64,000 bases of DNA from Roseovarius sp. M141 (GTDB lineage Bacteria; Pseudomonadota; Alphaproteobacteria; Rhodobacterales; Rhodobacteraceae). Location: positions 2,046,001 to 2,110,000 of the forward strand of contig NZ_VCNH01000008.1 of the NCBI RefSeq assembly GCF_024355225.1, read 5' to 3'. Under the pieces are notes generated by a model. It saw only the letters and a list, made by a program, of their open reading frames with translations, had not been told where the DNA came from and searched no databases. Every line of letters begins with the position of its first letter. Positions within the stretch are counted from its first letter, which is position 1. Position numbers and translations under genes: made by a program. Shown in pieces: positions 1 to 64,000 of this stretch.

Positions 1-1772
1 CTGGTGGCCCGGCGCAGTGATACGCTGCCACTGCCGATGCTGACGATCGGACGCAACAATGCGGTTCTTTACATGAATGACGCAGCGCGTCTGCTGTTTG
101 GCGAGCGGGTTCGCACGCTTGATCTTATCTGTCCCGCGCTGCCGCTTCGTTCGGGGCAAATGAACGACGTCAGTACGCAGTCCGGCGTAGAATCGTGCCT
201 CGTCGTCGAGTTGGAGGGTATCGCCGGGCGGCGCGAGGTCTTCCTGATGCCGGGCGTCACCGTAAATGCGACCGAAGGCCCGGCGGTGGAGTGGACCTTT
301 TTCGATGAGTTGCCGGTGCCTTTACTAAAACTGGCGCGCGGCGGTACGATCGAACTGTGCAACCGCCCGGCAGCTGATCTTTTGGGGGCCGATGTGGCGA
401 AAGGGCGGCAAATCACTGACCTGCTCGAAGGTTTGGGCCGCTCCATTCCTGATTGGCTGGAGGATTCCGCGCTTGCGCGGGGCGCGCTGCATTCGGAATT
501 TCTGCGCGTGCGCCGGTCGGATCGCGAAGTGTTTGTACAGGTCACGCTGAACCGTACGATGGAAAACGGCGAGGTGATCCTGATCGCGGTTTTGAACGAC
601 GCGACCGAGCTGAAATCGCTTGAAGCTCAGTTCGTCCAATCGCAAAAGATGCAGGCCATCGGCCAGTTGGCCGGGGGCGTCGCGCATGATTTCAATAACC
701 TTCTTACCGCGATTTCAGGACATTGCGACCTTTTGCTACTCCGCCATGATCAGGGCGATTCGGACTATGGAGATTTGCTACAGATCAATCAGAACGCCAA
801 TCGCGCTGCGTCGCTGGTGAACCAGCTTCTGGCGTATTCGCGCAAGCAGACCTTGCGCCCCGAAATCATGGACCTGCGCGACGCGATGTCGGACCTGACG
901 CATCTGCTGAACAGGCTGGTCGGGGAAAAGGTGGTCTTGTCACTGAATCACGATCCGGCCCTATGGTCTATCCGCGCCGATAAACGCCAGTTCGAGCAGG
1001 TTGTGATGAACCTGGTCGTGAATGCGCGCGATGCCATGCCCGAGGGGGGCGAGATCCGGGTCGAGACGCAGAACGTCACACTGGACGCGCCCCTGCACCG
1101 TGACAGGGCAGTGGTGGCGCCGGGTGATTGGGTCCGGATCAGCGTCAGGGATGAGGGGATCGGCATTCCGCAGGATCGCTTGTCAAAGGTGTTTGAGCCG
1201 TTCTTTACGACCAAGCGCACTGGCGAGGGAACGGGATTGGGCCTTTCGACGGCCTACGGCATTGTCAAACAGACTGGCGGCTTTATCTTTGTCGACAGCG
1301 AGGAGGGGGGGGCACTACGTTTTTCCTGATGTTCCCCGCACACGAAGCGGTGACGCTGCGCCCCACCCCAATCCAGAAGCCACAGATCGAGGTAACGCCG
1401 ACAGAGGGGCTTGTCCTGCTGGTCGAAGATGAGGCGCCGGTGCGCGCTTTTGCATCGCGCGCCCTCCAGATGCGTGGTTTTACCGTGCTAGAGGCAGAAT
1501 CAGCAGAAGAGGCGCTGAAAATCGTTGAGGATCCGACGATCACGATAGACGTCTTTGTCACGGATGTGGTGATGCCGGGCATGGATGGACCCAGCTGGGT
1601 GCAAAAGGCACTAAAGGTACGGCCCGACGTGCGTGTCGTCTTTGTGTCCGGCTACGCAGAAGAGGATTTTGGTGACACACAGGCGCGTATTCCCAACTCG
1701 GTCTTTTTGCCAAAACCGTTTTCCTTGACCGAACTGACAGAAGTCGTGCAGCAGCAAATGAGTGGCACATGA
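1..1772 (+). CDS. cckA: Cell-cycle hybrid histidine kinase CckA, 5'-partial, frameshifted at a poly-G run
   Basis: Membrane-linked hybrid kinase that in alphaproteobacteria feeds the CckA-ChpT-CtrA phosphorelay. The reading frame is already open at base 1, so the N-terminus lies outside the window. Visible in order: a PAS-like region, a HisKA H-box (GVAHDFNN, His near residue 228 of the visible part), an ATPase N-box (NLVVNARDAM), G boxes (DEGIGI, GEGTGLGLS), then a receiver domain with phospho-acceptor Asp in VTDVVMPGMDG and the conserved Lys in PKPF. The kinase frame stops at 1329 and the receiver continues in another frame. The break is the G run at 1305-1312: one more G would give DSEEGGGTTF, matching the usual DSxxGxGTxF junction. 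A sequencing indel is as likely as a real mutation. Confidence 0.88.
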
Positions 1773-2021
1773 CAGGGGTGCCCCGTGGCGGGAGACTCAA
1801 GCACGGTGTGCGAGCAAACTTGACCTGGATGATGGCGCAGTGCACAGCGCGCAAATTCATGAACTGACAGTCAGGCGGGCATGCGTTATTCCAGTTCGGG
1901 GGCCATCAGGCCGGTCTCAATCGGCAGGTCGCGCATGTGTGGTGTGCCAGTGCTGACGTTGGATTGCTTGGCGGTCGCTGTGCGTGGCGGATCTGAAATG
2001 TACGCGTCGGTACAAACTTTC

Positions 2022-3053
2022 TCAGCCTTGGCGCGGCTTGCGGTGCATCGGCCAGGCGCGGAATTCGAATGGTACACGTCCCTCTATTCGGTCGCGGCTG
2101 GGCGGCAGGCCAAACCGGATGCGATAGGCGCGTGAGAAATGGACTTGACTGGCAAACCCTGATGCGACTGCGATCTCGGACATGGCGAGGTCCGTTTGCG
2201 TGACAAGGCCGCGGGCACGATCCAGCCTGATATCACGATAGTAAAGCGCTGGCGTCTTGCGAACGAACCCGGCGAAAAGGCGATTTAGCTGGCGGTGCGA
2301 AATCCCAAGCCGTTCGCAAATGAGCGCGATCGGCAGGGGCGTTTCGAGGTTGCGCTCCATAAGGGCAATGGCTCGTTTGACCGCGGTTGGTGCGGTGCTG
2401 CCCAGTGGTTCTTGGACTGCGGCATTTTGCAGGGCTCCGGGCGGGCGAACCACGGGATGAAAAAGATAGCGCGCCGCAGCATTGGCCAGCGCGTCACCTT
2501 TTGCGCCACGAATGATCTGTAGCGCAAAATCCACCGATGCACCGCCGCCGGCGCAGCTGATCCTGTTGCCGTCGAAGACGTATAGCTCTTCGCTCAGATC
2601 ACAGCCGGGGAAGCGCTCGCCGAAGGCGTCCATATGCTCGTAATGCACGGTTGCACGGCGCCCCTGTAGCAGCCCGGCCTGCGCCAGGACGAAAGCGCCG
2701 GTGTCGATTGCACCCAATGTCACCCCGGACTGCGCCCAGTGCCAGAGCGCGCTGCGCAGCGGCGCGCCGCAATGCGCCTCGGGCGTCCAGCTGGAGGACA
2801 GGATGACCATGTCGCGGAGTGCGCCCTGAACCTGTGCCAGCGGTAACGTCTGAATCGACATGCCATTGCTGGCCAGACATGCACCACCAATCACTGAGGC
2901 AAATTCCCAGGCGAAATGCGCCGTCCCGTCCAGATAGTTGGCGGCGCGAAATGGATCGACCAACCCGGCTGTCGCGGCCATGTTGAAATGCGGCGTGACA
3001 AGAATGAGGATTCTCATCTTCTGGTCCGTGCGCTGGTTCATCTGTCCATCCAA
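2022..3053 (-). CDS. GlxA-family AraC-type transcriptional regulator (GbdR-like)
   Basis: 343 residues. The N-terminal two thirds look like a DJ-1/PfpI-type amidotransferase-like sensor domain (ILVTPHFNMAATAGLVDPFRAA onward is split here only as a description; it includes the stretch GAIDTGAFVLAQAGLL). The C-terminal third is an AraC-type double HTH, with LICERLGISHRQLNRLF as the first helix pair and SEIAVASGFASQVHFSRAY as the second. Regulators of this type control choline, betaine and carnitine catabolism in other proteobacteria (GbdR, CdhR). It is transcribed away from the betaine-type transporter that starts about 85 bp beyond its start, so regulating that transporter is a reasonable inference. 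Start codons at 3041 and 3017 are also possible. Confidence 0.85.
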   Translation of the reverse strand: MDGQMNQRTDQKMRILILVTPHFNMAATAGLVDPFRAANYLDGTAHFAWEFASVIGGACLASNGMSIQTLPLAQVQGALRDMVILSSSWTPEAHCGAPLRSALWHWAQSGVTLGAIDTGAFVLAQAGLLQGRRATVHYEHMDAFGERFPGCDLSEELYVFDGNRISCAGGGASVDFALQIIRGAKGDALANAAARYLFHPVVRPPGALQNAAVQEPLGSTAPTAVKRAIALMERNLETPLPIALICERLGISHRQLNRLFAGFVRKTPALYYRDIRLDRARGLVTQTDLAMSEIAVASGFASQVHFSRAYRIRFGLPPSRDRIEGRVPFEFRAWPMHRKPRQG

Positions 3054-3138
3054 GCATAAACCACGTCTAAAACAAGCAGATTAGGCAGTGACACCATGCC
3101 CTACTCGGTCAATACTGGCGCAAAAAAGGGAGATGAGA

Positions 3139-4104
3139 ATGAAAAGCGTGCCGAAAACCTATCTGGGCGCGGCGGCCATCATGGCAGCCGCCGCAGGCGC
3201 AGGCCACGGCGCCGAACTGGGCGCCGTTGACACACCGATCAAGCTGGCGGTGAATGAATGGACCGGGCAGCATGTCACCACCCGCATCGCGGGCGAGATG
3301 CTCAAGGCGGCCGGTTACAAGGTTGAATATGTCACGGCTGGCTACATGAACATGTATCAGGCCCTTGCCGACGGCGAAATTGACGCAGCGATGGAAATCT
3401 GGTCGTCCAACGTGTCAGACGAATATGCCAAGCAGATCGAGGCAGGCGGCGTGACCGAACTCGGCGATCTGGGTTTGGAAGCGAAAGAGGGCATCGCCTA
3501 TCCCGCGCATGTGGCCGATATCTGTCCCGGCCTGCCGGCCTGGGAAGCGCTGAAGGATTGTGCCGCCCAGTTCGCCACAGCCGAGACATTGCCAGCGGGC
3601 CGTCTGGTCGACTACCCCGCCGATTGGGGAACGCCGGGCGCCGACCGCGTCACGGGTTTTGCGTTGCCATTCAAGGCCGTGCCGGCCGGATCCGAAGGGG
3701 CGCTGATCACCGAATTGCGCGCCGCGACCGAAAAAGAATCTCCGCTGTTGATCACCTTCTGGCAGCCGCATTGGGCAATGTCGGCCTATGACGTCAAATT
3801 TGTCGATCTGCCGGTGGGCGAGCAGGCCTGCTTTGACGATCCGGCCTGGGGCCCGAACCCGGATGCCACATATGACTGCGATTTCACGCCCACCCGCGTG
3901 TTCAAAGCCTCGTGGTCGGGACTGCCCGACAAATGGCCTGCGGCGGGCGAGATTCTTGCCAACATGAAGCTGAGCGTCGAGGATCAACAGCCGATGATGG
4001 GCGAGGTCGATGTTGACGGCCAGTCGGTCGAGGAAACGGTCGCTGCGTGGATGCAGGCGAACCCGGACAAGTGGAAACCTGTCGTCGTCGCCGCGACCGA
4101 GTGA
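3139..4104 (+). CDS. proX: Glycine betaine/proline-type ABC transporter substrate-binding protein
   Basis: About 321 residues, periplasmic. An Ala-rich signal peptide (TYLGAAAIMAAAAGAGHGAE) is followed by an OpuAC-type binding fold; TGQHVTTRIAGEMLKAAGYK and EIDAAMEIWSSN are typical of the family, and several Trp residues could supply the aromatic cage for a quaternary ammonium ligand. The ATG at 3139 is preferred over an upstream in-frame ATG because GGGAG lies 6 bp before it. It is followed by an ATPase and a double permease gene, forming one import system. The ligand (glycine betaine, proline betaine, choline or carnitine) cannot be decided from sequence alone; the symbol is a family-level assignment. 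Confidence 0.88.
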   Translation: MKSVPKTYLGAAAIMAAAAGAGHGAELGAVDTPIKLAVNEWTGQHVTTRIAGEMLKAAGYKVEYVTAGYMNMYQALADGEIDAAMEIWSSNVSDEYAKQIEAGGVTELGDLGLEAKEGIAYPAHVADICPGLPAWEALKDCAAQFATAETLPAGRLVDYPADWGTPGADRVTGFALPFKAVPAGSEGALITELRAATEKESPLLITFWQPHWAMSAYDVKFVDLPVGEQACFDDPAWGPNPDATYDCDFTPTRVFKASWSGLPDKWPAAGEILANMKLSVEDQQPMMGEVDVDGQSVEETVAAWMQANPDKWKPVVVAATE

Positions 4105-4312
4105 TTACAGCTTTGCCTCCGGTATGTCTGATGGCATCTCGGGGGCTGTCCTGTGAAACCGGGCGGCATGTATGGGGTGCGTTGGCAATACCTTGCGCGG
4201 CCTTGGACCCTTGCCTGCTGTGGTTAGGAAATCGGACCGCGCTGGGCCGCAGCTTGCCGTTCGGGCGCGTGCCACTTCAAATCGACCAGATCCAGACCTT
4301 CGGGAGAGATAG

Positions 4313-5380
4313 ATGACCGACCCGACCCCCTCGGATCAGCCCGCGATCCGCTGTCGCGATGTTTGGCAGGTATTTGGCACCGGCGCAGGGGCGCGTCTGC
4401 CCGATGCGCTGGAGCGGTCAGGGGGCAATGTGGACGCAGCGGCGCAGATCCTGCGCGATCAGGGGCTGGTGCCCGCAGTCCAAAACGTCAGCTTTGATGT
4501 CAAGCGCGGCGAGCTTTTCGTCATTATGGGCCTGTCGGGGTCCGGTAAATCGACCATCGTACGCTGCATCTCGCGGCTGATCGAGGTGACGGCGGGCCAG
4601 ATCGAGATTGACGGCGAGGATATCCTGAACGCGTCAAAATCACGCATGACTCAGTTGCGTCGTCGCAAACTGGGAATGGTGTTTCAGCATTTTGGCCTGT
4701 TCCCGCATATGAGCGTTCTCCAGAACGTTGCCTTTCCGCTTAAGATGCAAGGGCAGGGTCGAACCGAGCGGCTGAAGCGCGCGCAGGAGGTGATCGATCT
4801 GGTCGGCCTCAAGGGGCGCGAGGGCGCTTATCCGCGCGAATTGTCCGGCGGCCAGCGCCAGCGCGTCGGTATCGCGCGTAGCCTGGCAGTGAATCCCGAC
4901 GTGTGGTTCCTGGACGAGCCGTTCAGCGCGCTGGACCCGCTGATCCGGCGCCAGTTGCAGGATGAATTCGTCGACATCCAGGCGCGTTTGCGCAAATCCA
5001 TCGTTTTTATCACCCATGACATCGCCGAGGCGCTGAAGATCGCCGATCGCATCGCCATCATGCGCGATGGCCAGATCGTGCAGATCGGCACGCCCAGCCA
5101 GATCGTGCTGGAACCTGCCGACGATTATGTGCGCGATTTCACGCGGGATGTGGCCAAGGGACGCCATGCGTGCCTGTTCTCGGTCCTGCATCCGGTTGAT
5201 CCGGATGCGCCGCCACCTGCCGATAATCCGGGCCTGCGCGTCGATATGACGCTGGACGAGGCGTTGACCGCGTGCATGTCATTGTATGAGCCGGTGCCGG
5301 TCCGGGGGCGAGATGGGCAGATCGCCGGGATGATCGACCCGGCCGATCTGGCCAAGGCGTTGCAGGTCGACCCGTCATGA
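4313..5380 (+). CDS. proV: Glycine betaine/proline-type ABC transporter ATP-binding protein
   Basis: 355-residue ATPase of the ProV/OpuAA family. Walker A is GLSGSGKST, the ABC signature is LSGGQRQRVGIARS, and Walker B is VWFLDEPFSALDP followed by the HD switch (FITHDIAEAL). An N-terminal insertion of about 35 residues precedes the first core strand, as in other ProV proteins. The C-terminal tail (about residues 290-355) resembles the degenerate CBS region that senses ionic strength in osmoregulated members. It lies 208 bp downstream of the binding protein and its stop overlaps the permease start (ATGA), so the two are translationally coupled. Confidence 0.92.
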   Translation: MTDPTPSDQPAIRCRDVWQVFGTGAGARLPDALERSGGNVDAAAQILRDQGLVPAVQNVSFDVKRGELFVIMGLSGSGKSTIVRCISRLIEVTAGQIEIDGEDILNASKSRMTQLRRRKLGMVFQHFGLFPHMSVLQNVAFPLKMQGQGRTERLKRAQEVIDLVGLKGREGAYPRELSGGQRQRVGIARSLAVNPDVWFLDEPFSALDPLIRRQLQDEFVDIQARLRKSIVFITHDIAEALKIADRIAIMRDGQIVQIGTPSQIVLEPADDYVRDFTRDVAKGRHACLFSVLHPVDPDAPPPADNPGLRVDMTLDEALTACMSLYEPVPVRGRDGQIAGMIDPADLAKALQVDPS

Positions 5381-7430
5381 GTGGCGCCAAGGGGTCAGGG
5401 AGCCAGCTGAGCCCTGGCACCATTGCGGCGCTGGTGGTGCTGGCCACGGGCGCGCTGTGCATGGTGCTGGTGCCGCATCTGCCATGGTTGGACCGGTTTC
5501 CGGGTGACTGGGCGCTGCCCATGGCGCGCTGGGTCGACACCGGGCTGACGTGGTTCCTGAACCTGATCAAACCGGGCGCACGGATGTTTTCGGCCGGGCT
5601 GGCCTATCCCATGGGCTGGGCTCAGGCGCTGCTGCTGCACACGCCCTGGCCGCTTCTGGTGGCGCTGGTGACGGCGCTTGGCTGGGTTGTGGGGGGGTGC
5701 GTCTGGCGCTGCTCGGCTTTGCCGGGCTTAGCTTTGTCGTTGCGTCCGGCTACTGGGTGGAGAGCATGAACACCCTGTCGCTGGTCGCCGTATCGGTGCC
5801 GCTGGCATTGATATTGGGCGGTGCCACGGGCATCCTGGCCAATGAGATGCCGCGCGTGAAATCCGCCGTGCAGACGGTGATGGACGTGATGCAGACCGTG
5901 CCGACCTTTGCCTATCTCACGCCGCTTTTGCTGCTGTTCGGGTTCGGCCCGGTGGTGGGCCTGATCGCGTCGGCGATCTATGCCGCGCCGCCCATGGCGC
6001 GCAATGTGATCCTGGGGCTGGAGCGCATCGATACCGACATCAAGGAGGCGGCGATCATGTCGGGCGGCAACCGCCTGCAACAACTGTTCCTGATCGAGAT
6101 CCCGTCGGCCACGACGCAGATCATGGTGGGCGTCAATCAGTCGCTCATGGCGGCGCTGTCTATGGTGATCATCGCGGCCGTGATCGGTGGCTTCAACGAT
6201 ATCGGTTGGGAGGTGCTTCTGACCATGCGCAAGGCGCAGTTCGGCGATGCGCTATTGGCGGGGTTGGTGATCGTGGCGTTCGCCATCGTTATTGACCGGA
6301 TCAGCGCCGGTATGGCGCGCCAGCAGCAGCGCCATTCGCGCCGCGTCGCACTGGCAATCGTCGCGGTTGGTGCATTTGTCGCCGTTCTGGCGTGGCTCTA
6401 TCTGCCTGCTGCCAGCCAGCTAAAGCTGCTGGTGCCGGCCGCTGATTGGGTCGATGGCCGACTGACGGTGTTCGTGCGCGCCAATGGCGCCGCGCTGGAC
6501 GCGATCAAGAACGCCGCGATGTTCTATGGGTTGCTTCCGCTGCGGATCGGCCTTGACGGGGCGGTGCTGCCGTTCACCTGGGGCTTCCAATGGACCGGCT
6601 GGATGAGCGCTGTGCTGTTCGCCGTCTCCGCCGGGATCGGCGGTGTGATTGCGCTGCGGGGCCGCGTGGCGGCGGGACTGATGCTGCCCATTCTGGCGGG
6701 TATCGTCGAGACGGGCATCGCCGAGCTGCCTTGGCCCTTCGTCCTGATCGGCGCGGGTGCCATCGGCTGGGTTGCGGGCGGGCGGCGTCTGGCGCTGTTT
6801 GCGGTGCTGATGCTGGCGGCGGTCCTGTTTTCGGGGTTGTGGGCCAAGGCGCTGTGGTCGCTGTACCTGTCGGGTGCCGCTGTGCTGACCTGCGCCGTTC
6901 TGGGCGGGGGCATCGGCCTGATCTGCGCGCTCAGCCCGCTGGCGTGGCGGGTAGTACAGCCGATCTGCGACATGCTGCAAACGATACCGCTGTTCGTATT
7001 CCTGATTCCGGTGTTGATGTTCTTTCAGATCGGGGAATTCTCGGCGTTTCTGGCCATCATCTTTTACGCCATCGTGCCGATGATCCGCTACACGCGCCAC
7101 GGCCTTGTCACCACGCCGCCCGACCTGATCGAAGCGGCGACGTCATCGGGCGCGACGACGTGGCAGACGATGCGCGAGGTGCGCGCGCCCTATGCCGCGC
7201 CGACGATCCTGCTGGGGCTGAACCAGACGATCCTTTATGCGTTCGCAATGCTGGTGATCGCGGCACTGATCGGCACGACGGGGCTGGGGCAGTCGATCTT
7301 CCTTGCGCTGGGGCAGGCCGATATCGGGCTGGGCATTACGTCGGGCGCGGCAATGGCGATACTGGCGCTGGTGGCTGACCGGTTGGTGCAGGGCTTCGCG
7401 GCCGAGCGGCGGCGCGCGCTGGGGCTATAG
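5377..7430 (+). CDS. proW: Fused double permease of the betaine-type ABC transporter, frameshifted at a poly-G run
   Basis: If one base is restored the product has about 684 residues and carries two ProW-type permease modules in one chain. Each has an EAA-like loop: one around ERIDTDIKEAAIMSGGNR, the other around DLIEAATSSGATTWQTMREV. The frame opened at 5377 (ATGA overlap with the ATPase gene) closes at 5769, while the frame carrying the rest is open through this point to 7430. The switch point is the seven-G run at 5691-5697; eight G would join VVGG directly to VRLALLGFAG. As with cckA, the defect is a one-G shortfall in a homopolymer. The gene end overlaps the convergent sigma-factor gene by 6 bp. 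Confidence 0.85.
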
Positions 7431-7946
7431 CAGGCTGGCCACCGGCGCGCCCGGAGCCATATCCATGTCGCGGCGCAGTTGTGCACGCGCGCGGGCAAGG
7501 CGCGACATCACCGTGTTCACCCCGCAGCCCGTGCGCCCGGCCAAGGCGGCCGGGCTGGTTTCGCCCGACATCACCAGCGCGATCAGCGTGGCCTGATCTG
7601 TTGGCAGGCGGCGGATGGCGCCTTGCAGATCGGCCAGCGCCAGCGCGCCGAATACTTCGGGGGCGACGCTGGGGTCTTCGGCCTCTTCCAGCGGCAGGTG
7701 CGGCGCGCGGCGCAGGCCCTGACGGTAAAGGTTGCGCAGCGCAGCGCGCGCATAGGCGCGCAGATCGTCGACCTGTCCGATCTCGGCCCGGCGCAGCCAG
7801 AGCCGCAGCAGCGTCTCCTGTGCCAGATCCTGTGCTTCGGATTCGCTGGCCGCGAGCCGCCGGGCGAGGCGCATGAGATCCGGCTGAAGCCCGGCCAGGA
7901 TTTGGGAAACGGATCGGGGGGGCGCCACAGTGCAGGGCAGGAGCAT
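7425..7946 (-). CDS. ECF-type RNA polymerase sigma factor
   Basis: 173 residues. Region 2 is visible as LMRLARRLAASESEAQDLAQETLLRLW (described as one helix block near residues 24-50), and region 4 as the HTH near residues 128-160 (SPAALAGRTGCGVNTVMSRL). There is no N-terminal or C-terminal extension and no adjacent anti-sigma gene. The divergent neighbour is an exported EF-hand protein 263 bp away, an arrangement suggesting that the pair is functionally linked. The 3' end overlaps the convergent permease gene. The exact ECF subgroup cannot be named from sequence reading alone. Confidence 0.87.
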   Translation of the reverse strand: MLLPCTVAPPRSVSQILAGLQPDLMRLARRLAASESEAQDLAQETLLRLWLRRAEIGQVDDLRAYARAALRNLYRQGLRRAPHLPLEEAEDPSVAPEVFGALALADLQGAIRRLPTDQATLIALVMSGETSPAALAGRTGCGVNTVMSRLARARAQLRRDMDMAPGAPVASLL

Positions 7947-8122
7947 GGGTTCGGCCTTTCAGAGCGTCATTGGTCCATGCGAATGTTGGGTGTCTTTGGC
8001 CCCCCTGCAATCAGAGCCTTTCCGCCGACGTTCAGATGCCTGCCTTTTTGCGCGAACAGGCGCCGCCGCGCACCACTCGGGTAGGCGATCTGCCGCCTGA
8101 AATCCGGACAAGGCACTGATCC

Positions 8123-8148
8123 GGGACGCAAATCGCTGCCAGCGCGTC
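8123..8148 (+). promoter_or_regulatory. Candidate ECF-type promoter for the EF-hand gene
   Basis: GGGAC at 8123-8127 and CGTC at 8145-8148 are separated by 17 bp, close to the general ECF pattern GGAAC-N16/17-CGTC. The site ends about 60 bp upstream of the EF-hand start. The match is short and the -35 element has one deviation, so this is tentative. Confidence 0.3.
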
Positions 8149-8209
8149 CTGTGATGTGAAGCGGGCAATACAGCCCCTTCCTAAAGTAAAAGACGATAGG
8201 AGAGACACC

Positions 8210-8458
8210 ATGACCAAGTTTATCGCATCCATGCTGGCCGCTGGCGCATTGGCAACGACGGCCTTCGCCGCGGGCGGTCTGGCCGATATGGACACCAACG
8301 GCGACGGTCTGCTGACCGTGGAAGAGGTGCAGGCCGTGTACCCTGAAATGACCGCAGAACAGTTCAGCGCAATCGACGTCAACGGTGACGGCGTTGTCGA
8401 CGATGCCGAAATGAGCGCGGCACAAGAGATGGGCCTGATCCCCGCCAGCGACAGCTGA
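8210..8458 (+). CDS. Small exported EF-hand calcium-binding protein
   Basis: 82 residues. A signal peptide (TKFIASMLAAGALATTAFAA) leads into two canonical EF-hand loops: DTNGDGLLTVEE and DVNGDGVVDDAE. Both keep the acidic ligands at positions 1, 3, 5 and 12 and the central Gly at 6. The ATG at 8210 has a good ribosome-binding site (AGGAGAG at 8198-8204); an in-frame upstream start lacks one and would hide the signal peptide. It lies divergent from an ECF sigma factor and is followed by a strong hairpin. Calcium binding in the periplasm is inferred; a signalling role with the sigma factor is speculation based on position. Confidence 0.85.
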   Translation: MTKFIASMLAAGALATTAFAAGGLADMDTNGDGLLTVEEVQAVYPEMTAEQFSAIDVNGDGVVDDAEMSAAQEMGLIPASDS

Positions 8459-8469
8459 ACCGGTACAGT

Positions 8470-8496
8470 CCGGCGGCACGTCCCCCGTGCCGCCGG
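8470..8496 (+). terminator. Hairpin terminator after the EF-hand gene
   Basis: Perfect 11-bp stem CCGGCGGCACG / CGTGCCGCCGG with a 5-base loop, starting 11 bp after the EF-hand stop. There is no clear T-run, so termination may be imperfect. Confidence 0.6.
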
Positions 8497-8545
8497 GCGT
8501 CATGATCTTGCTGCGCCTTAAGTTCTTCGCTAACAGAGGAACTGC

Positions 8546-8570
8546 GCGCGGGACGTGATCTGTCCCGCGC
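8546..8570 (-). terminator. Hairpin terminator after ornithine cyclodeaminase
   Basis: Perfect 9-bp stem GCGCGGGAC / GTCCCGCGC with a 7-base loop, beginning 9 bp past the end of the minus-strand ocd gene. No T-run follows. Confidence 0.55.
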
Positions 8571-8579
8571 GGGTGCGTG

Positions 8580-9635
8580 CTATTTGGGCGCGGCGCGGCG
8601 CAGCATGCCGAACAGGTCGCGCGGATCGTCGGGATCGGCCAGCATGTCCAGATCCAGAAAGTAATCCGTGCCTTCGATTTTCTTGCGAACATAGCGCAGC
8701 GCGCTGAAATCTTCTGTCGCGAAGCCTACGGAATCAAATAGCGTGATCTGCGTGTCACTGGTGCGGCCCTTGGCGGCGCCCGTCATGACCTGCCACAGCT
8801 CGGTTACGGGGTAATCCTCGGCCATCTGCTGAATTTCGCCCTCGATCCGGGTCTGGGGCGGGAATTCGACGAAGATGTCGGACCGCTCCAGAATGGCGGG
8901 GGCCAGCTCGGTCTTGCCGGGGCAGTCGCCGCCGATGGCGTTGATATGCACGCCCGCGCCAACCATGTTGTCTGTCAGGATGGTGGCATATTGCTTGTCC
9001 GCAGTGCAGGTCGTGATGATCTGCGCGCCTTCCATGCTGGCCTCGGCGGTGTCGCACTCGACCACGTTCAGGCCCAGACCGGCGAGGTTTTTCGCCGCCT
9101 TTTTGGTCGCTTCCTTGTCGATGTCGAACAGGCGCACCGTCTTGATGCCAACGATGGCCTTCATCGCGAGGCTCTGGAATTCGGACTGCGCGCCGTTGCC
9201 GATCATCGCCATCGTATCCGCGCCCTTGGGGGCGAGGTATTTCGCCACCAGCGCCGAAGTGGCCGCAGTGCGCAGCGCCGTCAGGAGGGTCATTTCGCTC
9301 AGCAGCACGGGATAGCCATTGCCGACATTCGCCAACAGGCCAAAGGCGGTGACGGTTTGCAGGCCCTGCTTGGTGTTGCTGGGGTGTCCGTTGACGTATT
9401 TGAAACCGTAAACCTCCCCATCGGAGGTCGGCATCAGTTCGATCACGCCCTCTTCGGAGTGGCTGGCAACGCGGGGTGTCTTGTCGAACAGCTCCCAACG
9501 TTTGAAATCCTCTTCGATGTAATCGGCAAGGCCGATCAGCATGTCCTCGATCCCGATATGGTGGATCAGCTTCATCATGTTGTCGACGCTGACGAAGGGC
9601 ACATAGGCCTTGTCGGAGGGGGAAAGCTTGCTCAT
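8580..9635 (-). CDS. ocd: Ornithine cyclodeaminase
   Basis: 351 residues. Converts L-ornithine to L-proline and ammonia using bound NAD. The mu-crystallin/OCD fold is recognisable from the substrate region (GEVYGFKYVNGHPSNTKQGL), the LLTALRTAATSALVAKYLA helix and the Rossmann stretch DTMAMIGNGAQSEFQ. It is the last gene of the arginine-degradation operon rocF-ctlX-ocd; its start overlaps the end of the preceding gene by 4 bp. Together, arginase supplies ornithine and this enzyme sends it to proline. Other members of the superfamily (alanine dehydrogenase, ketimine reductase) are less likely given this context. Confidence 0.93.
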   Translation of the reverse strand: MSKLSPSDKAYVPFVSVDNMMKLIHHIGIEDMLIGLADYIEEDFKRWELFDKTPRVASHSEEGVIELMPTSDGEVYGFKYVNGHPSNTKQGLQTVTAFGLLANVGNGYPVLLSEMTLLTALRTAATSALVAKYLAPKGADTMAMIGNGAQSEFQSLAMKAIVGIKTVRLFDIDKEATKKAAKNLAGLGLNVVECDTAEASMEGAQIITTCTADKQYATILTDNMVGAGVHINAIGGDCPGKTELAPAILERSDIFVEFPPQTRIEGEIQQMAEDYPVTELWQVMTGAAKGRTSDTQITLFDSVGFATEDFSALRYVRKKIEGTDYFLDLDMLADPDDPRDLFGMLRRAAPK

Positions 9636-10573
9636 TTTGCGGCCTTTTCTATGGTGAAATTACGTTTTGCCAGGTGCAGCCCGGCGATCATGCACCGGAC
9701 AGATCCGCCGGCGGCCTCGATGGTGGGGATGTCCAGCGGCACGATGCGGGTGGACCGTTCAATCATTGCGATCTGGCCTTTGTCGAGGGCCGCCAGCGCG
9801 CGCGAGGATATCGCCGTCATCAGTCCGGTTGGTGTGCTCAGCTCGATCGCGTTGCCTGCGAACTGGGCGATCTGCGCGTGCGTCAGGTCGATCACGTCGC
9901 GGCCCGGCTCGGCCAGACGCGCGGCGATATCGGCGCGGCGGTCGTTATTCTCAATCATGTCGAGGCTGACCATCGCGAAATGCGTGCCGATCGCCATGAT
10001 GACATTGGTATGATAGACGGGCGCGCCGCCCTCGTCGATGGCATCGAACACCATCGGCTCGTAGCCGAAATTGGTGCAGAACCGCTCGAGTAAAATCGGA
10101 TCGGCGCGGTGCGAGCGCGCGACATAGGCGATGCGCCCGATATGGTCGATCACCATCGCGCCGGTGCCTTCCAGCGCCAGTCCGTCCTGTTCCAGCCCCG
10201 AATAATCGGTGACGACCTGCACGCGATACTCGCGTTTCAGCATCTCGATCACGTCCTCGCGCCGCTCGCGGCGACGCGACGGCACGAACATCGGATAAAT
10301 GGCAACATGGCCGCCCGGATGGGTGGAAAACCAGTTGTTCGGGAACACCGCGTCGGGGGTGTCGTCGCGTTCGTCCTGAAACACATGCACGCCGACCCCC
10401 TCATCGCGCAGGCGCTGCACGGCCGTGTCGAATTCGCTCCAGGCATTTGCGGCGACCTCGTCCGCGCCGAGCGTCGGCAGAGACTGAAACCGATTGTCCG
10501 CTGCCGTCTCGGGGTTTGGATGAAACCTGTTGGGGCGGATCATCACCACGTTGGAGGGCGCCTGAACGGTCAT
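9632..10573 (-). CDS. ctlX: CtlX-like amidinotransferase-superfamily hydrolase
   Basis: 313 residues, guanidine-modifying superfamily (arginine deiminase / dimethylargininase fold). Candidate catalytic residues are visible: acidic and Asn residues in DAVFPNNWFSTHPGG (about 75-88), His188 in PVYHTNVIMAIG and the nucleophilic Cys294 in GGSVRCMIAG. It overlaps both neighbours by 4 bp in an arginase-ornithine cyclodeaminase operon. The family is called citrulline utilisation hydrolase by annotation convention, but the substrate here is not proven; citrulline, arginine or methylated arginine are all possible. Confidence 0.8.
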   Translation of the reverse strand: MTVQAPSNVVMIRPNRFHPNPETAADNRFQSLPTLGADEVAANAWSEFDTAVQRLRDEGVGVHVFQDERDDTPDAVFPNNWFSTHPGGHVAIYPMFVPSRRRERREDVIEMLKREYRVQVVTDYSGLEQDGLALEGTGAMVIDHIGRIAYVARSHRADPILLERFCTNFGYEPMVFDAIDEGGAPVYHTNVIMAIGTHFAMVSLDMIENNDRRADIAARLAEPGRDVIDLTHAQIAQFAGNAIELSTPTGLMTAISSRALAALDKGQIAMIERSTRIVPLDIPTIEAAGGSVRCMIAGLHLAKRNFTIEKAAK

Positions 10574-11499
10574 GAATATGCCCTCGTTGGGCGGTCGAAC
10601 ACGCGGCGGCCAAGGGCGGAGGCGGCCAGATCCACCATCACCTGTGCGGTGCGGCCCCGGTCATCCAGGAAGGGGTTCAGTTCGACCAGATCGAGCGACG
10701 TCATCAGGCCGCTGTCGCAGATCATCTCCATCGCCAGATGCGCCTCGCGCATGGTGGCGCCGCCGGGGACAGTGGTGCCGACGGCAGGGGCAAAGCTCGG
10801 GTCGAGGAAATCGACATCCAGCGAGACATGCAGCATCCCGTTCGCCTTTTCCACATCTCCAAGGAACGCGGCGAGGGGGCGGGCGATCCCGGCCTCGTCG
10901 ATGCTGCGCATATCGTGATAGCGCACATCGGTTGTCTGCATCGCCTCACGCTCGTCCGGATCGACCGAGCGCAGGCCCAGAAGGCAGATGTTTTCATGCG
11001 GGACCGGGTTCGCGACCTCGGGGAAGCCGTGAAATCCGTCGCGCCCGGTGACATAGCCCAGCGGCGCGCCGTGCAGGTTGCCCGATGCCGTGCTTTGCGG
11101 CGTGTGGAAATCGGTATGCGCATCCAGCCACAGCACGAATAACGGGCGATCCTGCGCCGCGGCATGATTTGCCGCCCCCAGTACCGATCCCAAGGCAAGG
11201 CCATGATCGCCGCCAAGGAAGATTGGCAAGCCACGTGGCAGTGCCTCGGTCGCGGCGCGGGCAAGCGCCGACGTCCAGCCGATCATCTCGGCCGGGGCAA
11301 ATAGGTGACCGGGCAGATCGGGGTGTGCCTCGGCCGGATCGGGGGCGACATTGCCGATATCGACCACGTCATGGCCCAGATCCGCCAGCGCCGGGCCGAT
11401 GCCCGCCACGCGGTAGGCGTCGGGGCCCATGAGGCAGCCTTGGCGCCGTTTGCCGCTGTCCATGGGCGCGCCGATCAGAATGCAGGTTTTGCCGGTCAT
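10570..11499 (-). CDS. rocF: Arginase
   Basis: 309 residues, manganese ureohydrolase converting arginine to ornithine and urea. The metal-binding motifs are GGDHGLALG, DAHTDFHT and SLDVDFLDPS, all intact. First gene of the minus-strand operon with the CtlX-like hydrolase and ornithine cyclodeaminase; start ATG is preceded by AGGAGAG. A divergent Lrp-type regulator begins 115 bp away, which suggests arginine- or ornithine-responsive control. Agmatinase and formimidoglutamase belong to the same family but fit the operon less well. Confidence 0.93.
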   Translation of the reverse strand: MTGKTCILIGAPMDSGKRRQGCLMGPDAYRVAGIGPALADLGHDVVDIGNVAPDPAEAHPDLPGHLFAPAEMIGWTSALARAATEALPRGLPIFLGGDHGLALGSVLGAANHAAAQDRPLFVLWLDAHTDFHTPQSTASGNLHGAPLGYVTGRDGFHGFPEVANPVPHENICLLGLRSVDPDEREAMQTTDVRYHDMRSIDEAGIARPLAAFLGDVEKANGMLHVSLDVDFLDPSFAPAVGTTVPGGATMREAHLAMEMICDSGLMTSLDLVELNPFLDDRGRTAQVMVDLAASALGRRVFDRPTRAYS

Positions 11500-11614
11500 G
11501 TCGCTCTCCTAGTTAGGTATGGCGACAGTGTGTTGTGCAAACGGGGCGGATGGAAGTAGACAATTTGCACAGATGGGAACAAGATTGATCATAATGAAAG
11601 GATAAACTGACATA

Positions 11615-12043
11615 ATGGACGAAACTGATCAGGCTCTCATCTCGGCATTGCGACATGATGCGCGCGCGTCGTTGTCGGATCTGGCCGCGACCCTTGGCGT
11701 GTCGCGCACGACTGTGCGTTCGCGTATCGAGCGGCTGGGGCGCAGCGGCGAGATCGTCGGGTTCACGGTGGTGCTGAAGGGCGATGCAGCGCGCGATCCG
11801 GTGCGTGGGCTGATGATGCTGGGAATCGAGGGGCGCGGCACCGACCGCATCCTGCGCCAGTTGAACGGCCTCAGCGCCGTGCGTGCCAGCCACACCACCA
11901 ACGGGCGCTGGGATATCATCGTCGAGATTGGCGCACCAACGCTGGAAGAACTGGACCGTGTTCTTGGTCAGGTCCGACGGATAGACGGCATTGTCAGCAG
12001 CGAAACCAGCCTGCTGCTGAGCACACGCAAATCGGCAGGGTAG
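11615..12043 (+). CDS. Lrp/AsnC-family transcriptional regulator
   Basis: 142 residues. An N-terminal winged HTH (ALISALRHDARASLSDLAAT and VSRTTVRSRIERLG) is followed by the RAM ligand-binding domain typical of amino-acid-responsive Lrp proteins (about residues 65-140). It is divergent from the arginase operon, so it most likely activates or represses that operon in response to arginine, ornithine or a related amino acid. This is an inference from position; the family often controls the adjacent catabolic operon. Confidence 0.9.
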   Translation: MDETDQALISALRHDARASLSDLAATLGVSRTTVRSRIERLGRSGEIVGFTVVLKGDAARDPVRGLMMLGIEGRGTDRILRQLNGLSAVRASHTTNGRWDIIVEIGAPTLEELDRVLGQVRRIDGIVSSETSLLLSTRKSAG

Positions 12044-12047
12044 GGCA

Positions 12048-12500
12048 TTAACGCCGCGCGGCCATGACCCACATGGTGGCCAGCATCAGCGAGGCCAGCA
12101 TGTTCCAACTGGCCATCGACAGGCCCAGCATCTGCCATGCGACCGCGTCGCACATCACCATGTCCAGCGGCCCGTCGATGCGCAGCAGATCACCGCCCCC
12201 GCCGCCTGTGCAGGAGGACGGGCCCTGCCACCAGCCACGCTCGACCCCGGTGTGATAGGCAGCGATCGCCGCTGACGTCAGCACCGCCAGCATCCCCAGC
12301 CATGGCAGGATGCGGCCATGCGACCAGCGCCCCAGCGCCAGCGCGCCCAGTCCGATCAGCGCGGCGGCAACATGCGGCCAGCGTTGCCACAGGCACATCT
12401 TGCAGGGCGCAAGGCCGCCCAGATGCTGAAACGCCAGCGCACCCAGCAGAAGGCCCAGCGATCCGAGGGCGGCCAGGGCGATCCATGCGTTACGAGACAT
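12048..12500 (-). CDS. dsbB: DsbB-family disulfide bond formation protein
   Basis: 150 residues with four predicted membrane helices. The first periplasmic loop carries the CxxC pair (LAPCKMCLWQR) and the second loop a second pair of cysteines (SSCTGGGGG and MVMCDAVAW). DsbB re-oxidises DsbA and passes electrons to quinone. The start at 12500 (MSRNAWIAL) is preferred because upstream in-frame codons lie inside the preceding gene. It follows a YqaA-type gene with only two bases between and converges with the Lrp gene. Confidence 0.88.
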   Translation of the reverse strand: MSRNAWIALAALGSLGLLLGALAFQHLGGLAPCKMCLWQRWPHVAAALIGLGALALGRWSHGRILPWLGMLAVLTSAAIAAYHTGVERGWWQGPSSCTGGGGGDLLRIDGPLDMVMCDAVAWQMLGLSMASWNMLASLMLATMWVMAARR

Positions 12501-12502
12501 CT

Positions 12503-13081
12503 TCAAAACACCTTTATCAGCAGGAACCCCCCGACGAGGCAGGCAAAGAATGCCACGAACATCAGGCCCAGTCGCCGCTCGACGAATTCGCGGATCGGCG
12601 CGCCGAATTTCCACAGCAGTGCCGCCACGATGAAAAAGCGCAGACCGCGTGCCAGGATCGAGGTCAGGACGAAGGTGCCGAGCGCCATACCGGTCCAGCC
12701 CGACATGATCGTGATCACCTTGTAGGGAAAGGGCGTGACGCCTGCCGCCAGCACAGCCCAGAACCCGAGATCGTTGAACCGGGTGCTGAATTCGGCCATC
12801 GCACCGGCCTTGCCCAGCGATTCCAGGATCGGGCGGCCCAACTGCTCGAACGCCAGCGCACCGATTGCATACCCCGCCAGCCCGCCCAGCACGGAGGCCA
12901 GCATTGCCAGCCCGGCAATCGCCCAGGCACGATGCGGCCGCGCCAGAATCATCGGGATCATCAGCACGTCAGGCGGAATCGGAAAAATCGAGCTTTCGAC
13001 AAAGGCGACAACGGCCAGCACCCACATCGCGCGCGGGTGTTCGGCCATGGCGATGGTGCTTTGATAGAGGCGTCGTATCAT
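12503..13081 (-). CDS. YqaA-type DedA/SNARE-associated membrane protein
   Basis: 192 residues with several hydrophobic segments. The conserved features of this DedA-related group are visible: an acidic residue plus prolines early (AFVESSIFPIPPDVLMIPM) and the re-entrant region around AAGVTPFPYKVITIMSGW. DedA relatives help move polyprenyl phosphates or phospholipids across the inner membrane; the specific role of the YqaA branch is not established. It appears to be transcribed with dsbB. Confidence 0.83.
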   Translation of the reverse strand: MIRRLYQSTIAMAEHPRAMWVLAVVAFVESSIFPIPPDVLMIPMILARPHRAWAIAGLAMLASVLGGLAGYAIGALAFEQLGRPILESLGKAGAMAEFSTRFNDLGFWAVLAAGVTPFPYKVITIMSGWTGMALGTFVLTSILARGLRFFIVAALLWKFGAPIREFVERRLGLMFVAFFACLVGGFLLIKVF

Positions 13082-13259
13082 CGGCGTCGCGCGCTCCGTA
13101 GATTACAGTGAGATTGCAATGGCTCAGAGCATGCACGGTGGGGTCGGTCAAGCCCCGGCATATGCGCATCACACAAAAGTTTGGGCTAAAAAACCCGTGT
13201 CACACCGCGCGGCAGGGCTGGACGGGGGGCGGGCCATTCGCTAAATATCCGCGCAGTGC

Positions 13260-13343
13260 GCCCAAGTGGCGGAATGGTAGACGCAGGGGATTCAAAATCC
13301 CCCGCCGCGAGGCGTGCCGGTTCGAGTCCGGCCTTGGGTACCA
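13260..13343 (+). tRNA. tRNA-Leu (anticodon CAA)
   Basis: 84 bases including the encoded CCA. Acceptor stem GCCCAAG / CTTGGGT (one G-U pair), anticodon stem GGGGA / TCCCC around the loop TTCAAAA with CAA at 13293-13295, a long variable arm (class II, as expected for Leu) and a TTCGAGTC T-loop. An integrase remnant follows about 170 bp downstream, so this gene may once have been an integration site. Confidence 0.95.
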
Positions 13344-13698
13344 CCTTGTTTATGCAGGGTTTTCCGCAATCCGAAATTAGCTGAAGCGGATTGCGATTGT
13401 GCGTACTCACATAGGCTACTGACAATTTCCTGTTTCGTATTCGTTCTGTTCTGGCCTATTCGCACTGTTTTCGCGCTGTGCGACTCAGTGCGCGGCGGCT
13501 GGATTTTGATCGATACTAGGCCACCATGGTCTGACTCTGGCCGGTGACAGCCTGAATTTCAGCATCCGTGCAGCCCGCAACGGGCGAACCGATTTCTCGA
13601 CGGCGTCATATCCCAGAGGCGCACGCAGGGTCTTGGCCAGTAGGTGCGCGCCGCGTTTTGGGGCGTTGATGACGAACGATCGCAGGCGGGGTGGGCAG
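13344..13698. other. Intergenic stretch downstream of tRNA-Leu
   Basis: 355 bp between the tRNA and the nucleotidyltransferase gene. Apart from the integrase remnant at 13516-13581 (annotated separately) no gene, hairpin terminator or clear repeat of the tRNA 3' end was found. The low-quality open frames here lack family similarity. Confidence 0.6.
13516..13581 (-). pseudogene. Remnant of a tyrosine-recombinase (phage integrase) C-terminus
   Basis: On the minus strand the frame reads VAGCTDAEIQAVTGQSQTMVA then a stop (21 residues are named only by their key parts: AGCTDAEIQAVTG and MVA). This matches the C-terminal box of tyrosine integrases (AGCTxAEIxAxTGH), in which the position after TG usually carries His; here it is Gln. 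Nothing upstream in the same frame continues the domain, so only a fragment remains. Its position just after a tRNA gene fits a decayed integrative element. Confidence 0.55.
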
Positions 13699-14286
13699 TC
13701 ACCCTTGCTGCGCGCGCCACCGGGCCCAATCCTCGCGCGTGTCGAGATCGGTAATTGCGCGTCTGCCGGGCAGGGTGAAGGGGGCGAATCCTTCCTGCCG
13801 CAGCAGGGCTTGTGCGCCTGTATCGCCTGTCAAATCAGCCAGTGCACTAAAAAGCTTACGCGGAAAAACAGCCGGGTGACCCGGTGTGCCATCCTCTGCC
13901 ACGGCCCGGAGGATGCAGTCTGGCTGTGCGGCATGGGCCGCAATCATGGCGCGCATATCGGCTGTCTCGATCTCCGGCAGATCAGGGAGCAGCACCATCA
14001 GCGCGGTGACATCCTCAGGCAGCGCGGCCACCCCGGCGCGGATCGAGGCCGACAGCCCTTGGCTGGGGTCAGCGATCATGACCTGCGTGACATTCAACCC
14101 GGCCAGCGCCGCGATGCGCGCGGGCCGGTCAGCGCGCGTCGTGACATAGACCGGCGTGCCGGTGGCAAGCGCCCGCGCGACCTGTCGCGCCAGCAGGGGC
14201 ACGCCGTCGATCTGTTCCATCAGCTTGTCGCGCCCGGCCATGCGGGCCGAGGCGCCCGCCGCCGGCAACAAGATGGCGAGGGTCAC
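13699..14286 (-). CDS. MobA/MocA-like nucleotidyltransferase
   Basis: 195 residues. The N-terminal nucleotide-binding signature of this NTP-transferase family is present (ILLPAAGASARMAGRDKLME), and the metal-binding acidic site follows near LMVLLPDLPEI. Relatives make molybdenum cofactor dinucleotides (MocA, MobA) or act in cofactor maturation. It begins with GTG directly after the rsmA stop, so it is the last gene of the lptF-to-rsmA transcription unit. The exact cofactor is not determined by the sequence alone. Confidence 0.8.
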   Translation of the reverse strand: MTLAILLPAAGASARMAGRDKLMEQIDGVPLLARQVARALATGTPVYVTTRADRPARIAALAGLNVTQVMIADPSQGLSASIRAGVAALPEDVTALMVLLPDLPEIETADMRAMIAAHAAQPDCILRAVAEDGTPGHPAVFPRKLFSALADLTGDTGAQALLRQEGFAPFTLPGRRAITDLDTREDWARWRAQQG

Positions 14287-15123
14287 TTACCCTTCCAGCG
14301 TGCGTGCCAGAGCGCAGAATTGCTCTAACGCCACGGTTTCGGCCCGGTCGGTGGGCTTGATGCCGGACGCGATCAGTCGATCCTCGATATCGGGGGCAAG
14401 GCCCTTGAGGGCGGCGCGCAGCATTTTGCGCCGTTGGTTAAAGGCCATGGCGACCGTTCGTTCCAGCAGCTTTGGCTGCGCGGGAAAGCGGGGCTGCGCC
14501 AAGGCGGTCAGATGCACCACCGCGCTGGAGACTTTGGGGGGCGGTGAAAACGCCTCGGGCGGCAGGTTCATCACGATGCGGGCATCGGTGCGCCACTGGG
14601 CGAGCAGGGCAAGGCGCCCATAAGCCTTGGACCCCGGTGCGGCCACGATCCGCTCGGCCACCTCGCGCTGGAACATCAGCGTCAGTGATTGCCAGAAGGG
14701 GGGCCAAGTGTCCGGCGTCAGCCAGCGCACCAGCAATTCGGTCCCGACATTATAGGGCAAGTTCGCGGCAACGCGGATCGGCGGCGTCAGGTGCTGGAGC
14801 GCGTCGATTTTCAGCGCATCACCCTCGATGAGCTTTAGCCGTCCGGGATAGGCGTCTGCGATTTCGGCCAGCGCCGCCATGCAGCGGGGGTCCTTTTCGA
14901 TGGCCAGCACGCGGCGCGCGCCCTCGGCCAGCAGACCGCGTGTCAGGCCGCCGGGGCCGGGGCCGATTTCCAGCACGTCGCATTCTGTCAGATCGCCGGC
15001 CTGCCGCGCGATCTTGGCCGTAAGGTTAAGGTCCAGAAGGAAGTTTTGCCCCAGAGATTTGCGTGCGCTCAGGTCGTGACTGGCGATGACCGCGCGTAGG
15101 GGGGGAAGCGTGTCGATGCTCAT
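14287..15123 (-). CDS. rsmA: 16S rRNA (adenine1518-N6/adenine1519-N6) dimethyltransferase
   Basis: 278 residues. Dimethylates two adjacent adenines in the 3' end loop of 16S rRNA during late 30S assembly. Signature motifs are SLGQNFLLD near the N-terminus, the SAM-binding [11 protein letters not shown] and the catalytic NLPYNV. It overlaps pdxA by 4 bp (ATGA). The pdxA-rsmA pairing and the upstream surA and lptD are the usual order in many proteobacteria. Confidence 0.96.
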
Positions 15124-16094
15124 GCGCGCCGCGCCGCGCCCAAGCGCGCCGCCATTTTCAGCGCCTCGATCAGCGATGTGGGGTTTGCCGTGCCGCGCCC
15201 GGCGATGTCCAGCGCAGTGCCATGATCGGGCGATGTGCGCACGATGGGCAGGCCCAGCGTGACGTTGACGCCCCGGTCGAAATCCAGCGTCTTGATCGGG
15301 ATCAGCGCCTGATCGTGGTACATACAGATGGCGGCGTCATAACCTGCGCGCGCGGCGGCGTGAAACATCGTGTCCGCCGAGAGCGGCCCGATCAGATTCA
15401 GCCCGTCGGCGCGCAGGGTGTCCAGAACGGGGGCGATCAGGTCCAGTTCTTCGCGCCCCATCTTGCCGCCCTCGCCGGCATGGGGGTTGAGGCCGGCAAT
15501 GGCGATGCGGGGCGCGGCGACGCCGAAATCGCGGATCAGGCCGGTATGGGTGATGCGGATGGTATCGGTGAGCAGGTCCGCCGTCAGGGCGATAGGGACA
15601 TCGCGCATGGGCAGATGGATCGTGGTCGGGACCACGCGCAACTGATCGCTGGCCAGCATCATCACCACGCGCGTTGTACCGGTGAGTGCCGCCAGATATT
15701 CGGTATGGCCGGGATGGGCAAAGCCTGCGCCGTCCTGCAACGCCTTCTTGTGAATGGGTGCGGTGCACAGCGCGCCCGCGGCGCCGGTCATCGCCAGATC
15801 CACACCGCGCGCTATGGCGTCGATGACGCCTTGGGCATGAGCGGGGTTGGGGGTGCCGGGCGTCAATGCGCCGGGCATGGGATGCGGCAGAACGGGCAGG
15901 CCGACGGCCCCGATGGCCTGATCGGGGCGCTCGATCACCGTCACCGGGCAGCCCACAGGCAGATGCGCCGGATCACCGATCCAGAAGAAGGGCAGCGATG
16001 GCCCCAGCACCTCCCACGCCTTTTGCGCCAGTTCCGGGCCGACGCCCGCAGGCTCCCCGCAGCTGAGCGCGATGGGGGGCATGGGGGCGGGCAT
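15120..16094 (-). CDS. pdxA: 4-hydroxythreonine-4-phosphate dehydrogenase
   Basis: 324 residues. Oxidises 4-phosphohydroxy-L-threonine in the DXP-dependent pyridoxal phosphate pathway; zinc- and NAD-dependent dimer. Family landmarks: [12 protein letters not shown] at the N-terminus, HPGHTEYLA in the middle, and [16 protein letters not shown] then [14 protein letters not shown] near the C-terminus, with the metal-binding His residues intact. The start overlaps the surA stop (ATGA), indicating coupled translation. Confidence 0.96.
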
Positions 16095-17383
16095 CAGTAT
16101 TCGATGATCCGCGCCTCGGACCTCAGCTGTTCAAGATAGCCATTGGCGAAGGATTCCAGCCGACGGGTGGCGATCTGAGCCGACAGTTGCGCCGTTTCGT
16201 CCGGGGCCGCGGTCTCGCCCTCGGCGGCGGGACTGGGCGCGCCAGCGGTCTGCGTTTGACTGCGGCTGCACATCATCAGCAGGACCAGCGTTTGGCCGTC
16301 CGCGCGGGTCACGTCATAGGAGACCTCACCGGGATCAAGGCGCGACAGCGAAATGGCGATATCGTTCGGGATCTCGCCGGGGGCTTTTGTGCCCCGTTCC
16401 AGCACGGTGGCGGGCTGGCCCTTGGCAATGGCGTAAAGGTCATCGCACCTGTCGGTCTGCGCATCGATCTGCGCGGCGCGGCTCAGCGCGTCCGCACTCC
16501 GCCCGCCGGGGATGTAGTAGGCGGCGTATTCGATTGCGGTATAGACGGGATCAGGGGCGTCGGTTTCCTGAATGTCGCGCATCTGGAACAATGCGACAGC
16601 GCCGTTCAGCGGCAGGGGCGCAGTCACCTCGCCGGGCGCAAGGTCCAGAACGAGGGGGCGCAGGATGGGCGGCAGTTGCGTGACAGGCTGCCAAGGCAGG
16701 TGTCCGCCAGAATCGCGCGTCTGTGTCGCGGAAAACTGCTTGGCCTGCGCCGAAAAGGACGCGGTCGAGGTCAGCTCGGAAAGCTGGCGAGCCTTCTCCA
16801 TGACCTGCGCCTGATTTTCAGGGGTGTAGGGAATGATGATTTCGGACAGCAACACGCGCACGCCAGAACCATCTGAAACGGTCGTGCGGGCAAATTCCAG
16901 ATCCTCTTTGCTGACCGATACGCGCTGGCCGAAACGGGCCTGCGTCACCTCGCGCCAGAGCAGTCCGGCGCGCACGAATTCGCGAAATGTTTGCTCGGCC
17001 ACGCCGCCGCGCGCCAGCAGGGTGATCATCTGGTCGACGTTCAGGCTGCCTTGGCTGGCAAACTGTTCCATCCCCGCCCGCACCTGCGCATCATCAACGG
17101 TGATGCCGTTAGCTGCCGCAGCCTGGGCCTTGAGCCGGTCGTCGATCAACTGTTCGCGCGCCAGTTTGGCGGGGTCCGCAGGAGCGCGCAACAGTTTCAG
17201 CAGCTTGGTGCGCTGGTCCAGCTCGTAGCGGGTGACGGCGGCGCCGTCGATCTTGACCACCGGATCGAACATGCCCTGCGCCGTGGCGATCTGCGGCACG
17301 ACAACCGACGCGCCCGCCAAGGGCAGCATCAGGGCCAGGGCGATGCCCCGAAAGGTGATTTTGGAATTGGTTTGTGAGGTCAT
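16094..17383 (-). CDS. surA: SurA-type periplasmic peptidyl-prolyl isomerase/chaperone
   Basis: About 429 residues. An N-terminal hydrophobic signal (GIALALMLPLAGASVVVPQI) is followed by a SurA N-terminal helical domain and one parvulin-like rotamase domain (about residues 170-290, including GGHLPWQPVTQLPPIL). It assists outer-membrane protein folding. The start at 17383 is preferred because it overlaps the lptD stop (ATGA); an ATG 9 bp upstream is possible. The gene order lptD-surA-pdxA-rsmA supports the call. Only one rotamase domain is evident, whereas E. coli SurA has two. Confidence 0.9.
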   Translation of the reverse strand: MTSQTNSKITFRGIALALMLPLAGASVVVPQIATAQGMFDPVVKIDGAAVTRYELDQRTKLLKLLRAPADPAKLAREQLIDDRLKAQAAAANGITVDDAQVRAGMEQFASQGSLNVDQMITLLARGGVAEQTFREFVRAGLLWREVTQARFGQRVSVSKEDLEFARTTVSDGSGVRVLLSEIIIPYTPENQAQVMEKARQLSELTSTASFSAQAKQFSATQTRDSGGHLPWQPVTQLPPILRPLVLDLAPGEVTAPLPLNGAVALFQMRDIQETDAPDPVYTAIEYAAYYIPGGRSADALSRAAQIDAQTDRCDDLYAIAKGQPATVLERGTKAPGEIPNDIAISLSRLDPGEVSYDVTRADGQTLVLLMMCSRSQTQTAGAPSPAAEGETAAPDETAQLSAQIATRRLESFANGYLEQLRSEARIIEY

Positions 17384-19557
17384 TTTTTGCATTCCCGAAC
17401 GTAACTTTTGTCCTCGGCGCGCGCGCTGAAGCCACGCAGACCGACGGTGAGCGAAATATCGGTCGACGGCTCGAGGATAGTGGAAGAGGTGAAGCGGCGC
17501 GAGGCCGAAAGCGAGACCTCGACACATTCGTTTGTATAGGTCACGCCCACGCCGGCCCGGACGCTGTTATTGCTGGCGGCATTATACCGCCATGCGGCGT
17601 CGCCTGTCCAATGCCTGGACAGCCGGTAAGACCCGTCGATAGCCCATTCCGAGGTCGTGTTGGGCCTGTTTTCCTGCAGGTCGGGCGGTAGCCAGATATA
17701 GGTGGCGCCCAGATCGACGGCGGCGTTGCGCCAACTGGCGCGGGCTTCGGCCTTGGTTGTGTCGAACGCACCGTCGAAAAGGCCGCGCGCCGTGATGGAC
17801 AGCCCGTTTTGCGTGGCAATCTGCGCCGCAACCAGCACGTCGGACGTGGTCCCGCGCAGCCCTGACGAGCGCGAAAACGTCAGCCCGCCCGTCGCTTCGC
17901 GCTGGGCGCGGTCACGGGCAATCTGCCCTACGGTCAATGTGCTGCGCAGCCCGCTGGGTGTAAAACGTGACCAGCTGACGCCGTAGGCCGCGCTGGCGCC
18001 GCGTTCGCGCCGGTCAGCGGCGGCAAAGCGGGACAGGGACAAAAGGTTGCCCTCGTCGAATTCGGTGCGCGTGCTTTCGTCATTGGCGATGTTCGGGGTG
18101 TCGCCGCCGATCCACGCCAACTGCACCATCGGTTCAATCACATGGGTGGTGCCGGTTCCGGTGATCTTGGACAGCGGATAGCGCAGGGTAAGCGCCGCGT
18201 TCGGCGTGGCCTGGGTTATGCTGCTGCGCGACGTGGTGCCCGCCTCGTTCACGTGGATGAGATCGACCGCCAGTCCGGTCTGGGCCGTGGCCCGCAGCCC
18301 GCCAAACATCGTCCAGGTGCGTAGCCATTCGGCGGTGGTGGTGAGGCGCTTCACGTCCCGCCCGTCGGCGAAAAGATCGTAATCCGGCCCGTCGGTGTCC
18401 AGTGTAGACCAGCGATAATGGCCGTGCGCCTCGGCGGCGATACGTAGTTCGCCGCCGATTCGGGTGGGGAAGTACCGCTTTTCATAGTCGAAATTGGCGA
18501 CGCTTGTTGGCAGTGTCGCGCTGTTCTCGCCCATGCGCAGGGTGTGGAAATAGGTCAGCGCGGCGCGGCGCCATTCATCCCGGCGGATCCTCTCGACCGA
18601 GATCTCGCTATCCAGCCGATCCTCGTCGGAATAGTTGTAATCGACGAGGTAGGTGTCATCCGTGACCGCCTCGATGTTGAAGCGCAGCACATACTCCTGC
18701 GGCAGGGCAAAGACGCCGCGCCCAAACAGGTAGGCACGGTCGTCGGATACCAGGTCGTCGTTGCTGAATGCGCCCTCGAACTCGATCCCGCCATCGGCAA
18801 ATGCCTGACGATAGCGGAATTCCAGCGTGCGCGTCTGGGTGGAGTAATAAGGGGTCAGCGTCAGATCCTTGTCGTCGCCGATGGTGATGAAGTAGGGCAC
18901 CTTCGCGCCAAACCCCAGCAGCGAGGAATTATAGAGCGACGGGGTCAGGAACCCGGTCGTGCGCGTCACGGTGGGGTCGGGCAGGCGCAGGCGCGGAAAA
19001 TAGGCGATGGGCAGGGTGCCTATACGAAACTGCGCGCCGTCCAGATACAGCTGCCGTGTTTCGGCGTCGTGGATCACGCGGCGCGCACGGATCTGCCACA
19101 GCGGTGTGCCGCCCTCGGCGCAGATCTGGCACGAGGTGACGGCGGCCTTGTAGAGCTGCGAATATCGCCCGTCCTTGCGGTTGATCTGCGTCGCGGCCAG
19201 TTGCAGCTGATCGTCCATTACAATGCGTGCGCCGGTCAGGATGCCGTTTTTCAGATCGCGGTCCAGCTGTCCCGCGTCGGCCAGAACGGTCGTATAATTC
19301 CCATCGAACAGCGTGATCGGCCCATCAATCGTCAGCTTGCCTGCGGATTTGTCATAAGTGATGCGCCGCGCCTTCAGCCGCTGGCCGTCATAGACCGCCT
19401 CGACATTGCCGGTGGCGACCAACGTGTCGCTGCCTTCCAGCAGAACCTCATCGGCAATAAGCAGCGCCGCGCGGGTCGGCGCAGCGCCGCCCTGCGCCTG
19501 CGCCAGGCCGGGCAGGATCGCAAGCAGGAGGGTGAGAGTGCGCAACAGGCGGATCAT
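17380..19557 (-). CDS. lptD: LPS-assembly outer-membrane protein LptD
   Basis: 725 residues. Signal peptide (LLRTLTLLLAILPGLAQAQG), an N-terminal OstA/LptA-like jellyroll (VEAVYDGQRLKARRITYD), then a long beta-barrel with frequent aromatic turns, ending in SYVRECKK. It inserts lipopolysaccharide into the outer leaflet. The start at 19557 overlaps the lptG stop (ATGA). The cysteine pair in CQICAEGG near residue 130 and the Cys near the C-terminus could support disulfide bonding, as DsbB nearby would require, but the pairing is not proven. Confidence 0.94.
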   Translation of the reverse strand: MIRLLRTLTLLLAILPGLAQAQGGAAPTRAALLIADEVLLEGSDTLVATGNVEAVYDGQRLKARRITYDKSAGKLTIDGPITLFDGNYTTVLADAGQLDRDLKNGILTGARIVMDDQLQLAATQINRKDGRYSQLYKAAVTSCQICAEGGTPLWQIRARRVIHDAETRQLYLDGAQFRIGTLPIAYFPRLRLPDPTVTRTTGFLTPSLYNSSLLGFGAKVPYFITIGDDKDLTLTPYYSTQTRTLEFRYRQAFADGGIEFEGAFSNDDLVSDDRAYLFGRGVFALPQEYVLRFNIEAVTDDTYLVDYNYSDEDRLDSEISVERIRRDEWRRAALTYFHTLRMGENSATLPTSVANFDYEKRYFPTRIGGELRIAAEAHGHYRWSTLDTDGPDYDLFADGRDVKRLTTTAEWLRTWTMFGGLRATAQTGLAVDLIHVNEAGTTSRSSITQATPNAALTLRYPLSKITGTGTTHVIEPMVQLAWIGGDTPNIANDESTRTEFDEGNLLSLSRFAAADRRERGASAAYGVSWSRFTPSGLRSTLTVGQIARDRAQREATGGLTFSRSSGLRGTTSDVLVAAQIATQNGLSITARGLFDGAFDTTKAEARASWRNAAVDLGATYIWLPPDLQENRPNTTSEWAIDGSYRLSRHWTGDAAWRYNAASNNSVRAGVGVTYTNECVEVSLSASRRFTSSTILEPSTDISLTVGLRGFSARAEDKSYVRECKK

Positions 19558-20645
19558 CCGTCCTCCATATGCAGCAAGATGCCAAAAGCAAGCATCAATG
19601 ACGCAGCCGGCGGCGCCCAAGCGGCCAGAATGACGGGAATTTGCCCGTTTTCGCCCAATACCTGCGCGAAATTACGGATATAATGCAGCGAAAACCCCAA
19701 CATGATCGCGATAAGGACCGAAACGCCCGTATTGGTCGTGCGGGTGTGGCGCATGGTAAAGGCACCGGCCACCAACACCAGCGCCATCAGGAAGATCGGA
19801 CGCGCCAGTTCCATCTGGAACCACACCGCATAGCGGCGGGCCGAGAATCCGGCCTGCTCCAATTGGGCGATAAACGCGGGCAGATCCCATATGGCAATAT
19901 ATTCCGGCTTGCCAAAGCTGTCGACGATGCCTTCGCGGGTCAGGGCCGAGGGCACCGTCATCCGGTCCATGCGCTGGGCGCTCGCCTCGGGGTTGGTGCC
20001 GTCGGACAGATCCCACAGCTTGACGTCCTCCAGCACCCATTCTCCGATGCCAAGCGTTGCGCGCCGCGCCGCGATGCGGCGCAGCGGATCGCCCTCGGGG
20101 GAAAAGGCGATGAAGGTGGTGCCTTGCAGCGTGCTGACGTCCGCGCTGGCCGATGTGGCATGGATCACCGTCTGGCCCAGCGCGCTGCCCTGACGCAGCC
20201 AAAGCCCCTCGGATGACAGTGCCATGATGCTGGTGTCGCCGTTTCGGTAGTTGGCGATCAGGTTATGATATTGCTTGGAGGATGCGGCGACCACCGGATT
20301 GATGACGGTGATCGACACCAGTCCGATCAGCGTCGCCATGGTCAGCGGCGCCAACATTCCGCGAAACCCCGACAGGCCGGAGGCGCGCACCACCACCATT
20401 TCGGACGACCGCGCCAGACGCATGAACAGCGCGACCGACGCGAGGATCATCACCAGCGGCAGGATCTCGTAATTGGCATGAGGCAGGTTGAGCAGCACGA
20501 TTTCGGCCACCTCCCACAATTGCAGCTCGGGAAAGTCCTGCAATTCATCGACCATGTCGATGAGGCCGAGGATGACCATGAAAATGCCGGTGATGCCCAG
20601 ATAGGTCCACAGGAATTTGCGCGCGAAATAGTAGTGTAGCGTCAC
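19554..20645 (-). CDS. lptG: LPS export ABC transporter permease LptG
   Basis: 363 residues with six predicted membrane helices and a large periplasmic domain between helices 3 and 4. The N-terminus (YYFARKFLWTYLGITGIFMV) and the cytoplasmic helix MRLARSSEMVVVRASGLS are family hallmarks. With LptF and the ATPase LptB (not in the window) it extracts LPS from the inner membrane. It starts with GTG overlapping the lptF stop, and its own stop overlaps the lptD start, giving tight coupling across the three genes. Confidence 0.94.
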   Translation of the reverse strand: MTLHYYFARKFLWTYLGITGIFMVILGLIDMVDELQDFPELQLWEVAEIVLLNLPHANYEILPLVMILASVALFMRLARSSEMVVVRASGLSGFRGMLAPLTMATLIGLVSITVINPVVAASSKQYHNLIANYRNGDTSIMALSSEGLWLRQGSALGQTVIHATSASADVSTLQGTTFIAFSPEGDPLRRIAARRATLGIGEWVLEDVKLWDLSDGTNPEASAQRMDRMTVPSALTREGIVDSFGKPEYIAIWDLPAFIAQLEQAGFSARRYAVWFQMELARPIFLMALVLVAGAFTMRHTRTTNTGVSVLIAIMLGFSLHYIRNFAQVLGENGQIPVILAAWAPPAASLMLAFGILLHMEDG

Positions 20646-21781
20646 GATGCCACCCCCGCCCTGTCACGTCTGCGCAGCCGCCGCAAAAGGCCGGGATTGG
20701 CCGCCGAATGAAGCAACAAACCCGACAGGATCAACCCGACCGCGCTGGGCAAGTACAAAAGCGGCCACATTGTCGGCGTGGCCAGAACCGGTCCCGCAAC
20801 GGCGCCCTCGATCAGCTTGACCCCGATCAGCAGCAGGAACGCGGTAACGATCTGCCGCCAGACGCCAAAGCGGCTAAAACCGCCCTGTAGCAATGTGGCA
20901 AACCCGACCAGTGCCGCAACGACACACAGGATCGGCTGTGCGAACCGGCTGTGCAGTGCGGTGATGGCCACGCCCAGCGTGACATTCGTGCGCTCGGCGA
21001 CGGCCGCCGGATCGCGGATCAGATCCAGCGTCGAGGCAAAGGCGATCCGGTCGAGGTTCAGCGCATTCTGCGCCACAAGCCGACTGATATCATAGGAAAA
21101 ATCGTCAAAATGGGTGGTGAATAGGCGCTGCCCGTCCGGCGCCACATTTTGGGCCAGCCCGTTGACCATAACCAGTTTGGTGCCACCGCCTTCTTGCACC
21201 AAATAGGCGCGCGACGATGTATAGGTCGTCGGCGCGCCTGCGCGGCGCCGATCCGACAGGAACACGTTGCGCAGCTCGCCCTCGGGTGTGATTTCGCGGA
21301 TGTAGAAGGTAACGCCGGAGGCCGGGTGCAGGAATTCGCCCTCGGTCAGCAGCTTGGCCGTGATATTGCCCGTTACCTCGGCGCGGCGCTGCTCCAGCTG
21401 TTTCAGGCTAAGCGGGATCAGCAGGTGGAACAGCAGCATCATCATCATCGCCACGATCAGCCCGTAATACAGCACAGGCCTTGCCAGTCGCCAAGGCGAA
21501 AACCCGGTGGCCTGCATCACCGTCAGTTCGCTTTCGGTGCTGAGGCGATTGGTGACATAGACCGACCCCGCGAATGCCGCGATCGGCAGCACCACGCCGA
21601 TGACACCCGGCAGGGTAAGGGCGGTGAATTCGATGAAAACCCAGGCCGATTGGCCGTCGCTGATCAGGCGGTCGAACATGCGCACCGCCTTGTTGATCCA
21701 GAAGATCGACACCAGCACCAGCGCGAAAAATCCGAACAGAACCATGAATTGCGACAGCATATATCTGTCGAATCTGGCCAC
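20642..21781 (-). CDS. lptF: LPS export ABC transporter permease LptF
   Basis: 379 residues from a GTG start at 21781, chosen because CAGGGGG lies just upstream and the family N-terminus (FDRYMLSQFMVLFGFFALVL) follows directly; the longer open frame adds residues without similarity. Six membrane helices and the coupling segment RLSTESELTVMQATGFSPW are visible. Partner of LptG in the LptB2FG complex. First gene of the minus-strand lptF-lptG-lptD-surA-pdxA-rsmA unit, in which almost every junction is an overlap of a few bases. Confidence 0.92.
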   Translation of the reverse strand: MARFDRYMLSQFMVLFGFFALVLVSIFWINKAVRMFDRLISDGQSAWVFIEFTALTLPGVIGVVLPIAAFAGSVYVTNRLSTESELTVMQATGFSPWRLARPVLYYGLIVAMMMMLLFHLLIPLSLKQLEQRRAEVTGNITAKLLTEGEFLHPASGVTFYIREITPEGELRNVFLSDRRRAGAPTTYTSSRAYLVQEGGGTKLVMVNGLAQNVAPDGQRLFTTHFDDFSYDISRLVAQNALNLDRIAFASTLDLIRDPAAVAERTNVTLGVAITALHSRFAQPILCVVAALVGFATLLQGGFSRFGVWRQIVTAFLLLIGVKLIEGAVAGPVLATPTMWPLLYLPSAVGLILSGLLLHSAANPGLLRRLRRRDRAGVAS

Positions 21782-21951
21782 TCTATTCCCCCTGACACGC
21801 AATATCTGGTGGCAAACTAAACCAAATGCGCGACCAGTAAAACTGCTAATCGGGGCGGCCGGCGCCAAGGCGCCATTGCGCTCGGGGCCAAAATGCGCAG
21901 AGTCCGGGCAGAATATGACAAGCCATTGCAGGACCGCACAGGAGCCGCCCC

Positions 21952-23424
21952 ATGACCACGCCCGCCAAAACCACCATCATCGATACAGATCTGGACCGTA
22001 TCGCCGAGGCCCCGGGCCGCATCGTCGTGCTGATCGCCAAGGACGGCAAGCTGAACGCAGGCGCGAAGCGCGTGAACAAGCTGACCCGCGGCGCGCTGGC
22101 GCGCATGGTTGACGGCGGCGCGCTGGACGAAATGAAATCAGGCGACGTGAAATCGCTGGCTTGGCCTGCCGGGCTGAAGGCTGAGGCGGTCGATGTGCTG
22201 TGCATCGCGTCGCGCGCCAGCGCCATTGAGGCGCGCAAGGCCGGCGCGGCGCTGGGCAAGCTGCTGGGAAAAAAGGGCATGATTGTTCTGGCCGCGTCGC
22301 AGGCCAGCCCTGTCGAGCTGATGCAGGGCATCGCGCTGCGCGCCTACGAGTTCACTGCCCGCAAGACCGGCGATCAGAAAACGCTGGGCGACGTGACGAT
22401 GATGGTGAAGGACGCGAGTGACGTCGAGCCGCTGGCAGATGCCGCGCGCGCCATTGTTGAGGGGACTTTTTTCACCCGCGATCTGGTCAACGAACCCGCC
22501 AACCACCTGACCACCACTGAGTTTGCCAACCGGATCAAGGATATGGAAGGCCTCGGTCTAAAAGTCACAATTCTGGAAGAGGACAAGTTGGAAGCGTTGG
22601 GCATGGGCTGCCTGCTCAGCGTGGGGCAGGGCAGCGCCAGCCCCACGAAGGTGGCTGTGATGGAATGGATGGGCGGCAAGGACGGCGATGCGCCGCTGGC
22701 GCTGGTCGGTAAGGGGGTCGTGTTCGACACCGGTGGGATCAGCTTGAAGCCTGCTTCCGGGATGGAAGATATGACCATGGACATGGGCGGCGCCGGTGTT
22801 GTCGCCGGTGTCATGCGCACGCTGGCGCTGCGCCGGGCCAAGGCGAATGTCGTCGGCCTTGTCGGCCTGGTCGAGAACATGCCGTCGGACCGCGCGACGC
22901 GCCCCGGCGACGTGGTCACGTCGATGAAGGGCGACACAGTCGAGGTGATCAACACCGACGCCGAAGGGCGGCTCGTTCTGGCGGATGTGATGTGGTACGC
23001 GCAGGAGACGTATAAACCGTGCGCGATGATCGATCTGGCGACGCTGACCGGCGCCATCATCGTGGGGCTGGGCCATGAGAATGCCGGCGTTTTCTCCAAC
23101 GATGACGACCTCTGCGGTGCATTCCTGAAAGCCGCCGAGGCCGAGGGCGAAGGCGCATGGCGCATGCCGATGGGACAGGCCTATGACGACGAGCTGAAAA
23201 GCCAGATCGCGGACATGAAGAATGTCGGCGGCCGTCCTGCGGGCAGCATCACGGCGGCGCAGTTCCTCAAGCGGTTCGTGCAGGAGGGCATACCGTGGAT
23301 ACATCTGGATATCGCCGGGGTCGCCTCGGTCAAATCTGACACGGCCTATGCTCCCAAGGGCGCGACGGGCTGGGGTGTCATGGCGCTGAACCGGCTGGTC
23401 GCGGACATGGCCGAGGGGGACTGA
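21952..23424 (+). CDS. pepA: Leucyl aminopeptidase
   Basis: 490 residues, M17 family. Cytosolic two-metal aminopeptidase removing N-terminal residues from peptides. The active-site region is intact: GKGVVFDTGGISLKPASGM, the metal-ligand Asp in MTMDMGGAG and the family signature NTDAEGRLVLAD. An N-terminal macro-like domain of about 180 residues precedes it. Stop and start with the next gene share one base (TGATG), so pepA and holC are coupled, as in many proteobacteria. Confidence 0.96.
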   Translation: MTTPAKTTIIDTDLDRIAEAPGRIVVLIAKDGKLNAGAKRVNKLTRGALARMVDGGALDEMKSGDVKSLAWPAGLKAEAVDVLCIASRASAIEARKAGAALGKLLGKKGMIVLAASQASPVELMQGIALRAYEFTARKTGDQKTLGDVTMMVKDASDVEPLADAARAIVEGTFFTRDLVNEPANHLTTTEFANRIKDMEGLGLKVTILEEDKLEALGMGCLLSVGQGSASPTKVAVMEWMGGKDGDAPLALVGKGVVFDTGGISLKPASGMEDMTMDMGGAGVVAGVMRTLALRRAKANVVGLVGLVENMPSDRATRPGDVVTSMKGDTVEVINTDAEGRLVLADVMWYAQETYKPCAMIDLATLTGAIIVGLGHENAGVFSNDDDLCGAFLKAAEAEGEGAWRMPMGQAYDDELKSQIADMKNVGGRPAGSITAAQFLKRFVQEGIPWIHLDIAGVASVKSDTAYAPKGATGWGVMALNRLVADMAEGD

Positions 23425-23900
23425 TGGGCGTTGCCTATTTCTATCACCTGACCCGCGCGCCGCTGGAGGCGACCTTGCCCATGTTGCTGGAAAAGGCGCG
23501 CGGCGCGGGCTGGCGCGTCGCCGTCCGGGGCCGCGAGGCCGCGCATCTGGACACGCTGGACGAGGCGCTGTGGCTGGCAGGAGGCGATGACGGATTTCTG
23601 CCACATGGCCGCGCGGGGCAGCCGCATGAGGCCGACCAGCCGATTCTGCTAACCACGCTTGCAGACATGCCCAACGGCGCGACCTGCCTGATGGCAGTGG
23701 ATGGCGCGGACGTCGCGCCGGATGAGGTGACGCGCCTTGACCGGGTATGCGTGCTGTTTGACGGTAACAACGACGCCGCCGTCGCCCATGCGCGCGTCCA
23801 GTGGGAGGCGCTGACCGATGCGGGCTGCGCCGCGCAATACTGGTCCGAGGCGTCGGGCAGATGGGAGAAGAAGGCCGAGAAACAGCCTGCTTCCCCCTGA
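23424..23900 (+). CDS. holC: DNA polymerase III chi subunit
   Basis: 158 residues. The N-terminus (AYFYHLTRAPLEATLPMLLE) and the middle WLAGGDDGFLPHGRAG are typical of chi, which links the clamp loader to single-strand-binding protein during replication. The position directly after pepA is the conserved one. The C-terminal tail is lysine- and glutamate-rich (GRWEKKAEKQPAS). No stand-alone promoter is visible. Confidence 0.92.
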   Translation: MGVAYFYHLTRAPLEATLPMLLEKARGAGWRVAVRGREAAHLDTLDEALWLAGGDDGFLPHGRAGQPHEADQPILLTTLADMPNGATCLMAVDGADVAPDEVTRLDRVCVLFDGNNDAAVAHARVQWEALTDAGCAAQYWSEASGRWEKKAEKQPASP

Positions 23901-23979
23901 TGGGCCCATGGGCGGCCGCGAATTAGGGGGCATCCTTCGGCGCCAGATTACCGCCGGGATCGCAAAACGCAGACGCGCC

Positions 23980-24561
23980 CTACCGCTCCAGCACCAGCGT
24001 GCCATTGGATATCTGCATGTTTGAGAAGCGTTGCAGATAGCGCATGCCCAGCAGAGATTCCTCCAGATCGCCATCGTTCACCACGGCGCGCAGGTCTTGG
24101 TCGGTGACGCCGCCGACAACGAAACTGTCCAGCCTCACTGGCGCCGTGCGCACCATACCGTTTGCAGTGTTGGCCTGCCCGGTAAAGGCCAGCCCGTCCG
24201 GATGCAGCCCCACGCGGATTGCGTCGGCGCGGCTGAGAACGATGTCGCTGGCGCCGGTGTCCACGACAAAGCGCACTGGCGCGCCGTTCACCTGTGCATC
24301 AAGGTAGTAGTGACTGTCGGGCGCGCGGGGTAATTCGATCCGTGTGCCATCCCGGCTGACCGATTGCGTGGGCGCAACGGTGTTGCGGATATCATCCCAA
24401 AGGCCGATCGCGGCGATGACCCCGATGAAAATCAGGCCCCAGACCGCCGCTTGCTGCAGGTTCTTGCCCATCGAGTGGCGGTTGGCGGCAAAGAACCACA
24501 TCATCACCGCGCAGCCCAGCACGATAAGGTAGACAAGGTTTGCTGAATCGAAATCGGTCAC
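23980..24561 (-). CDS. Retropepsin-like clan AA aspartic protease, membrane-anchored
   Basis: 193 residues from a GTG start preceded by GGGAG. Two hydrophobic segments lie in the N-terminal 60 residues, followed by a periplasmic domain with the single aspartic protease motif FVVDTGASDIVLSRADA and a second hydrophobic loop near LLGMRYLQRF. One DTGA motif per chain implies dimerisation. Proteins of this type are widespread in alphaproteobacteria, and some cut a membrane protein substrate; no substrate can be proposed here. Confidence 0.82.
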   Translation of the reverse strand: MTDFDSANLVYLIVLGCAVMMWFFAANRHSMGKNLQQAAVWGLIFIGVIAAIGLWDDIRNTVAPTQSVSRDGTRIELPRAPDSHYYLDAQVNGAPVRFVVDTGASDIVLSRADAIRVGLHPDGLAFTGQANTANGMVRTAPVRLDSFVVGGVTDQDLRAVVNDGDLEESLLGMRYLQRFSNMQISNGTLVLER

Positions 24562-24642
24562 GTGGTCTCCCTTTGCCCGACCTAGATAGGGGCGCGCGCC
24601 GCGCAGTGCCAGATCATGCCGTGCGGGAATATGCAGCCCGGA

Positions 24643-25260
24643 TCAGCCCGCCAGACCAAAGCCGCGCAGACCGTCCAGCACGAACTGCACCGCCAAGGCC
24701 GCCAGCAGCATGCCCAGAACGCGGGTGACGACGCTGATGCCGGTCTTGCCCAAAGCGCGCTCCAATAGACCGGCGCTGAGGAATGACACGAAGACAAGGC
24801 ACATCACGAACAGCATCGTGCCCAGCACCCATGCAAGGCCGGTCAGCCCTTCGTTTTCGCCGGTCAGCAGAATCACCGTGGCGATGGCGCCCGGTCCGGC
24901 AATCAGCGGAATGCCCAAGGGAAAGATCGAGGGATCCTCGTGATCGTCGTGTTCTACCTGATCCTCGCGGCGCTTGGTGCGCCGCTCGAACAGCATGTCC
25001 AGCGCGGTCAGGAATAAAAGGATGCCGCCGGCGATACGGAAGGCAGGCATCGAGATGCCGATAAAGCCCAGCACCGCCTCGCCGAAGGCACCGAACACGA
25101 CCAGAAGCGCCGTACCCATCAGGCAGGACCGAATGGCAACCGAGCGGCGCATTGCCGCGCTCATCCCACGCGTCAGCGCCAGAAACAGCGGCGCCAATGC
25201 AAACGGGTCAAGCACGATCAAAAGCGTGACGAACGTGGTGATGAGGGCGCTGCTGTCCAT
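24643..25260 (-). CDS. MarC-family integral membrane protein
   Basis: 205 residues, six hydrophobic segments. The family features FVTLLIVLDPFALAPLFLAL at the start and PLGIPLIAGPGAIATVILLT in the fourth segment are present. A charged loop (ERRTKRREDQVEHDDHEDPS) separates helices 3 and 4. MarC was once linked to multiple antibiotic resistance, but that link has been withdrawn and the function remains unknown. Confidence 0.88.
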   Translation of the reverse strand: MDSSALITTFVTLLIVLDPFALAPLFLALTRGMSAAMRRSVAIRSCLMGTALLVVFGAFGEAVLGFIGISMPAFRIAGGILLFLTALDMLFERRTKRREDQVEHDDHEDPSIFPLGIPLIAGPGAIATVILLTGENEGLTGLAWVLGTMLFVMCLVFVSFLSAGLLERALGKTGISVVTRVLGMLLAALAVQFVLDGLRGFGLAG

Positions 25261-25306
25261 GTCTATCCTTGGCGCGCCGGGGCGTGCTGTGTCAATCGTT
25301 GCGGGC

Positions 25307-27151
25307 CTAGGCCTCGGCGCGCTCCAGCTTTTCCAAGGCGCGCATCCACAGCGTTTCGGCGCGGGCCTGCGCGTCCATCACTTCGGAATACTTCTTTTGC
25401 CAGACGGTCGCCTCGTCCTTGTTGTCGTCGTCATACATGGCGGGGTCGGCTAGTTTCTTGGCCAGCTTGTCCGCCATTGTATTCAGCTTTTCAACGCGTT
25501 CTTCGCATTTCCTCACGTCCTGCTTGATGGCCGTGATCGCATCGCGCGACGGGCGTTTCGGCTTTTGCTCCTTGGCCTTGGGTGCGGGCTTGTCGCCCGT
25601 CAGAAGCATGGTGCGGTAGCTTTCCAGATCGCCCTCATAGGTCGCGACACGACCGTCTTTGACCAGCCAAAGACGATCCGCCACGAGGCTGAGCAGGTGC
25701 ATATCGTGGCTGACGAGGATCACGGCGCCGGTATAAGCAGTCAGCGCCTCGACCAGCGCCTCGCGCGATTCGATGTCGAGATGGTTGGTCGGCTCGTCCA
25801 GGATCAGCATATGGGGCGCGTCGATGGTAGCCAGCATCAGCGACAGTCGCGCCTTTTGCCCGCCCGACAGCTTGCCCACCAGCGTTTCGGCCTGCTCGGA
25901 CCCGATGCCAAAACCGCCAAGGCGCGCGCGCAGGCGCGAGGGCGTCTCGCCGGGACGCAGACGGCGGATGTGGTCGATGGGCGTTTCGTCGACATGAAGC
26001 TCTTCGACCTGATGCTGGGCGAAGAAGCCGACGCGTAGCTTGGACGAGGTGGTCAACTTGCCGCCCATCGGATCAAGTTTGCCTGCCAACAGCTTGGAAA
26101 GGGTCGATTTACCTTCGCCGTTCTTGCCCAGAAGCGCGATCCGATCATCCTGATCGATGCGCAGGTCCAGACGTTGCAGGATCGCCTTGCCGTCATAGCC
26201 GACCGACCCGCCCTCCATATGGATAATCGGCGGCGACAGTTCCTCGGGCGAGGGGAAGGTAAAGCGTTTCAGCGCGGCCTCTTGCGGGGTCGTGATCGGC
26301 TTCATCTTGGCAATCATTTTCAGCCGCGATTGCGCCTGAACGGCCTTTGATGCCTTGGCGCGGAAGCGGTCGACAAAGCTTTGCAGGTGGGCGCGGCGGG
26401 CGTCCTGCTTCTTGGCCTCGGATTCGAGCGCTGCCAGACGCGCAGCGCGCGTTTCGGCGAAGGTATCGTAGGCGCCATTATACAGTGTCAGTTTCTTGTC
26501 TTCGAGGTGCAGGATCGACGTGACGGCGCGGTTCAGCAACCCACGATCATGGCTGACGATCAGCACGGTATGCGGGTAGCGGGCCAGATATGTCTCCAGC
26601 CACAGCGCGCCTTCGAGGTCCAGATAGTTTGTCGGCTCGTCCAGCAGCAGCAGATCGGGCTGCGCGAACAGCACGGCGGCCAGCGCCACACGCATCCGCC
26701 AGCCGCCCGAGAAGGCCGAGCATGGCTGCCGCTGCGCGTCATCGTCAAAGCCAAGGCCCTTGAGGATCGAGGCGGCGCGCGCCTCGGCGCCCCAGGCGTC
26801 GATGTCCGACAGGCGCGTCTGCACCTCGGCGATGCGGGTTGGGTCGGTCGCCGTCTCGGCCTCGGCCAGCAGATCGGCGCGCTCGGTGTCTGCGGCCAGC
26901 ACCGTGTCGATCAGCGACACCTCGTTGCCGGGCACCTCTTGGGACACGCCGCCGATGCGGGCGCGCTGAGGCAGGGTAATGGCGCCACCCTCCAGCGCCA
27001 GTTCGCCCCGGATCAGGCGGAACAGCGTGGTCTTGCCCGTGCCATTGCGGCCCACGATGCCCACCTTGTGGCCATCCGGAATACTTGCCGAAGCGTTTTC
27101 GATCAGCGGGCGACCCGCGACGGAATAGGATATGTCATCAATGCGTAGCAT
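25307..27151 (-). CDS. ABC-F family ATPase (YheS/Uup-like)
   Basis: 614 residues with two ABC domains in tandem and no membrane segments. Domain 1: GRNGTGKTTLFRLI, signature around FSGGWRMRVALA, DLLLLDEPTNYLDLE. Domain 2: GKNGEGKSTLSKLL, LSGGQKARLSLMLA, MLILDEPTNHLDIE. A charged linker (about 230-310) and a C-terminal coiled-coil rich in Lys and Glu (from about 530) follow. ABC-F proteins act on ribosomes rather than as transporters. The start at 27151 matches the family N-terminus (MLRIDDISYSVAGRPLI). Confidence 0.93.
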   Translation of the reverse strand: MLRIDDISYSVAGRPLIENASASIPDGHKVGIVGRNGTGKTTLFRLIRGELALEGGAITLPQRARIGGVSQEVPGNEVSLIDTVLAADTERADLLAEAETATDPTRIAEVQTRLSDIDAWGAEARAASILKGLGFDDDAQRQPCSAFSGGWRMRVALAAVLFAQPDLLLLDEPTNYLDLEGALWLETYLARYPHTVLIVSHDRGLLNRAVTSILHLEDKKLTLYNGAYDTFAETRAARLAALESEAKKQDARRAHLQSFVDRFRAKASKAVQAQSRLKMIAKMKPITTPQEAALKRFTFPSPEELSPPIIHMEGGSVGYDGKAILQRLDLRIDQDDRIALLGKNGEGKSTLSKLLAGKLDPMGGKLTTSSKLRVGFFAQHQVEELHVDETPIDHIRRLRPGETPSRLRARLGGFGIGSEQAETLVGKLSGGQKARLSLMLATIDAPHMLILDEPTNHLDIESREALVEALTAYTGAVILVSHDMHLLSLVADRLWLVKDGRVATYEGDLESYRTMLLTGDKPAPKAKEQKPKRPSRDAITAIKQDVRKCEERVEKLNTMADKLAKKLADPAMYDDDNKDEATVWQKKYSEVMDAQARAETLWMRALEKLERAEA

Positions 27152-27196
27152 GGGCGGAGCGATGCCCCGGCGCTCCGCCCTTGTCAACTGCCGGTC

Positions 27197-27478
27197 TTAT
27201 TGAAGCAGGGCCGCCAATCCGTCCGCCGTGTAGGATTTGAACCCGACAAACAGGTTTTCGCCGTCATTACTGAAGGCAAAGACGTGGATGTCGTCATGCC
27301 GCAGGGTTGCCCGGCAGAACACATTTTTCTGCGCCAGGGCGTCAGGGCAACTGTCCAGATCCAGATGCGGCACGGCCGCTTCGAACTGCTCGTAGGTCAG
27401 CGGGGCTGCCGTACCGGCCCAGGAGGGGGATACGGCAAGGATCAGCGCGCCAATGGCACAGATGGTTTTCAGAAACAT
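27197..27478 (-). CDS. Small exported protein of unknown function
   Basis: 93 residues, not recognised. A signal peptide (FLKTICAIGALILAVSPSWA) is followed by a roughly 70-residue mature part with two cysteines (LDSCPDALAQ and NVFCRATLRH) that could form a disulfide. The start at 27478 is preferred because AAGGA lies about 15 bp upstream and the signal peptide then begins the protein. A large inverted repeat lies 25 bp upstream (27503-27538), implying specific regulation. It shares an upstream region with divergent ndk. Confidence 0.7.
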   Translation of the reverse strand: MFLKTICAIGALILAVSPSWAGTAAPLTYEQFEAAVPHLDLDSCPDALAQKNVFCRATLRHDDIHVFAFSNDGENLFVGFKSYTADGLAALLQ

Positions 27479-27502
27479 CGCGATAGCGTCCTTGATTAAG
27501 TT

Positions 27503-27538
27503 GAGTCGTTTCGTCAGGTTAATCTGACGAAATAACTC
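27503..27538. promoter_or_regulatory. 36-bp inverted repeat, candidate operator
   Basis: Two 15-bp arms, GAGTCGTTTCGTCAG and CTGACGAAATAACTC, pair at 13 of 15 positions around a GTTAAT spacer; the core TTCGTCAG-N6-CTGACGAA is perfect. It lies 25 bp upstream of the small exported protein start and about 117 bp upstream of ndk. It could be a protein-binding site or a hairpin in the leader of the exported-protein mRNA. Confidence 0.55.
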
Positions 27539-27654
27539 AGAATAAAAAGCCCGCATGACATGCCATGGTGTCGCACCCCGAATAGGTCTTTATCCCTTCG
27601 GGCGGCCATGATACCGCAGCCGCCATATCAACATTCACTTAATCAGAGGCTGAC

Positions 27655-28077
27655 ATGGCAACCGAACGCACGCTGAGCATCATCAAACCCGACGCAACCA
27701 AGCGCAACCTGACCGGCAAGATCAACGCCAAGTTCGAGGATGCGGGCCTGCGCATCGTCGCGCAAAAGCGCATCCACCTGACCCCGGCGCAGGCCGGCAA
27801 GTTCTACGAAGTCCACGCCGAGCGTCCGTTCTACGGCGAGCTGTGCGAGTTCATGGCCTCCGGCCCGGTTGTCGTGCAGGTGCTGGAAGGTGAGGGCGCC
27901 ATCGCCAAGAACCGCGAAGTGATGGGCGCGACCAACCCCAAGGATGCGGCCCCCGGCACAGTGCGCGCCGATTTTGCCGAAAGCGTCGGCGAAAACTCGG
28001 TCCACGGCTCGGACGCGCCCGAAACGGCCAAAGAAGAGATCGCGTATTTCTTCGCAGGTCTTGAACTGGTTGGTTAA
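27655..28077 (+). CDS. ndk: Nucleoside diphosphate kinase
   Basis: 140 residues. Transfers the gamma phosphate between nucleoside triphosphates and diphosphates through a phosphohistidine. The active-site signature [12 protein letters not shown] contains the catalytic His near residue 117; the N-terminal [13 protein letters not shown] is the family start. Length is standard. The stop overlaps the stop of the convergent TfoX-C gene. Confidence 0.97.
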
Positions 28078-28436
28078 TTCCCGTCTGGCGGCCCGCCGGG
28101 CCGCTTGATCACACCGATTTCGGCAAGGGCCGCATCCAGAGGGGTGCGGCCCTTTGGCGTGTTCGCAGCCTTGATCGCGTCGAATCGCGCGCGTAGGGCT
28201 GTTTTTTCGGCGCCGCGGCAATCGTTCCAGGGCCGCCCCTGAAGGGCCATGACCAGCACATAATATCCGATGAAATGGGGTGCAGTGCCGCTGGCGATCA
28301 TGCGCGCATAGGCGACATCCGCGCCCAGATCGCGCAGCGCGTCCGCCGAATGAATGCCGGCCCGCGTGCAGGATGCCTCGACGGCGGGGCCGAGATTGCG
28401 GATGGATGAGACGGGATCGGGAGGGGACTTTGTCAT
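28074..28436 (-). CDS. TfoX C-terminal domain protein
   Basis: 120 residues. The helical TfoX C-terminal domain is visible ([20 protein letters not shown] followed by [16 protein letters not shown]). The stand-alone domain occurs in many proteobacteria; unlike full TfoX it lacks the N-terminal domain, and its role is unknown. The start at 28436 is chosen because the longer open frame runs into a hairpin repeat that is clearly not coding. Confidence 0.82.
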
Positions 28437-28437
28437 T

Positions 28438-28552
28438 AAAGCGTTTCGCCTTGAACTTGAGGCACTCACCGGAGGCGAAACGCGCGCAACGCCAACATGT
28501 TGCACTGCGTTTCGCGAAAAGCTGTGAGTCAGGTTTTTCGCGAAACGCTTTA
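28438..28552. repeat. REP-like intergenic hairpin repeat
   Basis: Nested inverted repeats built from the unit GCGTTTCGC. The outer arms AAAGCGTTTCGC (28438) and GCGAAACGCTTT (ending about 28551) pair, an internal GGCGAAACGC pairs with the left arm, and the right part has a perfect 14-bp stem (28507-28520 with 28535-28548). The organisation is that of a multi-copy intergenic element; the copy number in the genome cannot be seen here. Confidence 0.7.
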
Positions 28553-28604
28553 GTTCAGCACTGGCGGCGCTGTCTGGCGACCAGTGCTGTGCGTTCAAGC
28601 GTGA

Positions 28605-28757
28605 TTAAATGCTGGCGAAATCGTTGAAGATCTGGCGCGGGTTGGTTTGCGGTTTGGCTTTTGCCTTGCGCGGCGCACTGGGTTTGGTCTGCTGAGTCGC
28701 AGAGAGGGTCGCTTTGGTCGATTGCGCCTTCTTGGGCGTGGGTGTTGAGGTGGGCAT
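28605..28757 (-). CDS. Small basic protein, 50 residues
   Basis: Short frame reading MPTSTPTPKKAQSTKATLSA onward and ending NDFASI. It is rich in Lys, Thr, Ser, Pro and Ala, with no membrane segment or known domain. A strong ribosome-binding site (AAGGAG) lies 7 bp before the ATG. The C-terminal RQIFNDFASI is less basic and may form a helix. The composition suggests nucleic-acid binding, but that is a guess. No homolog is recognised; the good ribosome-binding site is the main evidence that it is a gene. Confidence 0.55.
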   Translation of the reverse strand: MPTSTPTPKKAQSTKATLSATQQTKPSAPRKAKAKPQTNPRQIFNDFASI

Positions 28758-28902
28758 CGGTGTGCTCCTTCAAAAGGGGTCACGCGCCGGGTATCGGTCC
28801 AGCTGGCAGCCGGTGATCCATTACATGGTGACGGCAAACCGGGGCGTGAATGAGGAGCAATTGGGACAAAATTAAGGCAAAGGCAATATGTCTTGGAATT
28901 TC

Positions 28903-28929
28903 GGGCGGAACCCGGCACAGGTTCCGCCC
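28903..28929 (-). terminator. Hairpin terminator after mtkB
   Basis: Perfect 10-bp stem GGGCGGAACC / GGTTCCGCCC with a 7-base loop, ending 9 bp downstream of the mtkB stop. No T-run follows. Confidence 0.6.
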
Positions 28930-28938
28930 AAGATGTTG

Positions 28939-29820
28939 TCAGGAAAGCATTTTTTCGACGGTTTCGCCAAAGGTTGACGGGGTGGGAACGATGGTGACGC
29001 CTGCGCCTGACAGGATCTCGACCTTTTCCTGCGCCGACTCGCCGAAGGCTGACACGATTGCGCCCGCATGCCCCATGCGTCGACCCTTGGGGGCCGAGAG
29101 GCCCGCGATATAGGCCGCGACAGGCTTTTTCATGTGATCGCGGATGTATTCCGCGGCCTCGGCCTCTTGCGGGCCGCCGATTTCACCGACCATGACGACT
29201 GCATCAGTTTCGGGATCATTCTCGAACAGCTCCAGAATATCACGGAAGGACGAGCCGTTGATCGGATCGCCGCCGATGCCGATAGAGCTGGACACACCGA
29301 TCCCGCGCGACTTCATCTGGCTGGCAGCCTCATAGCCCAGCGTGCCCGACCGGCCCACGATGCCGACACGGCCCGGCAGGTAGATCGCGGGCGGCATCAG
29401 ACCGGCAAAGGCCTGACCCGGCGTGATGATCCCGGCGCAGTTCGGCCCGATCAGACGCATGCGCTTTTCTTCCTTGTAGCGGCGCATGTAGCGTTTGACG
29501 CGGATCATGTCCTGCGTGGGGATGCCATCGGCGATGCAAACGCAGGTGCTGATGCCCGCATCGGCCGCTTCCATGATGCTATCCGCCGCAAAGGGGGGCG
29601 GCACGAAGGCGATGACCAAATCGGCGCCGGTTTCGGCGACCGCGCCCTTGACGGTGTTGAATACTGGCAGACCGTTATGCGTGGTCCCGCCTTTGCCGGG
29701 GGTCACGCCGCCGACGACATTGGTGCCGTAATCACGCATTTCCTGCGCATGAAAGCTGCCGATACGGCCCGTCAGGCCGGTGACCAGCACCTTGGAGTTC
29801 TTGTCGATCAGGATGGCCAT
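28939..29820 (-). CDS. mtkB: Malate-CoA ligase (malate thiokinase) alpha subunit
   Basis: 293 residues, homologous to the succinyl-CoA ligase alpha subunit. N-terminal CoA-binding Rossmann fold (LVTGLTGRIGSFHAQEMRDY), GPNCAGIITPGQ, and the active-site phosphohistidine region GRRMGHAGAIVSAFG. In the serine cycle this enzyme activates malate to malyl-CoA for MclA. The assignment to malate rather than succinate rests on position: it follows mtkA with a 4-bp overlap and mclA lies just upstream. A TCA-cycle sucCD pair would normally sit with other TCA genes. Confidence 0.88.
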   Translation of the reverse strand: MAILIDKNSKVLVTGLTGRIGSFHAQEMRDYGTNVVGGVTPGKGGTTHNGLPVFNTVKGAVAETGADLVIAFVPPPFAADSIMEAADAGISTCVCIADGIPTQDMIRVKRYMRRYKEEKRMRLIGPNCAGIITPGQAFAGLMPPAIYLPGRVGIVGRSGTLGYEAASQMKSRGIGVSSSIGIGGDPINGSSFRDILELFENDPETDAVVMVGEIGGPQEAEAAEYIRDHMKKPVAAYIAGLSAPKGRRMGHAGAIVSAFGESAQEKVEILSGAGVTIVPTPSTFGETVEKMLS

Positions 29821-31010
29821 CAGATTGCCTCCGCATTCTTGGTTGATGCCTTTTTCCAGGCCGCGACGACCTTTTCCGCCGCCTCTGCCAGCGTTTCGGC
29901 GGTGGTGATGTTCAGCCCGCTTTCGTTCAGCAGCTTGCGGCCCTCTTCCACGTTGGTGCCCGACAGGCGGACGACCAGAGGCATGGTCAGCTTCAGCTCC
30001 TGCACCGCGCGCACGACGCCCTCGGCGATCCAGTCGCAGCGGTTGATGCCGGCAAAGATGTTGACCAGGATCGCCTCGACATTGGGATCGTTCAGAACCG
30101 CCTTGAACGACATCAGCACGCGCTCGGGACTGGCCCCGCCGCCGACGTCGAGGAAGTTGGCAGGCTCGCCGCCCGACATCTTGATCATGTCCAGCGTCGC
30201 CATCGCCAGACCCGCACCGTTGACGATGCAGCCGATTTCGCCCTCAAGGCCGATATAGCTGAGGCCGCGATCCTCGGCATAGGTTTCGCGCGAATCCTCT
30301 TGGCTTTTGTCGCGCAGCTCGGAAATGTCCGGGTGGCGGAACAGCGCGTTGTCGTCAAAGCTGAGCTTGGCATCGAGCGCCACGATCTCGCCCGATCCGG
30401 TGACGACCAGCGGGTTGATTTCCAGCATGGAGGCGTCCAGTTCGTCCATCGCCTTGTAGCAGCCGGTGATCTGCTTGACCGCCTGCGGGATCAGCGCGGC
30501 ATCAAGGCCCAGCTGAAATGCGATTTCGCGCGCCTGGAAGGCCTGCATACCCACAGCCGGATCGACGACCGAGCGGATGATGCTGTCCGGCTCGTCCTCG
30601 GAGATGTCTTCGATCTCCATCCCGCCCTGGGCGGAGGCGACGACGACGACGCGCTCCTCGGTGCGGTCCATGACAAAGCCCAGGTAGATTTCCTGCGCGA
30701 TGTCGGTGGCTTCCTCGATATAGAGGCGGCCGACCAGCTTGCCCTGCGGACCGGTCTGGTGCGTGACCAGCTTGCGGCCCAGCATCCAGGCGGCGGCATC
30801 GGCGATTTCGTCATCCGTGCTGCAAATCCGCACGCCGCCGGCCTTGCCGCGGGCGCCGGAATGGATCTGGGCCTTGACGACGCATTTTTCGCCGGACAGT
30901 TCCTGCGCGCGGTAAACCGCCTGTTCGGGGCTGTAGGCGATGCCGCCGCGCGGCACGTTGACGCCGAATTTCTTCAGCAGCTCCTTGGCCTGATATTCGT
31001 GAATATCCAT
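29820..31010 (-). CDS. mtkA: Malate-CoA ligase (malate thiokinase) beta subunit
   Basis: 396 residues with an N-terminal ATP-grasp domain and a C-terminal CoA-ligase domain. Typical stretches are [20 protein letters not shown] at the start, [15 protein letters not shown] in the ATP site and [20 protein letters not shown] further on. Partner of the alpha subunit, which begins in an overlap with its stop. The start at 31010 matches the family N-terminus; the longer frame is an artefact. Together they catalyse ATP-dependent malyl-CoA formation in the serine cycle. Confidence 0.88.
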
Positions 31011-31020
31011 TTTGTTTCCC

Positions 31021-31956
31021 TCAGCCCTTGGCTGCGATGGCATCGGCCACCGCCAGCACGTTCTGCGCCATACGCTCGGAGGCGGCATCGATCAGCCGAC
31101 CGTCGAGGTTTGCAGCGCCCTTACCTTGCTTTTCCGCCTCGCGAAGCGCTTCGATGATGCGGCGCGCGCGGGTCACTTCCTCCTCGGGGGGCGAGAACAT
31201 TTCGTTTGCCAGTTTGATCTGGCTGGGGTGGATGGCCCATTTGCCTTCGATACCCAGAGCAGCGGCACGTTTTGCCGATGCGACATAGGCGTCGGGATCA
31301 CTGAAATCACCGAACGGTCCGTCGATGGCGCGCAGGCCGTAGGCCCGGCAGGCGCCGTTCATGCGGGAGATGGCGTAATGCCACTGATCGCCCGGATAAT
31401 CGGGGTTCAGGCCACCGATGACCACGGTGCGGGCGCGGGTGAAGGCCGCGTAGTCGCCAACGCCAAAATGCATCGCCTCAAGACGGCCGGGCGCAGCGGC
31501 AATCGCCTCGACGTTGGCCATGCCAAGGGCGGTTTCGATCAGTGCTTCAAGGCCGATCTGGTGCTTGAAGCCCTTGGCCACTTCGATCTGGCTGAGCATC
31601 GTCTCGACGCAGTAGAGATCGCCGGGAACGCCGACCTTGGGCACCAGAATCGTGTGGATATGCTGGCCGGCTTGCTCGACGATATCGACGACGTCGCGGT
31701 ACATGTAATGCGTGTCGAGTCCGTTGATACGGATCGACATGGTCTTGCCTTTCCAGTCGATGTCGTTCAGCGCCTGGATGATGTTCTTGCGCGCCTGCTC
31801 TTTGTCGGAGGGCGAGACGGCGTCCTCAAGATCGAGGAAGATGTAATCGACATCGCTGTTGGCGGCCTTTTCGAACATCTCGGTGTTCGAACCTGGCACA
31901 GCCAGTTCGGACCGCTGTAGACGCTGTTTTTTCAGCGGGTGCAAAGTATAGCTCAT
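31021..31956 (-). CDS. mclA: Malyl-CoA lyase, serine-cycle type
   Basis: 311 residues, HpcH/CitE family TIM barrel. Cleaves malyl-CoA to acetyl-CoA and glyoxylate. It reads much like the Methylobacterium MclA type: [54 protein letters not shown] and [16 protein letters not shown], with the magnesium-binding acidic residues present. The start at 31956 has a GGAGG-type site. First gene of a separate mclA-mtkA-mtkB unit, with a candidate operator about 110 bp upstream. Confidence 0.9.
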
Positions 31957-32065
31957 GGTGTTTCCTCCCTTGGAATACGTCGTCCCTTGAAAGGTGCCGG
32001 ATTGCGTCCACGCCAGACACTTTCGCATGGGTAGCAATGCAGGGCCGGGGTTGGGAAAGGGCCGC

Positions 32066-32091
32066 GAACGGGTAGGGCGCACTACCCGGTG
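32066..32091. promoter_or_regulatory. Candidate operator upstream of mclA
   Basis: Inverted repeat CGGGTAG (32069-32075), 6-bp spacer GGCGCA, CTACCCG (32082-32088), flanked by GAA on the left and GTG on the right. A near-identical copy lies between sgaA and the LuxR-type gene at 34487-34513. It ends about 110 bp upstream of the mclA start. Confidence 0.65.
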
Positions 32092-32187
32092 TCCGCGCGT
32101 TCGTATGCGGTGGAGTGCGGAATGCGCGGGAGTTGAAGCGCCCCACGTGGCGGTCGGTCATCTTCCAGATGCGGGGGAGGTGAAACG

Positions 32188-32219
32188 CAACATGCCCCGG
32201 CTGGTGCCGGGGCATGTTG
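32188..32219 (-). terminator. Hairpin terminator after hprA
   Basis: Perfect 13-bp stem CAACATGCCCCGG / CCGGGGCATGTTG with a 6-base loop, about 20 bp past the end of the minus-strand hprA gene and upstream of mclA. It separates the sgaA-hprA and mclA-mtkA-mtkB units. Confidence 0.7.
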
Positions 32220-32239
32220 AAGTCGTGGTTAAACGGGTG

Positions 32240-33202
32240 TCAGACGATTTTATCGGGCGGCGTATCGCCTTTCAGGAAGGCCTCCAGATTGTCGATGGCG
32301 CGGTGCCCCATCGCTGCGCGTGTACCGCCTGTCGCGCTGCCCAAGTGAGGGGCCAGCACGAGATTCTCATGCTTCAGAAAGCGCGGATCGAGCTTTGGCT
32401 CACCCTGATAGACATCAAGGCCGGCACCGCCCAGATGCCCGGTGTTCAGCGCCGCAAATAGCGCGTCCTCATCGACCACGTCACCGCGGGCAGTATTGAT
32501 CAGGATCGCGCCGGGCTTCATCGCGGCAAAGATATCCGTACTGATCAGATGCCGCGTATCGGCGCCGCCGGGGCAATGCAGCGACAGGAAATCGCTGACC
32601 TCGGCGACCTCGGCGACGCTGGCCAGCTGCGTGGCGCCGTATTGCGCGGCAAGCTCGGGTGCGACGCGGCTGCGGTTCTGGAACACCACCTTCATGCCGA
32701 AACCATGATGCGCCCGCTGCGCCATCGCCTGTCCGATTCGGCCAAAGCCAATGATGCCCAGCGTGGCGCCCGCCACCTTGTGCCCGATCAGATGCGTGGG
32801 GCGCCAGCCGTCCCAGCGGCCTGCGCGCAGCTCGCGCTCGCCCTCGCCCAGACGGCGGGCCGCGGCCAGAAGCAAGCCCATCGCCAGATCAGCGGTGCAA
32901 TCGGTCAGCACGCCGGGGGTGTTGGTCACGGTGATGCCCGCCGCCTCGGCGGCGGCGACGTCGATATGGTTGTAGCCGACACCGTAGTTGGCCAGCAGGC
33001 GGACCTTGCCCTTGGCCGCGTCGTAGAATCCGGCCGGGATACTGTCAGACACCGTCGGAAGGATGACGTCATAGCGGGTCGCGGCCTCCATCCATTCGGT
33101 TTCGGTCATCGCCGTGTCGGGATCGCGGAACGTCGCCTCGCACACTTGTGCGAGGCGGTCCTGCGTTCCCTTGGGCCAGGCGCGGGTGACTAGGGCGCGC
33201 AC
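32240..33202 (-). CDS. hprA: Hydroxypyruvate/glyoxylate reductase (D-2-hydroxyacid dehydrogenase)
   Basis: 320 residues from a GTG start immediately after the sgaA stop with a G-rich ribosome-binding site. The NAD(P)-binding fold shows GIIGFGRIGQAMAQRAHHGF, and the catalytic Arg, Glu and His positions fit INTARGDVVDEDALFAAL, GLDVYQGEPKLDPRF and APHLGSATGGTR. Reduces hydroxypyruvate to D-glycerate in the serine cycle, downstream of the transaminase encoded by sgaA. The order sga-hprA is the classic serine-cycle order. Confidence 0.9.
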   Translation of the reverse strand: MRALVTRAWPKGTQDRLAQVCEATFRDPDTAMTETEWMEAATRYDVILPTVSDSIPAGFYDAAKGKVRLLANYGVGYNHIDVAAAEAAGITVTNTPGVLTDCTADLAMGLLLAAARRLGEGERELRAGRWDGWRPTHLIGHKVAGATLGIIGFGRIGQAMAQRAHHGFGMKVVFQNRSRVAPELAAQYGATQLASVAEVAEVSDFLSLHCPGGADTRHLISTDIFAAMKPGAILINTARGDVVDEDALFAALNTGHLGGAGLDVYQGEPKLDPRFLKHENLVLAPHLGSATGGTRAAMGHRAIDNLEAFLKGDTPPDKIV

Positions 33203-33206
33203 CGGC

Positions 33207-34385
33207 TCAGCCCCCGACGCTGCGGTAATGTGCTTGCGCAGCAGCCACGCCCGAGCCCAGCTCGATCTTGGCACCCGAATCGACCAGCGCCATTTCAGCG
33301 GCTGAAATCGCGCCCAGCAGCATGACCGGGTTGAGCGATCCCAGATGACCGATGCGGAACGCCTTGCCTGCCAGCTTGTTCAGGCCGGTGCCCAGCGACG
33401 TCTGGTATTTGGAATAGGCATGCGCGATGACATCGCGCGCATCCACGCCCTCGGGGGTGTAGATGGCCGACACCGTGTCCGAGGCCCATTCGGGGCCGCG
33501 CGCCACCAATTCGCAACCATCCCAAGCGGCGACAGCGCGGCGCACGCCCTCGGCGTGGAATGTGTGACGCGTCCAGATCGCTTCCAGCCCCGCGTCCAGC
33601 ATCATGTCCAGCGATGTGCGCAGACCGCGCAGCAGCTGCGTGGCGGGCGTATAGGGGAAGTAGCCGGTGTCGTTCAGCTTGATCATGTCTTCCCAGCTGA
33701 AATAGCAGCGGTTCATTTTGTTCGTGTTCGACGCGTTAGCGGCCAGCGCCTTGTCGCTTGCGGCCAGAAAGCCAAGGCCGGCGGGCAGCATGAAGCCCTT
33801 TTGCGAGCCGGACACAGCCAGATCGACGCCCCATTTTTCCATCTCGAATTCGATCGATCCGATCGAGCTGACACCGTCGACGAACAACAGGGCAGGATGC
33901 CCGGCATCGTCCAGCGCCTTGCGCACGCCGGCGACATCCGATGACACGCCCGTCGCCGTTTCGTTCTGAGTGGCAAAGACGGCCTTGATCTTGTGATCCG
34001 TGTCCGCCTTGAGCCGCTTGGCGTATTCTTCGACGGGCACGCCCTTGCCCCATTCGACATCACACAGGTCGACCTTCAGGCCCAGCCGCTCGGCCATGTC
34101 GACCCAAAGCAGCGAGAACTGGCCAAAGCGCGACATCAGGACGGTGTCGCCCTCGCTCAGCGTGTTGGTGATGGCCGATTCCCACGCTCCGGTGCCCGAG
34201 GATGGAAAGATGAAGACGCGGCCTTTTTCCAGCCGGTACACTTTTTTCAGATCGGTCAGCAGGCCGGTCACAAAATCAGCGAAATCGGGCGCGCGCATAT
34301 CCTCCATTGGGATATTCATGGCGCGGCGCACCTCTTCGGGGACGTTTGTGGGGCCGGGGATGAATAGATGGGAATTGCCGCGCAT
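33207..34385 (-). CDS. sgaA: Serine-glyoxylate aminotransferase
   Basis: 392 residues, class V aminotransferase with PLP. The PLP lysine lies in AVSGSQKGFMLPAGLGFL; SSIGSIEFEMEKWGVD precedes it and HLFIPGPTNVPEEVRRAMNI opens the protein. It moves the amino group of serine to glyoxylate, giving hydroxypyruvate and glycine, and so returns the C2 acceptor to the cycle. Start preceded by GGAGAGAT. An inverted-repeat operator candidate lies about 100 bp upstream, shared with the divergent LuxR-type gene. Confidence 0.95.
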   Translation of the reverse strand: MRGNSHLFIPGPTNVPEEVRRAMNIPMEDMRAPDFADFVTGLLTDLKKVYRLEKGRVFIFPSSGTGAWESAITNTLSEGDTVLMSRFGQFSLLWVDMAERLGLKVDLCDVEWGKGVPVEEYAKRLKADTDHKIKAVFATQNETATGVSSDVAGVRKALDDAGHPALLFVDGVSSIGSIEFEMEKWGVDLAVSGSQKGFMLPAGLGFLAASDKALAANASNTNKMNRCYFSWEDMIKLNDTGYFPYTPATQLLRGLRTSLDMMLDAGLEAIWTRHTFHAEGVRRAVAAWDGCELVARGPEWASDTVSAIYTPEGVDARDVIAHAYSKYQTSLGTGLNKLAGKAFRIGHLGSLNPVMLLGAISAAEMALVDSGAKIELGSGVAAAQAHYRSVGG

Positions 34386-34486
34386 GATATCTCTCCTGTT
34401 GGTTGCCCCTATTTATGAGAGCTGAGTACCGGGCGCGAAATCCCCGAGAGTATGGGCTTGGCCGCCAGCTGTCGCCGAGGGGCACC

Positions 34487-34513
34487 GAACGGGTAGTGCG
34501 GCGCTACCCGGTG
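34487..34513. promoter_or_regulatory. Candidate operator between sgaA and the LuxR-type regulator
   Basis: Inverted repeat CGGGTAG (34490-34496), 7-bp spacer TGCGGCG, CTACCCG (34504-34510), with the same GAA and GTG flanks as the copy at 32066-32091. It lies about 102 bp upstream of sgaA and 120 bp upstream of the regulator start, in the divergent interval. Confidence 0.65.
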
Positions 34514-34632
34514 GGGTAAGCGTGGCAGTTGCATACCGATGCACACCGGAAAACCCTGCTAATTCAGCAGGTTCTGCGCATGATCTCATTATTATTCGTG
34601 ACAAGCGTGCCAGTATGTGCAGCTATCGGCGT

Positions 34633-35259
34633 ATGAGCAAACCTGACCTACACATATCCCGTATCATCGTTGCGGACCGCCAGTTGATCGTTTGCCAAGG
34701 CATCGGATCGCTTGTTGGTCAGATACCGGGCACCGAACTGGGCGAGTTTGCCACCGATCTGGAAGGGCTCCGGCGCCTGCTGGCCGCCGAGACGGGGCGC
34801 GTGATCGTAATTTTGGGCGTGCGGTTGGCCGATTGCGATGTGGCGAGCGCGTTGGATATGCTGCGGCGCGATTTCCCTGCGGCGCTGGTCGTTGTGGTGG
34901 CTGACGATACTGAATTCGCGTTCATTCGTGCAGCGATCAAATCGGGTGCCAATTCGGTTTGCATGATGGGTCAGATCCTGATCAGCCTGCCCAAGATCCT
35001 GGGCAAGTTGGTCGAGGGACATTCCATTGTACCGACAGATATCCTGCGGCGCCTGACATCGGAGACGACACACGCGCTGTCGCGGCGCGAGCATGAGATA
35101 CTGGGCCTGCTGGTAAACGGGCTGACGAATTTTCAGATCTCGGCCCGGCTGGGCCTGTCGGAGAACACCGTCAAATATTATCTCAAGGCGATCTATCAAA
35201 AGCTCGACGTGAATTCGCGTGGCGGCGCCATCGCCAAATACGTCGCCGGGAATTACTGA
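34633..35259 (+). CDS. LuxR-family regulator with a non-canonical receiver domain
   Basis: 208 residues. An N-terminal receiver-like domain ([20 protein letters not shown] onward) has Gly where the phospho-acceptor Asp is expected ([13 protein letters not shown]), so ordinary phosphorylation looks unlikely. A LuxR HTH closes the protein ([20 protein letters not shown] and [16 protein letters not shown]). It is divergent from sgaA across a palindrome that also stands upstream of mclA, suggesting it controls the serine cycle. Starts at 34615 or 34522 are possible; the ribosome-binding site is weak for each. Confidence 0.82.
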
Positions 35260-35317
35260 GGTCGCCGCAGGGCGAGGCTATTGGTGAATACCCTCGCCCA
35301 TGATCTGGCGGCGCGTC

Positions 35318-35758
35318 TCAGTTGGCGGGATCTTTGCCTGCCAGGGGCTTTTGTTCGGCGCGCTTGGCCTCAGCTGCGGCCTTGGCTGGCTCATAGGCCT
35401 GGATCGCGATGGCCGGGCGGCAGCCGCGGGCGTTATAGCGACTTACAAGGCCTTGATTTCGGCGCTGATAGGCACGCGCCTCTTCGGCGGAGGCACCTTT
35501 CAGATCCATAAAGAAGAGCGCGGGAAAGAATAGAATCGCGCCTGCTGCGCCCGCGACGACATTTTGCGTCTGCTTGTCACGCTTTTCGTCGATCAGGCCG
35601 CGCACGGCTTGCGAATTGACGTCAATCTCGCGCCGCAGTTCCGTGCACGAAAGGCGCGCATCGCCATCCTGAATTTCGGTGACCGGATTGGGATCACGGC
35701 CAGCGCAGGCGGTAAGGGTCATCACGGCAAGCAGGGTGAGGGGGAGGCAGCGTTTCAT
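35318..35758 (-). CDS. Hypothetical lipoprotein
   Basis: 146 residues with a lipoprotein signal (CLPLTLLAVMTLTACAGRD, lipobox LTAC). A hydrophobic segment in the middle (AGAAGAILFFPALFFMDLKG) may form a hairpin in the membrane. It has a charged region before it (DEKRDKQTQ) and an Ala-Lys-rich C-terminus. Small outer-membrane lipoproteins of this kind are common in the group; no function is recognised. It is on the strand opposite the LuxR-type gene, ending 58 bp from its stop. Confidence 0.78.
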   Translation of the reverse strand: MKRCLPLTLLAVMTLTACAGRDPNPVTEIQDGDARLSCTELRREIDVNSQAVRGLIDEKRDKQTQNVVAGAAGAILFFPALFFMDLKGASAEEARAYQRRNQGLVSRYNARGCRPAIAIQAYEPAKAAAEAKRAEQKPLAGKDPAN

Positions 35759-35941
35759 ATAATATTATCCATAGGTTATTCGTTACACAGTATATGCGAC
35801 CAGACGTTGCCAATTCGCTAAAGCACGCACGCAAGTTGCAACGCAAACTGGGGAAAAGCCGCAGGGCATTCAAAGGCTCCACGGCGTTTACCGGGGCCGG
35901 GGCCGTGCGTCCATGCACAGTGGCCAGAAAAATGCGCTGTT

Positions 35942-37987
35942 TTACCCGCGCCGTCTGCGCCGCCGACCCCCATCGCTGTCACCGCCCGAGCCTGCGTTGA
36001 AGTTGGGGTTGGGCAGGGTGGTGATCTTGGCCAGTTCCGGGAACGGCTCGGTCTTGTGTGGGATCGCGTTGGCGGCGACAAAATGCTCTTGGAACTTCGG
36101 CTCGATTGCCGTTTCGACCTTGTGGATTTCGCCCACCATGCGCTCGATTTCGGCGCGGGCGCCGATGTTGCACAGCGCGATGCGCGCGCCGGTGCCGGCC
36201 GCGTTTCCGGCTGACGTCACCTTGCTCAGATGCGCATCCGGGATCATGCCCAGTACCATCGCGTGCAGGTTCGAGATATGGGCGCCAAACGCGCCGGCCA
36301 GCACAATGCGGTCCACCTTGTCGACGCCGCGCGCGTCCATCAGTAGCCGCGCGCCGGCATAGAGCGCGGATTTAGCCAGCTGAATCGCGCGAATGTCGCC
36401 TTGGGTCACGGTGATGCGCGGGCCGCCCACCGCGGTGGAATCGTGTACCAGATAGCTGTGCGTGCGCCCCTCTGGCACCATGCGCGCGGTGCCTGTCGCC
36501 TCGGCCGAGCCCATCAGACCGTTTTCATCCAGCAGCCCTGCCATGCGCAGTTCGGCCACCGCCTCGATGATGCCCGACCCGCAGATGCCGGTGATGCCCG
36601 AGGCACCGACGGCCGTCTCAAAGCCGGGATCGTCCGACCAGAGATCGCTGCCGATAACGCGAAAGCGCGGCTCTTTGGTCACCGGATCGATGCGGATGGC
36701 ATCAATGGCGCCGGGCGCGGCGCGCTGACCGGATGAGATTTGCGCCCCCTCGAACGCTGGCCCGGTGGGGGACGAGCAGGCCAGAACGCCCTGTTTGTCA
36801 CCGAGGAGGATTTCGGCGTTGGTGCCCACATCGATGATCAGCACCAGATCATCCGATTTGCCCGGCTGTTCGGACAGTGCCACAGCTGCGGCGTCGGCGC
36901 CGACATGGCCTGCGATACAGGGCAGGATATAGATGCGGGCGCGGTCGTTGATTGCGGTGATGTCCATCTCGCGCGCGTCGATGGAAATGCTCTTCGAGGT
37001 GGCCAGCGCAAAAGGCGCCTGACCCAGCTCGACCGGGTCGATGCCCAGCAGCAGGTGGTGCATGACCGGGTTGCAGACGATCACCGTCTCGACGATCAGG
37101 TTTGGTGCAATCTCGGCCTCCTTGGCGATTTCCTCGGCCAGGGTATTGATCGCCTCGCGCACGGCGCGGGTCATTTCGACGTCGCCGCCGGGGTTCATCA
37201 TGGAATAGCTGACGCGGCTCATCAGATCCTCGCCAAAGCGGATCTGCGGATTCATGATGCCCGAGGATGCGATGACGGCGCCGGTGTGCAGATCGGTCAG
37301 GTGCGCCGCGACGGTGGTCGAGCCGAGGTCGATGGCCAGCCCGTAAAGGCCGCTTTCATGCAGACCCGGCCATATTTCCAGCACGCGGGCGACGTCGTCG
37401 TCATGCGCCTTGTTCATTGCGACAGTCACCTGCCATTTGCCCTTGCGCAGCACCGGTTGCAGCTTGGACAGCAGTGACAGATCGGCGCGAATGGCGGGGA
37501 CGTCCCATTGCTGTTTCAGCGCGCGGGCCAGACGTTCCAGATCGCCGGTGGGCTCGTGCATGTCAGGTTCGTCGACCTGCACCATGTAAAGGCGCGTGGC
37601 CGGGTCCATTTCGATGGCGCGGGTGGACGCGGCCTTGCGCACGATCTGACGGTGAAGCTGGGATTCGGGCGGCACGTCGATCACGACGTCGCCCTGCACG
37701 GTGGCCTGACAGCCAAGGCGGCGACCGGCCTTCAGTCCGCGCTTGTCCTCATAGCGCTGCTCGACCGAGTTCCATTCAGACAGCGCATCTGCGGCGACGG
37801 TCACGCCATGCTTGGAGAATTCGCCATAACTGGGCGTGATCTGGCATTTCGAGCAGATGCCCCGCCCGCCGCACACGGAATCCAGATCGACCCCCAATTG
37901 CCGCGCGGCTGTCAGAACCGGCGTGCCAACGGGAAAGCGGCCACGTTTGCCGGACGGGGTAAAGACGACGAGGGGATCGGTGCTCAT
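35942..37987 (-). CDS. RACo-like ASKHA protein: reductive activator of corrinoid protein
   Basis: 681 residues. The N-terminal [2Fe-2S] ferredoxin domain carries Cys39, Cys45 and Cys48 (SVCGGRGICSKC) and Cys93 (GRRLGCQATV). A linker precedes a C-terminal ASKHA ATPase (AIDLGSTTVAAHLTDLHTG, IIDVGTNAEILLGD, GSGIIEAVAELRMAGLLDE). Such proteins use ATP to put inactive Co(II) corrinoids back into the Co(I) state. The C-terminus ends in a Gly/Arg-rich tail (GGRRRRRRG), as does the methyltransferase near 60 kb. No corrinoid-binding protein or MttB-type methyltransferase gene is in the window, so its partners must be encoded elsewhere. Confidence 0.88.
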   Translation of the reverse strand: MSTDPLVVFTPSGKRGRFPVGTPVLTAARQLGVDLDSVCGGRGICSKCQITPSYGEFSKHGVTVAADALSEWNSVEQRYEDKRGLKAGRRLGCQATVQGDVVIDVPPESQLHRQIVRKAASTRAIEMDPATRLYMVQVDEPDMHEPTGDLERLARALKQQWDVPAIRADLSLLSKLQPVLRKGKWQVTVAMNKAHDDDVARVLEIWPGLHESGLYGLAIDLGSTTVAAHLTDLHTGAVIASSGIMNPQIRFGEDLMSRVSYSMMNPGGDVEMTRAVREAINTLAEEIAKEAEIAPNLIVETVIVCNPVMHHLLLGIDPVELGQAPFALATSKSISIDAREMDITAINDRARIYILPCIAGHVGADAAAVALSEQPGKSDDLVLIIDVGTNAEILLGDKQGVLACSSPTGPAFEGAQISSGQRAAPGAIDAIRIDPVTKEPRFRVIGSDLWSDDPGFETAVGASGITGICGSGIIEAVAELRMAGLLDENGLMGSAEATGTARMVPEGRTHSYLVHDSTAVGGPRITVTQGDIRAIQLAKSALYAGARLLMDARGVDKVDRIVLAGAFGAHISNLHAMVLGMIPDAHLSKVTSAGNAAGTGARIALCNIGARAEIERMVGEIHKVETAIEPKFQEHFVAANAIPHKTEPFPELAKITTLPNPNFNAGSGGDSDGGRRRRRRG

Positions 37988-38110
37988 GAGACGTGTCCAA
38001 CTGTTTTGCAGGGCGTTGGCTGGAACATTAGGGATTTAATCGCAAAGGGAAAGGCCAGCAGCGTCGCAAACTTGCCCACGGGCGGCATGAGGGGTGGGCG
38101 AAAACCCTGC

Positions 38111-38941
38111 CTAGCCCTGATTGGCGCGCAGGGGCGTGCCGTCTGGCAGGGTGATGTCGGCCACCTGCTCCGAGATGGAATCGTTGGACAGCGGATGCAC
38201 GTGTACCTCGTAGGCCTTGGGGTCGCGCATCGGCTCCCACTGGCTACCGACATATAGCTCGATACCGGAAAACGCGGCCTTATACCCCATTTTTTCGCTG
38301 CCGGGCACCCAGTAGCCCAGATAGACGTGGGGCAGTTCGGCCTCGCGGGCGATCTCGATGTGATCGAGGATGATGTAGGTGCCCAGGGAATTGCGGTCGT
38401 GGTCTGGATCGAAGAAGGAGTAGACCATGCTGACCCCGTCATCGAGAATGTCGGTCAGGCAGACTGCCACCAGCGTGCCGGTGTCTTCGTCGATATATTC
38501 GACGACGCGCGTGCGGATCGGCGTTTCTTCGACCATCGAGGCGAACTCGAACGCGTCCATGTCCGCCATCCCGCCCGAGGCGTGGCGGCTTTCCAGATAA
38601 CGGCGAAAGAGGGCATATTGATCCTCGGTCGCCCAAGGCGAAGTTGCCCGCCGGGTCAGCCCCGCATTGCGTCGAATCACGCGCCGCTGGCTTTTTGACG
38701 GGGAAAACTCCGCCACGTTGATGCGCGCCGACAGGCAGGCGGCGCAATCGGCGCAGGAGGGGCGGTACAGCACGTTTTGCGAGCGGCGAAAGCCCTGCTT
38801 GGACAGCCCGTCATTCAGCCGCTGCGCGCCATCGCCCTGAAGCGCGGTGAACAGCTTGCGTTCCATCCGACCGTCCAGATAGGGGCAGGGCTGGGGGGCG
38901 GTCACATAGAACTGCGGGGCTATGGTGGTGGTATGTCGCAT
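38111..38941 (-). CDS. bpt: Aspartate/glutamate leucyltransferase (bacterial arginyltransferase family)
   Basis: 276 residues. Transfers Leu from Leu-tRNA to N-terminal Asp or Glu residues, marking proteins for ClpS/ClpAP degradation. The N-terminal [15 protein letters not shown] and the cysteine motif [13 protein letters not shown] are the family hallmarks; [19 protein letters not shown] lies in the C-terminal GNAT-like part. The ATG at 38941 is preferred over a TTG one codon upstream. The ASKHA gene follows on the same strand. Confidence 0.92.
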
Positions 38942-39035
38942 CAAGGGCCATTTTTAACTGTGCTGTCTTAAACCTAAATCGTTTCGAGATTGAGTTGCAA
39001 CATGCCTTGGCGCGCAAATGCATCCGGGCGGCGGG

Positions 39036-39485
39036 TTAGACGCGCCGGTTGATCGCGACCGTGCCCAGAACGTGATCGGTCAGTCCCTGCGCCCGCGCGC
39101 CGATCAGCATCATCAGCACCGACAGGACCTGCGGTAGGACAAAAGCCATCGATACCGAATAGCCCAGCGTGTGCAGAAAGGCCGTCAGCCAGTCGAAACG
39201 CGCGCCATCATGTCTGCGCATGTCCATCGCCATGAAGGCCATGCCCCACGTCGCCGAGCCGCGCGCCAATGTCGCCGTGCGGTAGACAAAGCCGATCATT
39301 AGGAACAGCGCCGGGAAGAAGAAAAACCCGATGCCCACCGTCAGGATGGATATGAGGACGCACAAGACCATGATCAGGATCGAATCGATGACCCACGCCA
39401 CCAGCCGCTTGGACGGGATGGACGCGTAGAATTCCGGATGGGTGTCCGGATCGGGCAGGGGGATTGCTTGGGAATAATAGGACAT
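39036..39485 (-). CDS. RDD-family membrane protein
   Basis: 149 residues. The conserved Arg and Asp of the first helix are present (KRLVAWVIDSILIMVLCVLI), followed by a second helix (FFFFPALFLMIGFVYRTATL) and a third in the C-terminal third. The start at 39485 matches the tyrosine-rich family N-terminus (MSYYSQAIPLPDPD). The RDD fold appears in transporters and accessory proteins; its function here is unknown. Confidence 0.82.
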   Translation of the reverse strand: MSYYSQAIPLPDPDTHPEFYASIPSKRLVAWVIDSILIMVLCVLISILTVGIGFFFFPALFLMIGFVYRTATLARGSATWGMAFMAMDMRRHDGARFDWLTAFLHTLGYSVSMAFVLPQVLSVLMMLIGARAQGLTDHVLGTVAINRRV

Positions 39486-39631
39486 GGCTGGCTTTCGGTA
39501 TGTGGCAGGGTCGGGGCTGCTCTTTATCACGGATACTGCCCGCAGGCAGTATCAAGTGGTCCCGCGCGGCATCCGGCGACCTGCGCCCCATGAGGGACGG
39601 GCCGCCGGAAAGGCTGCTGTCAGACTGCGGT

Positions 39632-40051
39632 CTATGCGCGATCGTCCTGTGTGCGCTCGTCCTTCGCGGCCTTGGCGCGGTCATCCATGAACTGGTCGAA
39701 CTCGGCCTTGTCCTTGGCCTGGCGCAACCGGTCGAGGAAACTCTCGAAGTTGGCTTGCTCATCCTGAAGGCGTCGCAGCGTTTCATCCCGGTAGGCATCA
39801 AAGGCGCTGTTGCCGCTGCTGCGGGTCATTGACGGGGCGCTCGTGCGGCGCTTGGTGCAGGTTCCGAACATACGTTTGCTCCATATGATATAGGCAAGAA
39901 TAGCGAGGCCGACGGGCCAGAAGAAGATGAAACCGATCACCGTGACGGCAATCCATGCGGGCTTGCCGCGCTCGTCCAGCCAGTGCGCGGCGCGCTCCAG
40001 CCAGCGTAGCGGGCCGCCAGCAGCGATGGGAGTATGTGCATAGGTGCTCAT
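39632..40051 (-). CDS. DUF2852-type membrane protein
   Basis: 139 residues. One or two membrane segments (AWIAVTVIGFIFFWPVGLAI) lie near residues 30-55, followed by a soluble coiled-coil-prone region rich in Arg, Glu and Gln (ETLRRLQDEQANFESFLDRL). The start at 40051 has AAAGGA upstream. This architecture is widespread in alphaproteobacteria and has no known role. It reads away from glnE on the other strand. Confidence 0.78.
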   Translation of the reverse strand: MSTYAHTPIAAGGPLRWLERAAHWLDERGKPAWIAVTVIGFIFFWPVGLAILAYIIWSKRMFGTCTKRRTSAPSMTRSSGNSAFDAYRDETLRRLQDEQANFESFLDRLRQAKDKAEFDQFMDDRAKAAKDERTQDDRA

Positions 40052-40275
40052 GTATAATCCTTTGCGGGTTTTGGCAGGGGTCGTTATGTAAATCGTCTTC
40101 ACATTAAGATAGATTGGTATGCGCCGCGCCGAATGCAAGGGTCATGTAAAAGAAATTAACATGGCGCCGCCGGAATGCTTGTCCATCGCTCAGGCGCGCC
40201 CTCGGGCCCTGGCATCATCGCGAATGTGCAACGCGCGCCATTGACCCGGCTACCTCCCTCGGTATCACTGGGAAT

Positions 40276-43128
40276 ATGGATTTTGTCAGCCGCATCACCC
40301 GCCTGCCGCGCCCCTATCAGGCGGATCACGCCGAGGAGGCGCAGGCGCGCTTCCCGGGATTCGCCGGCGATCTGCGTGATCTGATCGGCAACGCGGCGGG
40401 GTGCAGCCCCTATTTGCGCCATCTTATGCAATCGGAGGCCGAATGGCTGCCCGGCGCGCTGGACATGCCAGAGGACGCGCTGGCGGCGTTGATGACCGAT
40501 CTGGGCTGTATCGAGGGCGATCCTTCGGGGGCACTGCGGCAGGGCAAACGGCGCATCGCCCTGTTGGCGGGGTTGGCCGATCTGGCAGGCGTCTGGCCGC
40601 TGGAGGTGGTGACGCAAACCCTGACCGATCTCGCAGATCTGGCCTGTGCCGTCACGCTGCGCCACTGCGTCGCACACGAGATACGGCGTGGCAAGCTGCC
40701 GGGCATGACTGAGGACAATCTGGAGGATGCCGCCGGAATGGTCGTGCTGGCCATGGGCAAGATGGGCGCGGGAGAGCTGAATTACAGCTCGGATATCGAC
40801 CTGATCTGCGTCTATGACGAAACGCGCTTTGAACCGGATGCCAACCACGAAGCGCGCGCTGCCTTTGTGCGGGCCACCCGCCGCATGGCCGCGATTCTCA
40901 GCGAAAATACCGCCGAAGGCTATGTATTCCGTACCGACCTGCGCCTGCGCCCCGATCCCGGTGTGACGCCGGTCTGCATGTCGATGGCCGCCGCCGAACG
41001 TTACTATGAGAGCCTAGGGCGCACATGGGAGCGCGCGGCCTATATCAAGGCGCGCCCCTGCGCCGGGGATCTTGTGGCGGGCGACAAATTCCTCGACACG
41101 CTTGCGCCTTTTGTCTGGCGCCGCCATCTGGATTTCGCCGCGATCGAGGATGCGCACAACATGCGGCTGCGCATCCGCGCGCACAAGGGGCTGGGCGCCG
41201 ATCTGGGCGGCCCGCTGGACCTGATGGGCCACAACATGAAGCTGGGGCGCGGGGGCATCCGCGAAATCGAGTTCTTTACCCAGACCCGGCAGCTTATCGT
41301 CGGGGGGCGCGACCCCAGTCTGCGCATGCGCGGCACCATCGAGGGGCTGGAAGGGCTGGCCGACAAGGAGTGGATCCCAAGCGATGTCGCTAGCGATCTG
41401 GCCGGGCATTACAAGTTTCATCGCGAGGTCGAGCATCGGCTGCAAATGCTGCGCGATCAGCAGACCCACGACCTGCCGGAAACCGATGAGGGGATGGACC
41501 GGCTGGCTGCCTTCATGGGACGCAAAACGGCGGATCTGAAAGACGAGCTGCTGTCGCGCCTCACAGCCGTCGACGCGGTGATCGAGCGGTTTTTCAAGCC
41601 CGAAGAGGCGCCCGGAAGCGGTGATGAGGTCGAGCAGGGCACGTGGCTGGACGCCAAGGTGATTGCGCGCTGGCCCACCTATCCGGCGCTGCGCTCGGAT
41701 CGCGCGGGGCAGATATTCCGCCGGTTGCGGCCCGATATTCTGGCGCGCCTGTCGCGCACGTCTCACCCCGAAGAGGCGCTGCTGGCCTTTGATGGCTTCC
41801 TTGCCGGGCTGCCTGCGGGCGTACAGGTCTTTTCGCTGTTCGAGGCCAATCCGCATCTGTTGGATCTGCTGGTCGATATTGCCGGCACTGCGCCCGCGCT
41901 GGCGCGCTACCTGTCGCGCAACGCCGCCGTGCTGGATGCGGTCATCGCCGGCGATTTCTTTGCCAAATGGCCGGGGCTGGCGGCCCTGCGCGCCGATCTT
42001 GCCGCGCGTCTGACGCGCGAGGACGACTATGAGGCGCGCCTGATCGCCGCCCGCCACTGGCGCCGTGAATGGCATTTCCGCATCGGGGTGCATCATCTGC
42101 GCGGACTGGTGGATGCCGCCACCTCGGCGCGCCATTACGCCGATCTGGCCGAGGCGGTGCTGTCGGCCCTGTGGCCCGAGGTCGTGCGCGAATTCTCGGC
42201 CAAGCACGGCCCGCCGCCCGGGCGGGGCGCCTGCCTGCTGGGAATGGGATCGCTGGGCGTGCGCGCGCTGAATGCGGCGTCGGATCTGGACCTGATCGTG
42301 ATCTATGACGCGGATGGCGCCGAGGCGTCCGAGGGCCGTCGTTCGCTGGCCTCCGGCGCCTATTACGCGCGGCTGACGCAGGCGATGATTTCGGCGTTGA
42401 CGGTGCAGATGGCGGGCGGGCGGCTATACGAGGTGGACATGCGCTTGCGGCCCTCGGGCAATCAGGGGCCGGTGGCGACGTCACTGGCCGCCTTCCGCGA
42501 CTATCAGCAGACCCGCGCCTGGGGGTGGGAGCATCTGGCGCTGACCCGCGCGCGCAGCGTCGCAGGCGAGGCGGACCTGGGCGCAGATATCGAAGCGTTC
42601 CGTGTGGCGCTGATCGTCGGCATCGCAGAGCGCGAGAATGCGCCCGCACAGCTGGCCGCTACGGTGGCAGAGATGCGGGCACGCATCGCCGCCGCCAAGG
42701 CGCCCGACGGCCCACTGGACGCCAAGCTGGGGCCGGGGCGGCTTCAGGATGTGCAGCTGATCGCGCAGGCCGCAACGCTGGTCGCAGGCTGCGGCCGACA
42801 GGGCACGCAGGCGGGGCTGCGCGCGGGTACATCGCTGGGCTGGTGGAGCGCGGATGAGGCTCGCGCGCTGTCGCAGGCCGCAGCGCTGTGCCGCGAAGTG
42901 CAGATGGCGGCGCGGCTTTTGGGCGACGGGGCACTGGACGCGGATAACCTGGGCGCCGGTGCGCGCGCCTTCGTCTTGCGCGAGACGGGTTGGCCGGATA
43001 TTCTTTCACTTGTTTCGGCGCTGGCTAAGGCATCGCAGGCCGCAGCGGCAATTATCGATAGTGCGCTGGCCAGTGCATTGGCCGATACCCACGCAAATTT
43101 AGGTACAAGGCAGGAAAACGCGCCATGA
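40276..43128 (+). CDS. glnE: Bifunctional glutamine synthetase adenylyltransferase/deadenylylase
   Basis: 950 residues. It adds AMP to glutamine synthetase when nitrogen is plentiful and removes it when scarce, under PII control. Two nucleotidyltransferase domains are visible: MGKMGAGELNYSSDIDLICV with the Asp pair in the N-terminal half (deadenylylase) and MGSLGVRALNAASDLDLIVI with its Asp pair in the C-terminal half (adenylylase). A PII-responsive helical linker lies between, and both halves keep their metal-binding Asp residues. The stop overlaps a short conserved gene. Confidence 0.95.
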   Translation: MDFVSRITRLPRPYQADHAEEAQARFPGFAGDLRDLIGNAAGCSPYLRHLMQSEAEWLPGALDMPEDALAALMTDLGCIEGDPSGALRQGKRRIALLAGLADLAGVWPLEVVTQTLTDLADLACAVTLRHCVAHEIRRGKLPGMTEDNLEDAAGMVVLAMGKMGAGELNYSSDIDLICVYDETRFEPDANHEARAAFVRATRRMAAILSENTAEGYVFRTDLRLRPDPGVTPVCMSMAAAERYYESLGRTWERAAYIKARPCAGDLVAGDKFLDTLAPFVWRRHLDFAAIEDAHNMRLRIRAHKGLGADLGGPLDLMGHNMKLGRGGIREIEFFTQTRQLIVGGRDPSLRMRGTIEGLEGLADKEWIPSDVASDLAGHYKFHREVEHRLQMLRDQQTHDLPETDEGMDRLAAFMGRKTADLKDELLSRLTAVDAVIERFFKPEEAPGSGDEVEQGTWLDAKVIARWPTYPALRSDRAGQIFRRLRPDILARLSRTSHPEEALLAFDGFLAGLPAGVQVFSLFEANPHLLDLLVDIAGTAPALARYLSRNAAVLDAVIAGDFFAKWPGLAALRADLAARLTREDDYEARLIAARHWRREWHFRIGVHHLRGLVDAATSARHYADLAEAVLSALWPEVVREFSAKHGPPPGRGACLLGMGSLGVRALNAASDLDLIVIYDADGAEASEGRRSLASGAYYARLTQAMISALTVQMAGGRLYEVDMRLRPSGNQGPVATSLAAFRDYQQTRAWGWEHLALTRARSVAGEADLGADIEAFRVALIVGIAERENAPAQLAATVAEMRARIAAAKAPDGPLDAKLGPGRLQDVQLIAQAATLVAGCGRQGTQAGLRAGTSLGWWSADEARALSQAAALCREVQMAARLLGDGALDADNLGAGARAFVLRETGWPDILSLVSALAKASQAAAAIIDSALASALADTHANLGTRQENAP

Positions 43129-43400
43129 AATCACGCGATGACCCACTGGACCGCAAGGCTTTGATTTACGAGGCTTTCCGCATTGAGGGCATCACTGCCG
43201 ATGAATGTCGGTCGATTTTTCTGGACTGGGCGCTGTCGCTGCCCGACGGGCAGGACACTCAGGACGCGATCGTGCATTACCTCGGACGGTATCAGGCCGA
43301 TCACCCCGATCACCCCATGACCGAGGTGCTGCAACAAGGCCTGCAGTCAGCCGAATTGCCGCGCCGCCGGGGCGGCTGGAAATCGCGCCCAAGGGACTGA
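43125..43400 (+). CDS. Conserved hypothetical protein overlapping glnE
   Basis: 91 residues, no recognised domain. The frame begins in a 4-bp overlap with the glnE stop, with AGGA upstream, so it is translated from the glnE message. It is mostly charged (SRDDPLDRKALIYEAFRIEG), with an acidic middle (IFLDWALSLPDGQDTQDA) and a basic C-terminus (PRRRGGWKSRPRD). No signal peptide or membrane segment. A function linked to nitrogen regulation is only a guess. Confidence 0.7.
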   Translation: MKSRDDPLDRKALIYEAFRIEGITADECRSIFLDWALSLPDGQDTQDAIVHYLGRYQADHPDHPMTEVLQQGLQSAELPRRRGGWKSRPRD

Positions 43401-43536
43401 CGCAGGGATCGCGGCCCCCATCAGGCTCGGTGATCCGCCGATCTGTGCAGCGTTCCCGCCGAAAGCCGGGGCATCATGGGCGTGCCGAACACGCTTTGCG
43501 CTTTTCGCACCGCTGAAAACCTTCTAAGGGGACGGC

Positions 43537-44757
43537 ATGACGCACTCCCCCATACCCGTGATCCGCCTGAAACCGAAAACCTCGCCCACGGGGGTGCGCC
43601 GCGGCGTGCCTTGGGTCTATGACAATGAATTGGTCACCGACCGGCGCAGCAAGGCCATCGCGCCCGGCAGCATTGCCCTGCTCGAGGATTCCGAGCGCGC
43701 GCCGCTGGCGCTGGTTGCGGTGAACCCGGCCTCGCGCATCATGGCGCGGGTACTGGACCTTGATACCTCCCAGACCATCGATCGCGCCTGGCTGGTCGCG
43801 CGCCTGCGCCGTGCGCTGGCCCTGCGCGAGCGGCTGTTCGATGCGCCCTATTACCGACTGGTCCATGCCGAGGCGGACGGGCTGCCCGGTGTGGTCATCG
43901 ACCGGTTTGGCGATACCTGCGTGATCCAGCCGAATGCGGCCTGGGCCGATGTGATGCTGGACGATCTGGCCGCCGCTCTGGTCGAGGTGACGGGCGCCAC
44001 CAACGTGCTGAAAAACGCCGCCGGCCGCGCCCGCGCGCTTGAGGGGCTGGACGACGTCGCCGGGGTGCTGATCGGCGCGGCGCCGGATGCGGCTGTGCCG
44101 GTGTCGATGAACGGTGCCATCTACATGGCCGATCTGACCCATGGGCAAAAGACCGGTCTTTTCTTTGACCAGCGCCCGAACCACGCGTTTGCGGCGCGGC
44201 TGAGCCAAGGCGCGCGCGTGCTGGATGTGTTCAGCCATGTCGGGGGTTTTTCACTGGCCGCGCTGGCGCATGGCGCCACCTCGGCGCTGGCGGTTGACGG
44301 CTCTGACCCGGCGCTGGATCTGGCGCGCGGCGGGGCCGAGGCGATGGGCATGGCGCAGCGGTTCGAGACCCGCAAGGGCGACGCGTTCGACGTTCTGACG
44401 GCGCTGGGCGAGGAAGGCGCGCGCTTTGACGTGGTCATTTGCGACCCGCCCGCCTTTGCACCATCGAAAAAATCGCTGGAAGCCGGCCTGCGTGCCTACG
44501 AGCGCACCGCGCGCCTTGCCGCGCCGCTGGTGGCCGAGGGCGGGTTTCTGGGCCTCTGTTCGTGCAGCCATGCGGCCGATCTGGAGGCCTTTCGCCGCGC
44601 CAGCATGCGCGGCATCGGACGTGGCCTGCACGGTGTCGGGCGCGGCACGGGGCCCGCGCCGCAACTGATCCATACCGGCGGGGCCGGGCCGGACCACCCG
44701 ATGCACACGCATCTGGCGGAATCGGGATACCTCAAGGCGCTGTTTTTCCGGCTGTGA
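43537..44757 (+). CDS. rlmI: 23S rRNA (cytosine-C5) methyltransferase, RlmI family
   Basis: 406 residues. An N-terminal PUA-like domain (IRLKPKTSPTGVRRGVPWVY) leads into a Rossmann-type SAM methyltransferase: HAEADGLPGVVIDRFGDTCV, DLTHGQKTGLFFDQRPNHAF, GARVLDVFSHVGGFSLAALA and the catalytic VICDPPAFAPSKK. A second Cys in GLCSCSHAADL fits a C5-methyltransferase. Ribosome-binding site AAGGGGA. The stop overlaps the start of the PIN-domain gene (GTGA). Confidence 0.9.
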   Translation: MTHSPIPVIRLKPKTSPTGVRRGVPWVYDNELVTDRRSKAIAPGSIALLEDSERAPLALVAVNPASRIMARVLDLDTSQTIDRAWLVARLRRALALRERLFDAPYYRLVHAEADGLPGVVIDRFGDTCVIQPNAAWADVMLDDLAAALVEVTGATNVLKNAAGRARALEGLDDVAGVLIGAAPDAAVPVSMNGAIYMADLTHGQKTGLFFDQRPNHAFAARLSQGARVLDVFSHVGGFSLAALAHGATSALAVDGSDPALDLARGGAEAMGMAQRFETRKGDAFDVLTALGEEGARFDVVICDPPAFAPSKKSLEAGLRAYERTARLAAPLVAEGGFLGLCSCSHAADLEAFRRASMRGIGRGLHGVGRGTGPAPQLIHTGGAGPDHPMHTHLAESGYLKALFFRL

Positions 44758-45293
44758 AGGCGCTGCTGGATACCTGCGTGATTTACCCGACGGTGATGCG
44801 CCAGATGCTGCTGGGCGCGGCGCGCGCGGGTGCCTTTGCCCCTATGTGGTCGGCGCGCATCATCGAGGAATGGCAGCGCGCGGCGATCAAGCTGGGCGCC
44901 GATGGCATCGCGCAAGCGGGCGCCGAGGCGGCGCTGATGGACGCCGGGTGGCCGAGCGCAAGAGTGACATGGCCTGCCTCGCTGGAGGCGCGGCTGTGGC
45001 TGCCCGATCCCGCGGACGTCCATGTGCTGACCGCGGCTATCGCCGGGTCGGCTGATATCATCATCACACTGAATGCCAAGGATTTCCCGCGCCAGATATT
45101 GGCCGAAGAAGGCCTGTCGCGCACCGATCCCGATGCGCTGCTGCACGGCATCTGGCAGGCGCAGCCCGAAATGATGGCGCAGGTCGGCGCCGAGGTTCTG
45201 GCCGAGGCGCGCCGCCTGAGCGGTGACGACTGGACGATGCGCGCCTTGTTGAAAAAGGCGCGCCTGCCACGTCTGGCAAAGGCGCTGGGATAG
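44754..45293 (+). CDS. PIN-domain protein, orphan
   Basis: 179 residues from a GTG start overlapping the rlmI stop. The PIN signature Asp is present at the start (ALLDTCVIYP), with a second acidic position near RIIEEWQRA and a third in DPADVHVLTAAIAGSADIII. PIN proteins are usually RNases, often the toxin half of VapBC pairs, but no antitoxin gene is adjacent, so a toxin role is unsupported. Its coupling with rlmI suggests a housekeeping RNA role. Confidence 0.75.
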   Translation: MKALLDTCVIYPTVMRQMLLGAARAGAFAPMWSARIIEEWQRAAIKLGADGIAQAGAEAALMDAGWPSARVTWPASLEARLWLPDPADVHVLTAAIAGSADIIITLNAKDFPRQILAEEGLSRTDPDALLHGIWQAQPEMMAQVGAEVLAEARRLSGDDWTMRALLKKARLPRLAKALG

Positions 45294-45298
45294 GGGCG

Positions 45299-45982
45299 TC
45301 AGGCGCCCCAGCGCGACTCGTTTTTTTCAATCGCGGCGATCCGCTCGGCCGTCTTGGGATGGCTCATCAGCCAAGCAGGCGCGGCGCCGGAATTGGACTG
45401 CGTCAACGCCTCCAGCTTTTGAAACAGTGATTTTTGCGGCCCGGTACCGATCCCGGCCTTGACCAGCAGGGCCGAAGCATATTCGTCCGCCTCGTATTCA
45501 TCGCCCCGCGACAGGCGCGCAGACAGAAGCGATGTCAGTGCGCCCGCGATCATCACGCCGATCCCCGGCAGAAACCGTGACAACACCATAGCCAGCGCAG
45601 TGCGCAGCGCGTTCTGGCCGGAAAAGTCGATCATCCGGCGCCGCGAATGCCCCAGCGCCACATGGCCCAGCTCATGCGCGATAACCGACGCCATCTCTTC
45701 GCCCGTCACCTCGCCCGACTGAAACTTGGCGTAGAAGCCGCGCGTGATGAAAATACGCCCGTCCGGCGCGGCCAGTCCGTTCACCGGATCGATTTCGTAG
45801 ATATCGACGCGGATGCGCGCAACGTCCAGCGCCTGCGCCAGTTGGTCGGTCAGTTTTTTCAGTCGCGGGTCTGCCAGCTCGGTTGAGCGCGCGGTCAGAT
45901 CGCGCGCCGTGCGCCAGGCCGAAAACCGGTACATGACAAAGGCGTAGATGATCGCCAGTAGGATCGGAGTGAATTTCAACAT
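45299..45982 (-). CDS. M48-family zinc metalloprotease
   Basis: 227 residues. An N-terminal membrane helix (FTPILLAIIYAFVMYRFSA) is followed by the zinc site HELGHVALGH and the third ligand Glu in RGDEYEADEYASALL. Relatives include HtpX-like and BepA-like quality-control proteases. The start at 45982 is preferred because the longer frame adds residues that read as intergenic sequence. It converges with the PIN-domain gene. Confidence 0.87.
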   Translation of the reverse strand: MLKFTPILLAIIYAFVMYRFSAWRTARDLTARSTELADPRLKKLTDQLAQALDVARIRVDIYEIDPVNGLAAPDGRIFITRGFYAKFQSGEVTGEEMASVIAHELGHVALGHSRRRMIDFSGQNALRTALAMVLSRFLPGIGVMIAGALTSLLSARLSRGDEYEADEYASALLVKAGIGTGPQKSLFQKLEALTQSNSGAAPAWLMSHPKTAERIAAIEKNESRWGA

Positions 45983-46412
45983 GACTTGAATATGGTGCTG
46001 CCGCGCCCTGACGGCAAGCCGCGCGACTTTGGCAAGCCTGCCTCCGGCGGGGATATTTTTCAGCAATAAGAAGGGTAGGGTGCTTCAATTCTTCTTGCTT
46101 CAAATATCCCAAGGTGCGGTGGGCGCCGGTGATTGTAGCAGACGATCCACATCGGGTCTGTCCTCGTGGCAGGCAGGTGATGCTCCGCTCCGGTTGCTGA
46201 CTCGTCATGGACAAAGCAGCGATAGTGATAGGGGGCCAAGCTGGATTGCAAAATAAGGGGGCGAGCGATGATGTCGCCCCGGAGTTCGACGGGCCGTCAA
46301 GGAGGGCGGCGCAAACAGGCCGTTGAGGGCGGGATTTATGCCTGACAATCACTGTTGTTGAGATCAAAGATCGGCTAATTAGCTGTCAAGTCACCAAGTC
46401 AGAGAAAAACCA
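45983..46412. other. Intergenic region before phoR with inverted repeats
   Basis: 430 bp. It holds two facing copies of a short element: GGGATATTT followed by CAATAAGAAG (46050-46072) and its inverse CTTCTTGCTTCAAATATCCC (46091-46110), making an imperfect hairpin. A second hairpin, GGGGCGA / TCGCCCC, lies at 46258-46280. No gene is seen; the first element resembles a scattered intergenic repeat and may act as a terminator for the flanking genes. Confidence 0.55.
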
Positions 46413-47477
46413 ATGACCAGCCAAGCGTCGGCCAAACTCCCGACGGTCCATGATCTGATTGCTGCAATTCCCTCGCCGACGCTTGTCATTGATCGCGCCG
46501 AAAAGGTTGTGACCTTGAATGATGCCGCCGAGGTGTTTCTGGGCAAAAGCGTTGCGGGACGGCATTTCACCACTGCCTTTCGTCACCCCAAGCTGGTGGA
46601 GGCGGTCGAACTTGGGCTGCTGGATCGCACGCCCCGAAAGGTATCATATCAGATTGTCGAAAACGGCAGTGACGCCTTCTATGATGTGCATTTGCGGGCG
46701 ATTGGGGACAGCGGGCTGTTGCTTCTCAGCTTTCAGAACGCGACGGGCCTGGCCCAGGCCGAGCAGATGCGCCGCGATTTTGTTGCCAATGTCAGTCATG
46801 AATTGCGCACGCCCCTGACTGCCGTCACGGGTTTTATCGAAACCTTGCGAAATTCTGCCCGGAACGATGCTGAGGCGCGAAGCCGTTTTCTGAGCATCAT
46901 GGCGGGCGAGGCTGACCGCATGAACCGCCTTGTGGGTGAATTGCTGACGCTTAGCCGGGTCGAAGCGGATGAGCGGGTGCGCCCGACCGTGCAGTTGGAC
47001 CTGCGGGATGTGTTACAGGCCACGCTGCGCAACCTCGGCACGTTGGCGCAGGAGCGCGCTGTATCGTTGCGTTACGATCCGGGGCAGGGTCCATTGCCCG
47101 TCATTGGCGATTCAGATCAATTGTTGCAGGTCTTTACTAATCTTGTCGAGAACGCGATCAAATATGGCGGGGCCGATCAATCGGTCGAGGCGACCGCCCG
47201 CAAGATTGCACATGATCCGGTTCTTCGTGGCCCCGCGATAGAGGTCACGATTGCCGACCATGGGCCCGGCATTGATCCCATTCACCTGCCGCGCCTGACC
47301 GAGCGGTTTTATCGCGCTGACAGCCATCGCAGCCGTGAGTTGGGCGGCACCGGGCTGGGCCTTGCGATTGTGAAACATATTCTGAACCGGCACCGGGGAC
47401 GGTTGAGGATTACCAGCCAGCCGGGGCAGGGATCTCAGTTCACCGTTATTCTGCCGCCCGATTCGGGCGACATCTGA
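46413..47477 (+). CDS. phoR: Phosphate-regulon sensor histidine kinase PhoR
   Basis: 354 residues. N-terminal PAS domain (SPTLVIDRAEKVVTLNDAAE), HisKA domain with the phospho-acceptor His in NVSHELRTPL, then the ATPase with N-box NLVENAIKYGG, G1 DHGPGI and G2 GGTGLGLAIVKH. No clear membrane anchor is present, unlike E. coli PhoR. It stands directly upstream of pstS with a Pho box between, followed by pstCAB, phoU and phoB, the usual Rhodobacteraceae order. Confidence 0.93.
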   Translation: MTSQASAKLPTVHDLIAAIPSPTLVIDRAEKVVTLNDAAEVFLGKSVAGRHFTTAFRHPKLVEAVELGLLDRTPRKVSYQIVENGSDAFYDVHLRAIGDSGLLLLSFQNATGLAQAEQMRRDFVANVSHELRTPLTAVTGFIETLRNSARNDAEARSRFLSIMAGEADRMNRLVGELLTLSRVEADERVRPTVQLDLRDVLQATLRNLGTLAQERAVSLRYDPGQGPLPVIGDSDQLLQVFTNLVENAIKYGGADQSVEATARKIAHDPVLRGPAIEVTIADHGPGIDPIHLPRLTERFYRADSHRSRELGGTGLGLAIVKHILNRHRGRLRITSQPGQGSQFTVILPPDSGDI

Positions 47478-47509
47478 TACCCGGTGCAGAAATGCGCCCC
47501 AGCCTGCAT

Positions 47510-47540
47510 CTGTCATGAAACTGTAACGAACCTGTCGCAA
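47510..47540 (+). promoter_or_regulatory. Pho box upstream of pstS
   Basis: Three successive 10-11 bp direct repeats, CTGTCATGAA, CTGTAACGAA and CTGTCGCAAA, each beginning CTGT, matching the PhoB-binding pattern. The site is 110-80 bp upstream of the pstS start. Confidence 0.88.
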
Positions 47541-47619
47541 AACCGAAGCGTTGCGCGCGGATAAGCGCGCCAGGATCACCGTGGGGGTGATCTTTGATCC
47601 GGAACTGACAGGAGCCTTC

Positions 47620-48657
47620 ATGTCATTCGCAAAACTTACTCTTTCCACGCTGGCCGGTGTTGCCGTCACGGCCACTGCCGCCTATGCCCGCGACAATGTA
47701 CAGGTGGCAGGATCGTCCACTGTCCTGCCCTATGCGGCGATCGTCGCCGAGGCATTCGGGGAAAATTTCGACTTTCCGACGCCGGTGGTTGAATCGGGCG
47801 GATCCTCTGCCGGGCTCAAGCGGTTCTGTGCGGGCGTCGGCGAGAACACGGTGGATATTGCCAATTCCAGCCGTCCGATAAAATCGTCCGAGGTCGAAGC
47901 CTGCGTTGAAAACGGTGTGACCGATATCATCGAGGTGCGCATCGGTTATGACGGGATCGTCTTTGCCAGCGATATCAACGGCAACAGTTTCGCCTTTACG
48001 CCTGCCGACTGGTATATGGCCCTGGCCGCCGAGCTGCCAACGAGCGAGGGCATGGCCGCCAATTCCAGCACCAACTGGAACGTGCTGAATAGTGATCTGC
48101 CCGATCAGCCGATCAGGGCCTTCATTCCGGGGACCAAGCATGGCACCCGCGAAGTGTTTGAGGAAAAGGTGCTGCTGCAAGGCTGCCGCGACAGCGGCGC
48201 GCTGGATGCGATCATGACGATCAACGGCGGTGACGAAGACGCGGCCGAGACCGCCTGCATGACGGTCCGCACCGATGGTCTGTCGGTTGATATCGACGGC
48301 GACTATACCGAAACGCTGGCCCGGATCGAGGCGGATGCAAACGGGATCGGTGTGTTCGGGCTGTCGTTCTATGAGAACAACACCGACAAGTTGCAGGTGG
48401 CCACCATGTCCGGCGTCGTGCCGAACACCGAAAGCATCGCCGCCGGTGAATACCCTGTGTCGCGCCCGCTGTATTTTTACGTCAAAGCCGCCCATCTGGG
48501 TGTGATCCCGGGCTTGCAGGACTTCGCAGAATTCTTCGTGAGCGATGAAATCGCGGGCCCGGACGGACCGCTGGCCGAATACGGTCTGGTGTCCGACCCC
48601 GAGCTGACGGCCACTCAGGATGCCGTGGTTAATCACACGCTGCTTGGCGGTATGTAA
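47620..48657 (+). CDS. pstS: Phosphate ABC transporter substrate-binding protein PstS
   Basis: 345 residues, periplasmic. Signal peptide (KLTLSTLAGVAVTATAAYA) then VQVAGSSTVLPYAAIVAEAF and VESGGSSAGLKRFC, the phosphate-binding loops. The Ser, Thr and Asp residues expected in the site occur in GTKHGTREVFEEKVL and nearby. The start at 47620 has GGAG upstream. Under PhoB control from the adjacent Pho box. A hairpin after the gene can cap abundant pstS message relative to pstC. Confidence 0.94.
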   Translation: MSFAKLTLSTLAGVAVTATAAYARDNVQVAGSSTVLPYAAIVAEAFGENFDFPTPVVESGGSSAGLKRFCAGVGENTVDIANSSRPIKSSEVEACVENGVTDIIEVRIGYDGIVFASDINGNSFAFTPADWYMALAAELPTSEGMAANSSTNWNVLNSDLPDQPIRAFIPGTKHGTREVFEEKVLLQGCRDSGALDAIMTINGGDEDAAETACMTVRTDGLSVDIDGDYTETLARIEADANGIGVFGLSFYENNTDKLQVATMSGVVPNTESIAAGEYPVSRPLYFYVKAAHLGVIPGLQDFAEFFVSDEIAGPDGPLAEYGLVSDPELTATQDAVVNHTLLGGM

Positions 48658-48665
48658 GGTTGAAT

Positions 48666-48693
48666 GCGGGGCCGACCGTTGGGTTGGCCCCGC
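48666..48693 (+). terminator. Attenuator-like hairpin between pstS and pstC
   Basis: GCGGGGCCGACC pairs with GGTTGGCCCCGC (one G-T wobble) across a 4-base loop, beginning 8 bp after the pstS stop and 26 bp before pstC. It fits the common need to keep pstS message higher than the membrane genes. Confidence 0.6.
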
Positions 48694-48718
48694 GACCATC
48701 CATGGGAAAGCTGCCTTG

Positions 48719-49945
48719 ATGTGGGTTTTTGATATCGTCTTTTCATTGCCGGTTCTGGTGGCCGGTCTGGCCCTTGCGGGGCTGATCGGCGCAAGGGCAC
48801 GGGCACGTATCGCAGCGGGCGGTGACATTCGCACGTTGGCGGCGCTGCCCAAGGCGCACGCAGCGAACGCGGTTCTCAGCGTATTGGTGCCGACGATTGC
48901 CAGCTATGCGGCGCTGTCCGTTGTCCGGTTGATCGGGCATCAGCAGGGTGTTGAAACCCTGTCCGCAGGGGCCGTTTTCTGGGCGGTGCTGGCGGTTGGC
49001 GCTATCGGGTGTTTCGGCGCAATCGTGCGATCCTCAGCCGGGTTTCGCGCCCGCGTCGCATCCGAGGCCTGGATAAAATCGCTGTTGATCGCCGCATCGA
49101 CCGTCGCGATCCTGACCACCCTTGGCATCGTGTTGTCGATGGTGTCCGAAACGCTCCAGTTTTTTCACCAATACGACTGGCGCGATTTTTTCTTTTCCGC
49201 TGACTGGGCTCCCAATTTTCGCGGCAACAGCGCGCTCGGCATTCTGCCGCTGCTTTGGGGTACTCTTTATGTCAGCTTTATCGCGTTGATGGTGGCGGTG
49301 CCGGTGGGCCTGTTTGCGGCGATTTACCTGTCTGAATATGCCGGGCCGCGGATGCGTGGCGTCGCCAAGCCGCTGATCGAGGTTCTTGCCGGGATTCCGA
49401 CGATTGTTTACGGGCTTTTTGCCCTGATCACCGTCGGCCCGTTGCTGCGGGACTATTTCGCACAGCCCCTTGGGCTGGGGGACAGCGCGTCGTCGGTCAT
49501 GACGGCGGGGCTGGTCATGGGAATCATGCTGATCCCTTTCGTGTCGTCGCTATCGGACGATACCATCAACTCCGTGCCGCAGACGATGCGTGACGGTTCT
49601 TATGCAATTGGCGCCACCCGGTCCGAGACAATCCGCCAAGTGGTCATCCCCGCCGCCTTGCCCGGCATTGTCGGGGCCGTGCTGCTGGCGGCCAGCCGCG
49701 CCATCGGAGAAACGATGATTGTGGTGCTGGGGGCCGGGGCCGCCGCCCGCCTGTCGCTGAATCCGTTCGAGGCGATGACGACCATCACCGTCAAGATCGT
49801 CAGCCAGCTGACCGGCGATACCGACTTTGCCAGCCCGGAAACGCTGGTGGCCTTCGCCCTCGGGCTGACGCTGTTCACCTTTACGCTGGGGCTGAACGTG
49901 CTGGCCCTGATGATTGTGCGCAAATATCGGGAACAATACGAATGA
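48719..49945 (+). CDS. pstC: Phosphate ABC transporter permease PstC
   Basis: 408 residues. Begins with a long N-terminal segment holding extra helices (WVFDIVFSLPVLVAGLALAG), longer than in E. coli, followed by the six-helix permease core. The EAA loop is around SYAIGATRSETIRQVVIPAA. The start at 48719 is preferred since upstream codons are inside the hairpin; a TTG one codon earlier is possible. The stop overlaps pstA (ATGA). Confidence 0.92.
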   Translation: MWVFDIVFSLPVLVAGLALAGLIGARARARIAAGGDIRTLAALPKAHAANAVLSVLVPTIASYAALSVVRLIGHQQGVETLSAGAVFWAVLAVGAIGCFGAIVRSSAGFRARVASEAWIKSLLIAASTVAILTTLGIVLSMVSETLQFFHQYDWRDFFFSADWAPNFRGNSALGILPLLWGTLYVSFIALMVAVPVGLFAAIYLSEYAGPRMRGVAKPLIEVLAGIPTIVYGLFALITVGPLLRDYFAQPLGLGDSASSVMTAGLVMGIMLIPFVSSLSDDTINSVPQTMRDGSYAIGATRSETIRQVVIPAALPGIVGAVLLAASRAIGETMIVVLGAGAAARLSLNPFEAMTTITVKIVSQLTGDTDFASPETLVAFALGLTLFTFTLGLNVLALMIVRKYREQYE

Positions 49946-51270
49946 TAAAAGTGGCAAATTCCCTGTTGGTCAGTGATCAGCGCACCCGGCGGCGCAACGC
50001 GGCAGAAGCGCGGTTTCGCACCTATGGGCTGGGTGCGATTGGCATCGCGGCAGTGGCGCTGATCCTGTTGCTGACGTCAGTCGTCTCCAACGGTGTCGGC
50101 GCGTTTCGCCAGACCTATATCACGCTGGAAATCCCCTTGCCCGAGGCGAAGCTGGACAAATCTGGGCAGCGCGATCCGTCCGTCATGGCGAAGGTCACGA
50201 CATTTGGCTACGCGCCCCTGCTGCGGGACGCGCTGTTGCAGCAACTGAAGGCGTCCGGTATCACCACCGCCCTTCCGGGCAAAGACGTCGGCGCGATGAT
50301 CAGCAAGGAGGCGGCGGCGAGTGTGCGCGATCATGTGCTGGCAAACCCCGATCTGGTCGGCGGTACGGTGGTGATGGATGTTCTGGCCGAAGGGCGGATT
50401 GACGGATATTTCAAGGGCCGGGTCACGGTGGAAAGCGCCGCACTGGACGCCAACACCTCGCCCGAGGCGCTGCAAATCGCCCAAAGCCTTGCCGATGCCG
50501 GTGTGATCAAGACGCGGTTCAACTGGCAGTTCCTGACCGCCCCCGACGCCAGCGATCAGCGGCCCGAGGCGGCGGGTCTGGGGGTCGCCCTGCTGGGATC
50601 GCTGTACATGATGCTGGTCGTGCTGGTGCTGGCGCTGCCCATCGGGGTCGCCGCGTCGATCTATCTGGAGGAGTTTGCGCCGAAAAACAGGTTCTCCGAC
50701 CTGATCGAGGTGAATATCAGCAATCTGGCCGCCGTGCCGTCGATTGTCTTCGGCATCCTTGGGCTTGCGATCTTTATCAATTTCGCGGGCTTGCGACAAT
50801 CCTCGCCGCTGGTCGGGGGGCTGGTGCTGACGCTGATGACGCTGCCGACGATCATCATCACGACCCGCGCCGCGCTGAAAGCGGTGCCGCCGTCGATCCG
50901 CGATGCCGCCCTGGGCGTGGGGGCCAGCAAGATGCAATCGGTGTTCCACCATGTCCTGCCGCTGGCCGCGCCGGGTATCCTGACCGGCACCATCATCGGG
51001 CTGGCTCAGGCCTTGGGTGAAACCGCACCGTTGCTGTTGATCGGCATGGTCGCCTTTGTGCGCGAATATCCGGCGCCCTACAGCGAGAGCGCCGGGTTGT
51101 TCGGAGAGGCGGCGACAGCGCTGCCAGTGCAGGTCTTTAACTGGACGCAACGGGCTGATCCCGGTTTTGCCGAACGCGCCTCGGGGGCGATCATCACGTT
51201 GCTGGTGTTCCTCGCGGTGATGAACACGGTGGCCGTATTGCTGCGCCGCCGATTTGAACGCCGCTGGTAG
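49942..51270 (+). CDS. pstA: Phosphate ABC transporter permease PstA
   Basis: 442 residues, unusually long because a periplasmic loop of roughly 150 residues follows the first helix ([20 protein letters not shown]). The permease core is in the C-terminal half, with the EAA loop near [20 protein letters not shown]. Long-loop PstA proteins of this kind are seen in Rhodobacteraceae. It pairs with PstC in the channel; start overlaps the pstC stop. Confidence 0.92.
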
Positions 51271-51283
51271 GGTAGAGAATGAC

Positions 51284-52081
51284 ATGAAAGACACTAATAT
51301 GACCGAAACTGTCGGCGCCATGGCCGGGCAGAAGATATCAGCAACCAACGTGCAGGTGCGCTATGGAGATACCATCGCCATCAAGGACGTCTCGGTGGAC
51401 ATCGCTCCCAACACGGTAACCGCCTTTATCGGGCCATCCGGGTGCGGCAAATCCACCTTCTTGCGCTGTCTGAACCGGATGAACGACACGATTGAAATCT
51501 GCCGGGTGACGGGGGATATCCGCATCGATGACGAGGATATCTATGATCGCCGCGTTGACCCTGTGCAACTGCGCGCCAAGGTCGGGATGGTGTTTCAGAA
51601 ACCCAACCCGTTTCCGAAATCCATCTTTGACAACGTCGCGTATGGCCCGAAAATTCACGGGCTGGCCCGCAACAAATCCGACCTGAGTGATATCGTCGAG
51701 AACGCCCTGAGAAAGGCGGCGCTGTGGAACGAGGTCAAGGACCGGCTGGACAGTCCGGGCACAGGGCTGTCGGGGGGACAGCAGCAGCGCCTTTGCATCG
51801 CGCGCGCCATCGCCACGGCCCCTGAAGTGCTGCTGATGGACGAGCCTTGCTCGGCGCTGGACCCGATCGCAACCGCGCAGATCGAAGAGCTGATCGACGA
51901 TCTGCGGCAGAATTATTGCGTGGTGATCGTCACCCACTCCATGCAGCAGGCCGCGCGGATCAGCCAGAAGACGGCGTTTTTCCACCTTGGCACTTTGGTG
52001 GAATATGGCGATACCGACCAGATATTCACCGCCCCCCACGACCCAAGGACCGAAAGCTACATCACCGGCAGGATTGGATGA
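51284..52081 (+). CDS. pstB: Phosphate ABC transporter ATP-binding protein PstB
   Basis: 265 residues. Walker [10 protein letters not shown], signature [14 protein letters not shown], Walker [13 protein letters not shown] and the switch His in [13 protein letters not shown] are all intact. The start at 51284 is chosen by homology; upstream in-frame codons lie inside pstA. Powers PstCA and, with PhoU, reports phosphate status to PhoR. phoU follows 3 bp after the stop. Confidence 0.96.
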
Positions 52082-52084
52082 GCC

Positions 52085-52792
52085 ATGAAGAATGAACATA
52101 TATCGTCGGCTTTCGACACCGATCTGGAGGTAGTTCAGGCGCAGATCATGAAAATGGGCGGGCTGGTCGAAGACGCCATCCGCCTTGGCATGAAGTCTTT
52201 GGAAACCCGCGATGCGGAGCTTGCCCAGCAGGTGCGCGCCGCAGACGCTGGCATCGACGCCCTCGAAGAGACAATCAACGAAGGCGCCGCCCGCATCATC
52301 GCCTTGCGCGCCCCGACCGCGATTGACCTGCGCCTGATTCTGAGCGTGATCAAGATCAGCGGCAATCTGGAGCGGATCGGCGACTACGCCAAGAACATGG
52401 CCAAACGATGCCAGGTTCTGTCCGGCGCCGAGCCGATCAGTGACAGCATAGGCACCCTTCGCCGCATGACACGCGCCGTCGAGATGATGCTGAAGGATGC
52501 GCTGGATGCCTATATCCATCACGATGCGGCACTGGCCGCGGATGTGATTGCGCGCGATGTGGATGTGGATCAGATGTATAATGCGCTGTTTCGCGAATTG
52601 CTTACCTTCATGATGGAGGATCCGCGCAATATCACTGCCTGCCTGCATCTGCATTTCATCTCCAAGAACACCGAACGCATGGGGGATCACGTGACATCGA
52701 TTGCTGAGCAGGTCATCTATCTGGCGACCGGCAAGCAACCGGACGAGGCGCGGCCAAAGGCAGATACGACATCGTCAGAATCAGGGGTTTAG
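52085..52792 (+). CDS. phoU: Phosphate-signalling complex protein PhoU
   Basis: 235 residues, two similar three-helix repeats. The first contains VQAQIMKMGGLVEDAIRLGM; the paired metal-binding motifs are near LERIGDYAKNMAKRC and NTERMGDHVTSIAEQV. It joins the Pst transporter to PhoR and dampens kinase activity when phosphate is sufficient. The stop is 2 bp before phoB. Confidence 0.95.
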   Translation: MKNEHISSAFDTDLEVVQAQIMKMGGLVEDAIRLGMKSLETRDAELAQQVRAADAGIDALEETINEGAARIIALRAPTAIDLRLILSVIKISGNLERIGDYAKNMAKRCQVLSGAEPISDSIGTLRRMTRAVEMMLKDALDAYIHHDAALAADVIARDVDVDQMYNALFRELLTFMMEDPRNITACLHLHFISKNTERMGDHVTSIAEQVIYLATGKQPDEARPKADTTSSESGV

Positions 52793-52794
52793 GC

Positions 52795-53481
52795 ATGTCA
52801 ATTATGCAGGCGCAGGTGCTGCTGGTCGAGGATGAGCCGGCCCAGCGCGAGGTGTTGATCTACAATCTGGAAGCCGAAGGGTTTGCCGTGCGCTGCGCCG
52901 AAAACGGCGAAGACGCCATGCTGATGGTTTCCGAGGCTTTGCCCGATCTGGTGATCCTCGACTGGATGATGCCGAAGGTCAGCGGTATCGAAGTCTGTCG
53001 CCAGCTCAAGACCCGCGACGACACAAGGCACATTCCCGTTATCATGCTGTCCGCGCGATCCGAAGAGGTCGATACGGTGCGCGGTTTGGAAACCGGCGCG
53101 GATGACTATGTGACAAAGCCGTATTCGGTGAATGAACTTATGGCGCGGGCACGCACGCAGCTACGGCGCACGCGTTCGGGGTCGGTCGTGGCGCTGTCCT
53201 TTCAGGATATCACCCTCGATCCCGAAAGCCATCGGGTCATTCGCGACGACCAAGACCTGAAGCTGGGGCCGGTCGAGTTTCGCCTTTTGACGCGGCTGAT
53301 GGAAAGGCCCGGCCGCGTTTTCAGCCGCGAGCAGTTGCTGGACCTTGTTTGGGGGCGCGATATATTTCTGGACACGCGCACGGTCGATGTTCACGTCGCG
53401 CGCCTGCGCAAGACGTTGACGCAACAGGGTGGCAGCGATCCCATCCGTACTGTACGTGGCGCGGGCTACGCGCTGGGGTGA
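52795..53481 (+). CDS. phoB: Phosphate-regulon response regulator PhoB
   Basis: 228 residues, OmpR/PhoB class. Receiver with acidic pocket (VLLVEDEPAQREVLIYNLEA), phospho-acceptor Asp in VILDWMMPKVSG and Lys in DYVTKPYSVNELMARA; the C-terminal winged helix includes LGPVEFRLLTRLMERPGRVF and RTVDVHVARLRK. It binds Pho boxes such as that upstream of pstS. Last gene of the cluster. Confidence 0.96.
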   Translation: MSIMQAQVLLVEDEPAQREVLIYNLEAEGFAVRCAENGEDAMLMVSEALPDLVILDWMMPKVSGIEVCRQLKTRDDTRHIPVIMLSARSEEVDTVRGLETGADDYVTKPYSVNELMARARTQLRRTRSGSVVALSFQDITLDPESHRVIRDDQDLKLGPVEFRLLTRLMERPGRVFSREQLLDLVWGRDIFLDTRTVDVHVARLRKTLTQQGGSDPIRTVRGAGYALG

Positions 53482-53647
53482 ATTTGAAAATTGTGCCGAC
53501 GGCGCGTTGATTTTTTCGGCAACCGGCGTCGAACACCCTGCGACATTCTCTGGACTTCCGCTCTTTTCCCTCGTGGCGCCCAACAAGGCTTGGCGGCCCC
53601 CGATTGCCCGGCTATTACGATCATCCGACTAGCGCAGGGAGCCGACC

Positions 53648-55996
53648 ATGACCGCCGCCTCAGACAGTATCGCCCGCAAGATTGCCACCGATATCGGGGC
53701 ACGCGCCGAACAGGTCACCGCGACCATCGCGCTGCTGGATGGCGGGGACACTGTCCCCTTTGTCGCACGCTACCGAAAAGAGGCGACAGGCGGTCTGGAC
53801 GATACGCAATTGCGGCGATTGGCCGAGCGGCTGGACTACCTGCGTGATCTGGAAAAGCGGCGCGCCAGCATCCTTGGTGAAATCACCGGGCAGGGCAAGC
53901 TGACCGACGCGCTCGCCCGCGCCATCGCAGGCGCCGATACCAAGGCGGTGCTGGAGGACCTGTATCTGCCGTTCAAACCCAAGCGGCGGACCAAGGCCAT
54001 GATCGCCCGCGAGAACGGGCTGGAACCGCTGTTGCGCGCAATCCTCGCTGATCGCGCCGCCGACCCGGCCACGCTGGCGCAGGGCTATCTGTCCGAGGCC
54101 GTGGTGACACAGAAGGACGCGCTGACCGGCGCACGGGACATTCTGACCGAGGAGCTTGGCGAAAATGCCGCCCTCATAGGCCGCCTGCGTCAGGTCTTGC
54201 AAACAGACGCGGTGATCACGGCGCGCGTGACCCCCGGCAAAGAAGAGGTCGGCGCCAAATTCTCGGATTATTTCAACCATAGCGAAAAATGGGCAACGAT
54301 CCCGCCGCATCGTGCGCTGGCCATTCTACGCGCCGCAAAAGAAGAGGTCGTGACCATCGACATCGGCCCAGAACCGGACACGGGACTACCGCGTGTCATC
54401 GGCATCATCGCTGCCGAAATCGGGATACCCGGTCGGGCACCGGGGGATCTGTGGCTGCAAGAGGCGGCGAACTGGACATGGAAGGTCAAGCTGAGCCTGT
54501 CGATGTTTGTCGATCTGATGACCGATCTGCGCCGCCGCGCCCATGAGGCCGCGATAGATGTTTTTTCCCGCAACATGCGCGATTTGCTGCTGGCGGCCCC
54601 TGCGGGCGCGCGCGCGACGCTGGGGCTTGATCCGGGTATTCGGACCGGTTGCAAGATCGCGATTGTCGATGAGACGGGCAAACTGATTGAAACCGCTACG
54701 ATCTATCCGTTCCAGCCGCGTAACGACCTGCGCGGCGCCGAAGAGACGCTGCTACAGATGATTCGTCGGCACGATATCGCCCTGATTGCCATCGGCAACG
54801 GCACGGCCAGCCGCGAATCCGAGCGGCTGGTCGCGGACGTGCTCAAGCGCCTGCCGGCCGGGGCGCCGCGCCCCACACCCGTCATCGTGTCAGAGGCCGG
54901 AGCGTCGGTGTATTCCGCCTCCGAACTAGCCTCGAAAGAGTTCCCGGATATCGATGTGTCGCTGCGCGGGGCCGTGTCCATCGCCCGCCGCTTGCAAGAC
55001 CCCCTGGCCGAGCTGGTCAAGATCGAGCCGCAGGCGATTGGTGTCGGCCAATACCAGCACGACGTCGATCAACGCCGTCTGACGCAATCTCTGGCTGCGG
55101 TGGTCGAGGATGCGGTGAATGCGGTGGGGGTCGATTTGAACATGGCCTCGGCGCCGCTGTTGTCCCATATCGCGGGTTTGGGGCCATCCTTGGCCCAGTC
55201 CATCGTCGCGCATCGCGATGCCAACGGCGCCTTTGTCACGCGCAAGGCCCTGCTCAAGGTGCCCGGTCTGGGGCCAAAGGCATACCAGCAAAGCGCGGGA
55301 TTTTTGCGTATCTCGGGCGGCACCGAACCGCTCGATGCGTCCTCCGTTCACCCCGAGGCCTACGGCGTTGCGCGCAAGATCGTGCAGGCGTGTGGCCGCG
55401 ACATCCGCGCGATCATGGGCGATAGCAGCGCGCTGGCAGGTCTGCGGGCCGAGCAGTTTGTCGACGATAAATTCGGCCTGCCAACCGTGCGCGATATCCT
55501 GACGGAACTGGAAAAGCCGGGCCGCGATCCACGCCCCAGCTTCAAGACCGCTACTTTTGCCGATGGCATTGACGCCATCACCGATCTCAAACCCGGCATG
55601 TCGCTGGAAGGGACGGTAACCAATGTCGCGGCCTTCGGCGCGTTCGTCGATATCGGCGTGCATCAGGATGGTTTGGTGCATGTCAGCCAACTGGCTGATC
55701 GCTTTGTCAAAGACCCGCATGAGGTGGTCAAAGCCGGCGATGTGGTCCGCGTCCGAGTGACCGAAGTCGATGTGGCGCGCAAGCGCATTGGCCTGACCAT
55801 GCGCAAAGATGGCGGCGACGCGTCATCGCCGCGCGCAACCAAGACTGAAAAACCAAAGCCGGGCCGCGGGGTTCGATCCTCGGCTGCACCGCAGTCCACG
55901 GGCAGCCCTCAGGGCGCGCTGGGATCGGCCCTGTCAGACGCTTTGAAACGCTCAACCGCCCCAGCCGGGCGCACGCCCAAAGCTCCGCGTCGATGA
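53648..55996 (+). CDS. tex: Tex-family RNA-binding transcription accessory protein
   Basis: 782 residues. Order: N-terminal Tex helical domain (VPFVARYRKEATGGLDDTQL), YqgF-like RNase H fold (LGLDPGIRTGCKIAIVDETG), two helix-hairpin-helix segments (FVTRKALLKVPGLGPKAYQQ) and a C-terminal S1 RNA-binding domain (GTVTNVAAFGAFVDIGVHQD and VHVSQLADRFV). The tail after residue about 720 is basic and Ser/Pro-rich. Tex associates with the transcription machinery; its precise role is not settled. Start preceded by AGGGAG. Confidence 0.95.
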   Translation: MTAASDSIARKIATDIGARAEQVTATIALLDGGDTVPFVARYRKEATGGLDDTQLRRLAERLDYLRDLEKRRASILGEITGQGKLTDALARAIAGADTKAVLEDLYLPFKPKRRTKAMIARENGLEPLLRAILADRAADPATLAQGYLSEAVVTQKDALTGARDILTEELGENAALIGRLRQVLQTDAVITARVTPGKEEVGAKFSDYFNHSEKWATIPPHRALAILRAAKEEVVTIDIGPEPDTGLPRVIGIIAAEIGIPGRAPGDLWLQEAANWTWKVKLSLSMFVDLMTDLRRRAHEAAIDVFSRNMRDLLLAAPAGARATLGLDPGIRTGCKIAIVDETGKLIETATIYPFQPRNDLRGAEETLLQMIRRHDIALIAIGNGTASRESERLVADVLKRLPAGAPRPTPVIVSEAGASVYSASELASKEFPDIDVSLRGAVSIARRLQDPLAELVKIEPQAIGVGQYQHDVDQRRLTQSLAAVVEDAVNAVGVDLNMASAPLLSHIAGLGPSLAQSIVAHRDANGAFVTRKALLKVPGLGPKAYQQSAGFLRISGGTEPLDASSVHPEAYGVARKIVQACGRDIRAIMGDSSALAGLRAEQFVDDKFGLPTVRDILTELEKPGRDPRPSFKTATFADGIDAITDLKPGMSLEGTVTNVAAFGAFVDIGVHQDGLVHVSQLADRFVKDPHEVVKAGDVVRVRVTEVDVARKRIGLTMRKDGGDASSPRATKTEKPKPGRGVRSSAAPQSTGSPQGALGSALSDALKRSTAPAGRTPKAPRR

Positions 55997-56115
55997 TCGA
56001 GAAATCTCCATAACTCAGCCCGATCAGATGGGGGAAGGATCGCCCAAACTACGCCAGACCCCTTCGGGACGCTGTGAAAATGCATCGACACAGAGCGGCC
56101 AACCGTCAGCCCGTA

Positions 56116-56664
56116 TTAAATAGCCGATTTAGGGGGCAGGATGAAGCCATTGACCGGATACACCCCGCCAAAGGCATTTGGGTTTGACTCCAATCGAACA
56201 GCAGACCAGTCGCCGGCATTCGACACGTCAATCACGGTCATGCCCTGGCTGATCTGGTTGCGATGCCAGTTGGCATGATCGACCAGAACGCGGTTGGGGG
56301 CCAGGACTTCGGAGACGACAGCGACATGACCCATCGGCATCGATGACGTTGCGCGGAAAGACATGACCGCGCCGACAACAGGGCTTTTGGACTGATCAAA
56401 GGTGCCCGCCGCCTTGTTCCACCATGTGTTGGCGTTGCCGCGAATGTTTATACCGCTGACGTTGCGGGCGAAGGGCACGCACCAGACGCGCTTGCCCTTG
56501 GCGCGCAGGCTTGCTGCCTCGCGAAGGGCCATCGCCTCGCGCGCGGGGTCGATTTTGAATTGGTTGGTGGCATCTGACTGCTGGGACGCGCAGGCGCCGA
56601 GACTGATGGCGGCGACACAAAAAAGTGGCGCTATACGCCAAAAGCGGTTGGATCGGACGGTCAT
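56116..56664 (-). CDS. CHAP-domain lipoprotein, probable peptidoglycan amidase/peptidase
   Basis: 182 residues. Lipoprotein signal (LFCVAAISLGACASQQS, lipobox LGAC), then a CHAP domain with its candidate nucleophile Cys in GKRVWCVPFARNVSG and the His in SMPMGHVAVVSEVL; DHANWHRNQI follows. CHAP enzymes cut peptidoglycan amide or peptide bonds. A cell-wall role in the periplasm is inferred. The start is followed by insertion sequences about 155 bp away. Confidence 0.83.
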   Translation of the reverse strand: MTVRSNRFWRIAPLFCVAAISLGACASQQSDATNQFKIDPAREAMALREAASLRAKGKRVWCVPFARNVSGINIRGNANTWWNKAAGTFDQSKSPVVGAVMSFRATSSMPMGHVAVVSEVLAPNRVLVDHANWHRNQISQGMTVIDVSNAGDWSAVRLESNPNAFGGVYPVNGFILPPKSAI

Positions 56665-56820
56665 CGTTCCCTCGAGTTCGTTTCTGCCTGCGACGCTCTT
56701 CCGGCGCGCGCGTGTCTGTTTCCTACAAATTCCCGCCAGATCGAAGGCCTTAGATTCTGCGTGGCGAAAAACCGCCGAATTTTGGACGGATCGACGGTTA
56801 ATCGCGCATGTGAAATATTA

Positions 56821-57689
56821 GGGGCTGTTGACGTTCACCGTATCTGAATGATTGTTGCCGCAATCGAGATGAAGGCCTTGAAGCTCTGATCTGCCTTGCA
56901 GGAGCGCATGGCCATCCCTCTGTTTTCCTTCAGCTTGCCGAAGTAGTTTTCGATCAGATGCCGCCATTTGTAGGTTTCCTTGTCGAAGGTTGCGGGAAAT
57001 TTCCGATTGGATTTCGACGGTATGACCGGGATGATGTCGCGTTCCAGCAGGTCATTGCGCAACCAATCTGCATCGAAAGCCTTATCCGCCAGCAAGTGCC
57101 CGGCAGACAGATCACGGATCAACATACCAGTCTCGCGCAGATCGTGGGCCTGTCCCGCTGCCTGGCAGGCGATTGCCTTCAATCGCCGAGAAGGGGGAAA
57201 TCGACGAGATTGCCGAGTGCGTCTGTCAGAGCCAGTATCTTCGTCGTCATGCCGCCGCGAGAACGGCCGATGGCCTGGCAAAGAGTCCCCCTTTTGCGCC
57301 CTGACCCGAGCGATGGACCTTCACGATCGTTCCGTCAATCATTGCGTATTCCAGGTCGGCGTCTGAAGCTATAGCTTTGAAAACATGTAGTGGAAAGCGT
57401 CCGCTTTGACCCACCTGCGGAACCGCTTGAACACGCTGTTCCATTTGCCAAATTCGACCGGGAGCTCACGCCACTGCGCCCCGGTGCGCACGATCCACAG
57501 GACCGCTTCCACGAACAAGCGGGGATCACGCCCGGTTCGTCCCGGATCGGATAGCTTCCCAAGGCAATACGGTTCGATGATGGCCCATTGCGCATCGGTC
57601 AAAACTCTTCGGGTCAAGGCTGCTCTCCTCTGTTTGCAACCTTGAATCAGAAGTTAGGTGAATTGGGAATCCGGAACGTCAACAGCCTC
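56821..57689 (-). mobile_element. IS5-family (IS427-like) insertion sequence A, decayed
   Basis: Ends are a near-perfect inverted repeat (GGGCTGTTGACGTTC on the left, its inverse ending CAGCCTC on the right). TA is present on both outer edges (56819-56820 and 57690-57691), consistent with a two-base target duplication. Its transposase frame is broken several times, so it is not autonomous. The TA at 57690-57691 is also the left flank of element B. Confidence 0.8.
56835..57617 (-). pseudogene. IS5-family transposase of element A, several frameshifts
   Basis: Three frames carry successive parts of one transposase: TRRVLTDAQWAIIEPYCLGK in 57369-57617, DADLEYAMIDGTIVKVHRSG in 57247-57444, and HLLADKAFDADWLRNDLLER through YKWRHLIENYFGKLKENRGM in 56835-57281. 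The catalytic Asp residues (AMIDG and ADKAFDADW) and the Glu (HLIENYF) are still recognisable. The first shift, at a T-run after HYMF, could be the programmed frameshift of this group, but a second at the AKGG region and inserted bases near residue 150 look like decay. Confidence 0.8.
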
Positions 57690-58095
57690 TAGGGTCAGGG
57701 CTCGTTCTTGGTTCATAGCCAGAACATCACAGTGGCGGCGAGTGCTACGGCTGAGAGGAAGGCCTTTGGGCATCTGTCATAGCGTGTAGCGACCCTGCGC
57801 CAGTCCTTCAGCCGTCCGAACATGATCTCGATCCTGTAGCGGCGTTTGTCGTATGTGACGGGCTTGCCTCTGGACTTCCGGCCAGGGATGCAAGGCTTTA
57901 TTCCCTTTTCTATCAGGGCCTCGCGGAACCAGTTCGCGTCGTATCCCCGATCTCCCGGCAGCCAGTCGGCCGCGGGCAGGCCGTTCACCAAAGCCTTGGC
58001 CCCGGCGTAGATGGAGTGGTTGCCGCCCTCCCCGACGGCATCGCAATGTGCCAAGGTTGTGGTGTTCAAGGCCACACAACAGAGAGGACGGCGAG

Positions 58096-59044
58096 ATGAA
58101 CGATATGATGATCGGAGTCGATCTGGCAAAAAATGTTTTTCAGGTCCACGCAGCCCTGCGTTCGGGGGAGGTGCAGTTTCGCAAGAAACTTACGCGACAG
58201 CAGTTCCCCGCGTTCATGGCCCAGCAGGCCCCCTGCCTGATCATCTTCGAAGCCTGTGGTGGCGCGCACTATTGGGCGCGCGAAATGGAAGCGCTTGGGC
58301 ACGAGGTGAAGCTGATCGCGCCGCAATACGTGCGCCCGTTCGTGAAGCGCCAGAAGAATGACGCCGCCGATGCTGAGGCGATCGTCATCGCGGCCCGCCA
58401 GGCCGAGATGCGCTTCGTGGAGCCCAAGACAGTTGAGCAGCAGTCCCGCGCGGCGGTTTTCCGTGGCCGGGAGCGGCTAGTTCATCAGCGCACCGCGGAT
58501 GTGAACGCCTTGCGGGCTCTGCTGTATGAGCATGGCGACGTCTTTCCCGTAGGAATACGCTACCTTGATCGCATGACAGCGCTTGTGGACGATGATACTT
58601 CAGATTTGCCCGCGCTGATCCGGGAGGAGTGCCAGGACCTGCTGGCGCCGACTGCAGACCATGCCAGGCGTCGGCCCGCTGACGGCCATCGCGGTGGAAG
58701 CTTTCGGGCCCGACATGGCGCATTTTAAAACCGGGCGCAACTTTGCGGCTTGGTTGGGCCTTGTACCCAGGCAGCATTCCTCGGGCGGCAAGGAGCGCTT
58801 GGGGCGGATGACCAAAGCCGGTCAGGCCGACATCCGACGCCTTCTGGTCATGGGCGCAATGTCGCGACTGGGCTGGCTTGGGCGGCGCACTCTTGCGCAG
58901 GGCAACTGGCTGTCACGCATGTTAGCGCGCAAACCCACCATGCTGGTCGCAATCGCGCTGGCCAACAAGATGGCGCGGCAGATCTGGGCGATGTTAACAA
59001 AAAACGAGGATTACAAGGATCCGGCGCTGGCAGTCGCGGCATGA
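58096..59044 (+). pseudogene. IS1111-type transposase with internal deletion/frameshift
   Basis: The N-terminal RuvC-like (DEDD) domain is intact: Asp in MIGVDLAKNVFQVHA, Glu in IIFEACGGAHYWA and the Asp pair in KRQKNDAADAEAIV. The C-terminal domain with its catalytic Ser region is in another frame from about 58652: MPGVGPLTAIAVEAF, FAAWLGLVPRQHSSGGKERL. The helical linker usually found between is missing, replaced by a direct join after EECQDLLA, so an internal deletion of some tens of bases shifted the frame. ATG at 58096. Confidence 0.82.
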
Positions 59045-59298
59045 TGCGCATGTCGAACCGCTAGCGACGGTGCCAAGGGGGTGTGAGAAGACGACGACCT
59101 GAATGGGCAAAATGATCGAACAGATCCGGATTGAGAAAACCAGTTCAGCGATACGAGCTGAAAGCTCGAGGTGTAGATTTGGACCCAATCCGCTGATCAC
59201 CATCCCGGCCCGCGGCTAATGGAAGTGCCGCATCACGAGGCCTGACAGAAGTTCGCACTCGATCACGCGCAAGTAGGGTCAAAAAATTCTTGCATCAC
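59045..59298 (+). other. Right-end non-coding region of the IS1111-type element; candidate guide-RNA region
   Basis: About 254 bp lie between the transposase stop and the right inverted repeat, against only 67 bp on the left. In the IS110 family the longer non-coding end encodes the structured bridge/seek RNA that pairs with target and donor, and in IS1111-type elements that is the right end. No fold was computed, so this is by analogy only. Confidence 0.4.
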
Positions 59299-59931
59299 GG
59301 GCGGCAACCACAGAAGTCGCTGACCTGGCCTGCGGTCATGAAGAACTTGAGCGGCCGTCCAATCGTGTCGGTGACAGCATGCAGCTTCGTCCCTCTCGTC
59401 GATTGTTCCAATTGCCTGCCGGGCAACGGGTCACGCCGCCCTTCGTTCGCCCTATCAGACGTCCATGCCCCCTTTTTTTACCCGCAGGCTCGAGGCCGTG
59501 CGGTGTGCTTTGACCCTCTCGTGGTTTGTAGGCAAACCCCTGCCGGGCAGCGGATAGGTTGCATCAATCGAGATTGTCTTGTGGTCGGGTGCCTCGGCGG
59601 CCAGGCCCGTCATGATTCGCGCGAACACCCCATGTCGCTCCACCGTTTCCAGCGGTTGTAGAGGGTCTTGTGCGGACCATACTCCCGGGGAGCATCGCGC
59701 CAGAGCAACCCATTGCGATTCATGAAGATAATGCCACTCAGAACGCGCTGGTCACCGACACGCGGTACCCCATGGCCCTTCGGAAAATATGGCCGAAACC
59801 GCGCTATCTGATCTTCGCTCAGCCCGTAAAAATTGCTCATCAGCACCCCCCATCACTCCGGGAGCTTGAATCCTCAAGGCCCCGTAGCTTCAAGCCAATC
59901 AATGGGTCCAGAGCCTAGCATTAAATGCAAA

Positions 59932-59955
59932 AAGGCCCCGCCGAAGCGGGGCCTT
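59932..59955 (-). terminator. Intrinsic terminator of the methyl-THF methyltransferase operon
   Basis: Perfect 10-bp stem AAGGCCCCGC / GCGGGGCCTT with a stable TTCG loop on the minus strand, followed by a run of T (TTTTTGC) about 20 bp past the gene stop. A classical Rho-independent terminator. Confidence 0.93.
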
Positions 59956-59974
59956 GCGCGTTAGCTCATCGGGT

Positions 59975-61033
59975 TCAGCGGCGCTTGCGACCGCCGACAC
60001 GGCCCGCGCGACCACGGCCTTCTTCGCCCGCCTTGGGCGCTGCCTTGTTGAACTTGATCCACTCGCTGCCATGCGCGTCATTGTTGGTCAGGAAGTTGGC
60101 GGCGCGAATCGCCTCCATTTCGCTGCCCGATTTCGGCAGGGTGCTGCCGAGGCCGAAAAGCTGGCAGAACGTCTCGTCGTCCATGTCTTCTGGGATTTGC
60201 AGGCCAGTCGCGGCCACTTCGGCGCGTTTTTCCGCAATCTTGGCGGACGGGACGGGCAGGCCGACCGGGTTCATGATGGCAGACGTCATGCCGGCGCCCA
60301 TCGCCATGGGCAAAAACGCGTTGTTGATGCCGTGCCGGTTCGGCAGGCCAAAGCTGATGTTGGACGCGCCGCAGGTGGTGTTCACGCCCAGCTCGTCGCG
60401 TAGACGGCGCACGAGAGCAAAGACCTGTAAACCGGCCGTGCCCATCGCGCCGATCGGCATGACCAGCGGATCGACCACGATGTCATGTGCAGGGATGCCG
60501 AAATCGGCGGCGCGCTGGACGATCTTCTTTGCCACCTCGAAGCGCACGTCCGGATCCTCGGAAATCCCGGTATCGTCGTTGGAAATTGCGACGACCGGCA
60601 CATTGTATTTCTTGACCAGCGGCAGCACGAATTCCAGTCGCTCTTCTTCGCCCGTGACCGAATTCAGCAGGGGGCGCCCTTCGCAGGCTTTCAATCCGGC
60701 CTCAAGCGCGGCCGGGACCGAGCTGTCGATGCACAGCGGCAGATCGACAAGACCCTGAACCATCTCGATGATCTTGGTCATCAGGGGCGGCTCTGTCTCA
60801 TTCGGGTTGGGGTTCGAATTGTAAACGACGCCGGCGTTGATATCCAGCACGGTGGCACCCGCATTGGCCTGCGCGATGGCATCCTTCTGGACAGTCGAAA
60901 AATCGCCCGCCTCCAGCTCGGCCGCCAGTTTCTTGCGGCCGGTTGGGTTGATGCGCTCGCCGATGACGCAAAAGGGCTCGTCAAAGCCGATGACGGCGGT
61001 TCTTGTTTTGCTCTCGACGATGGTGCGGGTCAT
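59975..61033 (-). CDS. Methyltetrahydrofolate:corrinoid/pterin-binding methyltransferase
   Basis: 352 residues, pterin-binding TIM barrel. The folate-binding regions are visible: FCVIGERINPTGRKKLAAEL, AGATVLDINAGVVYNSNPNP and LCIDSSVPAALEAGLKACEG, with GRPLLNSVTGEEERLEF after. Such enzymes move methyl groups between corrinoid proteins and tetrahydrofolate, as in betaine or methylamine demethylation. The C-terminal tail is Gly/Arg-rich (EEGRGRAGRVGGRKRR). It is the last gene of a three-gene minus-strand operon with a reductase and a small protein. MtgA is the closest named type, but the substrate cannot be fixed here. Confidence 0.85.
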   Translation of the reverse strand: MTRTIVESKTRTAVIGFDEPFCVIGERINPTGRKKLAAELEAGDFSTVQKDAIAQANAGATVLDINAGVVYNSNPNPNETEPPLMTKIIEMVQGLVDLPLCIDSSVPAALEAGLKACEGRPLLNSVTGEEERLEFVLPLVKKYNVPVVAISNDDTGISEDPDVRFEVAKKIVQRAADFGIPAHDIVVDPLVMPIGAMGTAGLQVFALVRRLRDELGVNTTCGASNISFGLPNRHGINNAFLPMAMGAGMTSAIMNPVGLPVPSAKIAEKRAEVAATGLQIPEDMDDETFCQLFGLGSTLPKSGSEMEAIRAANFLTNNDAHGSEWIKFNKAAPKAGEEGRGRAGRVGGRKRR

Positions 61034-61054
61034 GTTTGTTCCTTGGTTCTATAT

Positions 61055-61984
61055 TTACTGGGCCGAGGCAGGGACGCCGGAGGCGCCTGCATTCTCGATT
61101 GCCCATGTCGTATTGGCCTTGATACCTCCGAGCGGAAAGAAATGCACGTTGGTGATATTAAAGTCCGGGTTTGCTGCCTTGTGCGCGGCCAGATCTGCAA
61201 TCACGTCGGTCGGCTCGTAGGGCAGCAGCAGCTTGGTCACGTCCATCGCGCGTTTTTGCAGGACTTTCAGCGACGGGCCGACACCGCAGGCGATAGCGAA
61301 CCTGATGAGGGTTTGCAATTTCGCCGGGCCGGCGACGCCGATATGGATGGGCAGGTCGATGCCGGCTGCCTTGAGGCTATCTGCCCACTCGATGATCGGC
61401 TTGGCCTCGAACGCGAATTGCGTGGCCAGCGCCATTTCAGCGTCGGACGTCTCGGAAAAGGCTTGCTTCCACTTCAGCGCGGCAGTCACATTTTCCATGC
61501 CGCCAGAGGGGTCGATGTCGCGGTTGCCTTCGGGATGGCCTGCGACATGCAGGCGTTTGAAGCCAGCCTTGCCGAATTCGCCCGATTCAAGCAGCTGCAT
61601 GGAGCTGTGAAAATCGCCATAGGGCTGCGCAACGCCACCCGCCAGCAACAGCGCCTGGTCGACGCCGGCCTCGCCGTGATAGCGTGCGATCCAATCGGCC
61701 AGCACGCTGCGGTCCTTGATGATGCGCGCCGGAAAATGCGGCATGATGTTGTAGCCCTGATCGGCCAGACGGCGCGCGGTGGCAACCATATCCTCGATGG
61801 GTGTACCTTCGATATGGGCGATGTAAACGCGTGTGCCTGCGGGTAGCAGGTCGCGGAAATCATCGATCTTTTCGGCGGTGCGTGGCATCACCTCGATCGA
61901 GTAATCCTTGAGGAGAGCCTCGACGGCGGCGGGCGATGCCGCGGGCGTGGTCTGCCGACGTTTCTTAAAGTTCAACAGGGCCAT
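61055..61984 (-). CDS. Methylenetetrahydrofolate reductase-family protein
   Basis: 309 residues, MetF-like TIM barrel. The start at 61984 has GGAGG upstream. Stretches such as YSIEVMPRTAEKIDDFRDLL, VYIAHIEGTPIEDMVATARR, VDQALLLAGGVAQPYGDFHS and HVAGHPEGNRDID follow the family pattern for the folate and flavin sites. It sits 21 bp upstream of the methyltransferase and probably interconverts methylene- and methyl-THF, linking demethylation to one-carbon oxidation or the serine cycle. The biosynthetic metF may be elsewhere. Confidence 0.85.
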   Translation of the reverse strand: MALLNFKKRRQTTPAASPAAVEALLKDYSIEVMPRTAEKIDDFRDLLPAGTRVYIAHIEGTPIEDMVATARRLADQGYNIMPHFPARIIKDRSVLADWIARYHGEAGVDQALLLAGGVAQPYGDFHSSMQLLESGEFGKAGFKRLHVAGHPEGNRDIDPSGGMENVTAALKWKQAFSETSDAEMALATQFAFEAKPIIEWADSLKAAGIDLPIHIGVAGPAKLQTLIRFAIACGVGPSLKVLQKRAMDVTKLLLPYEPTDVIADLAAHKAANPDFNITNVHFFPLGGIKANTTWAIENAGASGVPASAQ

Positions 61985-62010
61985 CAGAGCCTCCTTTATC
62001 CCGGTTGGGG

Positions 62011-62346
62011 TCATGCGTCGGCGGTCTTTTCGCCAGCGTCCATGCGATCAGAATTCCAGCCATCATTGGCGATCAGCGCCTTCAGGCGGTCGCGGTCGTA
62101 TTCGCCGTCAAGGCGGGCAGCCTCGGCGGCGACCACGTCTTCGGCCTCGCCGTCCAGAGGGTAGGGCGCCGCCTTGCGCCATTCGGACAGATAGGCGTCG
62201 GTTCCAGCGGCGCCGGTCTTCATCGCGGCGCGGTCAATGGCCTGCTCGAATTTCTCGGGCAGCTGTTTCTTTACGCCGCGCCGCCCTTTGCCCACGATGA
62301 CCTGAGCCGGAATGTCGCGCCAGTAAACGATTGTTACGTCGACCAT
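62011..62346 (-). CDS. Small conserved protein ('virulence factor' domain family)
   Basis: 111 residues, beginning VDVTIVYWRDIPAQVIVGKG. The family carries an old 'virulence factor' label without functional basis. It is acidic, with a repeated charged pattern (EAEDVVAAEAARLDGEYDRD), and lacks signal or membrane segments. It is the first gene of the methyl-THF operon, so a role as a partner of these enzymes is likely but unknown. The start at 62346 has GGGGGA upstream. Confidence 0.78.
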   Translation of the reverse strand: MVDVTIVYWRDIPAQVIVGKGRRGVKKQLPEKFEQAIDRAAMKTGAAGTDAYLSEWRKAAPYPLDGEAEDVVAAEAARLDGEYDRDRLKALIANDGWNSDRMDAGEKTADA

Positions 62347-62586
62347 GATGATTCCCCCTGATTTCGCCCTGTCTAAAGTACACGCCACCACGCGCAGCGC
62401 CCGTTTTCGACCCAACGCGCGTGCAGAGCGACGCAGGTTTGTCTAACGCAGCAGGGCAAGCCCGGCCAGCGTACGCATACCCCATAATTCTCATCATAGC
62501 TATGAGGCACAGGCGTCCCTGTGCAGCCTTGCGCGAACTCTGCGAAACCCATACGTTGGGGACAACTCGAAATGGAGGGCGTTCCA

Positions 62587-63705
62587 ATGACGCCCAAGCG
62601 TCCCGAAGGTGCGGGCGCAATCTCGAAACCGGTTGAGAGCCCCGCGCCGAAACCGCCCCGTCGCCCGCCGCTTTATGCGGCGCTCGATCTGGGTACGAAC
62701 AGTTGCCGGATGCTGATTGCCGAACCGCGTGGCAGTCAGTTTCGGGTCATAGACAGCTTCAGTAAATCGGTGCAGCTTGGCGCCGGTTTAGAAAAGAGCG
62801 GCCTGTTGTCACGCGCCTCAATCGGGCGCACGATTCAGGCGTTGCGCGTATGCCAGCAGAAGCTGAGCCGCCATCAGGTCGCCGGTATGCGCCTTGTTGC
62901 GACCGAGGCGTGCCGGCGCGCGACCAACGGCGCCGCCTTCATGGCGCGGGTCCGCAACGAGACGGGCCTGACGCTGGATGTGATCACACCGCTGGAAGAG
63001 GCGCAGCTGGCCGTGGTTAGCTGTGCGCCGTTGGTCAGCCCTGAAACGGATCAGTTGCTGGTGGTCGATATCGGTGGCGGGTCGACCGAACTGGTGTGGA
63101 TCGACCTCACCGATGTCGAACGATCCCAGCGCCGCCGCGCCATCATGCGGCTGCATGGTGGCTTCAATCAGGGTGATGGCGGCACGGGACCCTGCGCGCG
63201 CGTCGTCGACTGGATCAGCGTGCCCTTGGGCGTGGCCACCTTGCGCGACCAGTTTCGTGACGTCGAGGATGACGCGGCCCGGTTTGCGCTGATGAGCTGG
63301 TTTTTTGAGGAAAACCTGATGGAATTCGCCCCTTACAAGCGCGAACAGTCGCGCAAGGGGTTCCAGATCGTAGGCACCAGCGGCACCGTCACGACCGTCG
63401 CGGCCAGCCATCTGGGGCTTAAACGCTATGACCGCAACCGCGTCGACGGGCTGCGCATGACCTCGGACCAGATCGACACGGTGATCCGCAGCTATCTGGC
63501 GCTGGGGCCGGACGGGCGGCGGCTGGATCCGCGGATCGGGCTGGACCGGCATGCGCTGATCATGTCGGGGGTGGCGATCCTTCAGGCGCTTTTGCGCTGC
63601 TGGCCGACCGACCGATTGTCGGTTGCGGATCGCGGTCTTCGCGAGGGCATGCTATACGCCCAAATGGCCGCCGACGGCGTGCTGGCGAGCGAGGAGAGCG
63701 CATGA
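62587..63705 (+). CDS. ppx: Ppx/GppA-family phosphatase (exopolyphosphatase)
   Basis: 372 residues. ASKHA-type phosphatase removing terminal phosphate from polyphosphate or pppGpp. Nucleotide-binding motifs [18 protein letters not shown] and [18 protein letters not shown] are clear, with the catalytic Glu expected near [13 protein letters not shown] and the [15 protein letters not shown] loop after. The ATG at 62587 has GGAGG 8 bp before. The stop overlaps rlmE (ATGA), a common pairing in Rhodobacteraceae. Confidence 0.92.
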
Positions 63706-64000
63706 ACAAGGGACCGGACGGCAAGAATACATCGGGGCGCGGCCAACGCGACCTGACGGTCAAGGTGAAATCGGCCCGCGGGCGGACGGCGTCCTCGACG
63801 CGCTGGCTGCAACGGCAGCTGAATGACCCCTATGTCAAGCGCGCCCAGAACGAGGGATATCGTGGCCGTGCGGCATTCAAGATCATGGAAGTGGACGATA
63901 AATTCCGCTTTCTGGTGCCGGGTGCGCGCGTTCTGGATTTGGGTTGCGCCCCCGGCGGCTGGATCCAGGTGGCGGTGCCGCGCATCAACGCGCTGGGGGA
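63702..64000 (+). CDS. rlmE: 23S rRNA (uridine2552-2'-O) methyltransferase RlmE, 3'-partial
   Basis: 99 residues visible; the gene continues beyond the window. The basic N-terminus (TSSTR-like region [20 protein letters not shown]), the [17 protein letters not shown] segment and the SAM motif [11 protein letters not shown] are the FtsJ hallmarks. It modifies U2552 in the ribosomal A loop. Starts in the 4-bp overlap with the ppx stop. Confidence 0.94.

Follow-up and report, generated by a model that had tools for sequence, protein, structure and literature searches.

The DNA analysed here, referred to as the window, is a stretch of 64,000 nt from Roseovarius sp. M141 (GCF_024355225.1, contig NZ_VCNH01000008.1, positions 2,046,001-2,110,000, forward strand). 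In it the genes sgaA, hprA, mclA, mtkA and mtkB follow one another in this order on the minus strand, with a LuxR-type gene (luxR) diverging from them on the plus strand. Two palindromes, designated O1-sga and O1-mcl, lie among these genes. The features of the locus, in window coordinates, are as follows:

28939-29820, minus strand: mtkB, malate/succinate-CoA ligase alpha (NCBIfam/profile match)
29820-31010, minus strand: mtkA, malate-CoA ligase beta (NF010647, 696 bits against a curated cut-off of 604)
31021-31956, minus strand: mclA, HpcH/HpaI-family lyase, probably a malyl-CoA lyase judging by its mtkAB neighbours (NCBIfam match below cut-off)
31991-31996, minus strand: predicted -10 of mclA, CACCTT, 74-79 bp after O1
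32014-32019, minus strand: predicted -35 of mclA, TGTCTG, 51-56 bp after O1
32029-32034, minus strand: weak second half-site, CTACCC on the gene strand, 41 bp from O1-mcl towards mclA
32066-32091 (core 32069-32088), no strand: putative operator O1-mcl, CGGGTAG-N6-CTACCCG with GAA/GTG flanks, before mclA
32188-32219, minus strand: perfect 14-bp hairpin 3' of hprA, without a T-run, probable end of the sgaA-hprA unit
32240-33202, minus strand: hprA, 2-hydroxyacid dehydrogenase (Pfam; NCBIfam matches all below cut-off)
33207-34385, minus strand: sgaA, class-V aminotransferase, probably of the serine-glyoxylate type (below the BhcA cut-off)
34412-34417, minus strand: predicted -10 of sgaA, CATAAA, 74-79 bp after O1, weak
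34435-34440, minus strand: predicted -35 of sgaA, TTTCGC, 51-56 bp after O1
34487-34513 (core 34490-34510), no strand: putative operator O1-sga, CGGGTAG-N7-CTACCCG with GAA/GTG flanks, between sgaA and luxR
34633-35259 (alternative start 34615), plus strand: luxR, LuxR/NarL-type regulator of 208 aa with a degenerate receiver and a GerE HTH

Both palindromes described in the first-pass annotation of this DNA are present with their flanks, and only the distances given there were slightly corrected: O1-mcl starts 110 bp from the ATG of mclA (31956), while the core of O1-sga lies 105 bp from the start of sgaA (34385) and ends 105-123 bp from that of luxR (34615 or 34633). No such palindrome arose in 100 dinucleotide shuffles of the window. 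The half-site at 32029-32034 is a weaker third element that had been overlooked. The hairpin that follows hprA suggests that mclA probably begins a transcription unit of its own; a terminator scan made no terminator call at this hairpin.

The first-pass annotation had spoken of a serine-cycle regulon, a label which held in part. The MtkAB and malyl-CoA lyase steps of the classical serine cycle are represented, MtkA above its cut-off and mclA at family level (HpcH/HpaI) only, and a glycerate-kinase-type gene (PF05161) is present in the genome. SgaA scored 569.5 bits against the BhcA model (NCBIfam NF045640, cut-off 650 bits), below the threshold, and a separate BhcA (756.8 bits, above it) is found in a bhcABCD cluster elsewhere in the genome. 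No PEP carboxylase of family PF00311, the only family covered by the search, was found in this genome (completeness 100), the same search being positive in 7 of 14 control genomes; the label "serine cycle" therefore needs care. The cluster would be better described as a module for glyoxylate and C1 carbon that resembles the serine cycle and in which carboxylation would have to rely on another enzyme.

Occurrence of the palindrome in the genome and the genus

The sequence CGGGTAG-N6/7-CTACCCG occurs exactly twice in the 4.5-Mb genome, and no further match with a spacer of N6 or N7 appears when one mismatch is allowed in the 14 fixed bases. The next-best places, 20 in number and each with two mismatches, were considered as further members of the regulon and set aside on their position, 19 of them lying inside ORFs of at least 150 aa and one being intergenic, a test that is rough in a GC-rich genome. 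At three mismatches, among the matches listed, a reversed control pattern outnumbers the motif in both genome scans (N6 and N7), and the looser pattern GGGTAGN{5,9}CTACCC adds one further place, with N8, at 3153451 on the same contig. The first-pass annotation had proposed such a full-genome search, in which a random spread of the motif would have spoken against it; no such spread was seen, the two sites standing alone at zero to one mismatch.

To look at the site in relatives, 56 loci encoding the regulator, mostly from Roseovarius, were collected from a scan of named genomes, of which three are cut at the gene and 53 are usable. A site was found within 400 bp upstream of luxR in all 53 (51 with at most one mismatch, 53 with at most two). 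Outside these 400 bp and the 260 bp before mclA/mtkA, no site with at most one mismatch was found in 657,691 bases. The presence of a second operator was then compared with gene arrangement at the 46 loci where mclA, or mtkA if mclA is lacking, is preceded by sgaA or hprA. Where a gap of at least 150 bp precedes mclA/mtkA the second operator is present in 26/26 loci, whereas it is present in 0/20 loci where the gap is shorter and mclA/mtkA directly follows sgaA/hprA (Fisher, 1.8e-13, a value that overstates the case, given the relatedness of the loci and the fact that the gaps, 43-79 against 244-2221 bp with none near 150 bp, were known when the cut-off was chosen). At the five loci lacking mclA at that place the second operator stands before mtkA (5/5), and at the four lacking sgaA an operator lies between mclA and luxR (4/4; in L081, 198 bp from mclA). 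Tracking the starts of transcription units in this manner is how an operator serving promoters would be expected to behave, and the gain, loss and rearrangement of the operon across the genus amount to a natural experiment on operators following transcription units. Conservation of the motif in relatives, the other check put forward earlier, is borne out both upstream of luxR and before separate mclA/mtkA units.

The site and the regulator gene also occur together. Of the 84 genus genomes compared, 66 carry luxR, and the exact N6/7 site was found in 60 of these 66 and in one of the 18 without luxR, while the reversed control showed no such link (21/66 and 4/18); genus and locus counts are phylogenetically non-independent. 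The sole site-bearing genome without luxR, G054, has a completeness of 66%, and in it the site stands before mclA. For the six luxR genomes in which the exact site is absent, the check at one mismatch covered G042 itself and otherwise related loci. A close sgaA (at least 74% identity, two being partial) was found in 62 of the 84 genomes, 61 of which carry luxR by hand count; among the five remaining luxR genomes, those whose arrangement was resolved retain just the mclA side. Among the sites away from luxR in a list of places running as far as G077 (the counts per genome given above being complete), those of G045, G054, G063 and G073 precede mclA on another contig. No cluster gene appears in the 4-5.5 kb around the sites of G010, G011 (located ~230 bp ahead of a thrS-like ORF), G053 and G072, and these were taken as chance occurrences rather than as members of the regulon.

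These counts bear on two other explanations. Chance, or a general genomic repeat, is a reading with almost nothing to recommend it: the reversed control does turn up 29 times in the 84 genomes (~0.35 per genome) against 83 times for the site, and the position of the sites, their conservation and their dependence on the gap before mclA/mtkA are all at odds with it. The observation is well above chance, and the data support the site pair as a conserved operator family that appears specific to these operons. It might also be argued that some unlinked transcription factor reads the palindrome, with the LuxR-type gene as a passenger, given that direct binding of the luxR product is something we infer. 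The co-occurrence of site and luxR speaks against this, as does the fact that luxR remains with the site when sgaA or mclA has been lost; moreover, spacer length shifts with the type of regulator, and conservation of the HTH goes hand in hand with that of the site (see below). Such a factor is accordingly given a small probability. It is likely that the operator pair is real and conserved and that its reader is the LuxR-type neighbour.

Promoter geometry and proposed mode of action

With sites accepted when they start 60-190 bp from the start codon, the end of the operator lies 100-115 bp from the start codon of sgaA (50 promoters, one a duplicate), 107-145 bp from that of mclA (25 promoters) and 91-111 bp from that of mtkA (5 promoters). 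The distance to the start of luxR is variable, 117-350 bp over 53 loci. The mclA promoters (n=25) have GAAAGT.T in common 46-53 bp past the operator, together with A at 75 and T at 79; A75 is accompanied by T or A at 79 in 22/25. The sgaA promoters (n=50) share a conserved block, GGcgttt.c, at 47-55 bp after the operator, and a NATANN element begins 73-76 bp after O1 in 29/49, a count made without a shuffled control; the -10 columns of sgaA are not conserved in the operator-anchored alignment and form the weaker part of the promoter reading. A consensus promoter scan returned no sigma-70-like promoter at the predicted sgaA and mclA positions. If the conserved blocks are read as -35 and -10 elements, the centre of the operator would fall near -95.

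A permissive TACCC half-site lies 41 bp downstream of the operator in 25 of 30 mclA/mtkA promoters; one promoter each has it at 40 and at 42 bp, two have it at 21 bp and one lacks it. The spacing is thus near-rigid apart from two loci in which it is 20 bp shorter, and a jump of this size, corresponding to about two turns of the helix, suggests that the contact is sensitive to helix face.

From this evidence the palindromes are most likely operators of the divergent LuxR/NarL-type protein, which activates sgaA-hprA and mclA-mtkA-mtkB from about -95, a reading to which we would assign a probability of roughly three in four. A dimer of the protein would bind the GGGTAG/CTACCC half-sites centred ~95 bp upstream of the predicted start sites, and a further subunit would probably occupy the weak half-site that lies 41 bp, or about four turns of the helix, nearer the mclA promoter. 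The protein may be pictured as a dedicated pseudo-response regulator that would act on sgaA-hprA and mclA-mtkAB from upstream in a class-I-like manner. That the interval to the -35-like block hardly changes favours upstream activation over obstruction of RNA polymerase.

The same operator and regulator could instead serve repression, with the LuxR-type protein acting as a repressor, perhaps of itself, that is released by an effector. A divergent palindromic layout is common for repressors, luxR adjoins the site, and the promoters are themselves predictions, the -10 of sgaA being weakly conserved. However, the site ends ~50 bp upstream of the predicted -35, an interval that hardly varies in either promoter, and does not overlie the promoter, and its distance to luxR varies; we consider repression unlikely. 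The same variation limits a claim of the first-pass annotation, that one protein coordinates the two operons and its own gene. Coordination of the operons gains from an operator that is rare, conserved and linked to luxR, while autoregulation is not established by a distance to luxR of such variability.

A perfect, G+C-rich inverted repeat could also work at the RNA level, as the hairpin of an attenuator or terminator, and not as an operator in DNA. In 80 sites, however, the arms keep their letters and not their pairing: three of the seven pairs are invariant, the outermost is often unpaired, and a two-sided change that preserves pairing within the six-base arms was seen in only 2 of the 80. 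There is no Rfam match and the sites lie upstream of the predicted promoters, and the RNA-element reading was rejected as very improbable.

The LuxR-type regulator and its relatives

The regulator carries a C-terminal GerE/LuxR HTH (PF00196, 7.3e-18) and belongs to the NarL/FixJ type of the LuxR superfamily. Pfam gave no Response_reg match at 1e-3; in the AF2 model (mean pLDDT 87.8), however, the N-terminal part adopts a receiver fold, and the nearest structures in Foldseek were spr1814, RcsB and ChrA. With a receiver-like N-terminus and no Pfam match to an autoinducer-binding domain, it does not resemble a LuxR protein of quorum sensing. The phospho-acceptor position (D59 in NarL, G62 here) is G or A in 56/56 aligned sequences (including a few duplicates) and the position of the switch Lys is M, I or V in all 56, so that neither residue of a phosphorylatable NarL/FixJ response regulator is retained. 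Their loss makes control by a histidine kinase unlikely, and a receiver-like domain of this kind probably takes its input from something other than a sensor kinase, such as a metabolite, a redox cue or the level of the protein itself. Among 43 aligned orthologs, C21 and C110 are invariant and the HTH is nearly so, including in two at 42-43% identity that keep the operator. L129, 39% identical and outside this alignment, has a more changed HTH and still keeps the site. The place of L134, L135 and L129 in the tree is unsure owing to their long branches.

In a wider search using one genome per genus (n=394), the best seven candidates per genome were scored, which makes absences at this level soft. 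The close type of regulator was found in at least five of the 394 genomes, three at 39-43% identity, and any match at 1e-12 in at least 58. In 39 of these 58 an mclA homolog lies no more than 6 kb from the match, and most of the matches are a second type (type B), ~30% identical. The type-B set (n=26) comprises 21 genes from other genera, 14 of them within 6 kb of a listed mclA, and five from genus members without close luxR, one of which (L178) is only a partial match; seven of the 26 have no listed mclA within 6 kb. In the 200 bp upstream of these genes, a TGGGTRG-N8-CYACCCA-like site (at most two mismatches) was found in 18/26, 65-110 bp before the start, where mononucleotide shuffles give an expectation of 0.1. 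It occurs in 8/14 of those near mclA, 6/7 of the remaining other-genus genes and 4/5 of the genus members (L174-L177), and is absent at this threshold from 8/26, the partial L178 among them. The N6/7 site was found upstream of none of the type-B regulators (0/26), and spacer length therefore goes with regulator type, N8 with type B and N6/7 with close luxR. A third type was seen in two clusters (L228, L230) having a divergent formate-tetrahydrofolate ligase gene next to the regulator, a neighbour in line with a C1 role.

Of 48 mclA genomes without a nearby LuxR match, 16 with sgaA beside mclA were chosen and the upstream stretch was read. An ScfR-like gene, recognised among the longest ORFs by its N-terminal signature, stands divergent at the place of luxR in 15 of these 16 other-genus clusters, and Pfam ScfRs was confirmed in three of the 15 (L212, L216, L226). 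A similar ScfR-like gene faces mclA in L189, L196 and L201, with ScfRs confirmed in L189 and L201; the ORF of L196 ends before the domain, where the sequence is cut. In other genera, then, an ScfR-type regulator apparently can hold the place of luxR. A bolder proposal, which we regard as doubtful, is that a phosphorylation-independent pseudo-response regulator senses a metabolite or redox state (through its receiver-like domain and C21/C110) and has taken over the sgaA-mclA-mtkAB operon, from the divergent place where other genera keep an ScfR gene. Such a takeover, if true, would mean that one regulator has replaced another at a conserved operon of central carbon metabolism, and the finding of either a LuxR-type or an ScfR-type gene at one operon makes replacement directly testable.

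Should activation by the LuxR-type protein be correct, a group of marine bacteria would control the assimilation of C1 and glyoxylate carbon with a class of regulator that is not known to act on this pathway, using a compact two-site regulon that is testable in cultured Roseovarius strains. New in this analysis are the way operators follow transcription-unit starts, their almost constant spacing upstream of the genes, the loss of the phospho-acceptor and the ScfR-type gene at the same place elsewhere.

Comparison with known systems

Among the papers listed by searches of open-licence PMC full text, with subscription journals outside their scope, no title or abstract opening described a LuxR-type serine-cycle regulator in Rhodobacteraceae. 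In the excerpted text of PMC4543880, DmfR of Paracoccus aminophilus activates dimethylformamide degradation and no serine-cycle regulator is named; DmfR is a LuxR-family activator of methylotrophy genes in a related genus, with targets other than those considered here. In Ruegeria pomeroyi, serine-cycle proteins are described as rising on glycine betaine and choline (PMC12478193). The L-malyl-CoA lyase of Rhodobacter sphaeroides is placed in a cluster sharing an inverted repeat of an unidentified factor (PMC4344238). The ScfR family (PccR, RamB and MccR, acyl-CoA regulators) is represented by ScfR-like genes at the same divergent place as luxR in 15 of the 16 other-genus clusters and is unrelated to it as a protein family. 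NarL, RcsB, ChrA and spr1814 share with luxR a receiver-like fold and a GerE HTH, whereas NarL/FixJ response regulators carry the phospho-acceptor Asp and the switch Lys and the luxR sequences carry neither.

The nearest functional counterpart is QscR of Methylobacterium, a LysR-type protein reported to regulate the two main C1-assimilation operons and to respond to metabolites in its DNA binding (PMC3486813). The job proposed for luxR, control of C1-assimilation operons, is the same, with a LysR-family protein there and a LuxR/NarL-family protein here. Judged at the locus, the adjoining regulator is of the GerE type and not the LysR type that QscR-like control of serine-cycle genes would entail. 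The earlier suggestion of a LuxR-type circuit distinct from QscR is sustained to that extent, with binding by the luxR product as its predicted part, and the kind of protein that throws the switch would appear to differ from the one known in Methylobacterium.

Glyoxylate assimilation in the genome of Roseovarius sp. M141

The beta-hydroxyaspartate cluster lies on contig C8 of this genome (locus L210), outside the window:
C8 2837938-2842308 (L210 3939-8309), bhcABCD, complete
As the genome thus carries a complete bhcABCD besides the window cluster, two glyoxylate-assimilation modules coexist in it. A search for the PF00311 family found no PEP carboxylase in the genome, which has mtkAB, mclA, sgaA and hprA despite this.

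Other genes of the window

4313-7430, plus strand, choline/glycine betaine-type ABC transporter ATPase and permease
8580-10573, minus strand, ornithine cyclodeaminase and citrulline hydrolase CtlX (both above cut-off)
35942-37987, minus strand, RACo/RamA-like corrinoid reductive activase (NCBIfam scores below cut-offs)
46413-53481, plus strand, phosphate cluster

The two halves of the 626 aa transporter permease match two different permease families, below cut-off, and the genes for CtlX and the cyclodeaminase are adjacent. PstC, PstA, PstB, PhoU and PhoB of the phosphate cluster score above cut-off, the PhoR-like kinase and PstS-like protein below it.

Neighbors and counterparts of the regulator

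The activase gene adjoins the luxR-type regulator gene. Of the 56 named loci, 10 have such a gene in the vicinity of luxR. In Ruegeria pomeroyi, a RamA is reported at higher abundance on N-osmolytes (PMC12478193).

L177 comes from a member of the genus that lacks the close luxR and has a LuxR of a different type instead. Between mtkAB and luxR-mclA of this locus, at 7544-7563, stands TGGGTAG-N8-CTACCCA in perfect form. Among the other-genus clusters (L212-L227), 15 of 16 have a ScfR-like regulator gene, called by N-terminal signature, divergent from sgaA; it is possible that regulators have been exchanged at one operon.
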